From: Phycisphaerales bacterium
GTDB taxonomy: Bacteria > Planctomycetota > Phycisphaerae > Phycisphaerales > UBA1924
DNA: 46,512 nucleotides
Assembly (NCBI GenBank): GCA_020831775.1
Contig: JAFIFZ010000039.1
Location: 1-46,512, forward strand
Reading direction: 5' to 3'
In this document: in pieces, positions 1-46,512 of the stretch
How positions within the stretch are numbered: position 1 is the stretch's first letter
Layout of the letters: each line of letters starts with the position of its first letter
Made by a program: the position numbers and the translations under genes
Notes under the pieces: generated by a model
The model's database searches: none
Told to the model about the DNA's origin: nothing
The model's input: the letters and a program-made list of their open reading frames with translations, nothing else

Positions 1-141
1 CTGAGATCCTGCGAGTACGGCGACGCCATCCGTGGCTCCTTCCCGACCCCGAGGGTCGAGGCTCGAAGCTACAACAAACATCACCAAGGCGCAACCGGAC
101 ACGCGCCGAACGGCGCTACGAAATCGGTGAGGACGCTCTAG
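1..141 (+). CDS. possible 3' end of an unidentified gene
   Basis: Frame 1 on the plus strand is open from the window edge to a TAG at 139-141, giving 46 codons. Most third positions are G or C, as in the real genes of this window, whereas the overlapping capsid frame on the minus strand falls to about half G/C at third positions here. I do not recognise the short peptide, which ends in TKSVRTL. If it is real, it converges on the capsid gene and its end marks a junction. It could equally be chance openness in GC-rich DNA. Confidence 0.25.
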   Translation: MRSCEYGDAIRGSFPTPRVEARSYNKHHQGATGHAPNGATKSVRTL

Positions 142-1050
142 GTCGCTGAACCTCGTCTCGCCCGCGTCGAACGAGCGCCGGGCCGAGGCGAAGCCGTTGA
201 TGCGGCGCTTCTGCGCCCCGCCGACAACGATGGTGTCGATCGAGCCCGACGAGCCCTCCCAGACGCGGCGCAGCGCTGCGTTGAGCACCTCCTCGGTCAG
301 TTCGCCGCCGCCCGTCGGGATGCCGCCCTGGCCGGGTACGAGCCGGTGGGTCTGGATGATCGCGTTCAGCCCGTTCATCGAGCGCCGGACGGAGGCGGCG
401 CCCTGCGGCGAGGTCTCGGGCGCAACGCCGTTGATCACGCTGTTTTCAAGATCACGCAGCAGCTCTCGCATGCGTTCCTGCTTCTGGTAGTCCAGCTCGT
501 CGCGGACGCCGTGGGCCCGCGCGGCCTGCATCGAGCCGGAGACCTCGACGGTCGAGGCGAAGATCTGCGTGAAGTTGCTGCGCCGGACGCGGTCGGTGAA
601 CCTCGCCGCCTCGGCTTCGGCGCCTTCCAGCTTGGCGTTGGCGAGGATGGTCAGGCCGAAGCCGGTATCGAGCGCGACGAACTGGGTGCCGCCGTAGCCT
701 CGGACGACAGTGATGGTCGACGCGCCGACCTGCGTGACGAGCAGGACCTCGGTCGTCCCGTCGACGCGGACGATGTCGCCCGTCCTGAACGACGAAGCGT
801 TCTCGACGGGGATCACGGTGTCGGAGAACGGGTCGGAGAAGTCCGCGTCGCCGATCGCGTCGGTGTTGGGCAGCAGCGCGTCCTCGATCCACTCGTGGCG
901 CGTGCTCTGGGCGGCGCGGGCGGCGTCGCCGAGGTGATCGAGCAGCGGCGTCTCGTGCGGGCTGACGATGCCGATGATGTCCGAAACATCCTCGACGAGC
1001 TCGGGCAGGTCCGCGCCCGCCCCGTATGTGGTCTTGCCTGTAAAAGTCAT
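1..1050 (-). CDS. phage major capsid protein, SU10/DUF5309-like (partial or truncated)
   Basis: The ATG at 1048-1050 follows a G-rich ribosome-binding stretch, and the frame stays open to the window edge (350 codons). The first ~300 residues fit the SU10/DUF5309 major capsid family: an N-terminal segment around 15-40 (ELVEDVSDIIGIVSPHETPL), a strand-rich central region, a long helical region near 170-215 and the IDTIVVGGAQKRRINGFA segment near 270-290. This protein would form the icosahedral shell. It lies downstream of scaffold and portal genes, the usual phage order. From about position 145 to the edge, codon use drops to roughly half G/C at third positions and resemblance to the family tail is lost. 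The gene is probably truncated by recombination or frameshifted there. Family assignment is fairly sure; an intact C-terminus is doubtful. Confidence 0.7.
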   Translation of the reverse strand, partial: MTFTGKTTYGAGADLPELVEDVSDIIGIVSPHETPLLDHLGDAARAAQSTRHEWIEDALLPNTDAIGDADFSDPFSDTVIPVENASSFRTGDIVRVDGTTEVLLVTQVGASTITVVRGYGGTQFVALDTGFGLTILANAKLEGAEAEAARFTDRVRRSNFTQIFASTVEVSGSMQAARAHGVRDELDYQKQERMRELLRDLENSVINGVAPETSPQGAASVRRSMNGLNAIIQTHRLVPGQGGIPTGGGELTEEVLNAALRRVWEGSSGSIDTIVVGGAQKRRINGFASARRSFDAGETRFSDLERPHRFRSAVRRVSGCALVMFVVASSLDPRGREGATDGVAVLAGSQ

Positions 1051-1101
1051 GGTCTTCCCCCTCTATGGAGTGTTTTTGGTGGTTCCTTGTTGGTTTCTGG
1101 T

Positions 1102-1242
1102 GGCACAGCTCTCTGAGCTGTGCGGTTCCTGTTGGCACGGCTCGCCGAGCCGTGTCGGTTCCCTGGTGGCCCAGCTCTCCGAGCTGTGCCGTTCGTCTTT
1201 GTTCAATCTTCAATCCAACGGCACAGGTCAGAGACCTGTGCC
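1102..1242. repeat. four REP-like 23-nt hairpins
   Basis: Four short palindromes sit in the gap between the scaffold and capsid genes, at 1102-1124, 1134-1156, 1168-1190 and 1220-1242. Each has a 10-bp stem and a 3-nt loop, for example GGCACAGGTC-AGA-GACCTGTGCC at 1220. The arms share a GGCAC(A/G)G(C/G)TC pattern with a few mismatches, and short GTT/GGTT-containing spacers separate them. The layout resembles REP/BIME-type intergenic elements. It is not a normal phage intergenic region, which suggests the elements spread into it later. They may also act on the capsid mRNA as hairpins. Confidence 0.75.
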
Positions 1243-1246
1243 ACCT

Positions 1247-1750
1247 TCACTCGCCCCTTCTGGCTCTGAGGTAACGCAGCACAGCCCTTCTGTCGCCGGT
1301 GCGCATCGCCTCTTCGGCCGCCTCCTGCCTCATGCGGCTTGATGGCGACCCCTCGTCCGGCTCGGGCGCCATCACGCCCGAGGGCTCGCGGCTTCTGAAC
1401 AGGAACGGCTTTGCGGCCACCGCTTCGCGCACCGCCTTCGCCGCGTCCTGGATCCCGCGCTCCCTGGCGATCGACTCGGCCACAAGCCGCGCCGTTTCGA
1501 GGTCGATCGGCGAGGCGTGCGCCAGCTCGCGCTCAAAGTCGCGCCTGCGGCGAAGCTCGTCGGCGGAGCGCTGCGCCTCGGCCAGGCGGGACTCGGTCCG
1601 CCCCAGCCGCTCGCGGAGTGTTTCGAGCTCCTGCTGGAGCTCGCCGGGAGCCTCGGCAGACACCTCGGCGGGAGGGCTTTGCGTCGGCGGGGGCTGGACC
1701 CCGCCCTCGGCTGTTTCGTTGGTCTGTTCGACGCTTGCTGTCTCGTTCAC
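1247..1750 (-). CDS. phage capsid scaffolding protein
   Basis: A 167-residue protein that begins with GTG at 1750, with AAGGAG eight bases upstream. It is highly charged. A Pro/Ala-rich N-terminus is followed by a predicted coiled coil at about residues 35-75, rich in Glu, Arg and Leu in heptads, then helical segments and a basic end (RYLRARRGE). Size, composition and position between portal and major capsid genes match head scaffolding proteins of tailed phages (Gp20/DUF4355-like), which template shell assembly and then leave. The portal stop lies 61 bp upstream. No catalytic motif of a maturation protease is visible. The function rests on gene order and coiled-coil character, since scaffold sequences are poorly conserved. 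Confidence 0.65.
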   Translation of the reverse strand: MNETASVEQTNETAEGGVQPPPTQSPPAEVSAEAPGELQQELETLRERLGRTESRLAEAQRSADELRRRRDFERELAHASPIDLETARLVAESIARERGIQDAAKAVREAVAAKPFLFRSREPSGVMAPEPDEGSPSSRMRQEAAEEAMRTGDRRAVLRYLRARRGE

Positions 1751-1811
1751 CTTCGCTTCTCCTTGTGGCTTGGTGTGGCTCGGTATGGGTCTTTGTGCTT
1801 GGGGGGGTTGG

Positions 1812-3278
1812 TCAGTCTCGGTCGGGCCTGGGGTAGCCCAGCTCGGCGAGCACGCGGTCTTCGGGGACGCCGAGGTCTCGGCGCGCGACCGCCGCGGCGG
1901 CCTGCTCTCTCGGGTCCGCCGGCAGCGGGTCGGGCCAGAGCAGCGAGAGCCTGCGGTCGGCCGGTTCGGTGCGGAGCGTGCCAGCGCGGTCGAGGGCTTT
2001 GAGGAGGAGTTCGCCGAGGCGGGTGATGCCGTCGCCGTAGGTGACGCGCTTGCGCGCCGTCTTGCTCAGCACGCCCATGAGCGTGATGCGCAGGGCGTTG
2101 GCGCTGGACAGGTTGCCGATCTTGGCCCGCACCACGCCTGCGGCGATCGGCGGGACGCCGCTCTGCTTGTCCAGCGCTTCTCGGATCTCCTCGATGTGCT
2201 TCTCTTCGCTGGGGCTGGAGGCGTCGCCCCCGAACGCCTCGACCGACGCCTCTGGGTTGTCGGTCGCCCAGACCTGGCCCGGGCCGACGGGGATCTTCTC
2301 GAACCCCTCGATCCCCCGGGCGATGTACATCTTGAAGCTCTGCATCGTCACGCGGCTGGCCCGGTCGCTCAGACGCGTGTTCAGCTCGTCCTGCAGCGGG
2401 ATCAGCGGCTCGACCTCGCTCACGCCCTCGTAGCGGAACGGCTGCTGGATGTTCTGGATGTGCACCACCGGCAGCTCGGCGGGCAGCAGCGCCGAACGCT
2501 CGGCGCGGGCCGGGGCCTCGCCGATGCGCAGCGTGCGCACGCCGGGCACCAGGATCTCGATCGAACGCTCGCGGCCAGAACCCTGCCCGCCGAGCCCGAG
2601 CACGCGGCGCAGCGCGCCCGCGGGCTTCTGGCCCATCTCTTTGCGCGGCAGCGTGAGGATGTACGCCTTCAGCTTGCGGTAGTCGTGCTCGTCGACGACG
2701 GGGATGCCGCGGGACGGCTGAACGAGCTCGATGCGGACGGCTCTTGCGATCTTCGACGGATCGTCGCCCGCGGCGAGCAGCGCCGGCTCGTCGAGCCGTA
2801 GCAGCAGATCGACATGCCCGTAGACATGGCCGACCAGCGCGATGTCCTGCATGAGCGAGACGCCGCCGGAGGCGTGCCAGACCTCGGCCATGATGCGTTC
2901 GATCTGTTCGCGCTTGGCCTTGTCGGGCGACTCGCTGAGGACGCGGACGGGCTTTGCGAACATGAAGTCGATCATGGCCTGCACGCGCCAGGCGATGTCG
3001 TTCTCGATGACGACCTCGCGGCGCGGGCCGAGACGGTCGTCGAGCGTGGGATCGCCGGTGCGCCCGGTGAGGCGGGCGGGGAGGCCCTGCTCTTGTTGGT
3101 AGCGGCGGCGGGTGGCGCTCTGCGGGGCCGATCCCAGCGAGCCGACCGGCTCGGGCGCATTGCGGTAGTACGCCCACAGCCGCTGCAGCCGCGGCAGGGT
3201 GACGCGCTCGTGCTCGTCGATGATCGAATCGAGCGTTGCGTCGTCGATGGTGTGGTGCGCTCCGAGCCGGTCGTGCAT
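1812..3278 (-). CDS. phage portal protein, SPP1 Gp6-like
   Basis: Encodes 488 residues from ATG 3276-3278, with GGAGG seven bases upstream; a TTG two codons earlier is the alternative start. Portal proteins form the dodecameric ring at one capsid vertex through which DNA enters and leaves. Visible family features are the N-terminal helical region with a Tyr-rich RLQRLWAYYRN segment, the wing region with VIENDIAWRVQAMIDFMFAKPV near 90-115, the EVEPLIPLQDELNTRLSDRA core near 285-305, and a C-terminal crown region with KIGNLSSANALRITLMGVL near 380-400. Length is typical for the Gp6 group. It heads a portal-scaffold-capsid operon on the minus strand. The terminase large subunit, normally just upstream, is absent: repeats and a lipoprotein gene occupy that place instead. 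Confidence 0.82.
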   Translation of the reverse strand: MHDRLGAHHTIDDATLDSIIDEHERVTLPRLQRLWAYYRNAPEPVGSLGSAPQSATRRRYQQEQGLPARLTGRTGDPTLDDRLGPRREVVIENDIAWRVQAMIDFMFAKPVRVLSESPDKAKREQIERIMAEVWHASGGVSLMQDIALVGHVYGHVDLLLRLDEPALLAAGDDPSKIARAVRIELVQPSRGIPVVDEHDYRKLKAYILTLPRKEMGQKPAGALRRVLGLGGQGSGRERSIEILVPGVRTLRIGEAPARAERSALLPAELPVVHIQNIQQPFRYEGVSEVEPLIPLQDELNTRLSDRASRVTMQSFKMYIARGIEGFEKIPVGPGQVWATDNPEASVEAFGGDASSPSEEKHIEEIREALDKQSGVPPIAAGVVRAKIGNLSSANALRITLMGVLSKTARKRVTYGDGITRLGELLLKALDRAGTLRTEPADRRLSLLWPDPLPADPREQAAAAVARRDLGVPEDRVLAELGYPRPDRD

Positions 3279-3552
3279 CGCCAAGCCTCCCCCCGGCCCC
3301 GCTCGTGCAGTCCGGGTGATTTGTGGTGTTCAACGAGCCGCCGTGGCCCGCACCCATTGCCCCGGCGTTCGCCCGTGTGCGCACAGAGACAGGCGACGCG
3401 GCGCGGAGAAAACCGTGCAGCGGCGCACCTATAGGGAGAAGAAAAAAATCTGCGATGCGTCAGATGTGGGAAGCGAGCCGGATCACGCTTGTGCGCGCAG
3501 CTGCGTGCATTGCGATGATGGTGGTGAGGCAGCTAGAACCTCGGCAGACCTG

Positions 3553-3793
3553 ACTCCGAGCCCCGAAAGGGGCTCGCGGAGCATTGCCACGGGTGAGCCG
3601 ATCGAGACGCGCACGCGTCGAAGATCGGCGAACCCGTGGAAAATGGCTCATCAGCCCCGACCTGAAGGGTCGGAGGAAAGGGAGTTCCGCCGCTCCTTCA
3701 GAGCGGGGGAGTTTGGAGGCCTTGCCACGAGTTCGGCTTCGGCTCCGCCTCGCCTCACTCGTGGCAAGGCTCAGGCGATCCTTCGGATCGCGG
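3553..3793 (+). repeat. structured ~240-bp repeat, copy A
   Basis: This segment recurs in direct orientation at 4484-4723, on the other side of the lipoprotein gene. It is built from successive hairpins: GAGCCCC-GAAA-GGGGCTC at 3559-3576; an imperfect long stem from CCACGGGTGAGCCGATC near 3587 to GATCGGCGAACCCGTGG near 3623; CGACC-TGAA-GGGTCG near 3660; GCCTTGCCACGAG near 3719 with CTCGTGGCAAGGC near 3758; and GCGATCC-TTC-GGATCGC near 3775. No protein frame spans it. It looks like a non-coding structured mobile or intergenic repeat. The rest of the 3279-3908 gap (about 3279-3552 and 3794-3908) shows no gene; TATGCT at 3832 may be a -10 box for the lipoprotein gene. Confidence 0.8.
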
Positions 3794-3908
3794 ATCCACT
3801 ATTGGCATCGCCAGCGTACCCCGAAGTGCGGTATGCTGGTCGCCAGCGACCCAAACGAACCCTCAAACCCTGAACCCCCGAAACCTTGAACCTCATAGGA
3901 GACCGAGC

Positions 3909-4463
3909 ATGAAGCCAAGTATGAGACCGAGCATCGCGATCGCCGCGGCGGCGCTGCTGCTGGCCGGCTGCGGCGTCCGCACGCACACGCTCTCCATCGC
4001 TTCGCCCGACCGGCCGGACGCCGCCGAAGCCCGGGAGGTGCGTGTCTCATCGCTCGCGTGGATGGCCGGCACCTACCGCGGCACGACGCCCGACACCATC
4101 ACCCACGAGGAGACCTGGGCCGAGCCGATGGGCGACGCCGTGGTCGGGATGTACCACCGCGTCCGAGACGGCCGGCTCCTGATGTCCGAGATCCTAACGA
4201 TCGAGGAGCGCGACGGCACGCTCGTGCTCTTCCTGCGCCATTTCTCGCCCGGGCTGACACCTTGGGCGTCGGAGGCGGACGGGGCGATGCGTCGCCCGCT
4301 GGAGTTTGCACGCGAAAACCATGTGCGGTTCACCGACCCGGAGTCGAGCTGGCCGCAGACGGTCGAGTACATCAAAGACGCCGACCGCTTCACCATCGCG
4401 CTGGACGGCGAATCGAACGGGCGAGAGCGGCGCGTGGAGTTTCCGCTGGAACGGGTGAGGTAG
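3909..4463 (+). CDS. DUF6265-like lipoprotein
   Basis: A 184-residue protein starting at ATG 3909 behind AGGAG, seven bases away. The N-terminus is a lipoprotein signal ending in LLLAGC, with the lipidated Cys near residue 21, so the protein should be membrane-anchored in the periplasm or outer membrane. The mature part matches what I recall of the DUF6265 family: SLAWMAGTYRG near 48-58, an EETWAEPMGDAVVGMYHRV stretch, a LTIEERDGTLVL strand pair, VRFTDPESSWPQTVEYI and a final RRVEFPLERV strand. It is a small lipocalin-like beta structure of unknown function. The gene stands alone on its strand, enclosed by two copies of a structured ~240-bp repeat, which suggests it may move or be maintained as a cassette. 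The family call is from memory of the motif pattern. Confidence 0.7.
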   Translation: MKPSMRPSIAIAAAALLLAGCGVRTHTLSIASPDRPDAAEAREVRVSSLAWMAGTYRGTTPDTITHEETWAEPMGDAVVGMYHRVRDGRLLMSEILTIEERDGTLVLFLRHFSPGLTPWASEADGAMRRPLEFARENHVRFTDPESSWPQTVEYIKDADRFTIALDGESNGRERRVEFPLERVR

Positions 4464-4483
4464 TGCGGATCGCGGCAGCCGCT

Positions 4484-4723
4484 TCTGAGCCCCGCAAGGT
4501 GCGTTCGGATCGTTGCCACGGGTGAGTCGATCGAGACGCGCACGCGTCGAAGATCGGCGAACCCGTGGAAGGTGACACAAAGAGAGCCCGACCTGAAGGG
4601 TCGGAGGAAAGGGAGTTCCGCCGCTCCTTCAGAGCGGGGACTTTTTGAATCCTTTCCACGAGTTCGGCTCGGCGGCGCCTCGCCTCACTTGTGGCAAGGC
4701 TCCTGCGATCCTTCGGATCGCGG
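4484..4723 (+). repeat. structured ~240-bp repeat, copy B
   Basis: Direct-repeat partner of 3553-3793. Long stretches match base for base, including GATCGAGACGCGCACGCGTC near 4529 and the CGACCTGAAGGGTCGG segment with the following AAAGGGAGTTCCGCC near 4600. The hairpins are kept, although the first one (GAGCCCCGCAAGG) is degraded here and the TTGCCACG/CGTGGCAA arms are imperfect. It begins about 20 bp after the lipoprotein stop codon. The remaining gap to the transketolase gene (4724-4954) holds the transketolase terminator and, at 4870-4889, a short hairpin (CGCCCGGC-AAC-GCCGGGCG); no gene is seen. Confidence 0.8.
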
Positions 4724-4896
4724 GGCGGCCGTTCAGCATTGTTGAGTCTTGGGTGTTATGTCTGCAACAACACGACCCTTCGCTGCGCTCAGGGATCGGC
4801 GTCGTGCCCCCGCGCGATGTCCGGCCTCATTCCCTCGCCTGCTCGCCTGCTCTACCGCTCGACCCTCTCGCCCGGCAACGCCGGGCGCACCCCCAA

Positions 4897-4925
4897 CAAA
4901 AAAACACCGGCCCGAAGGCCGGCGT
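4897..4925 (-). terminator. rho-independent terminator of transketolase
   Basis: Read on the minus strand, a GCCGGCC-TTCG-GGCCGG(T) stem with a stable TTCG loop is followed at once by seven T residues. It lies about 30 bp past the transketolase stop codon. Confidence 0.9.
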
Positions 4926-4954
4926 CTCTTGTGATTCAAGATGAACGGTTCCGC

Positions 4955-6925
4955 TCACACGACCTGCAGCACCTGCATCACGCGGTCGCGGATGTCTTCG
5001 GCGGTCAGGCCGCACTGGCGGAGGATCTCGTTGGGCGTGCGGGCGCTCTTGGGGATGCGCTTGACATGCATCTGCTCGAGCGTGAAGGCGTCGCCGGACT
5101 CGACCATGGCGTCGGCGATGGCCGAGCCGATGCCCCCGCCGAAGTTGTCTTCGATCGAGATCACATAGCCGTTGTTGGCGTTGATGATGTCCAGCAGCTT
5201 CTCGTTGTCGAAGGGGAGGGAGTAGAGGTCGACGAGCGTGGCCGAGACGCCGGCCTCGTCGAGCAGTTCGAGGGCCTTGTTGGCCTCCTGCACCATGTAG
5301 CCCGCGGCGCAGAGGACGATGTCGCGCCCCTCCTGGAGCACTTCGAGCCCGCCGAGGTTGAAGACATTGTCGTCGGAATAGACGAACTCGGTGTCGGAGC
5401 GGAGCGTGCGCATGTAGCAGACGCCCTCGTAGTCGGCCATCACCTGCGTGAGCTGGTAGGCCGCGTACGCGTCGGCGGGCTGGAGCACATAGCAGCCCGG
5501 GTTGCCCCGGTGGTCGCGCATCGTGGTGAACGAGCGGAACCAGGCAACATCGGGCAGCGACATCTGGCTCGGCCCGTCTGCAGCAAGCGTGATGCCCGAG
5601 TGCGAGCCGACGAGCTTCAGGTTCGCGCCGGAGTAGATCGCCATCTCGATCTGGTCGTATGCGCGTGTCAGGAACTTGCTGAACGACGAGCAGAAGGGGA
5701 TCTTCCCGCCCGCGCTCATCCCCACGGCATGAGAGATCATGTGCTGCTCGGCGATCCGCATCTCGAAGAAGCGGTTCGCCAGCTCGGGGTCCTTGGCGAA
5801 GGTCTCGGCGAAGGTCGAGTTCTTCACATCCGCGTCAAGCGCAACGATGCGGTCGTTGGCGCGACCGAGCGCCCGCAGCGCCAGCCCATAGGCGCGGCGC
5901 GTCGCAAGACGCCCGGTCGAGAGCAGCGACTCCATGTCCATCTCGCGCATGAGCTCGGCGAGGCTCGGCACCTCGGCGGGCGCGTCGTCCTTGGCGGTCG
6001 GCTCCTTGGGCGGCTGGATCATGAACGCGTCGGTCGAGGTCAGCGTGCTGGTCAGCTCGACGCGGCGTTCCTCCAGCTCGGCGATGGCCTTCTTGAGCGC
6101 CTCGCCCGCAGGCGGCTTGCCGTGCCAGCCACCGCCCTGCACGCTCGGGGCGCCCCAGCCCTTGACCGTCTTGGCGATCACGGCCATCGGGACGGCGTCG
6201 GACTTTTCGCAATTCGCGGCGAACGCGTCGAAGGTGTCGAGGATCTGCTTGGGCTCGTGCCCGTCGATCGTCACGACCTTGAAGCCGCAGGCTTCGAGCT
6301 TGGCCGCCAGCTTCTCTGGCGACTGCTGGGGCGAGACGCGGTCTGACTGCCCGTACCCGTTGCAGTTGAAGATCGGGAGCACATGGGTGAGGTTGCGTTC
6401 GATGATGTAGTCGAGGGCTTCAGAGATCTGGCCCTCGCGCGCCTCGCCATCACCGATGATGACATACATGCGCCGGTCGGAGTCGTCCAGCAGCGCCGCG
6501 TCGGCCAGGCCGGTGCCGATGCTCAGCCCCTGGCCGAGCGATCCGGTCGCGGCGTCGAAGAACGGGAAGCCCAGCGCGGGGTTGGGGTGACCATCCAGCA
6601 GCGAGTCGTTGGCGCGCAGCGTGGACAGGTCATCGACCGTCAGCTTCTGCATGTTCTGCGGATCGGGGCCGATGAGCATCCCGAGCTTGGCAGCCGCGGC
6701 GTACACCGCGGGGACCGCGTGCCCCTGGCTGAGCACCAGGCGGTCGCTGGTGGGGTACGCGGGGAAATCCGGGCTCCATCGCATCTGGCGGAACATGAGC
6801 ACCGTGACGATGTGCCCGATGCTCATCGCCGTGGTCGGGTGGCCCGACCCCGCCGCGGCGCACATTTCCAGGGAGAGACGGTCGAGTTCGATGGCCTGAG
6901 CGTGCACGGCGGCGTCGAAAGACAT
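4955..6925 (-). CDS. tkt: transketolase
   Basis: A 656-residue thiamine-diphosphate enzyme that moves two-carbon ketol units between sugar phosphates in the pentose-phosphate and Calvin-type pathways of the cytoplasm. The ATG at 6923-6925 (MSFDAAVHAQ) has AAGGAAGG just upstream; the same frame is open for another 236 codons but lacks coding character there. The N-terminal ThDP-binding half shows SGHPTTA near 27, SQGHAVPAVY near 67, a GSLGQGLS loop and the metal-binding GDGEAREG motif. A Pro/Ala/Asp-rich linker near 325-345 leads to the pyrimidine-binding half with the catalytic Glu in MRIAEQHM. The C-terminal domain closes the protein. Length fits the family. It is monocistronic, ends at a strong terminator and is transcribed away from dnaN. 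Confidence 0.95.
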   Translation of the reverse strand: MSFDAAVHAQAIELDRLSLEMCAAAGSGHPTTAMSIGHIVTVLMFRQMRWSPDFPAYPTSDRLVLSQGHAVPAVYAAAAKLGMLIGPDPQNMQKLTVDDLSTLRANDSLLDGHPNPALGFPFFDAATGSLGQGLSIGTGLADAALLDDSDRRMYVIIGDGEAREGQISEALDYIIERNLTHVLPIFNCNGYGQSDRVSPQQSPEKLAAKLEACGFKVVTIDGHEPKQILDTFDAFAANCEKSDAVPMAVIAKTVKGWGAPSVQGGGWHGKPPAGEALKKAIAELEERRVELTSTLTSTDAFMIQPPKEPTAKDDAPAEVPSLAELMREMDMESLLSTGRLATRRAYGLALRALGRANDRIVALDADVKNSTFAETFAKDPELANRFFEMRIAEQHMISHAVGMSAGGKIPFCSSFSKFLTRAYDQIEMAIYSGANLKLVGSHSGITLAADGPSQMSLPDVAWFRSFTTMRDHRGNPGCYVLQPADAYAAYQLTQVMADYEGVCYMRTLRSDTEFVYSDDNVFNLGGLEVLQEGRDIVLCAAGYMVQEANKALELLDEAGVSATLVDLYSLPFDNEKLLDIINANNGYVISIEDNFGGGIGSAIADAMVESGDAFTLEQMHVKRIPKSARTPNEILRQCGLTAEDIRDRVMQVLQVV

Positions 6926-7325
6926 CCACGCCTTCCTTTCTATTTGTGCCGGAGGATCGGCCCCTGGCGCGCACACGCCTCGGCGATCCCGACCTTCCGG
7001 GAGCATTTCCGATAACCCACGAGCCAACGGACCGCGACCCTGCGGCCCGACGCTCGGGAATGGAGTATCGCCGGCTCGCCACCCCCAGACAACCGCGCCG
7101 GGGCCTCTGGTTGCGATTGGAACGGAATTTGCTGGTAAATCACCCCCCTCGCTCGGCCGCCCTCCGGCCGACGCCGCCCCGCGTCGCGCTGTCGTCTGGT
7201 GACAGATGCACGCGACACCCACTCCCGCTGGGGTAGACTTGCCCCGCGGCACACGAGTCGTGGGGTCGGATGCCCACCCGTGCGTCCGCCGGTCAACTTC
7301 CGTCCATACGCCAGGGGAACCCCCC
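6926..7325. other. divergent intergenic region between tkt and dnaN
   Basis: This 400-bp gap must carry the promoters of transketolase (minus) and dnaN (plus). I see no convincing gene, tRNA or riboswitch. Frames that cross it are upstream extensions of the two flanking genes, with start codons placed too far from them. A possible dnaN promoter lies at 7212-7239. No DnaA-box cluster is present, so there is no sign that this is the replication origin. Confidence 0.6.
7212..7239 (+). promoter_or_regulatory. candidate sigma-70-type promoter for dnaN
   Basis: GCGACA at 7212-7217 and TAGACT at 7234-7239 are separated by 16 bp. The -10 is preceded by GGGG, and the dnaN start lies about 87 bp downstream. 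Several other genes here have a similar GGTA-type -10 box. The match is modest and based on sequence only. Confidence 0.3.
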
Positions 7326-8492
7326 ATGAAGGTCATCTGCGACCGCGCCGCCCTCCTTGAGGGCATCAACATCGAGTCGGGTGTCGTCGCCAGCCGCACG
7401 CCCAGGCCGCAGCTCACCTGCATCAAGCTCATCGCCGAGAAGACCGGCGACACCGGGCGTCTGACGCTCGCGGCGACGGACGCGGAGATGTCCCTCCGCC
7501 TGATCTCCGAGCGCGTCGATGTGCAGGAGCCGGGCGAGGCGCTCCTCCCGGCGACGACCATCCGCCAGATCATCTCGGCCGAGGACGCCGAGGCCAACCT
7601 CTCCTTCGAGTCCGAGGGCGACGCCTGCACCATCCGCGGGGCAGACGCCTACTTCAAGGTGCTCGGCTACGACCCCAAGGACTTCCCGGCCGTCCCCGAG
7701 TTCGCCGAAGCCGCCAAGAACGCCAAGGCCGTCTTCAGCCACCCCGCCTCGTCGTTCCGGCGCCTGATCACCAAGACGCTCTTCGCGACGGCGCGCGAGA
7801 ACAGCCGCTACGCGATCAACGGCGTCCTGCTCAAGCGTGACGGCAAGCGTCTGGAGTTCGTCTCGACCGACGGCCGACGCCTCGCCGTCGCCCGGGCCAA
7901 CCTCGGCCCCGACGAGAAGGACGGGGGCGCCGTGACCTGCATCATCCCCAGCAAGGCGCTGAGCACACTGCTCAAGCTCGCCGACGACCCCGACGAGACG
8001 ATCCGCATCGCGATCACCGACAACCAGATCTACTTCGCGATCGGCGCCGAGAGCAACGACGACCCGGGCCGCGCGTGCTTGGCGAGCAACCTCGTCGAGG
8101 GCAGCTTCCCCCCCTACGAGGATGTCATCCCCCGCGACCAGGACATCATCGTGCGTTTCGACCGCGATGTGATGCTCTCGGCCGTGCGCAGGGCCGCCCT
8201 GCTGACCAACGAGGAGTCCCGCGGCGTCGAGATGAGCTTCAACGCCGCCGACAAGACCCTCGAACTCTCGTCCGCAGCCCCGGAACTGGGCGAGTCGAAG
8301 ATCACCGTCGATCTGCTTGAGTACAAGGGCGACGACATCTCGCTGGGGTTCAACCCCGCGTTCATCAGCGACGCGCTGAAGGTGATCGAAGAGCCCGAGG
8401 TCATCATCGAGCTGAGCACGCCGAAGAAGCCGGGCGTGATCAAGGCCGGCAGCGACTTCGTCTATGTCGTCATGCCCGTGAACATCCAGTAG
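7326..8492 (+). CDS. dnaN: DNA polymerase III beta sliding clamp
   Basis: A 388-residue protein that forms the ring tethering the replicative polymerase to DNA. The start chosen is ATG 7326 (MKVICDRAALLEGI), the conserved N-terminus; an in-frame upstream start at 7206 would add 40 residues unlike the family. Three clamp folds follow one another at about 1-125, 130-255 and 260-388. Recognisable pieces are TLAATDAEMSL near 50, SRYAINGVLL and FVSTDGRRLAVAR near 160-190, and the C-terminal VMPVNIQ, which matches the usual V-M-P-(M/V/I)-x-(L/I/Q) end that helps form the client-binding pocket. dnaA, dnaN's partner in many genomes, is not adjacent. The gene seems monocistronic and is followed by two REP-like hairpins. 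Confidence 0.95.
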   Translation: MKVICDRAALLEGINIESGVVASRTPRPQLTCIKLIAEKTGDTGRLTLAATDAEMSLRLISERVDVQEPGEALLPATTIRQIISAEDAEANLSFESEGDACTIRGADAYFKVLGYDPKDFPAVPEFAEAAKNAKAVFSHPASSFRRLITKTLFATARENSRYAINGVLLKRDGKRLEFVSTDGRRLAVARANLGPDEKDGGAVTCIIPSKALSTLLKLADDPDETIRIAITDNQIYFAIGAESNDDPGRACLASNLVEGSFPPYEDVIPRDQDIIVRFDRDVMLSAVRRAALLTNEESRGVEMSFNAADKTLELSSAAPELGESKITVDLLEYKGDDISLGFNPAFISDALKVIEEPEVIIELSTPKKPGVIKAGSDFVYVVMPVNIQ

Positions 8493-8524
8493 GCGGGTGG
8501 ATCGGCAACCCGCCCGCGCGTGCT

Positions 8525-8627
8525 GCCGACCTCCATCGGAGGTCGGCGCCTCGGATGATCGACACGCTTTGCAGTGACGAACTGGATCGTTTGTCGTGGA
8601 GCATCGACCTCGCCGAGCGAGGTCGGT
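8525..8627. repeat. two REP-like hairpins after dnaN
   Basis: GCCGACCTCC-ATC-GGAGGTCGGC at 8525-8547 and CGACCTCGC-CGA-GCGAGGTCG at 8606-8626 have the same stem-of-ten, loop-of-three design as the four hairpins at 1102-1242. They lie in the convergent gap between dnaN and the small membrane protein gene, where they could end or protect both transcripts. Confidence 0.65.
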
Positions 8628-8717
8628 GGCACATCGAGATCGATTTTTGTGCATGACAGGAAACACTGGCGGGCGAGCCGCCGGCGCCACAGGTCTGACA
8701 GGTCTCATTGGGGCAGC

Positions 8718-8990
8718 TCAGGCGGCGCGTTCGATTGGGCTCGGGATCGCGGCGGTCGGCGGCGTCTTCTTTGCCATGTCTTTGCGGGCCTGACGCTCCA
8801 AGCGGATCGATAGCAGCGTCGATCCTGGCAGCACGAGCATGATCGTCGGCAGCAGCATGCCCAGCGTGGGCAGGGACTCGATGCGACCGGGCGTGACGAG
8901 GCAGTACACCAGCGTCAGCGAGGCGACGACAGAGAGCACACCCGCGGCGAGCAACGCCGCGCGGCGCGTCAACACAAACCACCCATCCAT
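8718..8990 (-). CDS. small two-helix membrane protein of unknown function
   Basis: Encodes 90 residues from ATG 8988-8990 (MDGWFVLTRR). GGAGG at 8997-9001 gives a six-base spacing to this start, whereas the ATG two codons upstream would touch it directly. Two hydrophobic segments, about residues 10-33 (AALLAAGVLSVVASLTLVYCL) and 42-60 (TLGMLLPTIMLVLPGSTLL), predict a hairpin in the membrane with a basic cytoplasmic tail rich in Arg and Lys. I do not recognise a family. It is divergent from bamA and convergent with dnaN, so it is probably transcribed alone. Coding nature is supported by the ribosome-binding site and the clean membrane pattern. Confidence 0.6.
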   Translation of the reverse strand: MDGWFVLTRRAALLAAGVLSVVASLTLVYCLVTPGRIESLPTLGMLLPTIMLVLPGSTLLSIRLERQARKDMAKKTPPTAAIPSPIERAA

Positions 8991-9125
8991 GGGCATCCTC
9001 CAGCATTTCCCCTGAAGGCCGGCGGAAGTAGGCGTCCGGCCCGAACAAACCCGCGCCGAGCGCGATCTCGGCGAGCGGGGCGTCAGTGTAGCGAACCGAC
9101 AGGCCCCGGCCAGTCGGCCAACGGG

Positions 9126-9134
9126 TTATCCACA
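9126..9134 (+). promoter_or_regulatory. perfect DnaA-box 9-mer
   Basis: TTATCCACA, the exact consensus DnaA box, lies in the 228-bp divergent region upstream of bamA. A weaker reverse-oriented match, TGTGGATGG, follows at 9180-9188. With only one strong box this may be chance or a DnaA-responsive promoter rather than an origin. Confidence 0.35.
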
Positions 9135-9218
9135 GCGGGCCCTCAGAGCGACGAGACAAATCGAATGTGACCATGGGTTTGTGGATGGCGCGCCGGGGCG
9201 ATATCGTCCCCGCCTGCC

Positions 9219-11825
9219 GTGACCCCTCCAAGAGCCCACCCCCGATGGAACCGGCCCGCCGCCCGAGCGGCGTGGTTGCCCGTGGCGCTGGCGCTGCTGG
9301 CCGGCACGCCCGCCTCCCTGGGCCAGGCCGTCGGCGAGGAGGGCATCGTCCCCGAGGGCGAGCTCTCCATCTACGAGAACCGGCCCGTGCGCCGCATGGA
9401 GATCCTCGTCGAGCGCCGGCTCAACGGCGAATCGGTCACCGAGACCCTCGAAGGGCCGACGAGGCGTCTGGCGGAGAACCAGATCCGCGTCCTCGCCGGG
9501 GCGCCCTTCGTCGCCTCGACCGTTTCCTCGGACCTGACCCGGCTCAACCGCCTCGGCCGATTCGCCCGCGTCGACGCGGGTGTGCGCCTGAACACCGACG
9601 GCACGGTCGATGTCATCTACACCGTCGTCGAGCAGCCGGTGATCCGCGATGTGCAGATCCGGGGCAACACGCGCGTCCGATCGCGCGACCTCGCGCCCGC
9701 CGCCGCGCTGCTGGACGGCACGCCGATCGACCGCTTCCAGCTCGACCGTGCCGCCCGCGAGATGGAGGACATCTACCGCGAGAAGGGGTACGGGCGGGCG
9801 GTGATCCGCTGGGACTACGAGGTCGACGCCGACGGCAGAGCCTTGGTGCTCTACACCGTCACCGAGGGCGAGCGCATCCGCGTGACGCAGGTCCGCTTCC
9901 AGGGCAACACCGTCTTCAGCGACCGCGAGCTGCGCTCGGCGATCAGGACGCGCGAATCGGCGCTCTTGCGCCGGACGCCCCTGGACGACGAAGCGCTCGA
10001 ACAGGACATCATCGCGATCCGCCGGTACTACGAAGACCGGGGCTACCTCGACACCGAGGTCGACCGCGCGCCGCCGCGCCTGAGCCCCGACGGGCGCGAG
10101 GCGATCGTGACCTTCATCATCCGCGAGGGGCAGCTCAGCTCGCTCCGGCGCGTGCAGGCGATCTACCCCGAGCAGGTCGTGGGGACCTACCAGAACCGCG
10201 CCGACGCGGTCTCGGCCGCGGGCCCGGGCGAGGAGGTCTACTGGACGCCCGGGGGCGACTACGCCGTCTACCGGGCCGAGCCCTACAGCTCGGCGCAGAT
10301 CGCCGGGCTGATGGAGCTCAAGCCCGGGGATGTGTACAGCCGCGACAAGATCAACGCGTCGATCCGCAAGATCGAGGCGGCGTTCGGCTCGCTCGGGTTC
10401 GTCGATGTCCGCGAAGGGGGGCCGAGGTTCCGCAAGATCGAGATCCGCGACCCCGAGGACCCCACACGCATCGACCTCTTGCTGGAGTTCTACCCCGGCA
10501 GACCGATGCGGACGGGCGAGGTCATCATCTCGGGCAACACCGTCACTCGCCACGAAGTGATCCGGCGCAGGATCGACCTCCGCCCAGACCGCCCGCTCGA
10601 TCAGACCAAGGTCACCAGCTCGACCAACGCGCTGACGCGCTCGGGCCTGTTCGCCGACGGGCGCCAGATGGGCGGGCGGCCCACCGACGCGCCGCGCATC
10701 ACCATCCAGCCCGAGGACCCTCTTGAGCCGGGCTACCGCGACATTCTCGTCCAGGTCGTCGAGACCAACACCGGCTCGATCAATGTCGGCGGCTTCATCA
10801 GCTCAGACTCGGGCCTCACCGGCACCATCAGCCTCGTGCAACGCAACTTCGACATCACAGACCCGCCCGACTCCGTCAGCGATCTGCTCTCGGGCAGGTC
10901 GTTCCGCGGCGGCGGACAGACGCTCAACCTCATCGCCAGCCCGGGCACCGAGGTCCAGACCTACCGCATCTCGCTCTCAGAGCCTTCACTCTTCGACTCA
11001 GACTACTCCGGCAGCGTCGGTTTCCAGCTCCGCGACCGGTTCTTCCGCGAGTACGACGAGCGTCGCATGAGTATCAATCTCCGCGCCGGGCGGCGCTTCG
11101 GCACCCTCTGGACGGGCTCGGCCGACCTCCGCCTGGAAGACATCGACATCAGCGATGTCCGCCCCAGCTCCCCCACCGACATCTTCGATGTCGAGGGCAA
11201 GAGCCAGCTCACCGGCCTCTCCTTCGGCCTCACCCGCAACACCATCGACAACCCCTTCGACCCCGGGCGCGGCACCCGCCTGGCCTTCGCGGCAGAGCAG
11301 GTCGGCCTCCTCGGGGGCGATTACGATTTCACCAAACTCCGCGCCGAGCACAACCTCTACCTCACCCTCGACGAGGACTTCCTGGGTAACAAGACCACCC
11401 TCCGCTTCCAGACCGAGGCCGCCTACATCCCACAGGGCCAGAGCGAAGCCCCGGTCTTCGAACGCCTCTACCGAGGCGGCCGGTCGTTCAGGGGCTTCAA
11501 CTTCAGGGCCGTCGCCCCTCGGGGCGTCCGCGCCGACACCGGCGAGCAAAGCCGCGACACCGTCGGCGGCTCCTGGGAATTTTTCTTCGGCACCCAGCTC
11601 AAGCAGCCCATCTACGACGACATCCTCGCGATGGTCTTCTTCGTCGACACGGGGACCGTGCAGGAATCGTTCGGGTTCGACGAGTACCGCGTGACCGCGG
11701 GGACAGGCATCCGCCTGAAGACCCCTCTCTCGCCCGCCCCGATCGCGTTCGACTTCGGGTTTCCCATCGTCAGCCAGGGCGATCGCGAGCGGGTCTTCAC
11801 CTTCACGATCGATGTGCCTTTCTGA
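9219..11825 (+). CDS. bamA: outer membrane assembly protein BamA (Omp85)
   Basis: An 868-residue outer-membrane protein that folds and inserts beta-barrel proteins. The proposed start is GTG 9219; an Ala/Leu-rich signal peptide covers about residues 14-35. Five POTRA domains follow in the periplasm at roughly 45-120, 121-200, 201-285, 290-420 and 430-520, with telltale DVQIRGNTRVRSRDL, VRFQGNTVFSDREL and GEVIISGNTVTRHEV strands. POTRA4 seems to carry an insert near 305-345. The 16-strand barrel occupies the remainder, including the lid-loop motif SFRGFNF..APRG near 755-765, and the protein ends in the typical terminal Phe (TIDVPF). It heads an envelope-biogenesis run, with skp 117 bp downstream. 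The order bamA-skp-lpxD matches proteobacteria and supports a true lipid A-containing outer membrane. Confidence 0.92.
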   Translation: MTPPRAHPRWNRPAARAAWLPVALALLAGTPASLGQAVGEEGIVPEGELSIYENRPVRRMEILVERRLNGESVTETLEGPTRRLAENQIRVLAGAPFVASTVSSDLTRLNRLGRFARVDAGVRLNTDGTVDVIYTVVEQPVIRDVQIRGNTRVRSRDLAPAAALLDGTPIDRFQLDRAAREMEDIYREKGYGRAVIRWDYEVDADGRALVLYTVTEGERIRVTQVRFQGNTVFSDRELRSAIRTRESALLRRTPLDDEALEQDIIAIRRYYEDRGYLDTEVDRAPPRLSPDGREAIVTFIIREGQLSSLRRVQAIYPEQVVGTYQNRADAVSAAGPGEEVYWTPGGDYAVYRAEPYSSAQIAGLMELKPGDVYSRDKINASIRKIEAAFGSLGFVDVREGGPRFRKIEIRDPEDPTRIDLLLEFYPGRPMRTGEVIISGNTVTRHEVIRRRIDLRPDRPLDQTKVTSSTNALTRSGLFADGRQMGGRPTDAPRITIQPEDPLEPGYRDILVQVVETNTGSINVGGFISSDSGLTGTISLVQRNFDITDPPDSVSDLLSGRSFRGGGQTLNLIASPGTEVQTYRISLSEPSLFDSDYSGSVGFQLRDRFFREYDERRMSINLRAGRRFGTLWTGSADLRLEDIDISDVRPSSPTDIFDVEGKSQLTGLSFGLTRNTIDNPFDPGRGTRLAFAAEQVGLLGGDYDFTKLRAEHNLYLTLDEDFLGNKTTLRFQTEAAYIPQGQSEAPVFERLYRGGRSFRGFNFRAVAPRGVRADTGEQSRDTVGGSWEFFFGTQLKQPIYDDILAMVFFVDTGTVQESFGFDEYRVTAGTGIRLKTPLSPAPIAFDFGFPIVSQGDRERVFTFTIDVPF

Positions 11826-11942
11826 AGGTCCGGGCCCCACGCCGACCGCCTGTCGCATATACACGCAGGGGGCTGAGGGAGCGCAGTTTCAGACGGCCCG
11901 CCGTCGCGGCGGTATCATCCTCTCCAACAGACGGAGGTTTGC

Positions 11943-12575
11943 ATGAAATCCGGACCCGCCGGTTTCAGGGGTATTCTCGTCGCGGGCGCTCTCGGCGCCC
12001 TGATCGCCTCCGGCTTTGCCTTCAAGGCCGGCGCGAACAACACGAACATGCGCGCCGCCCCGACCTCGGTCGCCGTCGTCGACCTGGTGAAGCTGTTCCA
12101 GGGCCTTGACGAGATGCGCGAGCGGAACGAGGAAGTCGGCAAAGAGGCGCAGCGCCTCCGTGAGGACCTCCAGAACCGCCAGCGTCAGATCCAAAGCCGC
12201 ATGGAAGACCTCGAATCGATGAATCTCAGCGGCCCCGAGCGTGACGACCGCATTCTGGATCTCCGGATGCGCGAAGGCGAGCTCGGCGCCCGCGAGCAGG
12301 GCTACACCGCCCTGATCGAACGCCAGGAGATGCGGATCATCCTCGACATGTACCCCAAGATCCGCGAGACGGTCCGCGAGATCTCCGGCGAGCAGGGGTA
12401 CGACCTCGTGCTGCTGGACGACCGCTCACGCCAGGTGCCCCGCATCGACCGGGGCGCCCAGGCCATCAGCGACGCACTGCTCAAGGAGAAGCGGGTCCTG
12501 TACGCCAACGACGCGATCGACATCACCCAGGCGGTCGCCACTCGCATGAACAACAACCACGCGGCGGGGCGCTGA
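11943..12575 (+). CDS. skp: periplasmic chaperone Skp/OmpH
   Basis: A 210-residue protein starting at ATG 11943, with ACGGAGG just upstream. A signal peptide occupies about residues 1-30. The mature part starts with the short strand SVAVVDLVKLFQG typical of OmpH and continues into two long charged helices (about 55-120 and 120-160), which in Skp form the tentacles of a trimeric chaperone holding unfolded outer-membrane proteins. The C-terminal YDLVLLDDRS strand completes the small body domain. Skp hands clients to BamA, encoded immediately upstream. The stop is three bases before the lpxD start, so the two are surely co-transcribed. TATCAT at 11913 could be a -10 box for an internal promoter. 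Confidence 0.88.
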   Translation: MKSGPAGFRGILVAGALGALIASGFAFKAGANNTNMRAAPTSVAVVDLVKLFQGLDEMRERNEEVGKEAQRLREDLQNRQRQIQSRMEDLESMNLSGPERDDRILDLRMREGELGAREQGYTALIERQEMRIILDMYPKIRETVREISGEQGYDLVLLDDRSRQVPRIDRGAQAISDALLKEKRVLYANDAIDITQAVATRMNNNHAAGR

Positions 12576-12577
12576 TC

Positions 12578-13699
12578 TTGACCGGACGGACCCAACAAGC
12601 AGCAGAAGCGCCGGCGATCGGCCGCTTCTCGGCCACCACCGGCGCGCTGGCGGCGATGCTCGGCGCGAAGCTCGACGGGCCATCGGACATCGAGCTCACG
12701 GGCTTTGCGACGCTCGACGCCGCAGGGCCGGGCCAGCTCTCGTTCATCCGTTCTGAGCGGTACGCCAAGGCGTGGGGCCAGTCCGACGCCTCAGCGGCGC
12801 TGGTCAGCACGGGCATCGAGGTGCCCGACCACGACGCCACCTCCAGGGCTCTGCTCGTCGTCGACGACGCCGATCTGGCGATGATCCGCCTCTTGGAGGT
12901 CGCCGCCCCCGGCGAGCCCCCAGTCGAGCCGGGCGTGCACCCCACCGCTTCGGTCGACCCCTCAGCCCGCGTCTCGGGCGGCGCCTCGATCGGCCCGGGC
13001 TGCGTGATCGAAGCAGGCGCGGTTGTCGGCGATGGCGTGGTGCTCGTGGCCAATGTCTACATCGGGCGAGGCTCCTCCATCGGCGCCGGCACACGCGTGA
13101 TGCCCGGCGTCTACATCGGCGCCGCCTGCCGCATCGGCAAGCGCTGCCTGCTGCACGCCAACTGCTCGATCGGGGCCGACGGGTTCGGGTTCCGCCCCGC
13201 CGCCGACGGCCAAGGCCTGGTCAAGGTCCCCCACCTTGCGGGCGTGACGATCGAGGACGAGGTCGAGGTCGGCGCCAACTCGTGCATCGACCGGGGCAAG
13301 CTCGACGACACCTTCATCGGCGCCGGCACCAAGATCGACAACCTCGTCCAGATCGGGCACAACGCCCGCATCGGTCGCTGCTGCATCATCTGCGGGCAGG
13401 TCGGCATCGCCGGCTCGGTCGCGATGGGCGACGGCGTCGTGCTCGCGGCTCGGGCCGCCGTCAGCGACAACATCTCGATCGGCGCGGGCGCGACCCTGGC
13501 CGCCTCTTCGGGCACCATGAAGGACATCCCCGCGGGCGAGACTTGGGCGGGCGTTCCCGCCGGCCCGGCCCGCCAGATGACCGAGAACTACGCCGCCCTG
13601 CGCAACCTCGCCTCGTTCATGCGGGACTTCCGCAAACTCCGCAAGCAACTCCAGCGCCCCGACGACGCCGGGCAGGACACCGCTGGGAACGGCGCGTGA
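12578..13699 (+). CDS. lpxD: UDP-3-O-acylglucosamine N-acyltransferase LpxD
   Basis: A 373-residue enzyme adding the N-linked hydroxyacyl chain in the third step of lipid A synthesis, at the cytoplasmic face of the inner membrane. The only suitable start is TTG 12578, two bases after the skp stop. The N-terminal uridine-binding domain spans about 15-110 (FATLDAAGPGQLSFI). The left-handed beta-helix of hexapeptide repeats covers about 118-325. The catalytic His is His261 in IDNLVQIGHNARIG, and the GADGFGF motif at 199-205 is present. A C-terminal helix closes the trimer. The stop overlaps the lpxC start (GTGA), so the two are translationally coupled. The rare start codon suggests its expression is tuned by coupling to skp. 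Confidence 0.93.
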   Translation: MTGRTQQAAEAPAIGRFSATTGALAAMLGAKLDGPSDIELTGFATLDAAGPGQLSFIRSERYAKAWGQSDASAALVSTGIEVPDHDATSRALLVVDDADLAMIRLLEVAAPGEPPVEPGVHPTASVDPSARVSGGASIGPGCVIEAGAVVGDGVVLVANVYIGRGSSIGAGTRVMPGVYIGAACRIGKRCLLHANCSIGADGFGFRPAADGQGLVKVPHLAGVTIEDEVEVGANSCIDRGKLDDTFIGAGTKIDNLVQIGHNARIGRCCIICGQVGIAGSVAMGDGVVLAARAAVSDNISIGAGATLAASSGTMKDIPAGETWAGVPAGPARQMTENYAALRNLASFMRDFRKLRKQLQRPDDAGQDTAGNGA

Positions 13700-14610
13700 C
13701 CCAACGCCCGCCCAGCGTCCGACGCCGCACTCTCTCGGGCCCTGCCGAGCTCTCCGGCGTGACGCTGTTCTCAGGCGTGAAGTCCTCTTGCACCGTCCTC
13801 CCCCGCCACGAGACGGCGCCCGGGCTGTTCGTCAGGCTCGGTGAGTCCGTCTTCCCCGCGACGATCGCCTGCCTGAGCGACGCGCCGATCCACCCCGCCT
13901 TCGCCTCGATCCCCCCCCGCTGCACCGCTCTCGCCTCGGGCGAGGACGCCGACGCGATCGTCTGGACCGTCGAGCATGTGCTCAGCGCCCTGGCGGGCCT
14001 GGGAATCACCGACGCCATTGTCGAGATCAACGGGCCCGAGCCCCCGATCTTCGACGGCTCGGCCGGCCCAATCGTCAATGCCCTGACCGCCGCCGGCCTG
14101 CTGGACCTGCAAAGCAGCGTCGAACCCCTGACGATCCGCGAAAAAGTCACCGTAGAGGACGACCGGGGCGGACGCATCACCGCCGAGCCGAGGCCTATCG
14201 ACCAGTCCGGGTGTCTCTACCGCTACGAGCTCGATTACGGGCCCGGGGCCCCGATTCAGCCGCAGAAAGCCGACTGGGACTCGGGCAGCCCCGACGCGCA
14301 CGCCCGCTACGCCGAGGAGATCGCCCCCGCGCGGACCTTCTCGCTGGAGGCGGAAGCGAAGCAGATGGCCGCGGCCGGGCTCTTCAAACACCTCAGCCCC
14401 AAAGAGATGCTCGTGATCGGCGAGGGCGGCCCCGTCGACAACACCCTCCGCTTCGAGAACGAGCCCGCCCGCCACAAACTGCTGGACCTGATCGGCGATC
14501 TCGCGCTGATCGGGCGTCCGATCCACGCCGAGGTGACCGCGACGAAGGCCGGGCACGCGCTGAACCATTCGATGGTCCGTGCGCTGCTCCGTGCCGCCGC
14601 CGAGACCTGA
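13696..14610 (+). CDS. lpxC: UDP-3-O-acyl-N-acetylglucosamine deacetylase LpxC
   Basis: A 304-residue zinc amidase catalysing the committed step of lipid A synthesis. Translation starts at GTG 13696, overlapping the lpxD stop codon by three bases. Zinc ligands are all present: His94 in TVEHVLSAL, then His260 and Asp264 in RHKLLDLIGDLALIG. The general base Glu93 and His287 in KAGHALNHS are also intact, as is the FDGSA turn near 119-123. Length equals the classic single-domain enzyme, and there is no FabZ fusion as found in some other phyla. fabZ and lpxA, which often follow, are missing here; the next gene is the mla ATPase. All catalytic residues present implies an active enzyme. Confidence 0.94.
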   Translation: MTQRPPSVRRRTLSGPAELSGVTLFSGVKSSCTVLPRHETAPGLFVRLGESVFPATIACLSDAPIHPAFASIPPRCTALASGEDADAIVWTVEHVLSALAGLGITDAIVEINGPEPPIFDGSAGPIVNALTAAGLLDLQSSVEPLTIREKVTVEDDRGGRITAEPRPIDQSGCLYRYELDYGPGAPIQPQKADWDSGSPDAHARYAEEIAPARTFSLEAEAKQMAAAGLFKHLSPKEMLVIGEGGPVDNTLRFENEPARHKLLDLIGDLALIGRPIHAEVTATKAGHALNHSMVRALLRAAAET

Positions 14611-14707
14611 CCTCCCGCAGAACCCCGTCCCCCCTGAACAAGGACGCGCGAGCGCGGCCTTGCCCGTGTCCAGCGGGCCCGGCCGTCGGCCGATCTATAT
14701 TTCTCCG

Positions 14708-15634
14708 ATGCCAGGCAGCACCGCCAACATCCCCGGCCTTCGCGACCACTCCGAGCCGGAGCTCGCAATCCGTATGCAGGGGGTCGTCAAGCGTTTCGGC
14801 AGCCAGACGGTGCTCGACGGGATCAACCTCGACATCCGGACCGGCGAGACCATGGTCATCATGGGCGGCTCGGGCTCTGGCAAGAGCACGATGCTCCGCC
14901 TCATGATCGGCTCGCTGACGCCCGAGGAGGGCTCGATCGAGGTCTTGGAGCGGGACATCTGCTCGCTCAACGAGAAGCGGATGAACGAGGTCCGCAAGCG
15001 CTTCGGCATCCTCTTCCAGTCCGGCGCGCTCTTCAACTCGATGACCATCGCCGAGAATGTCGCGCTGCCCATCATCGAGCACACCGACCTCGACCAGGAC
15101 ATCATCGACATCCACGGCAAGATCAAGCTCGAGCTCGGTGGCCTGCTCCACGCCGCCGACAATTACCCCGCAGAGATCTCCGGGGGCATGAAGAAGCGCG
15201 CGGGCCTCGCCCGCGCCCTCGCCCTCGACCCGCAGATCCTCTTCTACGACGAGCCCTCGGCCGGGCTCGACCCGGTGACCAGCTCGCAGATCGACCAGCT
15301 CATCATCAGCCTGAGCCGCAAGCTCGGCGTCACGAGCGTTGTCGTCACCCACGAGATGGATTCGGCGTTCACGATCGCCGACCGGATGGCGATGCTCGAC
15401 CGTGGGCGGATGCTCCGAGTCGAGTCGCTGGAGTGGTACCGCGAGCTCCGCGACTGCACGCCCGAGCGGGCCGCGTCGCGCCCCGAGGACGAACGCCTGA
15501 TCCGCCAGTTCCTCCGGGGCGAGGCGGAGGGGCCGCTGACCGAACGCCTGGAGACCCGCGCCTATGAGGAAGCCCTCTTCGGCGTCGGAACCACAGTCAC
15601 CCAGACCCCGAGCCTGGAGCCGACGCGCGCCTAG
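14708..15634 (+). CDS. mlaF: Mla-type phospholipid transporter ATPase
   Basis: A 308-residue ABC ATPase that powers lipid movement between inner and outer membranes. ATG 14708 is the preferred start. No Shine-Dalgarno is seen, but TATATT lies only six bases before it, which could make the message nearly leaderless; an internal ATG at 14774 also begins at the domain. Walker A GGSGSGKS is at 53-60, the Q-loop Gln at 104 in LFQSGALF, the signature ISGGM at 157-161, Walker B ILFYDEP at 177-183 and the switch His at 215. The LFQSGALFxSMT pattern is characteristic of MlaF. A 50-60-residue C-terminal tail is less conserved. The permease MlaE is not in the window; the MCE protein follows after 21 bp. 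Confidence 0.9.
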   Translation: MPGSTANIPGLRDHSEPELAIRMQGVVKRFGSQTVLDGINLDIRTGETMVIMGGSGSGKSTMLRLMIGSLTPEEGSIEVLERDICSLNEKRMNEVRKRFGILFQSGALFNSMTIAENVALPIIEHTDLDQDIIDIHGKIKLELGGLLHAADNYPAEISGGMKKRAGLARALALDPQILFYDEPSAGLDPVTSSQIDQLIISLSRKLGVTSVVVTHEMDSAFTIADRMAMLDRGRMLRVESLEWYRELRDCTPERAASRPEDERLIRQFLRGEAEGPLTERLETRAYEEALFGVGTTVTQTPSLEPTRA

Positions 15635-15655
15635 CGCACGACGGGAGGAGTCGCC

Positions 15656-16954
15656 TTGAGCAGAGGCAAGAAAACCAACAACATCATGGCCGGGCTCTTC
15701 CTATTCGGCTCGCTCGTGGCGGCTGTGGTCGTCAGCGCGATCATCAGCGGCATCGACTTTGAGAGCCGAAGCGACTACACCGTCCGCTTCAGCCTCGCCG
15801 ACGGCGCCGCGGGCCTCCGCCCCGGCTCGCCGGTCACCCTGGGCGGGCAGCGGATCGGGAGCGTGACCTCCGTCGACTTCTACAGAGAGCCGACCTCCAG
15901 AAGGCCCGGCGCCGTCGAGATCGGCATCCGAATCCTCGACGACATCCCCCTCTTCGACGATTCGGTGGTGGTGATGGAGCGCCCGCTCTTCGGCGCCAAC
16001 AGCGTCGTCGACTTCGTCTCGGCGGGGGGCGGGCCCGGCTCGGAGCGCCTCGACGAGGGCGGCATCATCCGGGGCACGCTCGCGCCGCCCGCGTTTCTCG
16101 CCCAGGCCGGCTTCGGAGCAGAGCAGCGCAACGCCCTGCGCGACATCCTCGACGGCCTCACCGAGACGGTCCAGCGCACCAACGAACTGCTCGACCGCGT
16201 CGCCCCCGAGGTCGATCCCGCCGTCGCCGAGGTCCGCGAGACGATCACCGCGGCCAGAGACACCGCAACCGCCCTGCGCGACCGCATGGAGCGCTGGGGC
16301 GGGACGACCGAGCGCGTGCTCGCGCGCGTCGAGGAAACCTCCGACCGCCTGCCCGGCCTGGTCGACCGCACCGACGACCTGATCGACACCACCAAGCTCG
16401 CCGTCGATGAGAGCCGCGAAACGATCGAGCGCGTCCGCGACACCGTCGACGAGAACCGCCCGCGCGTCGACCGGATCTTCGAGCACGCCGAATCGATCAT
16501 GCGCGGCGTCGACGAGGAGGGCGTGCCCGCATTCCTCGCCCTGGTCGAGAAGGGCACCGAAGAGCTCGGACGCGCCGGCGACACCATCGCCCGCGTCGAC
16601 GGCGCCTTGGCCGAGGAGCTCCCGGGCCTGCGCCGGGCCATGGCCAACGCCCGCCTGGCGAGCGAGCAACTCCGCCTGACGACCGTCGAGGTCCGCGCCC
16701 AGCCGTGGCGTTTGCTCATCCGCCCGACCACCAAGGAACTCGAGCGCCAGCTCATGTACGACTCGGCCCGCTCGTACGCCTCGGCCGTCAGCGACCTGCG
16801 CGCCGCGTCCGAGTCGCTCGAAGCGGCCCTCGCCGCCGGCGCCGGAGACGACACCGAACGCATGCGCCGCCTGGGCGAGCGCCTCGAGTCCGCCTTCGAG
16901 TCCTACGAGCAGGCCGAGCGCGACCTGCTCGACCAGTTTGTCAAAGGCCGCTGA
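15656..16954 (+). CDS. mlaD: MCE/MlaD-family lipid-binding protein
   Basis: A 432-residue inner-membrane-anchored protein starting at TTG 15656, with GGGAGGAG suitably placed upstream. One transmembrane helix lies at about 10-31, followed by a single MCE domain at about 38-122 (VRFSLADGAAGLRPGSPVTLGGQRIGSV), the lipid-carrying ring module. The long remainder (about 155-430) is helical and coiled-coil rich, with regular Arg/Glu/Asp patterns, and is much longer than E. coli MlaD. It may form an extended tube or needle across the periplasm, as in the PqiB/MCE1 groups. It is directly downstream of the ATPase gene and would form one transporter with it. The specific symbol is by analogy; the MCE family is clear. 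Confidence 0.85.
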   Translation: MSRGKKTNNIMAGLFLFGSLVAAVVVSAIISGIDFESRSDYTVRFSLADGAAGLRPGSPVTLGGQRIGSVTSVDFYREPTSRRPGAVEIGIRILDDIPLFDDSVVVMERPLFGANSVVDFVSAGGGPGSERLDEGGIIRGTLAPPAFLAQAGFGAEQRNALRDILDGLTETVQRTNELLDRVAPEVDPAVAEVRETITAARDTATALRDRMERWGGTTERVLARVEETSDRLPGLVDRTDDLIDTTKLAVDESRETIERVRDTVDENRPRVDRIFEHAESIMRGVDEEGVPAFLALVEKGTEELGRAGDTIARVDGALAEELPGLRRAMANARLASEQLRLTTVEVRAQPWRLLIRPTTKELERQLMYDSARSYASAVSDLRAASESLEAALAAGAGDDTERMRRLGERLESAFESYEQAERDLLDQFVKGR

Positions 16955-16972
16955 TCGGGCAAGGGCCGTCCT

Positions 16973-18226
16973 TCAGTCGGTGAACGCCTCGACGGCGTCG
17001 GTCTGGGGCCATTCGATCCCGCCGTTGTCGATCAGCTCGTCGATCTTTCCACGGAGCTGGGCGGCAAAGCCGGGGTCGCCGGGCTTGCGTCGGTTGGTGA
17101 TGACGACGAAGTTGATCCCGTCGCCCCGCTGGCGGGCGTTGGCCAAGGTGCCAGGGAGGGCGCCGCCGTGGTTCCACTTCCAGTTTCCTCGCCCGTTGGG
17201 GTCGCGCTTCGCGCCGATGTTCGGCCCATTGACCCAGCGGTGTTCGAGCAGGGCGAGGAGCGTCGCGGTCGTCGAGATGTGGGCGCCCTGACCCTTGCGG
17301 GCCTCCTGGTGCCAGCCGCCGTAGGCGTAGACGATCTCCTCGCCGTTGGGGTCGAAGACATTCTTGCCGGTGCGTCCGCAGTGGTAGAAAGGCTCGCGGG
17401 GGTCGGCCAGCTCGCGCTTGGTGCGCCCCATCGCGTGGTCGGTCTGCGGCACACCGATCGGTGCGAGCACGCGCTCGTGGACCACCTCCATCAGGTCCCG
17501 CCCGGTCAGGTGCTCGACAATCAAGCCGAGCGTCAGGCAGCCGACATTGGAGTACTGCCGATCGTCGCCCGGGTCGAACTGCAACGGCTGGCCGAGGATC
17601 CAGCGGAGCGTGCGCTCTCTACCGGGGGGGCTCTGCACGCCGAACGCCTCGGCGATGTCGATCTCGCGGTAGGTCACATCGCCGACCTTCGAGCGGTCCC
17701 ACCCGCCCTGATGGTGGAACAGGTGCTCGATCGTGATGTCCTTGATGCGCTCGTCGCCCAGCTCGGGGAAGGGCTCGATCGGCAGCACGCCGCCGCCAGG
17801 CTGGCCGACATCGAACGCCTTGTCGTCCAGTGACAGCAGACCGCCGTCGATCAGCTCGCGGACCGCTGCGATGGTGATGTGCTTGGAGACGCTTGCGATG
17901 CGGAGCATCGCGTCGTGTTGCATGGGCTCGGTCATGGCCTCGTCGCGCCAGCCGTAGCCGCGCTGGGCGAGCACGCGCCCGTCCTTCATCAGCCCGAAGA
18001 CGAGGCCGGGGATCTCGTGCTCTTGCATGTAGGCGACGATCATCTCGTCGAAAGCTCGGAGCGAGGGGTCGGTGTATCCGCTGACGGGGATCTGGCGCGC
18101 CTCGGGGGCGATCGCGAGCGTGCCCGCCGCCTCTGCTTGGGCGAAGCCAGAGAAAACCCCGGCGATCGAGATGACGAGGCTTGCAACAAATCCGCGCCTG
18201 GCGGACCTCAATCGACTGAAAGGCAT
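16973..18226 (-). CDS. secreted serine beta-lactamase-like hydrolase
   Basis: A 417-residue protein of the class C beta-lactamase/esterase/DD-peptidase family. ATG 18224-18226 is chosen because GGAG stands eight bases upstream and a signal peptide (about residues 1-34, ending AEAAG) begins there. The nucleophile motif SVSK is at 112-115, the YSN triad follows in DDRQYSNVG, and the third motif is NHGG near the C-terminus in place of the usual KTG/HxG. All catalytic elements look intact. Such enzymes cleave esters, D-amino peptides or beta-lactams; the substrate cannot be read from the sequence. It is convergent with mlaD, only 18 bp away, and stands alone on its strand. Confidence 0.85.
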   Translation of the reverse strand: MPFSRLRSARRGFVASLVISIAGVFSGFAQAEAAGTLAIAPEARQIPVSGYTDPSLRAFDEMIVAYMQEHEIPGLVFGLMKDGRVLAQRGYGWRDEAMTEPMQHDAMLRIASVSKHITIAAVRELIDGGLLSLDDKAFDVGQPGGGVLPIEPFPELGDERIKDITIEHLFHHQGGWDRSKVGDVTYREIDIAEAFGVQSPPGRERTLRWILGQPLQFDPGDDRQYSNVGCLTLGLIVEHLTGRDLMEVVHERVLAPIGVPQTDHAMGRTKRELADPREPFYHCGRTGKNVFDPNGEEIVYAYGGWHQEARKGQGAHISTTATLLALLEHRWVNGPNIGAKRDPNGRGNWKWNHGGALPGTLANARQRGDGINFVVITNRRKPGDPGFAAQLRGKIDELIDNGGIEWPQTDAVEAFTD

Positions 18227-18546
18227 GGGCGTCGCTCCGCTGGTCGAACCGTCACCCTCGACCCGGACGGGAAGGCCAGCATACCGGACTCGGCGGTGGG
18301 CGTACACCCCAAAACACGCGGGGGCGTGGCGTCAGTCCTGCTGTTCGGCGCGGGGGCGATCGGGCGTGTAGGATCCCCTGATTGGGGCAGACCATGGCAC
18401 AGACTTCTCAGTCAATCCCGACGACTCCGCTCCCGATGGTGCGTCACAGCGACACGCCGTTGCGCCAGAGCAACACCGCCGCGGTCCGGCCCGGCCCCGA
18501 CGCCCGTTCCGGGCATTGGCAGGGGGATTGCACCCCTGTACCGGGC

Positions 18547-18906
18547 ATGGCCCGCAGCGTGAGAGAGAGAACCGTTCGACGCGTGGCCGGCGCGGGGATG
18601 CTCGCGCTGGCCACGATCGTCGGCGGCGGGTGCGCTGCGCCCGGCGAGCGGGCCGAGCTCTCAGAGCCCGTGCCCGTGATCCTCGCGCAGGGATCGAGCT
18701 GGGAACTGGTGCTGCCCGGCGCTGATGCACAGCCCGGCCTTGAGCAGATCCGCAACGCGCAAGCGCTGGGGTACGGCCGTCCGGCCTCGCCCGCCTCGGT
18801 CACGACCGATCCGGGCCCGCGCATCAAGGACCGCCGGTACCTGACCCTGCCCCGCCAGCCCGATCGGGTGCTGCTGTTCCCGCCCGAGAGCCGCGGCCGG
18901 CGCTGA
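18547..18906 (+). CDS. small putative lipoprotein
   Basis: A 119-residue protein from ATG 18547 (MARSVRERTVRR). The frame is open from farther upstream, with ATGs at 18382 and 18394, but starting at 18547 places a basic N-terminus and hydrophobic stretch (VAGAGMLALATIVGGG) directly before a Cys that could be lipidated; the box has Gly instead of Leu at -3. The mature part is short, Pro/Arg-rich and has no recognised domain. TAGGAT at 18369 may be its -10 box, which would instead favour the upstream start. The gene ends just before a strong hairpin terminator shared with the convergent fibro-slime gene. Function unknown. Confidence 0.5.
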   Translation: MARSVRERTVRRVAGAGMLALATIVGGGCAAPGERAELSEPVPVILAQGSSWELVLPGADAQPGLEQIRNAQALGYGRPASPASVTTDPGPRIKDRRYLTLPRQPDRVLLFPPESRGRR

Positions 18907-18930
18907 TCGCCCCGCCATCCAAAACCGCAG

Positions 18931-18966
18931 AAGGCCCGGGCCGATCCTTGGCCCGGGCCTTCCTTG
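18931..18966. terminator. shared hairpin terminator
   Basis: The 12-bp stem AAGGCCCGGGCC / GGCCCGGGCCTT with a 7-8-base loop lies between two convergent genes. The flanks are only weakly T-rich (CCTTGTTC on plus, CTGCGGTTTTGG on minus). Confidence 0.75.
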
Positions 18967-19010
18967 TTCGCCGGGGGTTGTTTCCGGCGGGTGGGGCGTG
19001 ACGCGGCAGA

Positions 19011-19922
19011 TCAATCGAACAGCGCCGCGGTCGCGGGGAGGTTGACCGTCCGCAGGTTCAGGCTCGTCTCGATGCGGAAGTTGGCCTGGGTGGTGTGGCG
19101 CTCGGCGAAGAAGAACTTCAGGTCGTACTTCTGGCCGTCTTCGAGCCATTCGAGCCGGTCGAGGTCGATGGTCTGCGCGATGGCGGAGTGGACGCCGCCG
19201 ATGTCGATCACGCACTTGCCGTCGATGAAGACCCAGACATCGTCGTCACCGATGAATGTGAAGACCTGGCCCGCGCCCTCCTTGTAGATGAACTCGGTCT
19301 CGAGCTCGAAGGTGAAGTGGTAGTTCTTGCCGGTGCTCCCGTAGTTGCCGAAGAGCTCGTCGTTGATCGGGAAGAACCCGCCGAGCTCCTTGTACTTCGA
19401 GTCGGTCTTGTCGTCGAAGACATAGACATTCGAGCCGGCCTCTCGGCGCAGGGTGATCGAGAGCGGGCGGCTGACATTGACGCCCGGCACATCTCGGAAC
19501 CACTGGGCGAAGTTCGCGGGGGTGGTGAGGGCGCCGCCGGTGGAATCGGCGATCGAGCCCGAGCTGTCGCCCTGACGCTGGGCGATGTGGTCGCGGGGCG
19601 GTGAGATCGGATTGCCGTTCGCGTCGGTCCAGTTGCTGAAGAGCTTGTAGCCGGTGCTGTTGAAGGCCGGCTTGCCGTCGTCGTCGAGCTCGTCGGCGAC
19701 CATGTAGACATAGTGGCCGAATCCCGCGTCGGGCCGACGCTGGAAGTCGGCGTGCCCGCCCTCGTCTCGGGCCTTGAAGTCTCTGACCACCCCTGTGAGA
19801 ACCATGGTCTCGGGGAGGCCCGCATGCGCATCTGATGTCGCGAGGGCTGCGGGCGCCGGAAGTCCGGCCGCCAGTGCCGTCGCGACGAGCAGAAGTCGCT
19901 TCCTGTTGCTCGCCTGGCTCAT
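19011..19922 (-). CDS. secreted fibro-slime/PA14-domain protein
   Basis: A 303-residue protein from ATG 19920-19922, with AAGGAG seven bases upstream; a signal peptide covers about residues 1-32. The mature region matches the fibro-slime domain (TIGR02148 type): LTGVVRDFKARDEGGHADF near the start, a GDDDVWVFIDGKCVIDIGG core near 238-256 and the following IDLDRLEWLEDGQKYDLKFFFAERH. This is the PA14-like beta-barrel best known from slime-mould adhesins and bacterial carbohydrate-binding proteins, so a surface carbohydrate-binding or matrix role is likely. It carries neither a dockerin nor a PEP-CTERM tail, unlike most secreted proteins of this window. It is transcribed alone and divergently from murA. 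Confidence 0.82.
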   Translation of the reverse strand: MSQASNRKRLLLVATALAAGLPAPAALATSDAHAGLPETMVLTGVVRDFKARDEGGHADFQRRPDAGFGHYVYMVADELDDDGKPAFNSTGYKLFSNWTDANGNPISPPRDHIAQRQGDSSGSIADSTGGALTTPANFAQWFRDVPGVNVSRPLSITLRREAGSNVYVFDDKTDSKYKELGGFFPINDELFGNYGSTGKNYHFTFELETEFIYKEGAGQVFTFIGDDDVWVFIDGKCVIDIGGVHSAIAQTIDLDRLEWLEDGQKYDLKFFFAERHTTQANFRIETSLNLRTVNLPATAALFD

Positions 19923-20207
19923 GAGTCGCTCCTTCCGGCCGCCTCTCATCCGTCCGACCGCACCAAACGGCCGGCCGTCAGGCCGCCAACTCGCTGATCA
20001 ATCCTGGTAAATACATCGGCCCGAACCCAGCCCTGTTGAGGGGATGGGGTGGAGAACGCTGCGGGACATGGCCGGTTGTGGGGGTTTGGCCGGTCGCGAC
20101 GCCGCCGAGTGCCGCGCCGTGCGTCGGGCCGGTAGTCCGAGTAGGCTTGTAGACCACGGCGACGGAACGCCGGCGAGACTCACCCATCCAGAAGCGCGAG
20201 GGATCGC

Positions 20208-21512
20208 ATGGACACCTTTGTCATCGACGGAGGCCGTCGGCTCGAAGGCTCGATCCGGGTTTTCGGGGCCAAAAACGCCGCCCTGCCCCTGATGGCCGCC
20301 GCACTGCTGACCGACCAGCCCCTCGTCTTCGAGGATGTGCCGGACCTGGCGGATATCCGGAACATGACGCGGCTGTTGGCCGAGCTGGGCTGCCCCCCCG
20401 CCGACGCCCCGCCAGGCTCGCGCCGGGTCACGCTCCAGACCGTCGATCCGTCCCAGAACCACGCCCGCTACGACATCGTCAAGACGATGCGGGCGAGCAT
20501 CTGTGCGCTCGGGCCGACGCTGGCGAGCCGGGGCGAGGCCAGGGTCGCCATGCCCGGGGGCTGCCTGATCGGCGACCGCCCCGTCGACCTCCACCTGCGG
20601 GGGCTGCGGGCGCTGGGCGCGGAGATCACTCTCGAGAACGGCGACATCGTCGCCAGGGCCCCGGGCGGTCGCCTGAAGGGGGCCCGGATCTTCCTCGGTG
20701 GTAACTTCGGCTCGACGGTGCTCGGGACGGCCAATGTCCTCTCGGCCGCGACGCTGGCGTCGGGGACCACGGTCATCGAGTCGGCCGCCTGCGAGCCGGA
20801 GATTGTGGATTTAGCCCGCCTTTTGACCTCGATGGGGGCGAAGATCCGCGGGGCCGGCTCGCCCAGGATCACCGTCGAGGGGGTCGAGCAGCTCGGCGGG
20901 GCGACGCACACGGTGATGCCGGATCGGATCGAGGCGGGGACGCTGATCTGTGCCGCGGCGATCACCAATTCGGTGCTGACGATCGAGAATTGCCCGATCG
21001 ATTCATTGATGGCGGTGACGGATCGGCTGCGGGTCTCTGGAGTACATGTGGAGACACTGTCGGAAGACGGGCCGGACCGGGCGACTTGCCGCGTCAGCAG
21101 CGAGCGGGTGCTCAAGCCGATCGAGGTGACGACGCAGCCGTTCCCGGGCTTTCCGACCGACCTGCAGGCGCAGCTGCTGGCGCTGCTGTGCCTTTCGGAC
21201 GGCAACTCGGTGGTGACCGAAAAGATCTTTCCCGAGCGGTTCATGCATGTGCCCGAGCTCGCCCGCATGGGGGCGAGGATGCACCGCGAGGGAGCGACGG
21301 TGGTCGTCTCTGGGGTGCGCCGCCTGCGCGGGGCGCCGGTGATGGCCAGCGACCTCCGGGCCTCGGCCTCGCTGGTGCTGGCCGGGCTGGCGGCTGAGGG
21401 GACGACCGTGGTCCAGCGCGTCTACCACCTCGACCGCGGGTACGAACAGCTCGAAACCCGGCTGCAGGCCCTGGGGGCGTCGATCAGGCGCGTGGACGAG
21501 GCGGACCTCTAG
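20208..21512 (+). CDS. murA: UDP-N-acetylglucosamine 1-carboxyvinyltransferase MurA
   Basis: A 434-residue cytoplasmic enzyme transferring enolpyruvate to UDP-GlcNAc, the first committed step of peptidoglycan synthesis. It starts at ATG 20208, with GAGGGATCGC upstream. The inside-out alpha/beta barrel is complete. Substrate-binding Lys22-Asn23 (GAKNAALP), the R-A-S segment at 95-97, and the loop Cys119 in MPGGCLIGDRPVD are present, so the enzyme should be sensitive to fosfomycin, which targets that Cys. Later conserved stretches include PFPGFPTDLQAQ near 305 and DLRASASLVLAGLAAEG near 385. Length is within the family range. It supports a peptidoglycan cell wall in this planctomycete. It is monocistronic. 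Confidence 0.94.
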   Translation: MDTFVIDGGRRLEGSIRVFGAKNAALPLMAAALLTDQPLVFEDVPDLADIRNMTRLLAELGCPPADAPPGSRRVTLQTVDPSQNHARYDIVKTMRASICALGPTLASRGEARVAMPGGCLIGDRPVDLHLRGLRALGAEITLENGDIVARAPGGRLKGARIFLGGNFGSTVLGTANVLSAATLASGTTVIESAACEPEIVDLARLLTSMGAKIRGAGSPRITVEGVEQLGGATHTVMPDRIEAGTLICAAAITNSVLTIENCPIDSLMAVTDRLRVSGVHVETLSEDGPDRATCRVSSERVLKPIEVTTQPFPGFPTDLQAQLLALLCLSDGNSVVTEKIFPERFMHVPELARMGARMHREGATVVVSGVRRLRGAPVMASDLRASASLVLAGLAAEGTTVVQRVYHLDRGYEQLETRLQALGASIRRVDEADL

Positions 21513-21688
21513 GAGGGGTAGGGGTGCGGGGCGTCGGTCAAAGATAGGTCTTTGACTGGTCTCCGCGGGGCAGGGTGCGAACAGGTGGAACATCTGCGCT
21601 GGGGTGCTGGTACACTGGGGCGCTGCGCGCATCGCCCGCGGCGACGCCCGGGAGGAGCCCGGGCGGGCAAACCCACGGAGACCGTGCC

Positions 21689-22654
21689 ATGACCCGGACC
21701 ACCCCGACCGTCCAGGGCCTGCCCATCGAGATCCCCACGGATGTCAGGGATGAGGACCGACCGCTCGTCTTTGTCAACGGCAAAGTCGTGCCCAAGCACG
21801 AGGCCGCGATCAATGTGTTCGACCACGGGCTGCTCTACGGCGACGGCGTCTTCGAGGGCATCCGCGTCTACAACGGGCGCATCTTCAAGCTCGGCCAGCA
21901 CATGGACCGGCTGTGGGCCTCGGCGGAGCGCATCCGCCTGAAGATCCACATCTCGCGCGAGGAGATGGAGACGATCCAGCGCGTCTGCGTCGAGGCGAAC
22001 GGCATCCGCGACGGGTACATCCGCCTGCTGGTGACGCGCGGCGTCGGGACGCTGGGGCTCAACCCCTTCGCCTGCCCGGAGCCGGGGATCGTCTGCATCG
22101 CCGACCAGATCCGCCTCTATCCCGAGGAGATGTACGAAAAGGGGATGAAGGTGGTGGTCGCCGAGCGCCCGCGGATCCCCGTGGACTGCCTGGACCCGCG
22201 CATCAAGAGCCTGAACTACCTCAACAACATCCTCGCCAAGGTCGAGGCGATCGACAAGGGGCTCTTCGAGGTGATCATGCTCAACACCGAGGGCAGGGTC
22301 TCGGAGGGCTCGGGCGACAACATCTTCATCGTCAAGGACGGGGTGGTGTACACGCCGCCGTGCAACGACGGGATCCTCGAAGGCATCACGCGGAAGTTCG
22401 TCAAAGACGAGCTCTGCCCGGCCCTGGGGATCAAGTGCGTGGAGAAGAGCTTCGAGCTCGACGAGCTGCTGCACGCCGACGAGGTCTTCCTGACCGGGTC
22501 GGCGGCGGAGATCATCGCGGTGACAACGGTACAGGAGCGTGACAGCAAGGGGGCCAAGGAGTTCCCGATTTCCGAGGGCGAGGGCCCGGTCTGCCGCCAG
22601 CTGCGCGAGAGGTTCCGCGAGATCGTGACCAGCGACGATGTGCCGGAGGATTGA
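21689..22654 (+). CDS. ilvE: branched-chain amino acid aminotransferase
   Basis: A 321-residue fold-type IV PLP enzyme that makes or degrades Leu, Ile and Val. ATG 21689 (MTRTTPTVQG) with GGAG eight bases upstream is favoured over an in-frame ATG 114 bp earlier. Landmarks are the FVNGKVVP start, FDHGLLYGDGVFEGIRVYNGR at 45-65, the PLP-binding Lys173 in DPRIKSLNYLNN, EGRVSEGSGDNIFIVKDG and the LTGSAAEI phosphate-binding turn near the end. The pattern fits IlvE better than D-amino-acid transaminase or aminodeoxychorismate lyase, although these are close relatives. TACACT at 21611 may be a -10 box. No other isoleucine/valine genes are adjacent. Confidence 0.88.
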   Translation: MTRTTPTVQGLPIEIPTDVRDEDRPLVFVNGKVVPKHEAAINVFDHGLLYGDGVFEGIRVYNGRIFKLGQHMDRLWASAERIRLKIHISREEMETIQRVCVEANGIRDGYIRLLVTRGVGTLGLNPFACPEPGIVCIADQIRLYPEEMYEKGMKVVVAERPRIPVDCLDPRIKSLNYLNNILAKVEAIDKGLFEVIMLNTEGRVSEGSGDNIFIVKDGVVYTPPCNDGILEGITRKFVKDELCPALGIKCVEKSFELDELLHADEVFLTGSAAEIIAVTTVQERDSKGAKEFPISEGEGPVCRQLRERFREIVTSDDVPED

Positions 22655-23079
22655 CCTCTGGCGCTGCGGCCGATGCACGGCGCGCACTTGTATGCGGCAT
22701 GATCGCATGAGACCCGGCTCCCGCCGAGCCATTGAGCGGACGATTTAGAACCGAAGCGGCTCTTGAGATCCGATTTGTTCGCTGTTTGATCAGATGAATT
22801 ACGCGGTTTCACGATGATGCATTGCACAGACATCGGGCTATCGTTTACCATCCGAGCCGCTGACGGGCCCCTGACCTTCTCCCTGCGGACCGAAATTTAT
22901 CGTCGTTTTTGGGGAGATTTCAGGTTGGTATCCGGCACCCCGCGGAGTGGGAATACGGTACAGTGGTACCCGTAGTCTGATCGCTAAGTCGTTTGGACAC
23001 AAGCGTTTGGCGACAGCTCGCATTCGTTGGAACAAAAGAAACACCGGGCGTGTTTGGCCCGGAGTCGAGGTGACCCCCA
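22655..23079. other. long upstream region of the marR gene
   Basis: This 425-bp gap is less GC-rich than its surroundings (for example 22743-22830 and 22890-22920). I find no convincing gene in either strand and no RNA gene. It contains a candidate operator at 22954-22974 and probably the marR promoter. An antisense transcript or a small peptide cannot be excluded. Confidence 0.5.
22954..22974. promoter_or_regulatory. candidate MarR-type operator
   Basis: TACGGTAC-AGTG-GTACCCGTA forms an imperfect inverted repeat about 105 bp upstream of the marR start and includes a possible -10 box, TACAGT. MarR proteins commonly repress their own genes from such sites. The assignment is inferred from location and symmetry. 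Confidence 0.35.
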
Positions 23080-23583
23080 ATGACCGAAGCCCCGACCAGC
23101 CTCAAGGATGAACTGGGCAAGCGGGACAACTTCGCGGCTCCTGAGCAGGAGGCGCACCTGAGCATTGTCCGAACCGCACATATGCTCGAAGCGTCGCAAA
23201 ATCGGCTCTTCAAGTCCTTTGGCCTCAGCATGCCCGGGTACAACGTTCTTCGAATCCTCCGCAGCGCCGGGTCCGAAGGCAAAACATGCTCGGGCATCCG
23301 CGACGACCTGATCGCTCAGGTGCCGGATGTGACGAGGCTGCTGGACCGGCTTGAGCGTGCCGGCTTTGTTGAACGCCGGCGGAGCTCGGAGGACCGACGC
23401 GTGGTCTTCGCCCACATCACCGAGGAAGGCGACCGCCTTTTGGACCGCCTCGCGGACCCGGTGATGCGTCTGCACAACGAACTTCTGGGCCACATGGAGC
23501 GGGAAGAGCTCGCTCAGCTTTCACGCCTGCTGTTTAAGGCTCGGAATCCTGAAGCCGGGCGGAGCCCGCATACCGATAATTGA
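23080..23583 (+). CDS. MarR-family transcriptional regulator
   Basis: A 167-residue winged-helix regulator starting at ATG 23080, with GAGGTG seven bases upstream. The N-terminal dimerisation helices span about 20-55. The winged helix covers about 58-125: MPGYNVLRILRSAG, the recognition-helix region DVTRLLDRLERAGFVERRRSSEDRRVV and the wing with its conserved DRR motif. Long C-terminal helices (130-160) complete the dimer interface. Such proteins bind DNA as dimers and release it on binding a small molecule or on oxidation; the ligand is unknown. It has no obvious co-transcribed target and a strong terminator follows, so autoregulation through the upstream inverted repeat is the simplest reading. 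Confidence 0.9.
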   Translation: MTEAPTSLKDELGKRDNFAAPEQEAHLSIVRTAHMLEASQNRLFKSFGLSMPGYNVLRILRSAGSEGKTCSGIRDDLIAQVPDVTRLLDRLERAGFVERRRSSEDRRVVFAHITEEGDRLLDRLADPVMRLHNELLGHMEREELAQLSRLLFKARNPEAGRSPHTDN

Positions 23584-23635
23584 CCTCACGGAACTCATCC
23601 GGGGATTCTTGATCCCCGCACGGCCCTCCCGTTCG

Positions 23636-23674
23636 GCCGGGGCAGCCTTCACAGGCTGACCCCGGCTTTTTTTT
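23636..23674 (+). terminator. rho-independent terminator after marR
   Basis: The GCCGGGG-C-AGCCT / AGGCT-G-ACCCCGGC stem with a TCAC loop is followed by eight T residues. A second small hairpin, CGGGGAT-TCTT-GATCCCCG-like, precedes it at about 23600-23618. Confidence 0.9.
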
Positions 23675-23824
23675 CGGGCGTCGCTCTCCGCAGAATCGCG
23701 CAATCCGGTCGGCGGGCTACCCCGATCCGGGTATGCTCTAGAAAGAGGATGCAGGCCCGATCGGGTCGCTCGGCATTCGTTTGTCGGGCGTCGTGACGGC
23801 GTCGGCTTCGAGAGGAGAGTACCG

Positions 23825-24898
23825 ATGAAAATTGCGTGGATCAGCGCCCCCGTTCTCGTTGTCGCGTTGTCCGGCGTCGCGTGCGCCCAGCACCTGATGG
23901 CCGTGAAGTCCAATGCTCCTGAGGGTGTTGTGCTTCTGGATTCCGCCAACGGGACGGTGGTGAACCAGGACTGGATCAGCGACGCGTTCGCCGTGGGGTG
24001 GGACTTTGCAACGCCCAAAAAGGCGCTGCGCGTTGGGGATGAGATCTGGGTCACCGATCAGGTTCGCCGTGTGATCCACCGCTTTGAGCTTGACGCGAAC
24101 GACCCGGTGAACAACGGGCCGCAGTTCGTCGGCTCGATCACGGGCGACGGGATCAACGAGTTCAACAATATCCGCGGGATGGCGTACGACGGCTCGCGTG
24201 TGTACCTCTGCAACAACACCGGGTTCTACGCCAACAGCATCGTCGTGATCGATGCCGCGACGCAGGCGGTCGTGGACTCGTTCCAGGTTTCCAGCGGCCC
24301 GTTCGATGTGGAGGTGTTCGGCGACGACCTGCTCGTGGTCTCGTCCGGCCAGCCTCAGGTCGTTCGCTACAGCAAGACCGGGTCGAACTTGGGCGTCTTG
24401 GTGCAGAGCGGCCTGAGCACGCCGCAGGGGGTGTTTGTCGAGAGCACGGATCGTTTCTGGGTCGCCAACTCGCTTGGCAACGACCGGGGCCTGTACCGCT
24501 ACGACGGGAGCGGCAGCCTGCAGGAATCGATCCTGACGCTTTCTGCGATCGGCAACAATGCGGTTCGTGGCGTGTGGACCTTCGACAACGGCGACCTCGC
24601 GGCGTCGACTGCGGGCGGGCTGTTCCGCGTGGTGCCCGACGGGTTCGGCGGGCACGACTTCGTGCCGCTGCTGGACGGTTCGATCTTCAACGGGCAGTAT
24701 GTGACGGGCGTCGACCTTGTGGGCGCTCCGACTTGCCCGCCGGACCTCAACGGGGACGGCGTGGTTGACGCCGACGACTTCTTCCTGTTCCTGCAGCTCT
24801 TTGCCGACGGCGATCCGCGCGCCGACTTCAACAACGACGGCGTGATCGACGCCGACGACTTCTTCGCCTTCCTGAACGCCTTCGCCGCGGGCTGCTGA
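23825..24898 (+). CDS. secreted propeller-like protein with GC-type dockerin, paralog 1
   Basis: A 357-residue exported protein starting at ATG 23825, with GAGGAGAG upstream. The signal peptide is about residues 1-21 (ending ACAQ). Residues ~22-300 consist of repeating short strands that suggest a six- or seven-bladed beta-propeller of the NHL/SMP-30 kind (PEGVVLLDSANG, GDEIWVTDQVRRVIHRF, NNIRGMAYDGSRVYL, VVIDAATQAVVDSF). Residues ~303-357 are a dockerin with two calcium loops ([12 protein letters not shown] and [12 protein letters not shown]), closed by Cys residues at both ends and finishing in Gly-Cys. The dockerin presumably anchors the protein at the cell surface or to a scaffold; the ligand of the propeller is unknown. 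It leads a tandem array of four paralogs and has a possible -10 box, TATGCT, at 23732. Confidence 0.82.
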   Translation: MKIAWISAPVLVVALSGVACAQHLMAVKSNAPEGVVLLDSANGTVVNQDWISDAFAVGWDFATPKKALRVGDEIWVTDQVRRVIHRFELDANDPVNNGPQFVGSITGDGINEFNNIRGMAYDGSRVYLCNNTGFYANSIVVIDAATQAVVDSFQVSSGPFDVEVFGDDLLVVSSGQPQVVRYSKTGSNLGVLVQSGLSTPQGVFVESTDRFWVANSLGNDRGLYRYDGSGSLQESILTLSAIGNNAVRGVWTFDNGDLAASTAGGLFRVVPDGFGGHDFVPLLDGSIFNGQYVTGVDLVGAPTCPPDLNGDGVVDADDFFLFLQLFADGDPRADFNNDGVIDADDFFAFLNAFAAGC

Positions 24899-25048
24899 GT
24901 TTTTCAATGCGGCGCTGGCCCGGCGGGGCCCGCGTCTGCCTTTGCCGGCGGCTCGATGCGGCGGGTTCCCGCCCGGTGCCGGCTTCGGAGGCGGGCCTTC
25001 AGCGTGGGGGCTCGTGAGAGTTTGAGTCGAACAGAGAAGGGAGCAGCG
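24734..25048 (+). repeat. duplicated dockerin-plus-spacer segment, copy 1
   Basis: The 165 bp encoding the dockerin of paralog 1 plus the following 150-bp spacer recur at 25985-26298. The dockerin parts differ at only three positions by eye, while the propeller parts of paralogs 1 and 2 are far more divergent. This indicates unequal crossing-over or gene conversion with a boundary at the dockerin. Confidence 0.8.
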
Positions 25049-26149
25049 ATGCTTCGGAACAAGTTATTCGGCATGGTGGCGGCAAGCGGGCTGGTGGTCG
25101 CGTGCGGCGCCGCGAACGCGCAGGAGTACTACATGGTGGTCAGCTCGACCTCGCCCGAGGGCGTGGTGCTGATCGACCGCTCGAACAACCAGCTCGTGGA
25201 CGCGGACTGGATCCGCGACCAGGGCTCGCCGGACTGGTCGTTCACGACCCCCAAGGAGGCGATCCGTGTGGGCGACGAGATCTGGGTGTCCGACCAGCTC
25301 GTGCGGGCGATCCACCGCTTCTCGCTCGACTCGAACGACCCGGTGCTCAACCGGCCGCAGTTTGTCGGCTCGATCACCGGCGACGGGATCAACATGTTCA
25401 ACAACATCCGCGGGATGGCCTACGACGGGACGAATGTGTATCTGACCATGGCCGGGACAGCCGCGGACCTGTGGCTCAACTCGGTGATCATCATCGACCC
25501 TTCGACGCAGCAGATCACCGACTCTCTGCCGGTGGGCTTCAGCCCGTTCGATGTCGAGCTGTACGACAACGACCTGCTGATCGCGGACATCTCGGGCAAC
25601 CGAATCACCCGGCACAGCAAGACGGGCGCGTACCTCGGTGACTTTGTGGCGCCCGGGTTTGTGAGCTTCCCGCAGCAGGTGGTGGCGCTCGATAACGGCG
25701 ACATCCTGGTGGCGAGTTTTTCGAGTAACGCGGCCCACCGGTTCAGCCCGCAGGGCGCCGAACTCGAGCGGGCGACGCGCGTTCAGCTTGGGATCCCATC
25801 GGGCAACATCCGCGGCATCTACCCCGAGCCGGGCCAGGACTCGTACCTCGTGTCGGCTTCGCCGGGCGTGTATCGCGCCGTGCCGGACGGGTTCGGCGGC
25901 ATGACCGGCTCGGTCGTTTACGAGCCCGGATCGGGCCACAACGGGCAGTACATCAGCCTGCTGGACCTCGGCGGCGCCCCGGCCTGCCCGCCGGACCTCA
26001 ACGGGGACGGCGTGGTTGACGCCGACGACTTCTTCCTGTTCCTGCAGCTCTTTGCCGACGGCGATCCGCGCGCCGACTTCAACAACGACGGCGTGATCGA
26101 CGCCGACGACTTCTTCGCCTTCCTCGCCGCCTTCGCCGCGGGCTGCTGA
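25049..26149 (+). CDS. secreted propeller-like protein with GC-type dockerin, paralog 2
   Basis: A 366-residue exported protein from ATG 25049 (MLRNKLFGMV), with AAGGGAG upstream; the frame extends further 5' but without a ribosome-binding site. The signal peptide ends near ANAQ at residue ~24. The propeller-like body has the same strand repeats as paralog 1 (PEGVVLIDRSNNQLV, GDEIWVSDQLVRAIHRF, NNIRGMAYDGTNVYL, a GQDSYLVSASPGVYRAVPDG turn). The C-terminal 55 residues are the two-loop dockerin ending in Gly-Cys, with a Cys just before the first calcium loop. It is close to paralog 3 along its full length, including the promoter-proximal spacer, so the pair arose by recent tandem duplication of a ~1,250-bp unit. 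Confidence 0.82.
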   Translation: MLRNKLFGMVAASGLVVACGAANAQEYYMVVSSTSPEGVVLIDRSNNQLVDADWIRDQGSPDWSFTTPKEAIRVGDEIWVSDQLVRAIHRFSLDSNDPVLNRPQFVGSITGDGINMFNNIRGMAYDGTNVYLTMAGTAADLWLNSVIIIDPSTQQITDSLPVGFSPFDVELYDNDLLIADISGNRITRHSKTGAYLGDFVAPGFVSFPQQVVALDNGDILVASFSSNAAHRFSPQGAELERATRVQLGIPSGNIRGIYPEPGQDSYLVSASPGVYRAVPDGFGGMTGSVVYEPGSGHNGQYISLLDLGGAPACPPDLNGDGVVDADDFFLFLQLFADGDPRADFNNDGVIDADDFFAFLAAFAAGC

Positions 26150-26298
26150 GTTTTTCCATGCGGCGCGGGTCCGGCGGGGCCCGCGTCTGCTTTTGCCGAC
26201 GGCTCGGTGCGGCGGGTTCCCGCCCTGCGTCGGCATCGGAGGCGGGCCTTCAGCGTGGGGCTCGTGAGAGTTTGAGTCCAACAGAGAAGGGAGCAGCG
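25985..26298 (+). repeat. duplicated dockerin-plus-spacer segment, copy 2
   Basis: Matches 24734-25048. The 149-bp spacer keeps the TGAGTTTTTC start, the GGCGGGTTCCCGCC segment and the GAGAGTTTGAGTC-AACAGAGAAGGGAGCAGCG ribosome-binding leader with scattered substitutions. A third dockerin copy follows at 27235-27399, but the spacer after it is unrelated. Confidence 0.8.
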
Positions 26299-27399
26299 AT
26301 GCTTCGGAACAAGTTATTCGGCATGGTGGCGGCGAGCGGGCTTGCGGTCGCCTGCGGCACAGCCGGCGCGCAGCAGTACTACATGGCGGTCACCTCGACC
26401 TCGCCCGAGGGCGTGGTGCTGATCGACCGCTCGAACAACCAGCTCGTGGACGCGGACTGGATCCGCGACCAGGGCTCGCCGGACTGGAATTTCACGATCC
26501 CCAAGGAGGCGATCCGCGTGGGCGACGAGATCTGGGTGTCCGACCAGACCGCCCGCGCGATCCATCGCTTTGCGCTTGACTCGAACGACCCGGTGCTCAA
26601 CCGCCCGCAGTTTGTCGGATCGATCAGGGGCGACGGGATCAACGAATTCAACAACATCCGCGGGATGGGCTACGACGGGACCAATGTTTACCTGACGATG
26701 GCGGGGACGACAGCGAATCTGTGGCAGAACTCGGTGATCGTGATCGACCCTTCGACACAGCAGATCACCGACTTCCTCCCGGTGGGCTTCAGCCCGTTCG
26801 ATGCTGAGCCTTACAGCGGCGACCTGCTGGTCTCCAGCAGCTCGTCGCATGTGGTCGCTCGCTACAGCACGACCGGGACCTACCTGGGCGACTTCGTGCC
26901 CAGCGGAGTGATGAACTTCCCCCAGCAGGTCGTTGCACTCGACAATGGCGATGTGCTGGTTGCAGCCTTCTCGAGCAACACCGTTCACCGGTTCAGCCCG
27001 CAGGGAGTTGAACTCGAGCGTGCGACGCGTGTCGAGCTTGGGATCCCATCGGGCAGCATCCGCGGCATCTACCCCGAGCCTGGCCAAGACTCGTACCTCG
27101 TGTCGGCTACGCCCGGCGTGTATCGCGCCGTGCCGGACGGGGTCGGCGGTATGACCGGCTCGGTCGTTTACGAGCCGGGATCGGGCCACAACGGGCAGTA
27201 CATCGGCCTGCTGGACCTCGGCGGCGCTCCGACCTGCCCGCCGGACCTCAACGGCGATGGCGTTGTTGACGCCGACGACTTCTTCCTGTTCCTGCAGCTC
27301 TTTGCCGACGGCGACCCCCGCGCCGACTTCAACAACGACGGCGTGATCGACGCCGATGACTTCTTCGCCTTCCTCGCCGCGTTCGCCGCGGGCTGCTGA
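26299..27399 (+). CDS. secreted propeller-like protein with GC-type dockerin, paralog 3
   Basis: A 366-residue near-duplicate of paralog 2, starting at ATG 26299 with the same AAGGGAG leader. Signal peptide, propeller-like repeats and dockerin are in the same places. Differences are concentrated in the middle (about residues 165-250, for instance AEPYSGDLLVSSSSSHVVARYS against VELYDNDLLIADISGNRITRHS), which suggests diversification of the exposed or ligand-binding face while the frame and the dockerin are conserved. The mature protein ends FAAGC. No transmembrane segment other than the signal is visible. It probably shares a transcript with its neighbours or has its own promoter within the duplicated spacer. 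Confidence 0.82.
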   Translation: MLRNKLFGMVAASGLAVACGTAGAQQYYMAVTSTSPEGVVLIDRSNNQLVDADWIRDQGSPDWNFTIPKEAIRVGDEIWVSDQTARAIHRFALDSNDPVLNRPQFVGSIRGDGINEFNNIRGMGYDGTNVYLTMAGTTANLWQNSVIVIDPSTQQITDFLPVGFSPFDAEPYSGDLLVSSSSSHVVARYSTTGTYLGDFVPSGVMNFPQQVVALDNGDVLVAAFSSNTVHRFSPQGVELERATRVELGIPSGSIRGIYPEPGQDSYLVSATPGVYRAVPDGVGGMTGSVVYEPGSGHNGQYIGLLDLGGAPTCPPDLNGDGVVDADDFFLFLQLFADGDPRADFNNDGVIDADDFFAFLAAFAAGC

Positions 27400-27495
27400 A
27401 CAGGCTCTGTTCGACACTCCGCCGCGGTCGGCCCGGAAGGGCCGGCCCGGCCTTTCCCGTCAGAAGACTCTTTCCCTCTATAGCGAGGAGGCGGC

Positions 27496-28587
27496 ATGCG
27501 ACGGATCTCAACAGGCGCGCTGGCGTTGGCGCTGGCGACCGGCGCCGCGGCGCAGCAGCAGAACTTTTTCATGGTGACCAACTCGACGAGCCCCGAGGCG
27601 GTGCTGCTGATGAACGCCGACAACGGGGATCTGCTCGATGCGTCGTGGATCAACGACCAGGGCGCGTCCGGCTGGGCGCTGGTGTTTCCCAAGAGCGCGA
27701 TCCAGGTCGGAGACGAGGTCTGGGTGTCTGACCAGAACCAGGACTCGGTGCACCGCTTCGCGGTCGATCAGAGCGACCCGATTCTGTCGCGTCCGGTGTA
27801 TGTCGGATCGATCACCGGCGACGGGGTGAACGAGTTCGACAACATCCGGGGGCTGAGCTACGACGGGGAGCGGGTGTACCTGACGATGTGGGGCCCGTCC
27901 ACGAACTTTTTCTATAACTCTGTGATCGTGATCGACGCCGCCAGCGCGACGGTCGTTGACTCGTGGCCGACCACGGGCAGCCCGTTCGATGTGCAGCAGT
28001 TCGACGGCGACCTGCTGGTGAGCGGTTCGAGCCCGAACACGGTCGTCCGCTTCAGCAAGACGGGGCAGAACCTCGGGACGGTGGTGCCCACGGGCGTGCT
28101 GAGCACGGCGCAGCAGATCCTGAACATTGACGACAACGAGTTCCTGGTGATGAGCTCGCTCGGGCTGGCGCAGAACCGCGGCATCTACCGCTACAACGCG
28201 GCGGGCGAGCAGATCGAGTTCATCCCCACCTCGGCCCAGATGGACAACGCCACGGCGCGCGGGGTCGCGCAGATTCCCGGCGGCGGGTACCTCGTGTCGA
28301 GCAACAACGGGGTCTACGCCGCCACCAGCACGGGGTCGGGGTCGTACCTGTTTACGCAGCTCGTCTCGGGCGTTGGGTTCGACGGGCACTTCATCGGGCG
28401 GCTGACGATCGGCGCCCCCGACTGCCCGCCGGACCTCAATGGGGACGGCGTGGTCGACGCCGACGACTTCTTCCTGTTCCTGCAGCTCTTTGCCGCCGGG
28501 GACATGCGGGCGGACTTCAACAACGACGGCGTGATCGATGCCGATGATTTCTTCGCGTTTCTGAGCGCGTTCGCCCAGGGCTGCTGA
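27496..28587 (+). CDS. secreted propeller-like protein with GC-type dockerin, paralog 4
   Basis: A 363-residue protein from ATG 27496, with GAGGAGGCGGC directly upstream. The signal peptide is about 1-19 (TGAAAQ). The body follows the paralog plan ([48 protein letters not shown]) but is the most diverged of the four together with paralog 1. The dockerin DNA at 28423-28587 also carries more substitutions ([14 protein letters not shown]; end FAQGC). It is therefore an older copy. The 96-bp leader before it contains a GGCCC-GGAA-GGGCC hairpin that may partly stop transcription from paralog 3. Function is inferred only from architecture. Confidence 0.8.
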
Positions 28588-28639
28588 GCGGGGGTGGCCC
28601 TCCGCTGGCTGGCTTCTTGGCCGCCCGCGCGAAATGGTG

Positions 28640-28668
28640 TCGACAGGGGCGCGCGGATCGGTTATCTT
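28640..28668 (+). promoter_or_regulatory. sigma-70-type promoter for the pseudopilin gene
   Basis: TCGACA at 28640-28645 and TATCTT at 28663-28668 are separated by 17 bp, the ideal distance. The -10 is preceded by GGT. The proposed start codon lies 54 bp downstream. Confidence 0.45.
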
Positions 28669-28721
28669 GGCGCGTCCGGGCCGGTCGGTCCGGGCGGATG
28701 CCGGGTCTTGCGGGGAACAGA

Positions 28722-29615
28722 ATGGCGACGGGTGCTGGCGTGAGCGGACTGGCGCGGCGCGATCGCGCTCGGGGATCGCGGCGTGCGTTCACGCTGATCG
28801 AGATCCTGGTGGTGATCGCGGTCATCGCGCTCTTGATGGGGCTCTTGCTGCCGGCCTTGGGGCGGGCTCGGGAGGCGGCGTTTACGACGCTGTGCGCCTC
28901 GAACATGCGCCAGCTCGGGACGGCGGCGACGCAGTACGCCAACGACAACGACCAGTTGATCTGGCCCCAGTTCGACTGGGTGCCGCTGCCCTACACGCTG
29001 ACGAGCACCGGCCCGCGCGTCGGCGAGGGACACCTGTTCAACTATGTCTCGGGCGTCGACCAGATCAGCGCCTGCCCGAAGAACAAGCGACGCTCGGCGA
29101 CGGGCGCCGAGATCCAGAACACCTTCGGCGGGCGGACCGGGCTGAACTTCGACTACACGATGGTCGGGCGCGTGCAGGGGCTGCGGCTGGGCACGCCGGT
29201 CCGCGCGTCGTACCTCGCCAACCCGGGGCAGTTCGGGACGGGCGCCAAGCCCCCGCTGTCTATCGCGCCGGGCCAGACGCTCTCGATGCTGCGCCCGTTC
29301 AGCGGGATCCCGCTGTTTGTCGAGGAGAGCCTGTTCTTTTTCAATGACGGGATCACCGACGGGCTGTGGGGCAATCAGGACCAGATCTCGCAGCGCCACG
29401 CGGGGGGCGGGACGATCGCGTTTGCCGAGGGTCACGCCGAGCTGTTCAAGCCGCCGCGCGGGGGCAACGAACGCGTGCAGCAGCGCGAGGACCTCGACGC
29501 CAACGACCTGTATGTGCAGCACCAACGCCGCTGGGTCAGGCTCGAGCCCAACAACGCCAACAACCAGAGCAACTGGAACGAGCGCCCGTTCGGGTGGATC
29601 AACAACCCGCGGTGA
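28722..29615 (+). CDS. type II secretion/type IV pilus-like pseudopilin
   Basis: A 297-residue protein with ATG 28722 as the likely start (a farther ATG lies at 28698). A basic leader ends RGSRRA and is followed by [18 protein letters not shown], the prepilin N-methylation motif with the essential Glu at +5. The residue before the cleavage point is Ala rather than the usual Gly, which prepilin peptidases tolerate. The helix spans residues 23-43. The rest is a globular domain of the kind common in planctomycetes (DUF1559-like; [20 protein letters not shown] after the helix, and [17 protein letters not shown] near the end in place of the H-x9-DG motif). Such proteins are numerous in planctomycetes and their role is poorly known. 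Confidence 0.85.
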
Positions 29616-29634
29616 CGGGCCCGAGCTCCGACAC

Positions 29635-30486
29635 TTACCAGGGCAGGGCGCAGTGCAGCGGGGCGCCGCGGCCGAGCGCCGGGCCTCTTTTGAGCGTGTA
29701 GATCGGCGCCTGGGGCGGGCAGTTGAGGCGGAGGTGCTGGAGGAAGCCCTCGCCCAGCCCGCGGCTGATGGCGCACAGCGTCCCGTGGTGGCGGAGCAGG
29801 CCCGAGGCGAGCGATGAGGGCAGGTCGCTGGAGGTGTGCGGGGCGAGCTTTGGGGAGAGGCGGAGCTGGCCGCCGTGCGTGTGGCCGGCGAAATGCAGGG
29901 GGATGGCGTAGGTCTCGGCGGGGAAGATCTCGGTGGGCATGTGGGTGAGCAGGATGCGGAGGGTGTCGTCCTCGGGCGGCATCTCCCGCTCGGCGATGAC
30001 GGCCCGCGAGACATCTTCGGGGTAGCTCGCCCCGAGGACCCGGAGTGGGACGCCCGGGAGCCCGACGGCTCCGGCGGGGTGCAGCCAGCGGATTTCGGGC
30101 ATCGCCTTTGGCAGCAGGGTTTTCAGGCGGGCGGGGTCGTGGTTGCCGAAGACGCCGACGGCGCCGAGGCGGGATCGCCAGGCCGACGCGATGGCCTTGA
30201 GGGTGCGGACAGCCGCGGGCTCCTGGCCGGGCTGGTCGGCGTAGTCGCCGGTGAGGACGACGAGGTCGACGGGGAAGCGGGGCAGGGCGTCGATCAGGCG
30301 GCCGACGGTCGAATCCGGGCCCCAGGGGCGTCGGGTGTGGAGGTCGGCGATGTGGAGGATGCGGAAGCCTTCGAGCGTCTGGGGAACCGCGGGGTGGGCG
30401 AGTTCGTAGCATTCCAGAGGCGCCGGTGCGAGAACTCGGGCCTCGTGGCCCAGGCTTCGGACGGGCTTTGTGAGGATCCGGGGCAT
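29635..30486 (-). CDS. calcineurin-like metallophosphoesterase (YkuE-like)
   Basis: A 283-residue hydrolase starting at ATG 30484-30486. All five metal-binding motifs are present: DLH at 48-50, GD at 80-81 (LTGDYAD), GNHD at 114-117, THMP with its His near 193, and GHTHGGQ near 212-218. The layout and the GHTHGGQ end match the YkuE/UDP-2,3-diacylglucosamine-hydrolase-like branch of small membrane-associated phosphoesterases. There is no signal peptide, but the N-terminal 40 residues may associate with the membrane. The gene overlaps no other and converges with the pseudopilin gene. A run of 11 G (C on this strand) lies ~28 bp upstream of its start. Substrate cannot be decided. Confidence 0.87.
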   Translation of the reverse strand: MPRILTKPVRSLGHEARVLAPAPLECYELAHPAVPQTLEGFRILHIADLHTRRPWGPDSTVGRLIDALPRFPVDLVVLTGDYADQPGQEPAAVRTLKAIASAWRSRLGAVGVFGNHDPARLKTLLPKAMPEIRWLHPAGAVGLPGVPLRVLGASYPEDVSRAVIAEREMPPEDDTLRILLTHMPTEIFPAETYAIPLHFAGHTHGGQLRLSPKLAPHTSSDLPSSLASGLLRHHGTLCAISRGLGEGFLQHLRLNCPPQAPIYTLKRGPALGRGAPLHCALPW

Positions 30487-30513
30487 CGCGGGTCTTGGTT
30501 GGTCTTGGTTGTT

Positions 30514-30524
30514 GGGGGGGGGGG
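30514..30524. repeat. homopolymer run of 11 G
   Basis: The plus strand reads TTG(11)CCGCC followed by GGGGGG-T-GGGG. On the minus strand this is a C tract just upstream of the metallophosphoesterase start. Such tracts are prone to slippage and could change promoter or leader spacing; the G clusters might also form a quadruplex. Confidence 0.8.
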
Positions 30525-30732
30525 CCGCCGGGGGGTGGGGCTTTTGGCGATGGCGGCCGGTTTCGGTCGCGGGCGACTCTCGCTACACTAGCGGCCCCAG
30601 TCGGCCCGGACGGGCCGCGACCCTGTCGAGGGCACGGGCTGTGCCCCGTTGCAGAACACAAGGATTCCGTGCCGGTCGGGCCGAGCGCCTGCGGCACGGG
30701 CTGATCGACGGATCTTTCCGGAAGGCGGAGCG

Positions 30733-31596
30733 ATGGCGAAGCTGTTCTACTCGCTTGAAGAAGCGGCGAAGTTGCTGGAGACCTCTCCCGAGGAAATCCA
30801 GAAGATGGTCGATACCGGCCAGCTTCAGGAGTTCCGCGACGACAACAACCAGCTCGTCGTCAAGAAGGAGCAGGTGGACCTCCTCGCCGGTGACGAGGGC
30901 GGCCTGATCCCCATGCAGGACGATCCCGAGCCGCTGTCGCTGGGCGGGAGCGGATCCGCCTCGGGCATCGACCTGGCCGACTCTTCCGGGCTCGACAGCC
31001 CGAAGGAGAGCACGGGCATCAGCATCTTCGATGTCGACGAGACCGAGGAGGCCGACCCGTCGGCGGCGACGGTGATGACCGATTCGGTCGGCGCCACGAC
31101 CCCTGATTTTTCTGTGGACCCGGCCGCGAGCGGCTCGGGCCTCTTGGACCTGACCCGCGAGGCGGACGACACCTCGCTGGGCGGGGACCTCTTGCAGGAT
31201 GTCTACGGGGAAGAGGGCGATGTGCTGGGCGGCTCGAGCATCGGGGCCGAAGAGGTCGCCGCGGGCGGGGCGCTCTTTGAGTCCAACGAGTCGGACACGG
31301 ATGTGACCTCGGCGCCGGCGGCGATGGTGCCGATGCAGGAAGTGAGCCCGGCGTGGTCGGGCTTTGCGGGCGGGGCGAGCTTGGCGATGGTGCTGGTGAT
31401 GGGCGTCGCGACGGCGTTGGTGCTGATGGCGCTGACGGGCGCGGGCGCCGGACGCAGCGCGGGCGACGCCAGCGCTGGCCTGATCGACCAGATCGCCGAG
31501 AGCGCGGGCAACCCGATGATCATCGCGGCCGCCGCGGCTGGCGTGGTGATCGTCTTCGGGCTCTTGGGCATGGTGATCGGCAAGAAGGCCGGCTGA
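30733..31596 (+). CDS. membrane-anchored helix-turn-helix protein
   Basis: A 287-residue protein from ATG 30733, with GGCGGAG upstream. Residues 1-50 form an excisionase/MerR-like helix-turn-helix (LFYSLEEAAKLLETSPEEIQKMV with a short wing), of the HTH_17 type. Residues 55-205 are acidic, Ser/Gly/Asp-rich and probably unstructured. Two hydrophobic helices follow at about 213-237 and 261-282, and the protein ends in the basic IGKKAG. The DNA-binding head would therefore face the cytoplasm, tethered by a flexible linker. That design is uncommon for a transcription factor; the fold may instead bind protein. I do not recognise a named family. It stands alone and ends in a strong shared terminator. 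Confidence 0.75.
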   Translation: MAKLFYSLEEAAKLLETSPEEIQKMVDTGQLQEFRDDNNQLVVKKEQVDLLAGDEGGLIPMQDDPEPLSLGGSGSASGIDLADSSGLDSPKESTGISIFDVDETEEADPSAATVMTDSVGATTPDFSVDPAASGSGLLDLTREADDTSLGGDLLQDVYGEEGDVLGGSSIGAEEVAAGGALFESNESDTDVTSAPAAMVPMQEVSPAWSGFAGGASLAMVLVMGVATALVLMALTGAGAGRSAGDASAGLIDQIAESAGNPMIIAAAAAGVVIVFGLLGMVIGKKAG

Positions 31597-31655
31597 GCCT
31601 GACGCCGCCGTGACGCCGGCTCGACGCTGGTCGAGCGGATCAATAGAAAGAGAAA

Positions 31656-31686
31656 GAGCCGGCCGCGGATGCGACCGGCTCTTTTT
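31656..31686. terminator. bidirectional terminator
   Basis: The AGAGCCGG-CCGC / GCGA-CCGGCTCT stem is followed by TTTTT on the plus strand and by TTTCTCTTTCT on the minus strand. It serves the helix-turn-helix gene and the convergent large dockerin gene. Confidence 0.88.
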
Positions 31687-31711
31687 ATGCGCTGATGCTA
31701 TGTGGGGGCTT

Positions 31712-34438
31712 TCAGCAGCCCGCGGCGAAGAGGGCGAGGAACTTGAAGAAGTCATCGGCGTCGATGACGCCATCGTTGTTGAAGTCTGCGCGGAGGTCGC
31801 CTGCTGCGAAGAGGGAGAGAAACTCGAAGAAGTCGTCGGCGTCGACGACGCCGTCGCCGTTGATGTCGGGCAGGCAGGCGGGCGGGCAGGCTCGCCATCT
31901 TGCGGCGTGCTGTTCGCCGGTGGCTGGGAGGTAGAAGCGGCCGGCCAGCAGGAGCGACGAACCTTCGTTATTGTTCCATTCCACCATTGATCTAACAGTA
32001 GTGCCGGCAAAGAGCGAGGTACTTGCTGTGGACCGTTGAATCTGCGGCAACAAAGCGGACCATTCCTGTCCGTCCCAGCGGGCGACACCGATCGCTTGTT
32101 GTCCTCCCGCGATGGTCATGTAGCCGCCCGCGTACAGTGCATTTCCCGTGCCGTCGTCGAATGTCGCGAGGCTTTGTACAATCGAGAAGATCCCGCTGCC
32201 GAGCGGGACCCAAGCCGTGCCGTTCCATTTCGCTATCCCAGGCATACTCGGGTCGTTGGTCGCACCTACGATTTGGCCCGCGGCGAAGATCGCCGGGCCC
32301 GTGCCGTCATCAAACACGGTTATCGCCCTGACCTCACTACCCAAAAGACCTTCGCCCAAGGCGTGCCATGCATTGCCGTCCCACTTCGCAATCAATCGCG
32401 TCCCGGGCACATGGGACATGTGACCGAAACTCCCACCGACATAGAGGGCTGGCCCAGATCCGTCATCAAAGACCTTCAACGCATATACCATATTTACACT
32501 TTGCATTGAAGTCACTGTCGTTCCGTCTGCTCTCAAGAGCCCCCCAACTGCGCCGATATAGAGCGCCGGCCCAGAACCGTCATCGAACATTTCGAACGCC
32601 ACAACCTGCTGATTGTTCACCCCTGGCACAAAGGCGTACTCGCTCCCGTTCCAAATCAGGATGTTGTTCGCAAACGCTCCCGGGGTTGGGAAGGATCCAC
32701 CGATGTACAGCCGGTCTCCTGTCCCATCATTGAGCACGCGGAGTACCCACACAGTACGGTTGGTTGAACCGGGGCCGCTGAGCCCTTCCCATCGCTCCCC
32801 GTTCCATCGATGCAGCATAGGGATATCGGGGTCGTCGGCGTCGAACGCCGCGTAAGGCACCGGGCCGTTGCCGTCATCAAAGACGGTCATCGCGGTGATG
32901 CGGTAAGGAAGGTCTCCGCCTACCTGCTGCCACTCACCGTTGTGCAGCGCCGCGAGATTCCGGATTGTGCTTTCGCCGAGTACCTGGCCGATTCCTCCGA
33001 CAATCAACCGGGTGTGCTCACCGTCGTTGTACTCGACCATAGCTCTGGTTTGAAGCGATTGGGTGTGCAGGCGGGTCCACGATTGGCCGTCCCAGGCCGC
33101 GATGCCGTTCATATCAGGGTCTGATTGAGAAGTAAACCGTCCGCCGGCCGCAAGTGCGGCTCTGCCGCCGACTGTTGTCGTTGCGAGGGCAGTGATACTT
33201 GAGCCGGAACTTGTAGCAAGCAAGTCTGCGCCGATCGGTTCCCACGCGGCGCCGTTCCACGCCGCGATGTAGTTGCTGTCGGTACCTCCTGCGGTTGTGA
33301 ATCTGCCACCGGCGAACAACTTCGGACCATCGCCAAGATCTATTGTTTTGAGCGCGTTGACCACGGGTGCGGTTGATGAGCCCGGAACATCGAGGCCGAC
33401 GCCAACTGGAGAGAAAGCGGTCCCGTCCCAAGCGGCAATATTGCTCACCTGCACTCCGTTGAGTTCGCTGAATCTTCCGGCTACATACAACCGAGGTCCG
33501 GCGCCGCTGTCGTAGATGGCGAGTGCACTGATCTGTCCTGAGTGTCCAGAAGCGATGAGGATCTGCCACTCGCTTCCTTCCCATCGATACAGCTGACACT
33601 GTGACGATATCGCTCCTCCTGCATACAGCTTTGCGCCGTCACCATCATCGAAGTAGATAAGCGTGTTCACTGTGGCGATGGTTTGTGGATATGAGGTCCA
33701 CTGCTGTCCATCCCATCTTCCAATGCTATAGGACTCGGCGCCGATCCGAAAGCTGCCCACGACATACAGCGCGGGGCCGGAGCCGCCGTCGAGAACAAAG
33801 AGGCGGCGTACGCTGCTCGATTGATTGTACCAATCGGGGTGTATCGGCTTCCAGTGGGACCCGTCCCAGACAGCGAGCCTGCCCAGTTTTGCGAAGCCGA
33901 TCTCTGTGAACTCGCCCGCGGCGTAGAGCTTTGGCCCGGTGCCGTCGTCGAACACGGCGAGCGAATCGACACGACCATTCACCCCGGAGACGGTCCCGAA
34001 GGTCCGCTCCCATCCCGGCTCGCACCCGCTCCGCATCACGACCGGGATCTCTCCCGCGTCGACAACACCGCCCGCTGCCTCAGCGATTGTCGAGCCGGTC
34101 CATGTCTCGGCGCCTTCGGTATGGACGGCGGAGACGCGCAGGCGATCTGCCGCCGGGTCCATCCGCACTCGCATGCGCACGAGCCCATCGGCGTCGCTCA
34201 CGCCTTTCCCACCCACGGCCGTGATGACCACCGCGCCCTCGACCGGCCGCCCGGACCCGTCGACCACGCGGGCGGTGACGAGGAACTCTTCCAGCACGGG
34301 CGCAATCCACTCGTCTGCGCCATCGTCTGCGGGCACGCCCGAGTGGCCCGGGGCCGCGCCGAGGGAAGCGCCCGGCGACGCCAGCAGTGCCGCGATCAGT
34401 CCGATGAATGTGGCTTTCAGCTTTGCTTGTCCGGGCAT
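31712..34438 (-). CDS. large secreted 14-repeat beta-propeller protein with GC-type dockerin
   Basis: A 908-residue protein from ATG 34436-34438, with a purine-rich AAAGGGAC before it. A signal peptide covers ~1-28. Residues ~45-135 look like a carboxypeptidase-regulatory/Ig-like fold (LVTARVVDGSGRPVEGAVVI). Then about 14 copies of a ~45-residue unit follow, each with a FDDGTGPxLYAGGxF core and an IAxWDGxxWxPLG edge; two seven-bladed propellers would account for 14. The end is CLPDINGDG...[12 protein letters not shown]...FAAGC, a dockerin with flanking Cys residues. Codon use in the repeat part is less GC-biased than elsewhere, which hints at later acquisition or relaxed selection. Likely a surface-displayed binding protein; the ligand is unknown. 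Confidence 0.82.
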   Translation of the reverse strand: MPGQAKLKATFIGLIAALLASPGASLGAAPGHSGVPADDGADEWIAPVLEEFLVTARVVDGSGRPVEGAVVITAVGGKGVSDADGLVRMRVRMDPAADRLRVSAVHTEGAETWTGSTIAEAAGGVVDAGEIPVVMRSGCEPGWERTFGTVSGVNGRVDSLAVFDDGTGPKLYAAGEFTEIGFAKLGRLAVWDGSHWKPIHPDWYNQSSSVRRLFVLDGGSGPALYVVGSFRIGAESYSIGRWDGQQWTSYPQTIATVNTLIYFDDGDGAKLYAGGAISSQCQLYRWEGSEWQILIASGHSGQISALAIYDSGAGPRLYVAGRFSELNGVQVSNIAAWDGTAFSPVGVGLDVPGSSTAPVVNALKTIDLGDGPKLFAGGRFTTAGGTDSNYIAAWNGAAWEPIGADLLATSSGSSITALATTTVGGRAALAAGGRFTSQSDPDMNGIAAWDGQSWTRLHTQSLQTRAMVEYNDGEHTRLIVGGIGQVLGESTIRNLAALHNGEWQQVGGDLPYRITAMTVFDDGNGPVPYAAFDADDPDIPMLHRWNGERWEGLSGPGSTNRTVWVLRVLNDGTGDRLYIGGSFPTPGAFANNILIWNGSEYAFVPGVNNQQVVAFEMFDDGSGPALYIGAVGGLLRADGTTVTSMQSVNMVYALKVFDDGSGPALYVGGSFGHMSHVPGTRLIAKWDGNAWHALGEGLLGSEVRAITVFDDGTGPAIFAAGQIVGATNDPSMPGIAKWNGTAWVPLGSGIFSIVQSLATFDDGTGNALYAGGYMTIAGGQQAIGVARWDGQEWSALLPQIQRSTASTSLFAGTTVRSMVEWNNNEGSSLLLAGRFYLPATGEQHAARWRACPPACLPDINGDGVVDADDFFEFLSLFAAGDLRADFNNDGVIDADDFFKFLALFAAGC

Positions 34439-34608
34439 GTCCCTTTGCTCCTGATCAATGCGGCAAACCCCGTCGCCCACGAGAGCGACAGAGCCCGCCT
34501 TGCGGCCTGATGGGTTGGGTTTGAATCGGTGGTCCACACACTTATCCCCAAGACTGTCCCGAAGCGGGTCAGGAATAAGTTAGCGTGCGGGTTCGCGGGG
34601 TGCAAGGA

Positions 34609-34642
34609 CAAAAAAACCTCCCCGGCCGAGGACCGGGGAGGT
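34609..34642 (-). terminator. terminator of the FG-GAP-like dockerin gene
   Basis: Read on the minus strand, ACCTCCCCGG-TCCTCGG-CCGGGGAGGT is followed directly by seven or more T residues. Confidence 0.9.
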
Positions 34643-34713
34643 CGGTATCAGACTCCGATAAGCGGACCGGGTGGATCCCGGGCCTGCTCAGGGTCGGCCG
34701 TGCGGGTCTGGCT

Positions 34714-36096
34714 TTAGCAGCCCGCGGCGAAGAGGGCGAGGTATTCGAAGAAATCGTCGGCGTCGATCACGCCATCGCCGTTGATGTCGGCCTGGAGGTC
34801 GCCGGCGGCGAAGAGGGCGAGGAACGCGAAGAAGTCGTCGGCGTCGACGACGCCGTCGCCGTTGATGTCTGCGATGCAGATGTCGACGCAGCCGTTCTCG
34901 AACACGGGTGTGTTGTCGGCGCCTGAACTGATTGCGTGTGTGGCTTCGAGGCGTCCGTTGCCGTTGAGGTCGCCGAGGTCGACCTTGCGGGGCAGGCCGG
35001 TGGAGATGGCGAGGCCTTCGCGGAAGGTGCGGTCGCCGTTGGAGAGCAGGACGCCGAGGGCGCCGTCGCCGCCGGTGGTGAGCATGCCGATGGCGATGTC
35101 ATCGGTGCCGTCGCCATCGATGTCGCCGACGGCGAGTTCGAGGGCGAAGTTGGTTCCGGGGATGGTGACCTGCTCTGCGGGGGCGAAGCCGCCCGCGCCG
35201 TCGCCGTAGAGGATCGAGACGCCGCCGCCGCCGCCGCCGAGGGTGACGACGACATCGAGGTTGCCATCGTTATCGAAGTCACCGACGCCGAGGTCCTCGG
35301 GCCCCGCGGTGAGGGGGAAGTCGCCGGCGCTGGTGAAGGTGCCGTTGCCGTTGTTCAGGTAGAGGGTGACCGAGGGGGGCTGGGTCTGTGAGTTTGCGAC
35401 GGCGATGTCGAGGCGGCCGTTGTTGTTGAAGTCGCCTGCGCGTGCGGCGGTCGGGCGGAGGGAGAAGAGAAACTCCGCGTTGCCCAGGTTGAAGTTGCCT
35501 TGGCCGTCGTTGTAGGCGACGAGGACGGTGGCGCCGCCGGTGTCGGTGGCGATGATGTCGAGGTGGCCGTTGCCGTTGAGATCGGCGATGTCGAGGTCGT
35601 TGATGCCCTCGCCGGGCCCTGTGTCGTAGAAGACGACGGGGTCGGCGAAGGTGCCGTCGCCGTTGTTGCGGATGAACTCGACGCCCTGCGTGCCGGCGAC
35701 GATGTCGGTGTGGCCGTTGCCTGTGAGGTCACCGCCGGCGATCGAGCGGGGCCCGCCTCGCGTGAAGGAGGGGTTGGCCGAGCCTTCGACGCCGACAAGG
35801 AACGGCGTGCCGAAGCCGCCCTGGCCGTCGCCGGGGAAGACGGCGATGCCGGCGCGGTCGGGCGCGACATCGAAGATGAGCTTGCTCTGGCCGACGAGCA
35901 GGTCGAGGTGGCCGTTGCCGGTGACATCGAGGAAGCGTGCGCCGGTGCTGGTGCCGTGCCCGCTGGCGTTGTTGAGGACGGTGGGGGGCGAGACAAAGGC
36001 GTTCGCGGCGTCGCACTGGGCCGATGCTGCGCCGGCGAGTGCTGCGATGGATCCCGCGGCGAGCGTCGCCGCACACTTGTTGCTTCTGTTCATCAT
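34714..36096 (-). CDS. secreted FG-GAP/VCBS-repeat protein with GC-type dockerin
   Basis: A 460-residue protein starting at ATG 36094-36096 or the next codon, with GGAGG five to eight bases upstream. The signal peptide is about 1-24 (AASAQ). The body has seven FG-GAP/VCBS-type repeats with calcium-loop cores, such as DVTGNGHLDLLVG, DLTGNGHTDIVAG, DLNGNGHLDII, DFNNNGRLDIAVA, DFDNDGNLDVVV, DIDGDGTDDIAIG and DLNGNGRLE, consistent with one seven-bladed integrin-like propeller. The C-terminal dockerin runs from CIADINGDG to FAAGC and both loops are intact. It is on the same strand as the PEP-CTERM gene upstream but has its own terminator. A surface adhesion or glycan-binding role is plausible but unproven. 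Confidence 0.85.
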   Translation of the reverse strand: MMNRSNKCAATLAAGSIAALAGAASAQCDAANAFVSPPTVLNNASGHGTSTGARFLDVTGNGHLDLLVGQSKLIFDVAPDRAGIAVFPGDGQGGFGTPFLVGVEGSANPSFTRGGPRSIAGGDLTGNGHTDIVAGTQGVEFIRNNGDGTFADPVVFYDTGPGEGINDLDIADLNGNGHLDIIATDTGGATVLVAYNDGQGNFNLGNAEFLFSLRPTAARAGDFNNNGRLDIAVANSQTQPPSVTLYLNNGNGTFTSAGDFPLTAGPEDLGVGDFDNDGNLDVVVTLGGGGGGVSILYGDGAGGFAPAEQVTIPGTNFALELAVGDIDGDGTDDIAIGMLTTGGDGALGVLLSNGDRTFREGLAISTGLPRKVDLGDLNGNGRLEATHAISSGADNTPVFENGCVDICIADINGDGVVDADDFFAFLALFAAGDLQADINGDGVIDADDFFEYLALFAAGC

Positions 36097-36276
36097 TCGA
36101 ACCTCCGTGTTTGAGCGCCGTCTCGTAGTGTCCGGCGCTCGCCCCGCCGCAGCGGGGAATTGTTTGCCGATCAACGACCCGGAAAGTTCGCCCGCGGAAA
36201 GGGCGCCGTGTCGTCCCCGCACGAAGGGAAACCCCGGCGCGCCGGTCAGGGCGAGCCGGGATGAGGGAAAGTCGGA

Positions 36277-37005
36277 TCAGGCGCGACGCCTGCGGGTCGC
36301 GACCAGGCCGCCCATGCCGAGGAGCGCCAGAGCGCCCGGGGCGGGGACGACGATCATGTCGAGGACGAGGCGGTCGAGAGCGAGGACCCCGACATCGCCG
36401 CCGGAGGCGACGATGCTGAACTGCCCGCGGAGACCGGTGCCGGTGGCGAGCTGGTCGATCTGCGGGCCGAGGCTGACGGTGATGCGCTGGCTGGCGTCGG
36501 CGGCGAGCACGATGTCGGCGCCGGAGAACCAGGTGATGTTCGCCGAGACGAAGGTGATGTCGTTGCTGACGGTGCGGATGCCGTTGTTGGTGCCGAAAGT
36601 GGTGGCGCCCAGGTCGAAGGTGAGGGTGTCGAGGGTGTCGACGGAGGGGCTGAACGGATCGAAGTCCAGGCCCGGGGCGAGGAAGGTGTCGGCGGCGGAG
36701 ACCTCGACGCGGATGGTGAAGGTGCCGTCGCCGTTGGCGAACTGCGACTCGGTGAGCTGGTAGCTGACGGGATCGCCGACATCGCCGCCGACGAAGTTGG
36801 TCGGCTGGCCGCTCATCGTGGCGCTGTTGCCGTCGAACTGGGTGATGGTGTTCGCCCACGCGGGGGCGAAGGTGAACCCGCCTCCGCCGGAGCCGAAGAA
36901 GGTGGCGTTGTACGACTCACCGACATTGACCACCTGGGCCCCGGCGGCGCCGGCCAGAGCGCCCAAAGCGCACGCCGACACAACGAACTTGCTGCTGCGA
37001 ACCAT
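36277..37005 (-). CDS. PEP-CTERM-sorted secreted protein
   Basis: A 242-residue protein from ATG 37003-37005, with AGGAGA seven bases upstream. The signal peptide is about 1-23 (AGAAGAQ). The mature part is beta-rich and polar, with no domain I can name (VGESYNATFFGSGGGG, then LTESQFANGDGTFTIRV, and a jelly-roll-like remainder). The last 25 residues form a PEP-CTERM-like sorting signal: V-P-A-P, a Gly/Ala/Leu hydrophobic stretch (ALALLGMGGLVA) and an RRRR end. Such tails are cut by an exosortase/archaeosortase-type enzyme that leaves the protein at the surface or in the matrix. No exosortase is in this window. Confidence 0.8.
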   Translation of the reverse strand: MVRSSKFVVSACALGALAGAAGAQVVNVGESYNATFFGSGGGGFTFAPAWANTITQFDGNSATMSGQPTNFVGGDVGDPVSYQLTESQFANGDGTFTIRVEVSAADTFLAPGLDFDPFSPSVDTLDTLTFDLGATTFGTNNGIRTVSNDITFVSANITWFSGADIVLAADASQRITVSLGPQIDQLATGTGLRGQFSIVASGGDVGVLALDRLVLDMIVVPAPGALALLGMGGLVATRRRRA

Positions 37006-37260
37006 GTCTATCTCTCCTACACCGAATGTCTCTCTCGCGCCGGTCACACGCACGGCGCATCTCTCTCAGAGCCGGCACTGAAGACCGGACAACTTGGAGT
37101 GTAGGCACAACGGACACTCGCATGCAAGATCATTTGCATGCGTTCGTACGCCGTTCATAAGCGCGGGCGAGATTATGAAACAGCACCGGCGTAGGGCCCA
37201 CGCCCCCCGCGGGCGGCCCACCCCCCCGCCGGTGCGGCAATTGCGTACAAACAAGTTCCG

Positions 37261-38805
37261 TCAGCAGCCCGCGGCAAACAACGCGAGGTACTCGAAGAAG
37301 TCGTCGGCGTCGATCACGCCATCGCCGTTGATGTCCGCCCGGGTGTCGCCGTCGGCGAATAGCTGCAGGAACAGGAAAAAGTCGTCGGCGTCGACAACGC
37401 CGTCGCCGTTCAGATCCGCGACACAAACATCGTCGCCGCCGAACCGGAGCAGCGTGCGCCCGAGATCGTTCGGGCCCTGTCTGATCTGCGCCAGGAAATA
37501 CAGAGCGCCGTCGTCGCCGATGAGGGCGGTGCCCGTGCCGATCTCGCGGACGAATGAAGTAATGAAAGCGTTGTCGTCGGGCTGGCCGTTGCCCGAGATA
37601 TCCACCGGGTCGTCGCTCTGGAGGATGATTTCCTCGCCGTTCTTCACGACGACTTCGATCCGCTCCTGCGTGGTCTGGTTGAGGGCCCAGCCGCCGATGT
37701 AGTAGTCCTGCCCGTCGGGCGAGCCGATCTGGAAGTTGACGCCGGCGAGGGTGGTGGTGTCGCTCAGGCGGTCCCATTGCCAGTCGGAGCCGGGAACGAT
37801 GGGTGTGCCCCGGAGCATGGCGACATCGCCGTTGCGGACGACGAAATCGAGGCCGGCCTCGCCGCCGCCGATGACGCCGCGGACGAACCAGTTGCCCGCC
37901 GGGTCGGCCCAGGTGCCGGTGATGCTCGTCACATCGCCCAGGCCTGTCTGGCCGGGGATGGGCCGTCGCGACTCGACCACGGCGACATTGTCCACCGCGA
38001 CGATCTCGATCCGGTCGCCGATCACCGATGCGTTGTCGCGCCCGAGCCAGACGAAGCTGTCGCCGGCCTGCGAGAGCGGACGCATGCGGTCCTGGGTGAA
38101 GTCGCCCCAGTCGGTGAGGCCGGGGTTGCCGTCGGGCAAGCGCCCGGGCGTGAAGCTGTTGTCGTTGGCGCGGACGATCAGCGTGTCGGCGAGCCACTTC
38201 GATTGGTCGTTCTGCCCGACGCCCGGCTCGTTGATGCTGAACGAGTAGAGCACCCGGCCGTCGTTCAAGATGCCCTCGGTCCTGTTGGCGCCGGCGAAGG
38301 AGGCGCCGGGGATGCCGGGGACCATCTCTGAGTTGCTGGCGATCAGGTCGCGCTGGCCGTCTGTGTCGCGCATGATGTACAGCGTCGGCGAGCCCGAGCC
38401 CGTCGAGTTGCACGCGAACGAGATCTGCCCCGAGTCGTTCACCTGGGCCGCCCCGTTGAACAGGTTGATCGAGCGGCTGGACCCCGGGTCGGCCGGCAAC
38501 GCCTCGCCCCGCTGCACGCGCAGGGTGATGTCGGTGCTGGCGGTGGTCATCTCGAAGACGCCGCGGTTGGTCGAGGCGTCGCCGGTGAGCGTGGCGATGA
38601 AGACAAACCGGTTGCCGCTGGGCGAAGAACGCAGGTCGACAAAGGTCGTGCCCAACTGTCGCCCCGAGACATTGCTCACCTCGTTAAAGGGCGCAAACGA
38701 GCCGGCCAGCGGCGTAGCGATCGGCGCCGCCCCCGCAGCCCCAACCATCGGCCCCGCCATCCCTGCAACCAACACCAACCCGAACGCGCTGCGACGATTC
38801 ACCAT
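37261..38805 (-). CDS. secreted protein of unknown fold with GC-type dockerin
   Basis: A 514-residue protein from ATG 38803-38805, with AAGGAGAT at correct spacing. The signal peptide is about 1-26 (GAAGAA). The 400-residue body contains repeating strand-turn units (RFVFIATLTGDASTNRGVFEM, GQISFACNSTGSGSPTLYIM, DRIEIVAVDNVAV) resembling a beta-propeller, in particular proteins of this group that report values for periods of the sequence (ILNDGRVLYSFSIN, DSFVWLGRDN), but I cannot assign a family. The dockerin (residues ~457-514) is CVADLNGDG...[12 protein letters not shown]...FAAGC. A short GC-rich inverted repeat (GCACCGGCG at 37183, CGCCGGTGC at 37227) after the stop may end transcription. 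Confidence 0.78.
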   Translation of the reverse strand: MVNRRSAFGLVLVAGMAGPMVGAAGAAPIATPLAGSFAPFNEVSNVSGRQLGTTFVDLRSSPSGNRFVFIATLTGDASTNRGVFEMTTASTDITLRVQRGEALPADPGSSRSINLFNGAAQVNDSGQISFACNSTGSGSPTLYIMRDTDGQRDLIASNSEMVPGIPGASFAGANRTEGILNDGRVLYSFSINEPGVGQNDQSKWLADTLIVRANDNSFTPGRLPDGNPGLTDWGDFTQDRMRPLSQAGDSFVWLGRDNASVIGDRIEIVAVDNVAVVESRRPIPGQTGLGDVTSITGTWADPAGNWFVRGVIGGGEAGLDFVVRNGDVAMLRGTPIVPGSDWQWDRLSDTTTLAGVNFQIGSPDGQDYYIGGWALNQTTQERIEVVVKNGEEIILQSDDPVDISGNGQPDDNAFITSFVREIGTGTALIGDDGALYFLAQIRQGPNDLGRTLLRFGGDDVCVADLNGDGVVDADDFFLFLQLFADGDTRADINGDGVIDADDFFEYLALFAAGC

Positions 38806-39091
38806 GACAGATCTCCTTCTCCTCGAAAGTCGCTCCGCCCCATCGAACACGCAAGGGGGAAGCAAGGGGGTTCATCCCGCCCCGTTCGGCACATCGAAGC
38901 GGGGCGCGGCCGCCCGCACACCCGATCTAAGGGGTGGGGGCCTGGTGAAGCATACCGCGATCCGCCCGATCCCGAACACCAAATCCCTCGCCCGTCCGCC
39001 CCGAGCAGGATCCCGTTCGGTACACTGGGGCCCGCGGGACGCACAGGACGAGTCCCGGAAAAGAACCACCCGCGTCGCAAGGAGGTGACCG

Positions 39092-40108
39092 ATGGTGAGA
39101 AGTGCTTTGTTCGCCGTGACGATGTCGCTGCCGCTCGCATGGACCGCGGTCGCCAACGCCCAGCCCCTGCCCGACTACGGCTTCGACTGGGTCACCGTCG
39201 GCAATCCCGGCAACGCCAACGCCACTCGAGACCAATTCCCGTTCTTGTACCGTGACGGCGGCGGCGTGGATACCGCATACAGAATCACGACGCTGCCCGC
39301 TTCGATGCGCCAATGGTCGGAGTTCGCGACGGCGTTCGACGCCGTGGCGACGCAGGCCGAACGGCTGACCCTGCAGTTTTCGAGCATCTATGTGCAACGA
39401 CAAGGACAGTCGGGGCCGCTGGTTTTCTACCCCCAGTACAACGACTATCCAGCGACCTCCAACTTCATGCTCGCCATGAGGTACGCCAACTGGCTGCACA
39501 ACGACCGCGCAACGGGCAGGGCGGCCTTCGACGACGGCGCGTACGACATGTCCGAGTTCTACGAGGTTTCGCCGAATGTCTGGCGCGGCAACGCAGTACG
39601 CCGCCCCGACGCAAAGATCTGGATCCCTTCGCACGACGAACTGGTCAAGTCGTTCTATTACGATCCTGATCGCTACGGTCCCGACGAGGGCGGGTACTGG
39701 GCCTACCCGCACGGCAGCGATGAGCAGCCGATCTACGGCGCTCCGTGGGAACCGGACGCCCAGAGCAACGCGGGGATCGAACTCCCTCTCGGCGATTGGG
39801 TCTTCAACATGCCGCTGGGGCTCTACCCCGACACCGCATCGCCCTACGGCGTGCTCGAAGCCAGCGGCGGCATCGCCGAATGGACCGAAACGCCTTTGTG
39901 GGGAATCGACATCGGAGATCGCTACTTTCATCAGTCAGCGGCCGGCGGTCACCATTCGCCGTTCGACGCACTGAACCGCGCCTTCCAGGCAGCCCCGATC
40001 CACTTGGGCTTATCCGGGTTTCGATTCGCGGCGGTCGTGCCTTCGCCGGGCGCGGTACCGGTGCTCGCGTTCGCCGCCTTTGTCACCTTTGCAAGGAGAA
40101 AGCGATGA
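39092..40108 (+). CDS. SUMF1-fold PEP-CTERM protein, paralog 1 (type A)
   Basis: A 338-residue exported protein; ATG 39092 follows AAGGAGGTGACCG. The signal peptide ends ANA at residue 23. The mature part is a formylglycine-generating-enzyme (SUMF1/FGE-sulfatase) fold: YRITTLPASMRQWSEF early, MRYANWLHNDRATGRAAFDDGAYDMS, IPSHDELVKSFYYDP, YGVLEASGGIAEWTE and the fold-ending GFRFA. No Cys is present at the positions where true FGE holds its catalytic/copper-binding pair, so it is not expected to make formylglycine. A PEP-CTERM-like tail follows (VVPSPGAVPVLAFAAFVTF, then RRKR). TACACT at 39021 is a candidate -10 box. Its stop overlaps the next gene by four bases. Confidence 0.8.
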   Translation: MVRSALFAVTMSLPLAWTAVANAQPLPDYGFDWVTVGNPGNANATRDQFPFLYRDGGGVDTAYRITTLPASMRQWSEFATAFDAVATQAERLTLQFSSIYVQRQGQSGPLVFYPQYNDYPATSNFMLAMRYANWLHNDRATGRAAFDDGAYDMSEFYEVSPNVWRGNAVRRPDAKIWIPSHDELVKSFYYDPDRYGPDEGGYWAYPHGSDEQPIYGAPWEPDAQSNAGIELPLGDWVFNMPLGLYPDTASPYGVLEASGGIAEWTETPLWGIDIGDRYFHQSAAGGHHSPFDALNRAFQAAPIHLGLSGFRFAAVVPSPGAVPVLAFAAFVTFARRKR

Positions 40109-41118
40109 GATACCGGGTATCGATCATCGTCGCGTGCCTGTCCGCAACCGCCAACGCCCAGCCCGCCCCGGACTACGGCTTCCAGTGGTCGACCATCGGT
40201 GATATCAACAACCCCGCGTTCGACGGCGGCGGCTACGGCTTCTTTGCAGGCCGTGGCGTGGTCAACTACGAGTACCGCATCAGCAAACTCCAAATCACCT
40301 CCGGGCAGTGGCTGGAGTTCGTCAACACTTTCTCTACGCGTGATGGCGGCGAATTCTTCACGAGACCTTACCAATGGGGCGCGTACCCAGACCCGCACTA
40401 CACCGGACCGGGCAGACGCTGGACCCCAAAGAACCTGCCCAACTGGGACATGCTGCCCGTCGCGGGCGTCTCGTGGCGCGAAGCGGCCATGTATACCAAC
40501 TGGCTCCACAACGACAAGTCACCCGAACAGTGGGCCATCGAGAACGGCGCCTACGACACAAGCACATTCTCGACTGACCCCAACACGCTCGTCTTCACCG
40601 ACCAGCTCACACGCAACCCCGACGCGAAGTTCTGGATCCCCAGCCTTGACGAGTGGCTCAAAGCGGCGCATTACGACCCGCACCGTCACGGCCAAGGCGA
40701 GGGCGGGTGGTGGCTGTACCCCAACAGCACCGATGAACCGCTGACGCCCGGCCCCCCCGGAGTTGGTCAGACATCCGCGGATTGGATCGATCCGAACATA
40801 CAAGCGGGCGAGTGGCTGATTCCGCTCGGGGCATACCCCGACGAGACATCGCCGTGGGGCTTGCTCGACATCAGCGGCGGCGCAAGCGAGTGGTCCGAGG
40901 AACATTTGCGACACCGTGATCGATTCTTTAACGGATCCAATGCCGGTATGACATTCCCGATGCTCGATCATGCGGGCTATCCCGCAGCAGATTTTCCGCA
41001 CACTCGAGGGCCTTACGGACTTCGAATCGCCTCCGTTGTTCCTGCTCCGACGACGGGCGTGTTGCTCGTTGTCACATTGACACCTGTTGTTCTCAGAAGA
41101 AGACGGATCGCACCATGA
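40105..41118 (+). CDS. SUMF1-fold PEP-CTERM protein, paralog 2 (type B)
   Basis: A 337-residue protein starting at ATG 40105 inside the end of paralog 1 (ATGA overlap), with AAGGAG just upstream, so the two are translationally coupled. The signal peptide ends ANA at residue 18. The type B hallmark is GQWLEFVNTFS after YRISKLQI, then WDMLPVAGVSWREAAMYTNWLHND, FWIPSLDEWLKAAHYDP, PWGLLDISGGASEWSEEH and GLRIA at the end of the fold. The catalytic Cys pair of FGE is missing. The tail is a PEP-CTERM-like VVPAP, hydrophobic stretch and RRRR. It is shorter in the region before WDMLP than true FGE and lacks its RGGSW-type signature. Confidence 0.8.
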   Translation: MRYRVSIIVACLSATANAQPAPDYGFQWSTIGDINNPAFDGGGYGFFAGRGVVNYEYRISKLQITSGQWLEFVNTFSTRDGGEFFTRPYQWGAYPDPHYTGPGRRWTPKNLPNWDMLPVAGVSWREAAMYTNWLHNDKSPEQWAIENGAYDTSTFSTDPNTLVFTDQLTRNPDAKFWIPSLDEWLKAAHYDPHRHGQGEGGWWLYPNSTDEPLTPGPPGVGQTSADWIDPNIQAGEWLIPLGAYPDETSPWGLLDISGGASEWSEEHLRHRDRFFNGSNAGMTFPMLDHAGYPAADFPHTRGPYGLRIASVVPAPTTGVLLVVTLTPVVLRRRRIAP

Positions 41119-41183
41119 GTGCTATGCCGACCTGCTGCCGTCAGTCGCCGGCTTTGTATCGACTCAACACAAGGAAGTGACGC
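41119..41183 (+). repeat. 65-bp duplicated spacer, copy 1
   Basis: The sequence between paralogs 2 and 3, with CAGTCGCCGGCTTTGTATCG near 41143 and the leader CAACACAAGGAAGTGACGC before the start codon, recurs at 42207-42271. It also matches into both coding starts (ATGCTGAAAAGAAC), marking a tandem duplication boundary. Confidence 0.8.
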
Positions 41184-42206
41184 ATGCTGAAAAGAACTTT
41201 GTTCGCCGCGGCGCTATCGCTGCCGCTCGCGGCCGCCAACGCCCAACCCGCCCCGGACTATGACTTCCCATGGGCGACGATCAGTGATCCGGGCAACGCC
41301 GCATTCCAAGGCTCGGCGCTCCCTTTCGCAAGCGGGCGCGGGAGTGTCGGCTACACATACCGCATCAGCACACTCCAAGTGACTACCGGCCAATGGATGG
41401 AGTTTGTCAACACCTTCTCGATGCAACCCGGAGGCGAGGCATTCTCGAACCCAACGCAGTGGGGCGCCTATTCCGATCCCCGTTACAACGGTCCCGGGGT
41501 TCGTTGGATATACGGAATTGGGCCGGACGTCGACTTGCTGCCGGTCGCCGGCATCTCGTGGCGAGAAGGGGCGATGTACTGCAACTGGCTGCACAACAAC
41601 AAAGCCCCGGAGCAGTGGGCCTTGGAAACCGGGGCCTACGACACCAGCACATTCTCCACCAACCAGCACAGCTACAACTTCACCGACCAACTCACTCGGA
41701 GCCCTGATGCGCGTTTCTGGATCCCGAGTCTTGATGAATGGCTCAAAGCAGCCCACTACGATCCGAATCGTTTCGGCCCGGGCGACAGCGGCTGGTGGCA
41801 GTATCCGAACAGCTCTGATGCGCCGTTGCAGCCCGGGCCGCCCGGCGAAGGACAGACCACCGCGGGCTGGGTTGATCCGGATCCCAACCGCAATCTCGGT
41901 GAATGGTACATCCCCTTGGGCGCCTACCCCGATGAAGCTTCGCCTTGGGGCTTGCTGGACATCAGCGGAGGCGCAACAGAGTGGACCGAGGAACACATCG
42001 ACCTCCGCTGGCGTGTTGTAAATGGAAGCAGCGCGGGCTTCGCCCACGCTCCGCTCGACTGGATCGAACACATCGGAGCACAACTGCCAGATAGCCGAAA
42101 CTACAACGGACTTCGGATCGCATCGGTCGTTCCTGCTCCGTCGACGGGCATGCTGCTCGTCACCACATTGGCGGTTGTTCTCAGAAGAAGACGGATCGCA
42201 TCATGA
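41184..42206 (+). CDS. SUMF1-fold PEP-CTERM protein, paralog 3 (type B)
   Basis: A 340-residue protein from ATG 41184, with AAGGAAGTGACGC upstream. The signal peptide ends ANA at residue 20. It is closest to paralog 2: GQWMEFVNTFSMQPGG, LLPVAGISWREGAMYCNWLHNN, RFWIPSLDEWLKAAHYDP, PWGLLDISGGATEWTEEH, GLRIA. The lone Cys (AMYCNW) is not at a family catalytic position. The fold is thus structurally kept but probably non-enzymatic, perhaps a glycan or peptide binder. The PEP-CTERM-like end reads VVPAPSTGMLL and stops in RRRRIAS. Less GC-biased third positions than in paralog 4 suggest the copies have diverged for some time. Confidence 0.8.
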   Translation: MLKRTLFAAALSLPLAAANAQPAPDYDFPWATISDPGNAAFQGSALPFASGRGSVGYTYRISTLQVTTGQWMEFVNTFSMQPGGEAFSNPTQWGAYSDPRYNGPGVRWIYGIGPDVDLLPVAGISWREGAMYCNWLHNNKAPEQWALETGAYDTSTFSTNQHSYNFTDQLTRSPDARFWIPSLDEWLKAAHYDPNRFGPGDSGWWQYPNSSDAPLQPGPPGEGQTTAGWVDPDPNRNLGEWYIPLGAYPDEASPWGLLDISGGATEWTEEHIDLRWRVVNGSSAGFAHAPLDWIEHIGAQLPDSRNYNGLRIASVVPAPSTGMLLVTTLAVVLRRRRIAS

Positions 42207-42271
42207 GTGCAACGCCGGCCTGCTCCCATCAGTCGCCGGCTTTGTATCGCCTCAACACAAGGAAGTGACGC
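42207..42271 (+). repeat. 65-bp duplicated spacer, copy 2
   Basis: Near-identical to 41119-41183, with a few substitutions in the first 25 bases; the last 40 bases before the start codon are nearly unchanged. Confidence 0.8.
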
Positions 42272-43336
42272 ATGCTGAAAAGAACCCTGTTCGCCGCCAC
42301 GGTATCGCTGCCGCTCGCGGCCGCCAACGCCCAACCCGCCCCGGACTACGGCTTCCAATGGGCGACCATCGGCGAACCCGGCAACACCGCCTACGACGGC
42401 GGGTTCTGGGGCATGACCACCGGCCGCGGCAGCGTTGATTACACATTCCGCATCAGCACGCTCCAAGTCACCACAGGACAGTGGATGGGGTTTCTCAACA
42501 CCTTCTCCCAGCGCGACGGCTGGGAGTACTTCGGCCGGCCGTCGCGATGGGGCGCCAGCCACGATTACTTCTACTCCGGTCCCGGTGCGAGGTACCTCCC
42601 GATCGACACGCCGAACTGGGACATGCTGCCCGTCGCGGGGATCTCGTGGCACGAAGCCGCGATGTACACCAACTGGCTGCACAACGGCAAGTCGTCCGAC
42701 CCCACCTCGCTGCAGACCGGCGCGTACGACACCGGCACATGGGGCGTCGACCCGAACACCGGCCACCGCACCGACGGCGGCAGGCTGCCCGGCGCGAAGT
42801 TCTGGATCCCCAACCTCGACGAGTGGCAGAAGGCGGTGTACTACGACCCCGACCGCTACGCACCCGGCGAGAGCGGCTGGTGGCTGTTTCCCAACAGCTC
42901 CGACGAGCCGCTGACGCCCGGGCGGCCGGGTGAGGGCGAGACGATGGCGGGGATCCAGGAGCAGCACTCCGCCGAGTGGAATGTGCCGCTGGGCGCTTAC
43001 CCGCAGGTGACCACCCCGTGGGGCCTGCTCGACGCCAGCGGCGGCGCGCACGAGTGGATCGAGGAATGGACGCACGCCGCCGCCCCGCAGCGCCGAGGTT
43101 TGAACGGCTCGTACGCGGGCCAGCACTCGCCGGAACTGCACGATCGCGCCGACGCCTTCACGGGATCCCAACGCCCCGATGCTTCCGCGTTCTGGGGCGG
43201 GCTCCGCATCGCCTCGGTCGTCCCAGCGCCGGGAACCTCGGCCTTGGCGGCGTTCATGTTCGTCGCGCTCGCCGCCCGCAGAAACAGGCCGCAGAAGCGC
43301 GGGGATGCTGCATTGCAAGGAAGCCACGGATGCTGA
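42272..43336 (+). CDS. SUMF1-fold PEP-CTERM protein, paralog 4 (type B)
   Basis: A 354-residue protein from ATG 42272. The first ~20 residues are nearly identical to paralog 3 (MLKRTLFAATVSLPLAAANA). Type B motifs remain: GQWMGFLNTFSQRDG, MLPVAGISWHEAAMYTNWLHNG, FWIPNLDEWQKAVYYDP, PWGLLDASGGAHEWIEE, GLRIA. No Cys replaces the missing FGE pair. The PEP-CTERM-like tail (VVPAPGTSALAAFMFVALAARR) is followed by a 17-residue polar extension ending GSHGC, encoded by the part that overlaps the start of paralog 5. Sorting would remove that extension. Stop and next start overlap by seven bases, so translation is coupled. Confidence 0.8.
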   Translation: MLKRTLFAATVSLPLAAANAQPAPDYGFQWATIGEPGNTAYDGGFWGMTTGRGSVDYTFRISTLQVTTGQWMGFLNTFSQRDGWEYFGRPSRWGASHDYFYSGPGARYLPIDTPNWDMLPVAGISWHEAAMYTNWLHNGKSSDPTSLQTGAYDTGTWGVDPNTGHRTDGGRLPGAKFWIPNLDEWQKAVYYDPDRYAPGESGWWLFPNSSDEPLTPGRPGEGETMAGIQEQHSAEWNVPLGAYPQVTTPWGLLDASGGAHEWIEEWTHAAAPQRRGLNGSYAGQHSPELHDRADAFTGSQRPDASAFWGGLRIASVVPAPGTSALAAFMFVALAARRNRPQKRGDAALQGSHGC

Positions 43337-44409
43337 GAAGAACTCTGCTCGCCGCGGCGGTCTCGCTGCCGCTCGCGGCCAGTGCCCAGCCCTTGCCCGA
43401 CTACGGCTTCGACTGGATCACGGTCGGCGATCCCGGCAATGCCGCATACGACACAACATTCATGCTCGGCCGCCCGACAGGATCCGTCGATTACAGCTTC
43501 AGGATCGCGGCTTCCCCGCTCTCCAACGCGCAATGGATCGACTTCGCAAACGCGCTCGACACCGTCGCCACGCCGCAGGAACAGTTCTGGATGGAGTTGC
43601 AGGCGTCGCCCGCGGTCCGGCGCAACAGCGGCGGCGTGTTCGAGATCACGCCGGGGCGTGAACAGTTCGGCGCGCGCACGAACTACATGCTCGCCGCGAT
43701 GTACGCCAACTGGATGCACAACGACCGGAGCCCCGATCGAGCGGCGTTCGACAGCGGCGCCTACGACATGTCGCTCTTTGTCAACAACGGCGGCACATGG
43801 TCGAGCGAGGGCGCTCGCTCACCCGACGCCAGGTTCTGGATCCCGTCCATCGACGAGCACATCAAGGCGTCGTACTACGACCCGGACAAGCACGGTCCCG
43901 GCGAGGGCGGCTACTGGCGGTTTCCCCACCAGAGCGACGAGCCGCCCGCCTACGCCCTGCCCTGGGAGCCCGGTGCGCAGAGCAACGCGGGGATCGAACC
44001 GCCCTTCACCGGCGAATGGCGGACGGAGATGCCGCTGGGCTTGTACCCCGAGACGACCTCCGCCTACGGCCTTCAGGATGTTTCAGGCGGCGTGCTCGAA
44101 TGGACAGACTCACCTCTCATGGATGTGATCGCCAGCTCGCGCATGGCGCACCAGTCCGCGGCTGGTATTGGTGAGTTTGCGCCGCTGTTTGAAGATATCG
44201 ATCTGCTCACATATGGAAGCGGTTCGTTCATCCAAGGCATGGGGCTTAGACTCGCAACAGTCGTGCCTTCGCCCGGCACACTCGCCCCGCTCCTCTTGCT
44301 CTGCCTGCACCATCGCCGACGGCGGCCCTGCACAACCCACGACCACGGCCCGCACACGCCCTGCCTGCACGGCGTGATGCAACGCAATGACAGCGATTTC
44401 CTCGCCTGA
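43330..44409 (+). CDS. SUMF1-fold PEP-CTERM protein, paralog 5 (type A)
   Basis: A 359-residue protein from ATG 43330. The signal peptide ends ASA at residue 19. It is type A like paralog 1: QPLPDYGFDWITVGDPGNA, NYMLAAMYANWMHNDRSPDRAAFDSGAYDMS, FWIPSIDEHIKASYYDP, YGLQDVSGGVLEWTD, MGLRLA. So the five-gene array runs A-B-B-B-A. The catalytic Cys pair of FGE is again missing. After VVPSPGTLAPLLLLCL and a short Arg cluster, a His/Pro/Thr-rich tail of about 35 residues follows, ending DSDFLA; the normal stop after the Arg cluster seems to have been lost. An 18-bp palindrome follows the stop codon. Confidence 0.78.
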   Translation: MLRRTLLAAAVSLPLAASAQPLPDYGFDWITVGDPGNAAYDTTFMLGRPTGSVDYSFRIAASPLSNAQWIDFANALDTVATPQEQFWMELQASPAVRRNSGGVFEITPGREQFGARTNYMLAAMYANWMHNDRSPDRAAFDSGAYDMSLFVNNGGTWSSEGARSPDARFWIPSIDEHIKASYYDPDKHGPGEGGYWRFPHQSDEPPAYALPWEPGAQSNAGIEPPFTGEWRTEMPLGLYPETTSAYGLQDVSGGVLEWTDSPLMDVIASSRMAHQSAAGIGEFAPLFEDIDLLTYGSGSFIQGMGLRLATVVPSPGTLAPLLLLCLHHRRRRPCTTHDHGPHTPCLHGVMQRNDSDFLA

Positions 44410-44415
44410 ATCGTG

Positions 44416-44433
44416 TCCGGGTTCGAACCCGGA
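44416..44433. repeat. 18-bp perfect palindrome
   Basis: TCCGGGTTCGAACCCGGA lies seven bases after the last SUMF1-like gene. It could be a weak terminator hairpin or a dyad protein-binding site upstream of the next dockerin gene. Confidence 0.7.
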
Positions 44434-44509
44434 GCGCGATTCCCGCGAACCGACTTTCTCACACAGCATCTGTCATTGCCGGAATTGGCAAGGCCGAGAA
44501 AGAGGAGAT

Positions 44510-45667
44510 ATGAAGATGACCAAGTCCGCAGTTATCGCCGGGATCGCCGCCGTCGCAGGCTTCGCCGTCGCCGCAAACGCCCAGTTTATCACGGGCATCA
44601 CCAAGCCCGTCTTCAGCGTCAACCAGCCCGAGGCCTTCTTCACCGACCTCGACGCGCTGACCAACACCTTCCTCTTCGACATCCAGAACGACACGGGCAT
44701 CCCCGCCACAGCGCCGGGCTTCACCGGCCTCGCGGGCGACGACGCCAACAGGCGCTTCTTCGCCACCGTTCGCAACGGGCCGCAGGACGACATCTGGGAG
44801 TTCGACTACGACGACCTGCTCAACCCCACGCTCCTCTTCACCGCACGCCACCCCGACGGCAGCGGACAGGCCATCAACGGCCTCGCCTACGACACCACGC
44901 GCAACAAGCTCTACGGCTCCGGCCGACTCAACAACGAGCTCTACGAGATCGACATCAACACCGGTACTGTTATCAGCGTGCTCGATTACTCGACGCTCGT
45001 CGGCGGCGCGAGCAACTGGACCGTCACCTCCGTCGAGTACTACGCCGGCACCGACCTGCTCTACATCGTCAACCGCGACCCGGGCGCCCAGCCCGGACGC
45101 GCCATCTGGTCGCTCGATCCCGAAAACCTCAGCGCCGGCCCCACGCTCGTCGCCCAGCTCCCCCCGGACATCACCAACCCCGACGGCCTCGGCGCGGGCG
45201 ACGGCAAGCTCTTCCTCGTCACCGGCCACAACACCATCAACAACGGACGACACATCGTCTACGACCTGGCCACCGGCGAATTCTCACAACCCATCGAGAC
45301 GCCCTACCCCGCCCCCGCCGGCTCGCCCCTGCAGCCGATCCCGTCGGCCGCGGGCGCGTTCGTCCCGAACCTGCTGAGCGCCCCGGGCTGCCCCGCGGAC
45401 CTCAACGGCGACGGCGTCGTCGACGCCGATGACTTCTTCCTGTTCTTGCAGTTCTTCGCCGACGGCGACGCCAGAGCCGACATCAACAACGACGGCGTGA
45501 TCGACGCGGACGACTTCTTCGAGTACCTCCGCCTCTTCGCCGCCGGCTGCTGCGCCCGCGCCGGCCGATGGCATCCGCCTACCGGGGCGCCGCCCGCAAA
45601 ACCCCCCACAGCGCGCCGCCGCACACCGCGGGGGCGTTTTCTTTCCCATCCAGCCAAACGACTCTGA
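44510..45667 (+). CDS. secreted protein with GC-type dockerin and lost stop codon
   Basis: A 385-residue protein from ATG 44510, with GAGGAGAT at close spacing. The signal peptide is about 1-24 (AANAQ). The ~280-residue body looks like a beta-propeller (DALTNTFLFDIQND, GLAGDDANRRFFATVRNG, INGLAYDTTRNKLYGSGRLNNELYEID, AIWSLDPENLSAG). The dockerin starts CPADLNGDG and both loops are intact, but where all seven other dockerin proteins stop after Gly-Cys, this one reads TGC instead of TGA at 45551-45553 and runs on for 38 residues rich in Pro and Arg. That extension also covers its own likely terminator. The extra tail may prevent normal processing or anchoring at the Cys. Confidence 0.82.
   Translation: MKMTKSAVIAGIAAVAGFAVAANAQFITGITKPVFSVNQPEAFFTDLDALTNTFLFDIQNDTGIPATAPGFTGLAGDDANRRFFATVRNGPQDDIWEFDYDDLLNPTLLFTARHPDGSGQAINGLAYDTTRNKLYGSGRLNNELYEIDINTGTVISVLDYSTLVGGASNWTVTSVEYYAGTDLLYIVNRDPGAQPGRAIWSLDPENLSAGPTLVAQLPPDITNPDGLGAGDGKLFLVTGHNTINNGRHIVYDLATGEFSQPIETPYPAPAGSPLQPIPSAAGAFVPNLLSAPGCPADLNGDGVVDADDFFLFLQFFADGDARADINNDGVIDADDFFEYLRLFAAGCCARAGRWHPPTGAPPAKPPTARRRTPRGRFLSHPAKRL
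45598..45640 (+). terminator. weak terminator inside the extended reading frame
   Basis: AAAACCCCCC-ACAGCG paired with CGCGGGGGCG-TTTT forms an imperfect stem with a T-containing run (TTTTCTTTC) after it. It lies beyond the ancestral stop position but before the present one. Confidence 0.5.
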
Positions 45668-45847
45668 ATCCGCACGGAGTGTGTTTGGCTGTTGCTCTGG
45701 TATTGGCCTGCCCAGCGGCTCACGCCCGCAAGTTTCTTGACATTCGCGGCATTTTCGGTTCCTCTCTGACCACTCAACTGCGCTGAGTACAGCAGACACA
45801 CTGTTTCGGCTCCGTCGTCATGCGCGAGCTTGGTCTGGAGGATGGAC

Positions 45848-46512
45848 ATGATCGGATCTCGTGGATCGTTGCAGTTTGCAAAGGCTCTGCTCGCGTTCGG
45901 CGCGCTCGCCGCGGCGGCCCAGGCACAGCCCGTGCTCATCACCGTCCCGCAAACGGTCGGGCCGGAAGAGACCCACATCACCCCGACGGCCGGCGGCGCC
46001 CCCGTCCCGCTGACGACCGCCGAGATCACCGTCCGCGGCACAACGCTGACGATGAACGGGCGCCACCAGATCGCCTCGCTGGTCGTCGAGCCCAGCGGCG
46101 CGATCGCGGGCGTGGTTACTCATGACGCGGGGTTCACTTGGGACTATTCGAGCATTGGCTCGGACATTGTACATGGGATGGACTTAGTCGTGAACGGCAA
46201 CATCAGGGTCGAGATCAACGGTCGCATTGATGTGTCGGCCCGCGGTTATGCGGGGGGTCAGGGTCCGGGCGCCGGTGATCAGGGGCACCGCCACGACGGC
46301 GGCGGCGGCGGGCACGGTGGCGCTGGCGCTGTCGGCAGCACCGGGAGGGCAGGCGGGACGACATACGGAAACCTTAATGCGCCGACCACCCTCGGCTCGG
46401 GCGGAGGCAACGGCGCCAACAACGACCCCATCGCCAACACGGGAGGCCGTGGCGGCGGCGCCCTGCGTCTGATCGTTGCAGGCACGCTGCAGGTCGACGG
46501 ACAGATCCTCGC
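45848..46512 (+). CDS. secreted glycine-rich protein (partial)
   Basis: The 3' end is beyond the window. ATG 45848 is preferred because GGAGG at 45837-45841 gives a six-base spacing; an ATG two codons earlier abuts it. A signal peptide covers about 1-27 (AAAAQAQ). Then a beta-rich part (TAEITVRGTTLTMNGRHQIASLVVEPSG, VVNGNIRVEINGRIDVSARG) shows repeated strand-turn units like a right-handed parallel beta-helix, followed by a Gly/Ala/His-rich stretch (GGGGGHGGAGAVGS) and a second strand region (LRLIVAGTLQVDG). This matches large planctomycete surface proteins of autotransporter-like or filamentous type. The missing C-terminus may hold the anchor, dockerin or PEP-CTERM. Confidence 0.6.
   Translation, partial: MIGSRGSLQFAKALLAFGALAAAAQAQPVLITVPQTVGPEETHITPTAGGAPVPLTTAEITVRGTTLTMNGRHQIASLVVEPSGAIAGVVTHDAGFTWDYSSIGSDIVHGMDLVVNGNIRVEINGRIDVSARGYAGGQGPGAGDQGHRHDGGGGGHGGAGAVGSTGRAGGTTYGNLNAPTTLGSGGGNGANNDPIANTGGRGGGALRLIVAGTLQVDGQIL

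Follow-up and report, generated by a model that had tools for sequence, protein, structure and literature searches.

A tandem array of FGE-type fold proteins without the catalytic cysteine pair in a Phycisphaerales genome: candidate surface-displayed binding modules

Introduction

Near one end of a 46,512-nucleotide stretch of contig JAFIFZ010000039.1 from a Phycisphaerales bacterium (the window), inspection of the open reading frames reveals a tandem array of five genes at positions 39092-44409, all on the plus strand. Their products resemble formylglycine-generating enzyme (FGE, SUMF1; Pfam accession number PF03781), and they lack its catalytic cysteines. Are they enzymes nevertheless, or does this row of genes encode something else? 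The original prediction suggested that they may be a surface-displayed and diversified set of binding proteins. Besides these five proteins the question concerns the FGE fold as such, which serves both catalysis and extreme sequence variation, and the locus represents a possible case of this same scaffold being diversified without a retroelement. A literature search on FGE combined with PEP-CTERM returned nothing, the search on SUMF1 in Planctomycetes returned nothing on topic as judged by the listed entries, and the one article inspected on Phycisphaerae, PEP-CTERM and dockerins names PEP-CTERM, in its accessible part, in the reference list only. Here, we describe the array together with four points that go beyond the original prediction: a broad Phycisphaerales family, its linkage to a partner gene, the location of its variable segment, and recombination among its members.

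Architecture of the array and its two subtypes

The genes encode P0001 (gene 1, 39092..40108, 338 amino acids), P0002 (gene 2, 40105..41118, 337), P0003 (gene 3, 41184..42206, 340), P0004 (gene 4, 42272..43336, 354) and P0005 (gene 5, 43330..44409, 359). The predicted coupled overlaps are present between genes 1 and 2 (ATGA at 40105-40108) and between genes 4 and 5 (7 nt at 43330-43336), and the spacers 2/3 (41119-41183) and 3/4 (42207-42271), described as duplicated, are indeed near-identical and each 65 nt long. Each spacer is the central part of a direct repeat of 227 nt on the plus strand that begins in the tail of the preceding gene and runs into the leader of the following one (41086..41312 from gene 2 to gene 3, second copy at 42174..42400 from gene 3 to gene 4). 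The two copies are 89% identical, compared with 65% DNA identity between the cores of genes 3 and 4. A consensus scan of 38800-45700 detected no sigma-70-like promoter. The next gene downstream (44501..45562, plus strand, start assumed at 44501) encodes a secreted-looking product with a GC-type dockerin.

The array's genome contains eight family copies in total. In a quick tree, reconstructed with SH-aLRT supports only, the proposed division into genes 1 and 5 (subtype A) and genes 2-4 (subtype B) is borne out. Genes 1 and 5 join family member C51 with support 100, and genes 2-4 form a set of seven rows with C68a, C68b, L012 and L024 with support 99; the same set without L024 reaches just 27. 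Judged from the sequences, genes 1/5 and genes 2-4 are separate old subtypes.

Family, fold and cysteines

Among 61 Phycisphaerales genomes searched (own included) the family is present in 37 and without a match in 24, of which 19 were covered in a follow-up comparison; copy numbers range from 0 to 17 per genome. The same five-gene order, which the original prediction proposed to look for in Phycisphaerales genomes, was not found there, the fetched loci carrying family genes singly or in twos. From 108 family loci 80 were taken forward, and the resulting alignment comprises 112 rows after removal of short or partial matches (one derived alignment, A3, omits nine of these rows).

All five array proteins match PF03781, four of them above the curated cut-off of 23.3 bits (P0002 with 56.3 bits; gene 4 is assigned by this match and by the tree) and P0001 slightly under it with 21.5 bits. 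The match ends at profile position 192-202 of 255, ahead of the last fifth of the domain. When P0003 alone was searched with phmmer against the PDB, two chance-level matches were obtained. Folds were predicted with AlphaFold2 for gene 3 (subtype B, pLDDT 92.7) and gene 5 (subtype A, pLDDT 85.4); the folds of genes 1, 2 and 4 are placed by alignment only. The P0003 model finds TvpA (Z 21.4), CarF (21.0), EgtB (20.0), PorK (19.4) and FGE 2q17 (18.3), the P0005 model CarF (20.1), TvpA (19.9), EgtB (19.7) and human FGE (17.6 with 1z70). Both models superpose on FGE-type folds (Z 17-21 for FGE and its relatives), and these predictions, one for each subtype, support the SUMF1 fold postulated for the array. 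Family members keep the scaffold motifs NWLHN, GAYD, IPxxDEW, GGWW and GGxxEW, and in relatives (L015, L021 and L053) one to three domains are found per polypeptide. N134, W135, Y152 and E185 occur in all 112 rows, K188 in 111, H137 in 106 and D153 in 103, and H137 is the sole histidine column above 90%.

The claimed absence of the catalytic cysteine pair extends to the aligned family members: no row (0 of 112) has two cysteines in columns 261-317, the FGE active-site segment, and two rows have a single one. No array protein has any cysteine in these columns; P0001 is devoid of cysteine, whereas P0002 has residue 11 only (leader), P0003 residue 133 only, P0004 residue 354 only (the last residue) and P0005 residues 325, 334 and 345 (C-terminal tail). 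At the asparagine position of the GNxxEW turn, presumably a calcium ligand in FGE, glycine is found in 85 and asparagine in 6 of the 112 rows. Loss of the pair is no proof of lost catalysis, as FGE-fold proteins without it can be enzymes and EgtB-type synthases are not known to have it.

Export and C-terminal tails

The starts of all five proteins look by eye like signal peptides, which is the basis for calling them secreted. In all five tails a VPxP motif can be seen by eye together with a hydrophobic stretch and a basic one, the latter being followed by considerable further sequence in genes 4 and 5. None of the five tails passes a curated PEP-CTERM model. Gene 3 comes nearest with 15.0 against 16 bits (TIGR02595) and 12.4 against 20.7 bits (PF07589), and genes 1, 2, 4 and 5 have no match to these models at E values up to 1. 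Two exosortase genes (PF09721) above cut-off are present in the genome. What stands of the predicted PEP-CTERM tails is therefore their layout, common to all five, but not their recognition by a curated model, and the same shortfall weighs against the surface display claimed by the original prediction, in favour of which leader, tail layout and the two exosortases can be cited. At the sequence level such a display is plausible, and we infer export and surface anchoring from these features.

The variable segment and recombination

The most variable of eleven segments comprises residues 269-308 of P0003, with a mean column entropy of 3.13 bits, closely followed by the loop 81-120 (2.95 bits). 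It corresponds to 41988..42107 in gene 3, 39887..40015 in gene 1 (residues 266-308), 40897..41016 in gene 2 (265-304), 43061..43198 in gene 4 (264-309) and 44107..44241 in gene 5 (260-304), all on the plus strand, and lies where the fold accommodates both the cysteine region of FGE and the variable region of diversity-generating retroelement (DGR) targets, the latter as defined in PMC5006420. Variation was measured here between family members. In the closest paralogs from the array's genome, gene 2 and C68a share 92% of amino acids in the core and 77% in the variable segment, gene 4 and C68b 78% and 47%.

Positive selection was considered as the cause and dropped: in pairwise NG86 comparisons by segment omega lies below 1 wherever computable. 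In the variable segment it amounts to 0.15-0.88 in five of seven pairs and dS is saturated in the other two; as dS exceeds 1 in all seven pairs these omega values are rough. The variability may reflect relaxed constraint. In the closest pairs dS climbs together with dN toward the 3' end, a pattern that mosaic history alone could produce.

Signs of such exchange are found in several places. A-B pairs differ at 0.41 of synonymous sites in the leader versus 0.62 in the core, and this effect is uneven: for C68b and C51 the proportion of differing synonymous sites is 0.60 in the leader versus 0.67 in the core, and the leader of gene 2 differs from the others. At the sister-species locus L012 the flanks match C51 at 91-92%, while the gene matches C68a in one run of 883 nt with zero mismatches against a background of about 92%. 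This identity would point to recombination between loci, perhaps between species, and an assembly chimera may be its alternative source. A sister-species contig matches window positions 34711-37051 at 91.6% and stops short of the array. The term diversified, used in the original prediction, is thus justified by divergence concentrated in the segment of the FGE active site and by recombination, but neither by positive selection nor by a retroelement.

A large secreted partner

In many relatives a large, repeat-rich secreted protein is encoded directly downstream of the family gene. No named family accounts for this neighbourhood, as a Pfam search of 115 neighbours (126 of 134 were used, minus 11 family genes) found none in more than two of them, and the link emerged only from an all-against-all BLASTP of the neighbours, in which a few cluster members were joined by the dockerin tail alone. 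In sets of eight and six partner proteins neither Pfam nor NCBIfam gave a match that exceeded its cut-off, and their PDB matches are confined to the dockerin tail or are EF-hand-like.

Excluding family genes with less than 800 bp downstream or with another family gene next, the partner gene lies downstream of 33 of 75 and upstream of one, with 42 lacking it, at an E value of up to 1e-15 (38 at 1e-4 and 31 at 1e-25). In ten whole genomes, chosen for holding the family, 27 of 35 partner places adjoin a family gene, i.e., on the same strand and with the match starting at most 3 kb from its end (after two additional fragments had been merged with the counted partner genes to which they belong). 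Since 18 of the neighbours found with the partner model had also served to build it, independent support comes from the remaining matches and the whole-genome check. On the family tree the partner is distributed patchily: of 87 labelled rows 34 have it, and no fewer than 26 changes are needed to explain this distribution. A search with the partner model shows that the gene is absent from the array's own genome; the product of 44501..45562 matches the model weakly (E 7e-10), which we read as owing to its dockerin tail. Partner binding can therefore be what the array does at present only if another protein has taken the partner's place.

Proposed function and evolution

With a confidence only slightly better than even, we explain the array as the outcome of a multiplication, specific to this lineage, within a Phycisphaerales family whose secreted, non-catalytic members have the FGE-type C-type-lectin fold and would serve as surface-displayed binding modules. 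The family is widespread, often duplicated and recombining, and in many relatives it stands beside one large secreted protein, which makes binding modules likelier than enzymes. Each protein would be exported via its signal peptide and probably kept at the envelope by the VPxP, hydrophobic and basic tail through an exosortase-type sorting. The conserved scaffold would present its C-terminal segment as a divergent surface where the FGE active site would be, most likely binding a ligand or a partner protein. For the latter, linkage points in many relatives to the repeat-rich protein encoded immediately downstream as the likeliest candidate. Binding instead of catalysis, and the bound target, are what we infer from this arrangement. 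Two old subtypes may have given rise to five genes as copies were duplicated in tandem and the shared leader-spacer-tail junctions served ectopic recombination, an expansion that would have needed no retroelement.

The downstream linkage also recalls pairs of modifying enzymes and their clients, and the proteins could accordingly be cysteine-free FGE-fold enzymes or maturation factors that modify a secreted client, originally the large downstream protein. The polar residues N134, W135, Y152, E185, K188, H137 and D153, all nearly invariant and located away from the former active site, would fit this explanation, as would the EgtB-type enzymes among the structural matches. It is nevertheless rather unlikely in our estimation: the cysteine pair is not kept, a single histidine column is conserved, variability peaks in the former active-site segment, and eight copies without client in one genome would be odd. 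That the proteins are structural constituents of envelope or matrix, or assembly proteins with a PorK/GldK-like scaffold and without selected variability, appears improbable. PorK among the fold matches, weak sequence matches to GldK, repeated domains as in a building block and omega below 1 are compatible with it, but varying copy numbers and absence from 24 of 61 genomes ill suit an essential machine part. Diversification as a DGR target is practically refuted for the array's genome: TvpA as a top structural match, an FGE-type CLec fold with a C-terminal region variable between family members, and the coincidence of this segment with the retroelement variable region would speak for it, but nucleotide changes between copies, synonymous ones included, reach beyond the segment, and the RVT_1 search of interest, that of the array's own genome (G000, 95% complete), was empty, the control giving matches in 3 of 14 genomes.

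The binding-module reading may be extended, as a tentative idea, to the whole order. Phycisphaerales would then possess a surface recognition repertoire on the FGE/C-type-lectin fold, varied without a retroelement, in which binding-site halves diverge, shared leaders, tails and spacers allow swaps across loci and species, and every module started out encoded together with a large secreted partner of its own. Apart from this idea, the poorly characterised order provides a concrete and testable two-gene module, a family free of the cysteine pair, most variable at that very place and linked to one secreted protein.

Comparison with known systems

With FGE the array proteins share the fold over nearly the whole length (Z 17.4-17.6 to human FGE for P0005) and the core motifs W..A..Y..W, IP..DEW and GL.D..G...EW, but they have no catalytic cysteine pair and their active-site segment is divergent. 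SUMF2 (pFGE), the human FGE paralogue, is their best sequence-profile match in the PDB (E 1.1e-9). It is an animal ER protein that is not known to carry the cysteine pair either and, unlike the array proteins, has neither a secretion tail nor an array. CarF (5aoh), of FGE fold, is level with TvpA in structure and has a profile match of E 6e-7; it is a single gene in a different context. PorK, which belongs with GldK to the type IX secretion lipoproteins, is similar in fold, whereas the GldK equivalog TIGR03525 reaches 15.5 bits at best against a cut-off of 350. In SUMF2, CarF and PorK the GNxxEW turn has GN, in most family rows GG. Programmed variation is the feature of TvpA, the DGR target of Treponema denticola, and the array's genome has no reverse transcriptase match; TvpA is nevertheless among the closest folds and carries its variable segment at the matching end of the fold.

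Distribution and phylogeny

The five genes arranged head to tail on the plus strand at 39092-44409 are members of a general Phycisphaerales family with the fold of formylglycine-generating enzyme (FGE, SUMF1). This membership, a linked partner gene and evidence of recombination go beyond the original prediction. No description of the family was found in the literature searched, which covered few subscription journals. With our family search (A1) members were detected in 37 of 61 genomes including the own one, with 0-17 matches per genome if fragments are counted. In the species collection 108 stretches match; the titles of the 80 that were kept name mostly Phycisphaerales, Phycisphaerae, Phycisphaeraceae or Planctomycetota. 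The members L047, L056, L058 and L082 come from records named Leptolyngbya, Cyanobacteria bacterium or Akkermansia, perhaps misnamed planctomycete bins.

The own genome contains eight members, namely the array, a tandem pair of subtype B on contig C68 (C68a, C68b) and a subtype A gene on contig C51. The anticipated split of genes 1 and 5 (A) from genes 2-4 (B) is recovered in a quick tree of 112 rows: genes 1, 5 and C51 form a clade with support 100, and genes 2-4, C68a and C68b fall with the sister-species gene L012 and with L024 into a seven-row set with support 99, the six B genes without L024 reaching only 27. Because the common ancestor of all own-genome members covers 106 of the 112 rows (midpoint rooting), A and B are old subtypes. 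The five-gene order was sought in relatives, but at most two separate family genes stand together elsewhere among the fetched loci, which are cut stretches. Relatives also have several domains per ORF, three in one ORF of 1125 aa and two in others; the former (L015:54-3428), with its three FGE-fold domains in a row, is a fused counterpart of a three-gene array.

Array junctions and recombination

As predicted, genes 1 and 2 overlap by ATGA, genes 4 and 5 by 7 nt, and a 65-nt spacer is found at each of the junctions 2/3 and 3/4. This spacer is merely the middle part of a 227-nt repeat. Its first copy (41086-41312) comprises the end of gene 2, the spacer and the beginning of gene 3, and the second (42174-42400), 89% identical, the corresponding parts of genes 3 and 4, whereas the cores of these two genes share 65% DNA identity.

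At synonymous sites leaders are generally closer than cores, even between the old subtypes (A-B pairs: 0.41 vs 0.62), but this is uneven: C68b and C51 show little contrast (0.60 vs 0.67) and the leader of gene 2 is unlike the others. The clearest footprint of recombination is seen at L012, a contig of the sister-species genome G001. The flanks of its family gene are 91-92% identical to the own C51 locus, yet this gene belongs to subtype B and agrees with C68a over an 883-nt run without mismatch, both ends of which lie inside the gene, near leader and tail. The pattern is most naturally explained by transfer or ectopic conversion; the metagenome assembly could conceivably be chimeric, but this would require two joins within a single gene. 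A 208-nt direct repeat (95.7%) flanks the C51 family gene (L090:8501-8708 and 10022-10229); the upstream copy lies at the 3' end of an upstream ORF, and the repeat is possibly a trace of insertion or duplication.

The linked partner

Immediate neighbours of the family genes share no common Pfam family, but 26 of 115 fall into one BLASTP cluster. Its members are large and begin with what resembles a signal peptide. They contain GxI-type repeats and, by eye, a conserved block LGGGAVGLVPF, and several of them end in a dockerin-like tail. According to the partner model this secreted protein is encoded directly downstream, on the same strand, of 33 of 75 family genes and directly upstream of one. 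In ten genomes, selected because they contain the family, 27 of the 35 partner places immediately follow a family gene, 2 are at a contig edge and 6 elsewhere. The partner occurs in 8 of 10 genomes with the family (absent from the own genome and G019) and in 1 of 19 checked among the 24 without it (Fisher p 9e-5, approximate because of the choice of genomes). Its presence is labile on the tree, with 26 changes.

In the own genome the best partner-model match has an E-value of 4e-12, the listed matches are limited to the C-terminal dockerin part, and the gene following the array encodes a different dockerin protein. The C68 spacer and the partner gene of the sister species share their first bases, and it looks as if the array form had arisen by loss of the partner. 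That sister gene (L012:3136-5106) is interrupted by one in-frame TAG, which may mean a pseudogene, readthrough or a sequencing error. Eight ORFs of the window (23660-28584, 31712-38808, 44501-45562) give weak partner-model matches of the kind that dockerin proteins give, five being GC-type dockerins by NF041540; genome-wide there are 103 such matches.

Fold, cysteines and putative function

PF03781 matches all five proteins, gene 1 slightly under the cut-off. AlphaFold2 models, made for genes 3 and 5 only (pLDDT 92.7 from 112 rows and 85.4 from 103 rows), bear out the proposed FGE-type fold. In re-aligned Foldseek matches, where differences below 1 Z count as ties, gene 3 lies beside TvpA (Z 21.4, rmsd 3.2, 233 aligned), CarF (21.0), EgtB (20.0) and FGE 2q17 (18.3), and gene 5 to CarF (20.1), TvpA (19.9), EgtB (19.7) and FGE (17.4-17.6). 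Ranked by E-value, CarF, SUMF2 and ToxD come first for gene 3.

The postulated loss of the catalytic cysteine pair holds throughout the alignment: in columns 261-317 (numbered as the gene 3 protein, P0003) none of 112 rows has two cysteines and two rows have one, which makes FGE catalysis by the known mechanism very unlikely. Of the five array proteins only that of gene 3 has a cysteine in the mature domain, a single one at 133, in a column that carries cysteine in 74 of 112 rows. Several FGE-fold proteins (SUMF2, EgtB) also miss the pair, and its absence by itself is not rare. A different PF03781 protein of the same genome (C77:13329-13760) has, by eye, no pair near its end either.

Judged by eye from signal-peptide-like starts the array proteins are likely exported, and surface retention by exosortase is plausible. 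The supposed PEP-CTERM tails do contain VPxP and the genome has two exosortases, but no tail of the five passes a curated PEP-CTERM model.

Among eleven segments 269-308 is the most variable (column entropy 3.13 bits), closely followed by the loop 81-120 (2.95); values are lower for 216-245 (2.46) and for the main motif segments (1.25-1.57). In the seven pairs examined dN in segment 269-308 exceeds the core value by a factor of 2.3-4.2, but dS climbs as well (for gene 2/C68a it is 0.26 near the 5' end and reaches 1.15 in the segment) and omega is below 1 wherever computable. The suggested diversification is seen as divergence but not as selection for diversity, and we read it as mosaic history with weaker constraint. 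That the genes are targets of a diversity-generating retroelement is very unlikely, since a search of the own genome for reverse transcriptase gave no match.

The role that fits best is a putative binding module, because a Cys-less FGE/C-type-lectin fold diverges most at the old active-site end; the main rival is a Cys-less enzyme acting on the linked partner. For known systems PMC5006420 gives 285-329 as the variable region of TvpA, and human FGE 322-369 as the spatial equivalent of this region and of the variable region of Mtd. Since our structural alignments end at P0003 316-317, opposite TvpA 329 and FGE 370, the models place the variable segment 269-308 at the same fold end as the variable region of TvpA and residues 322-369 of FGE.
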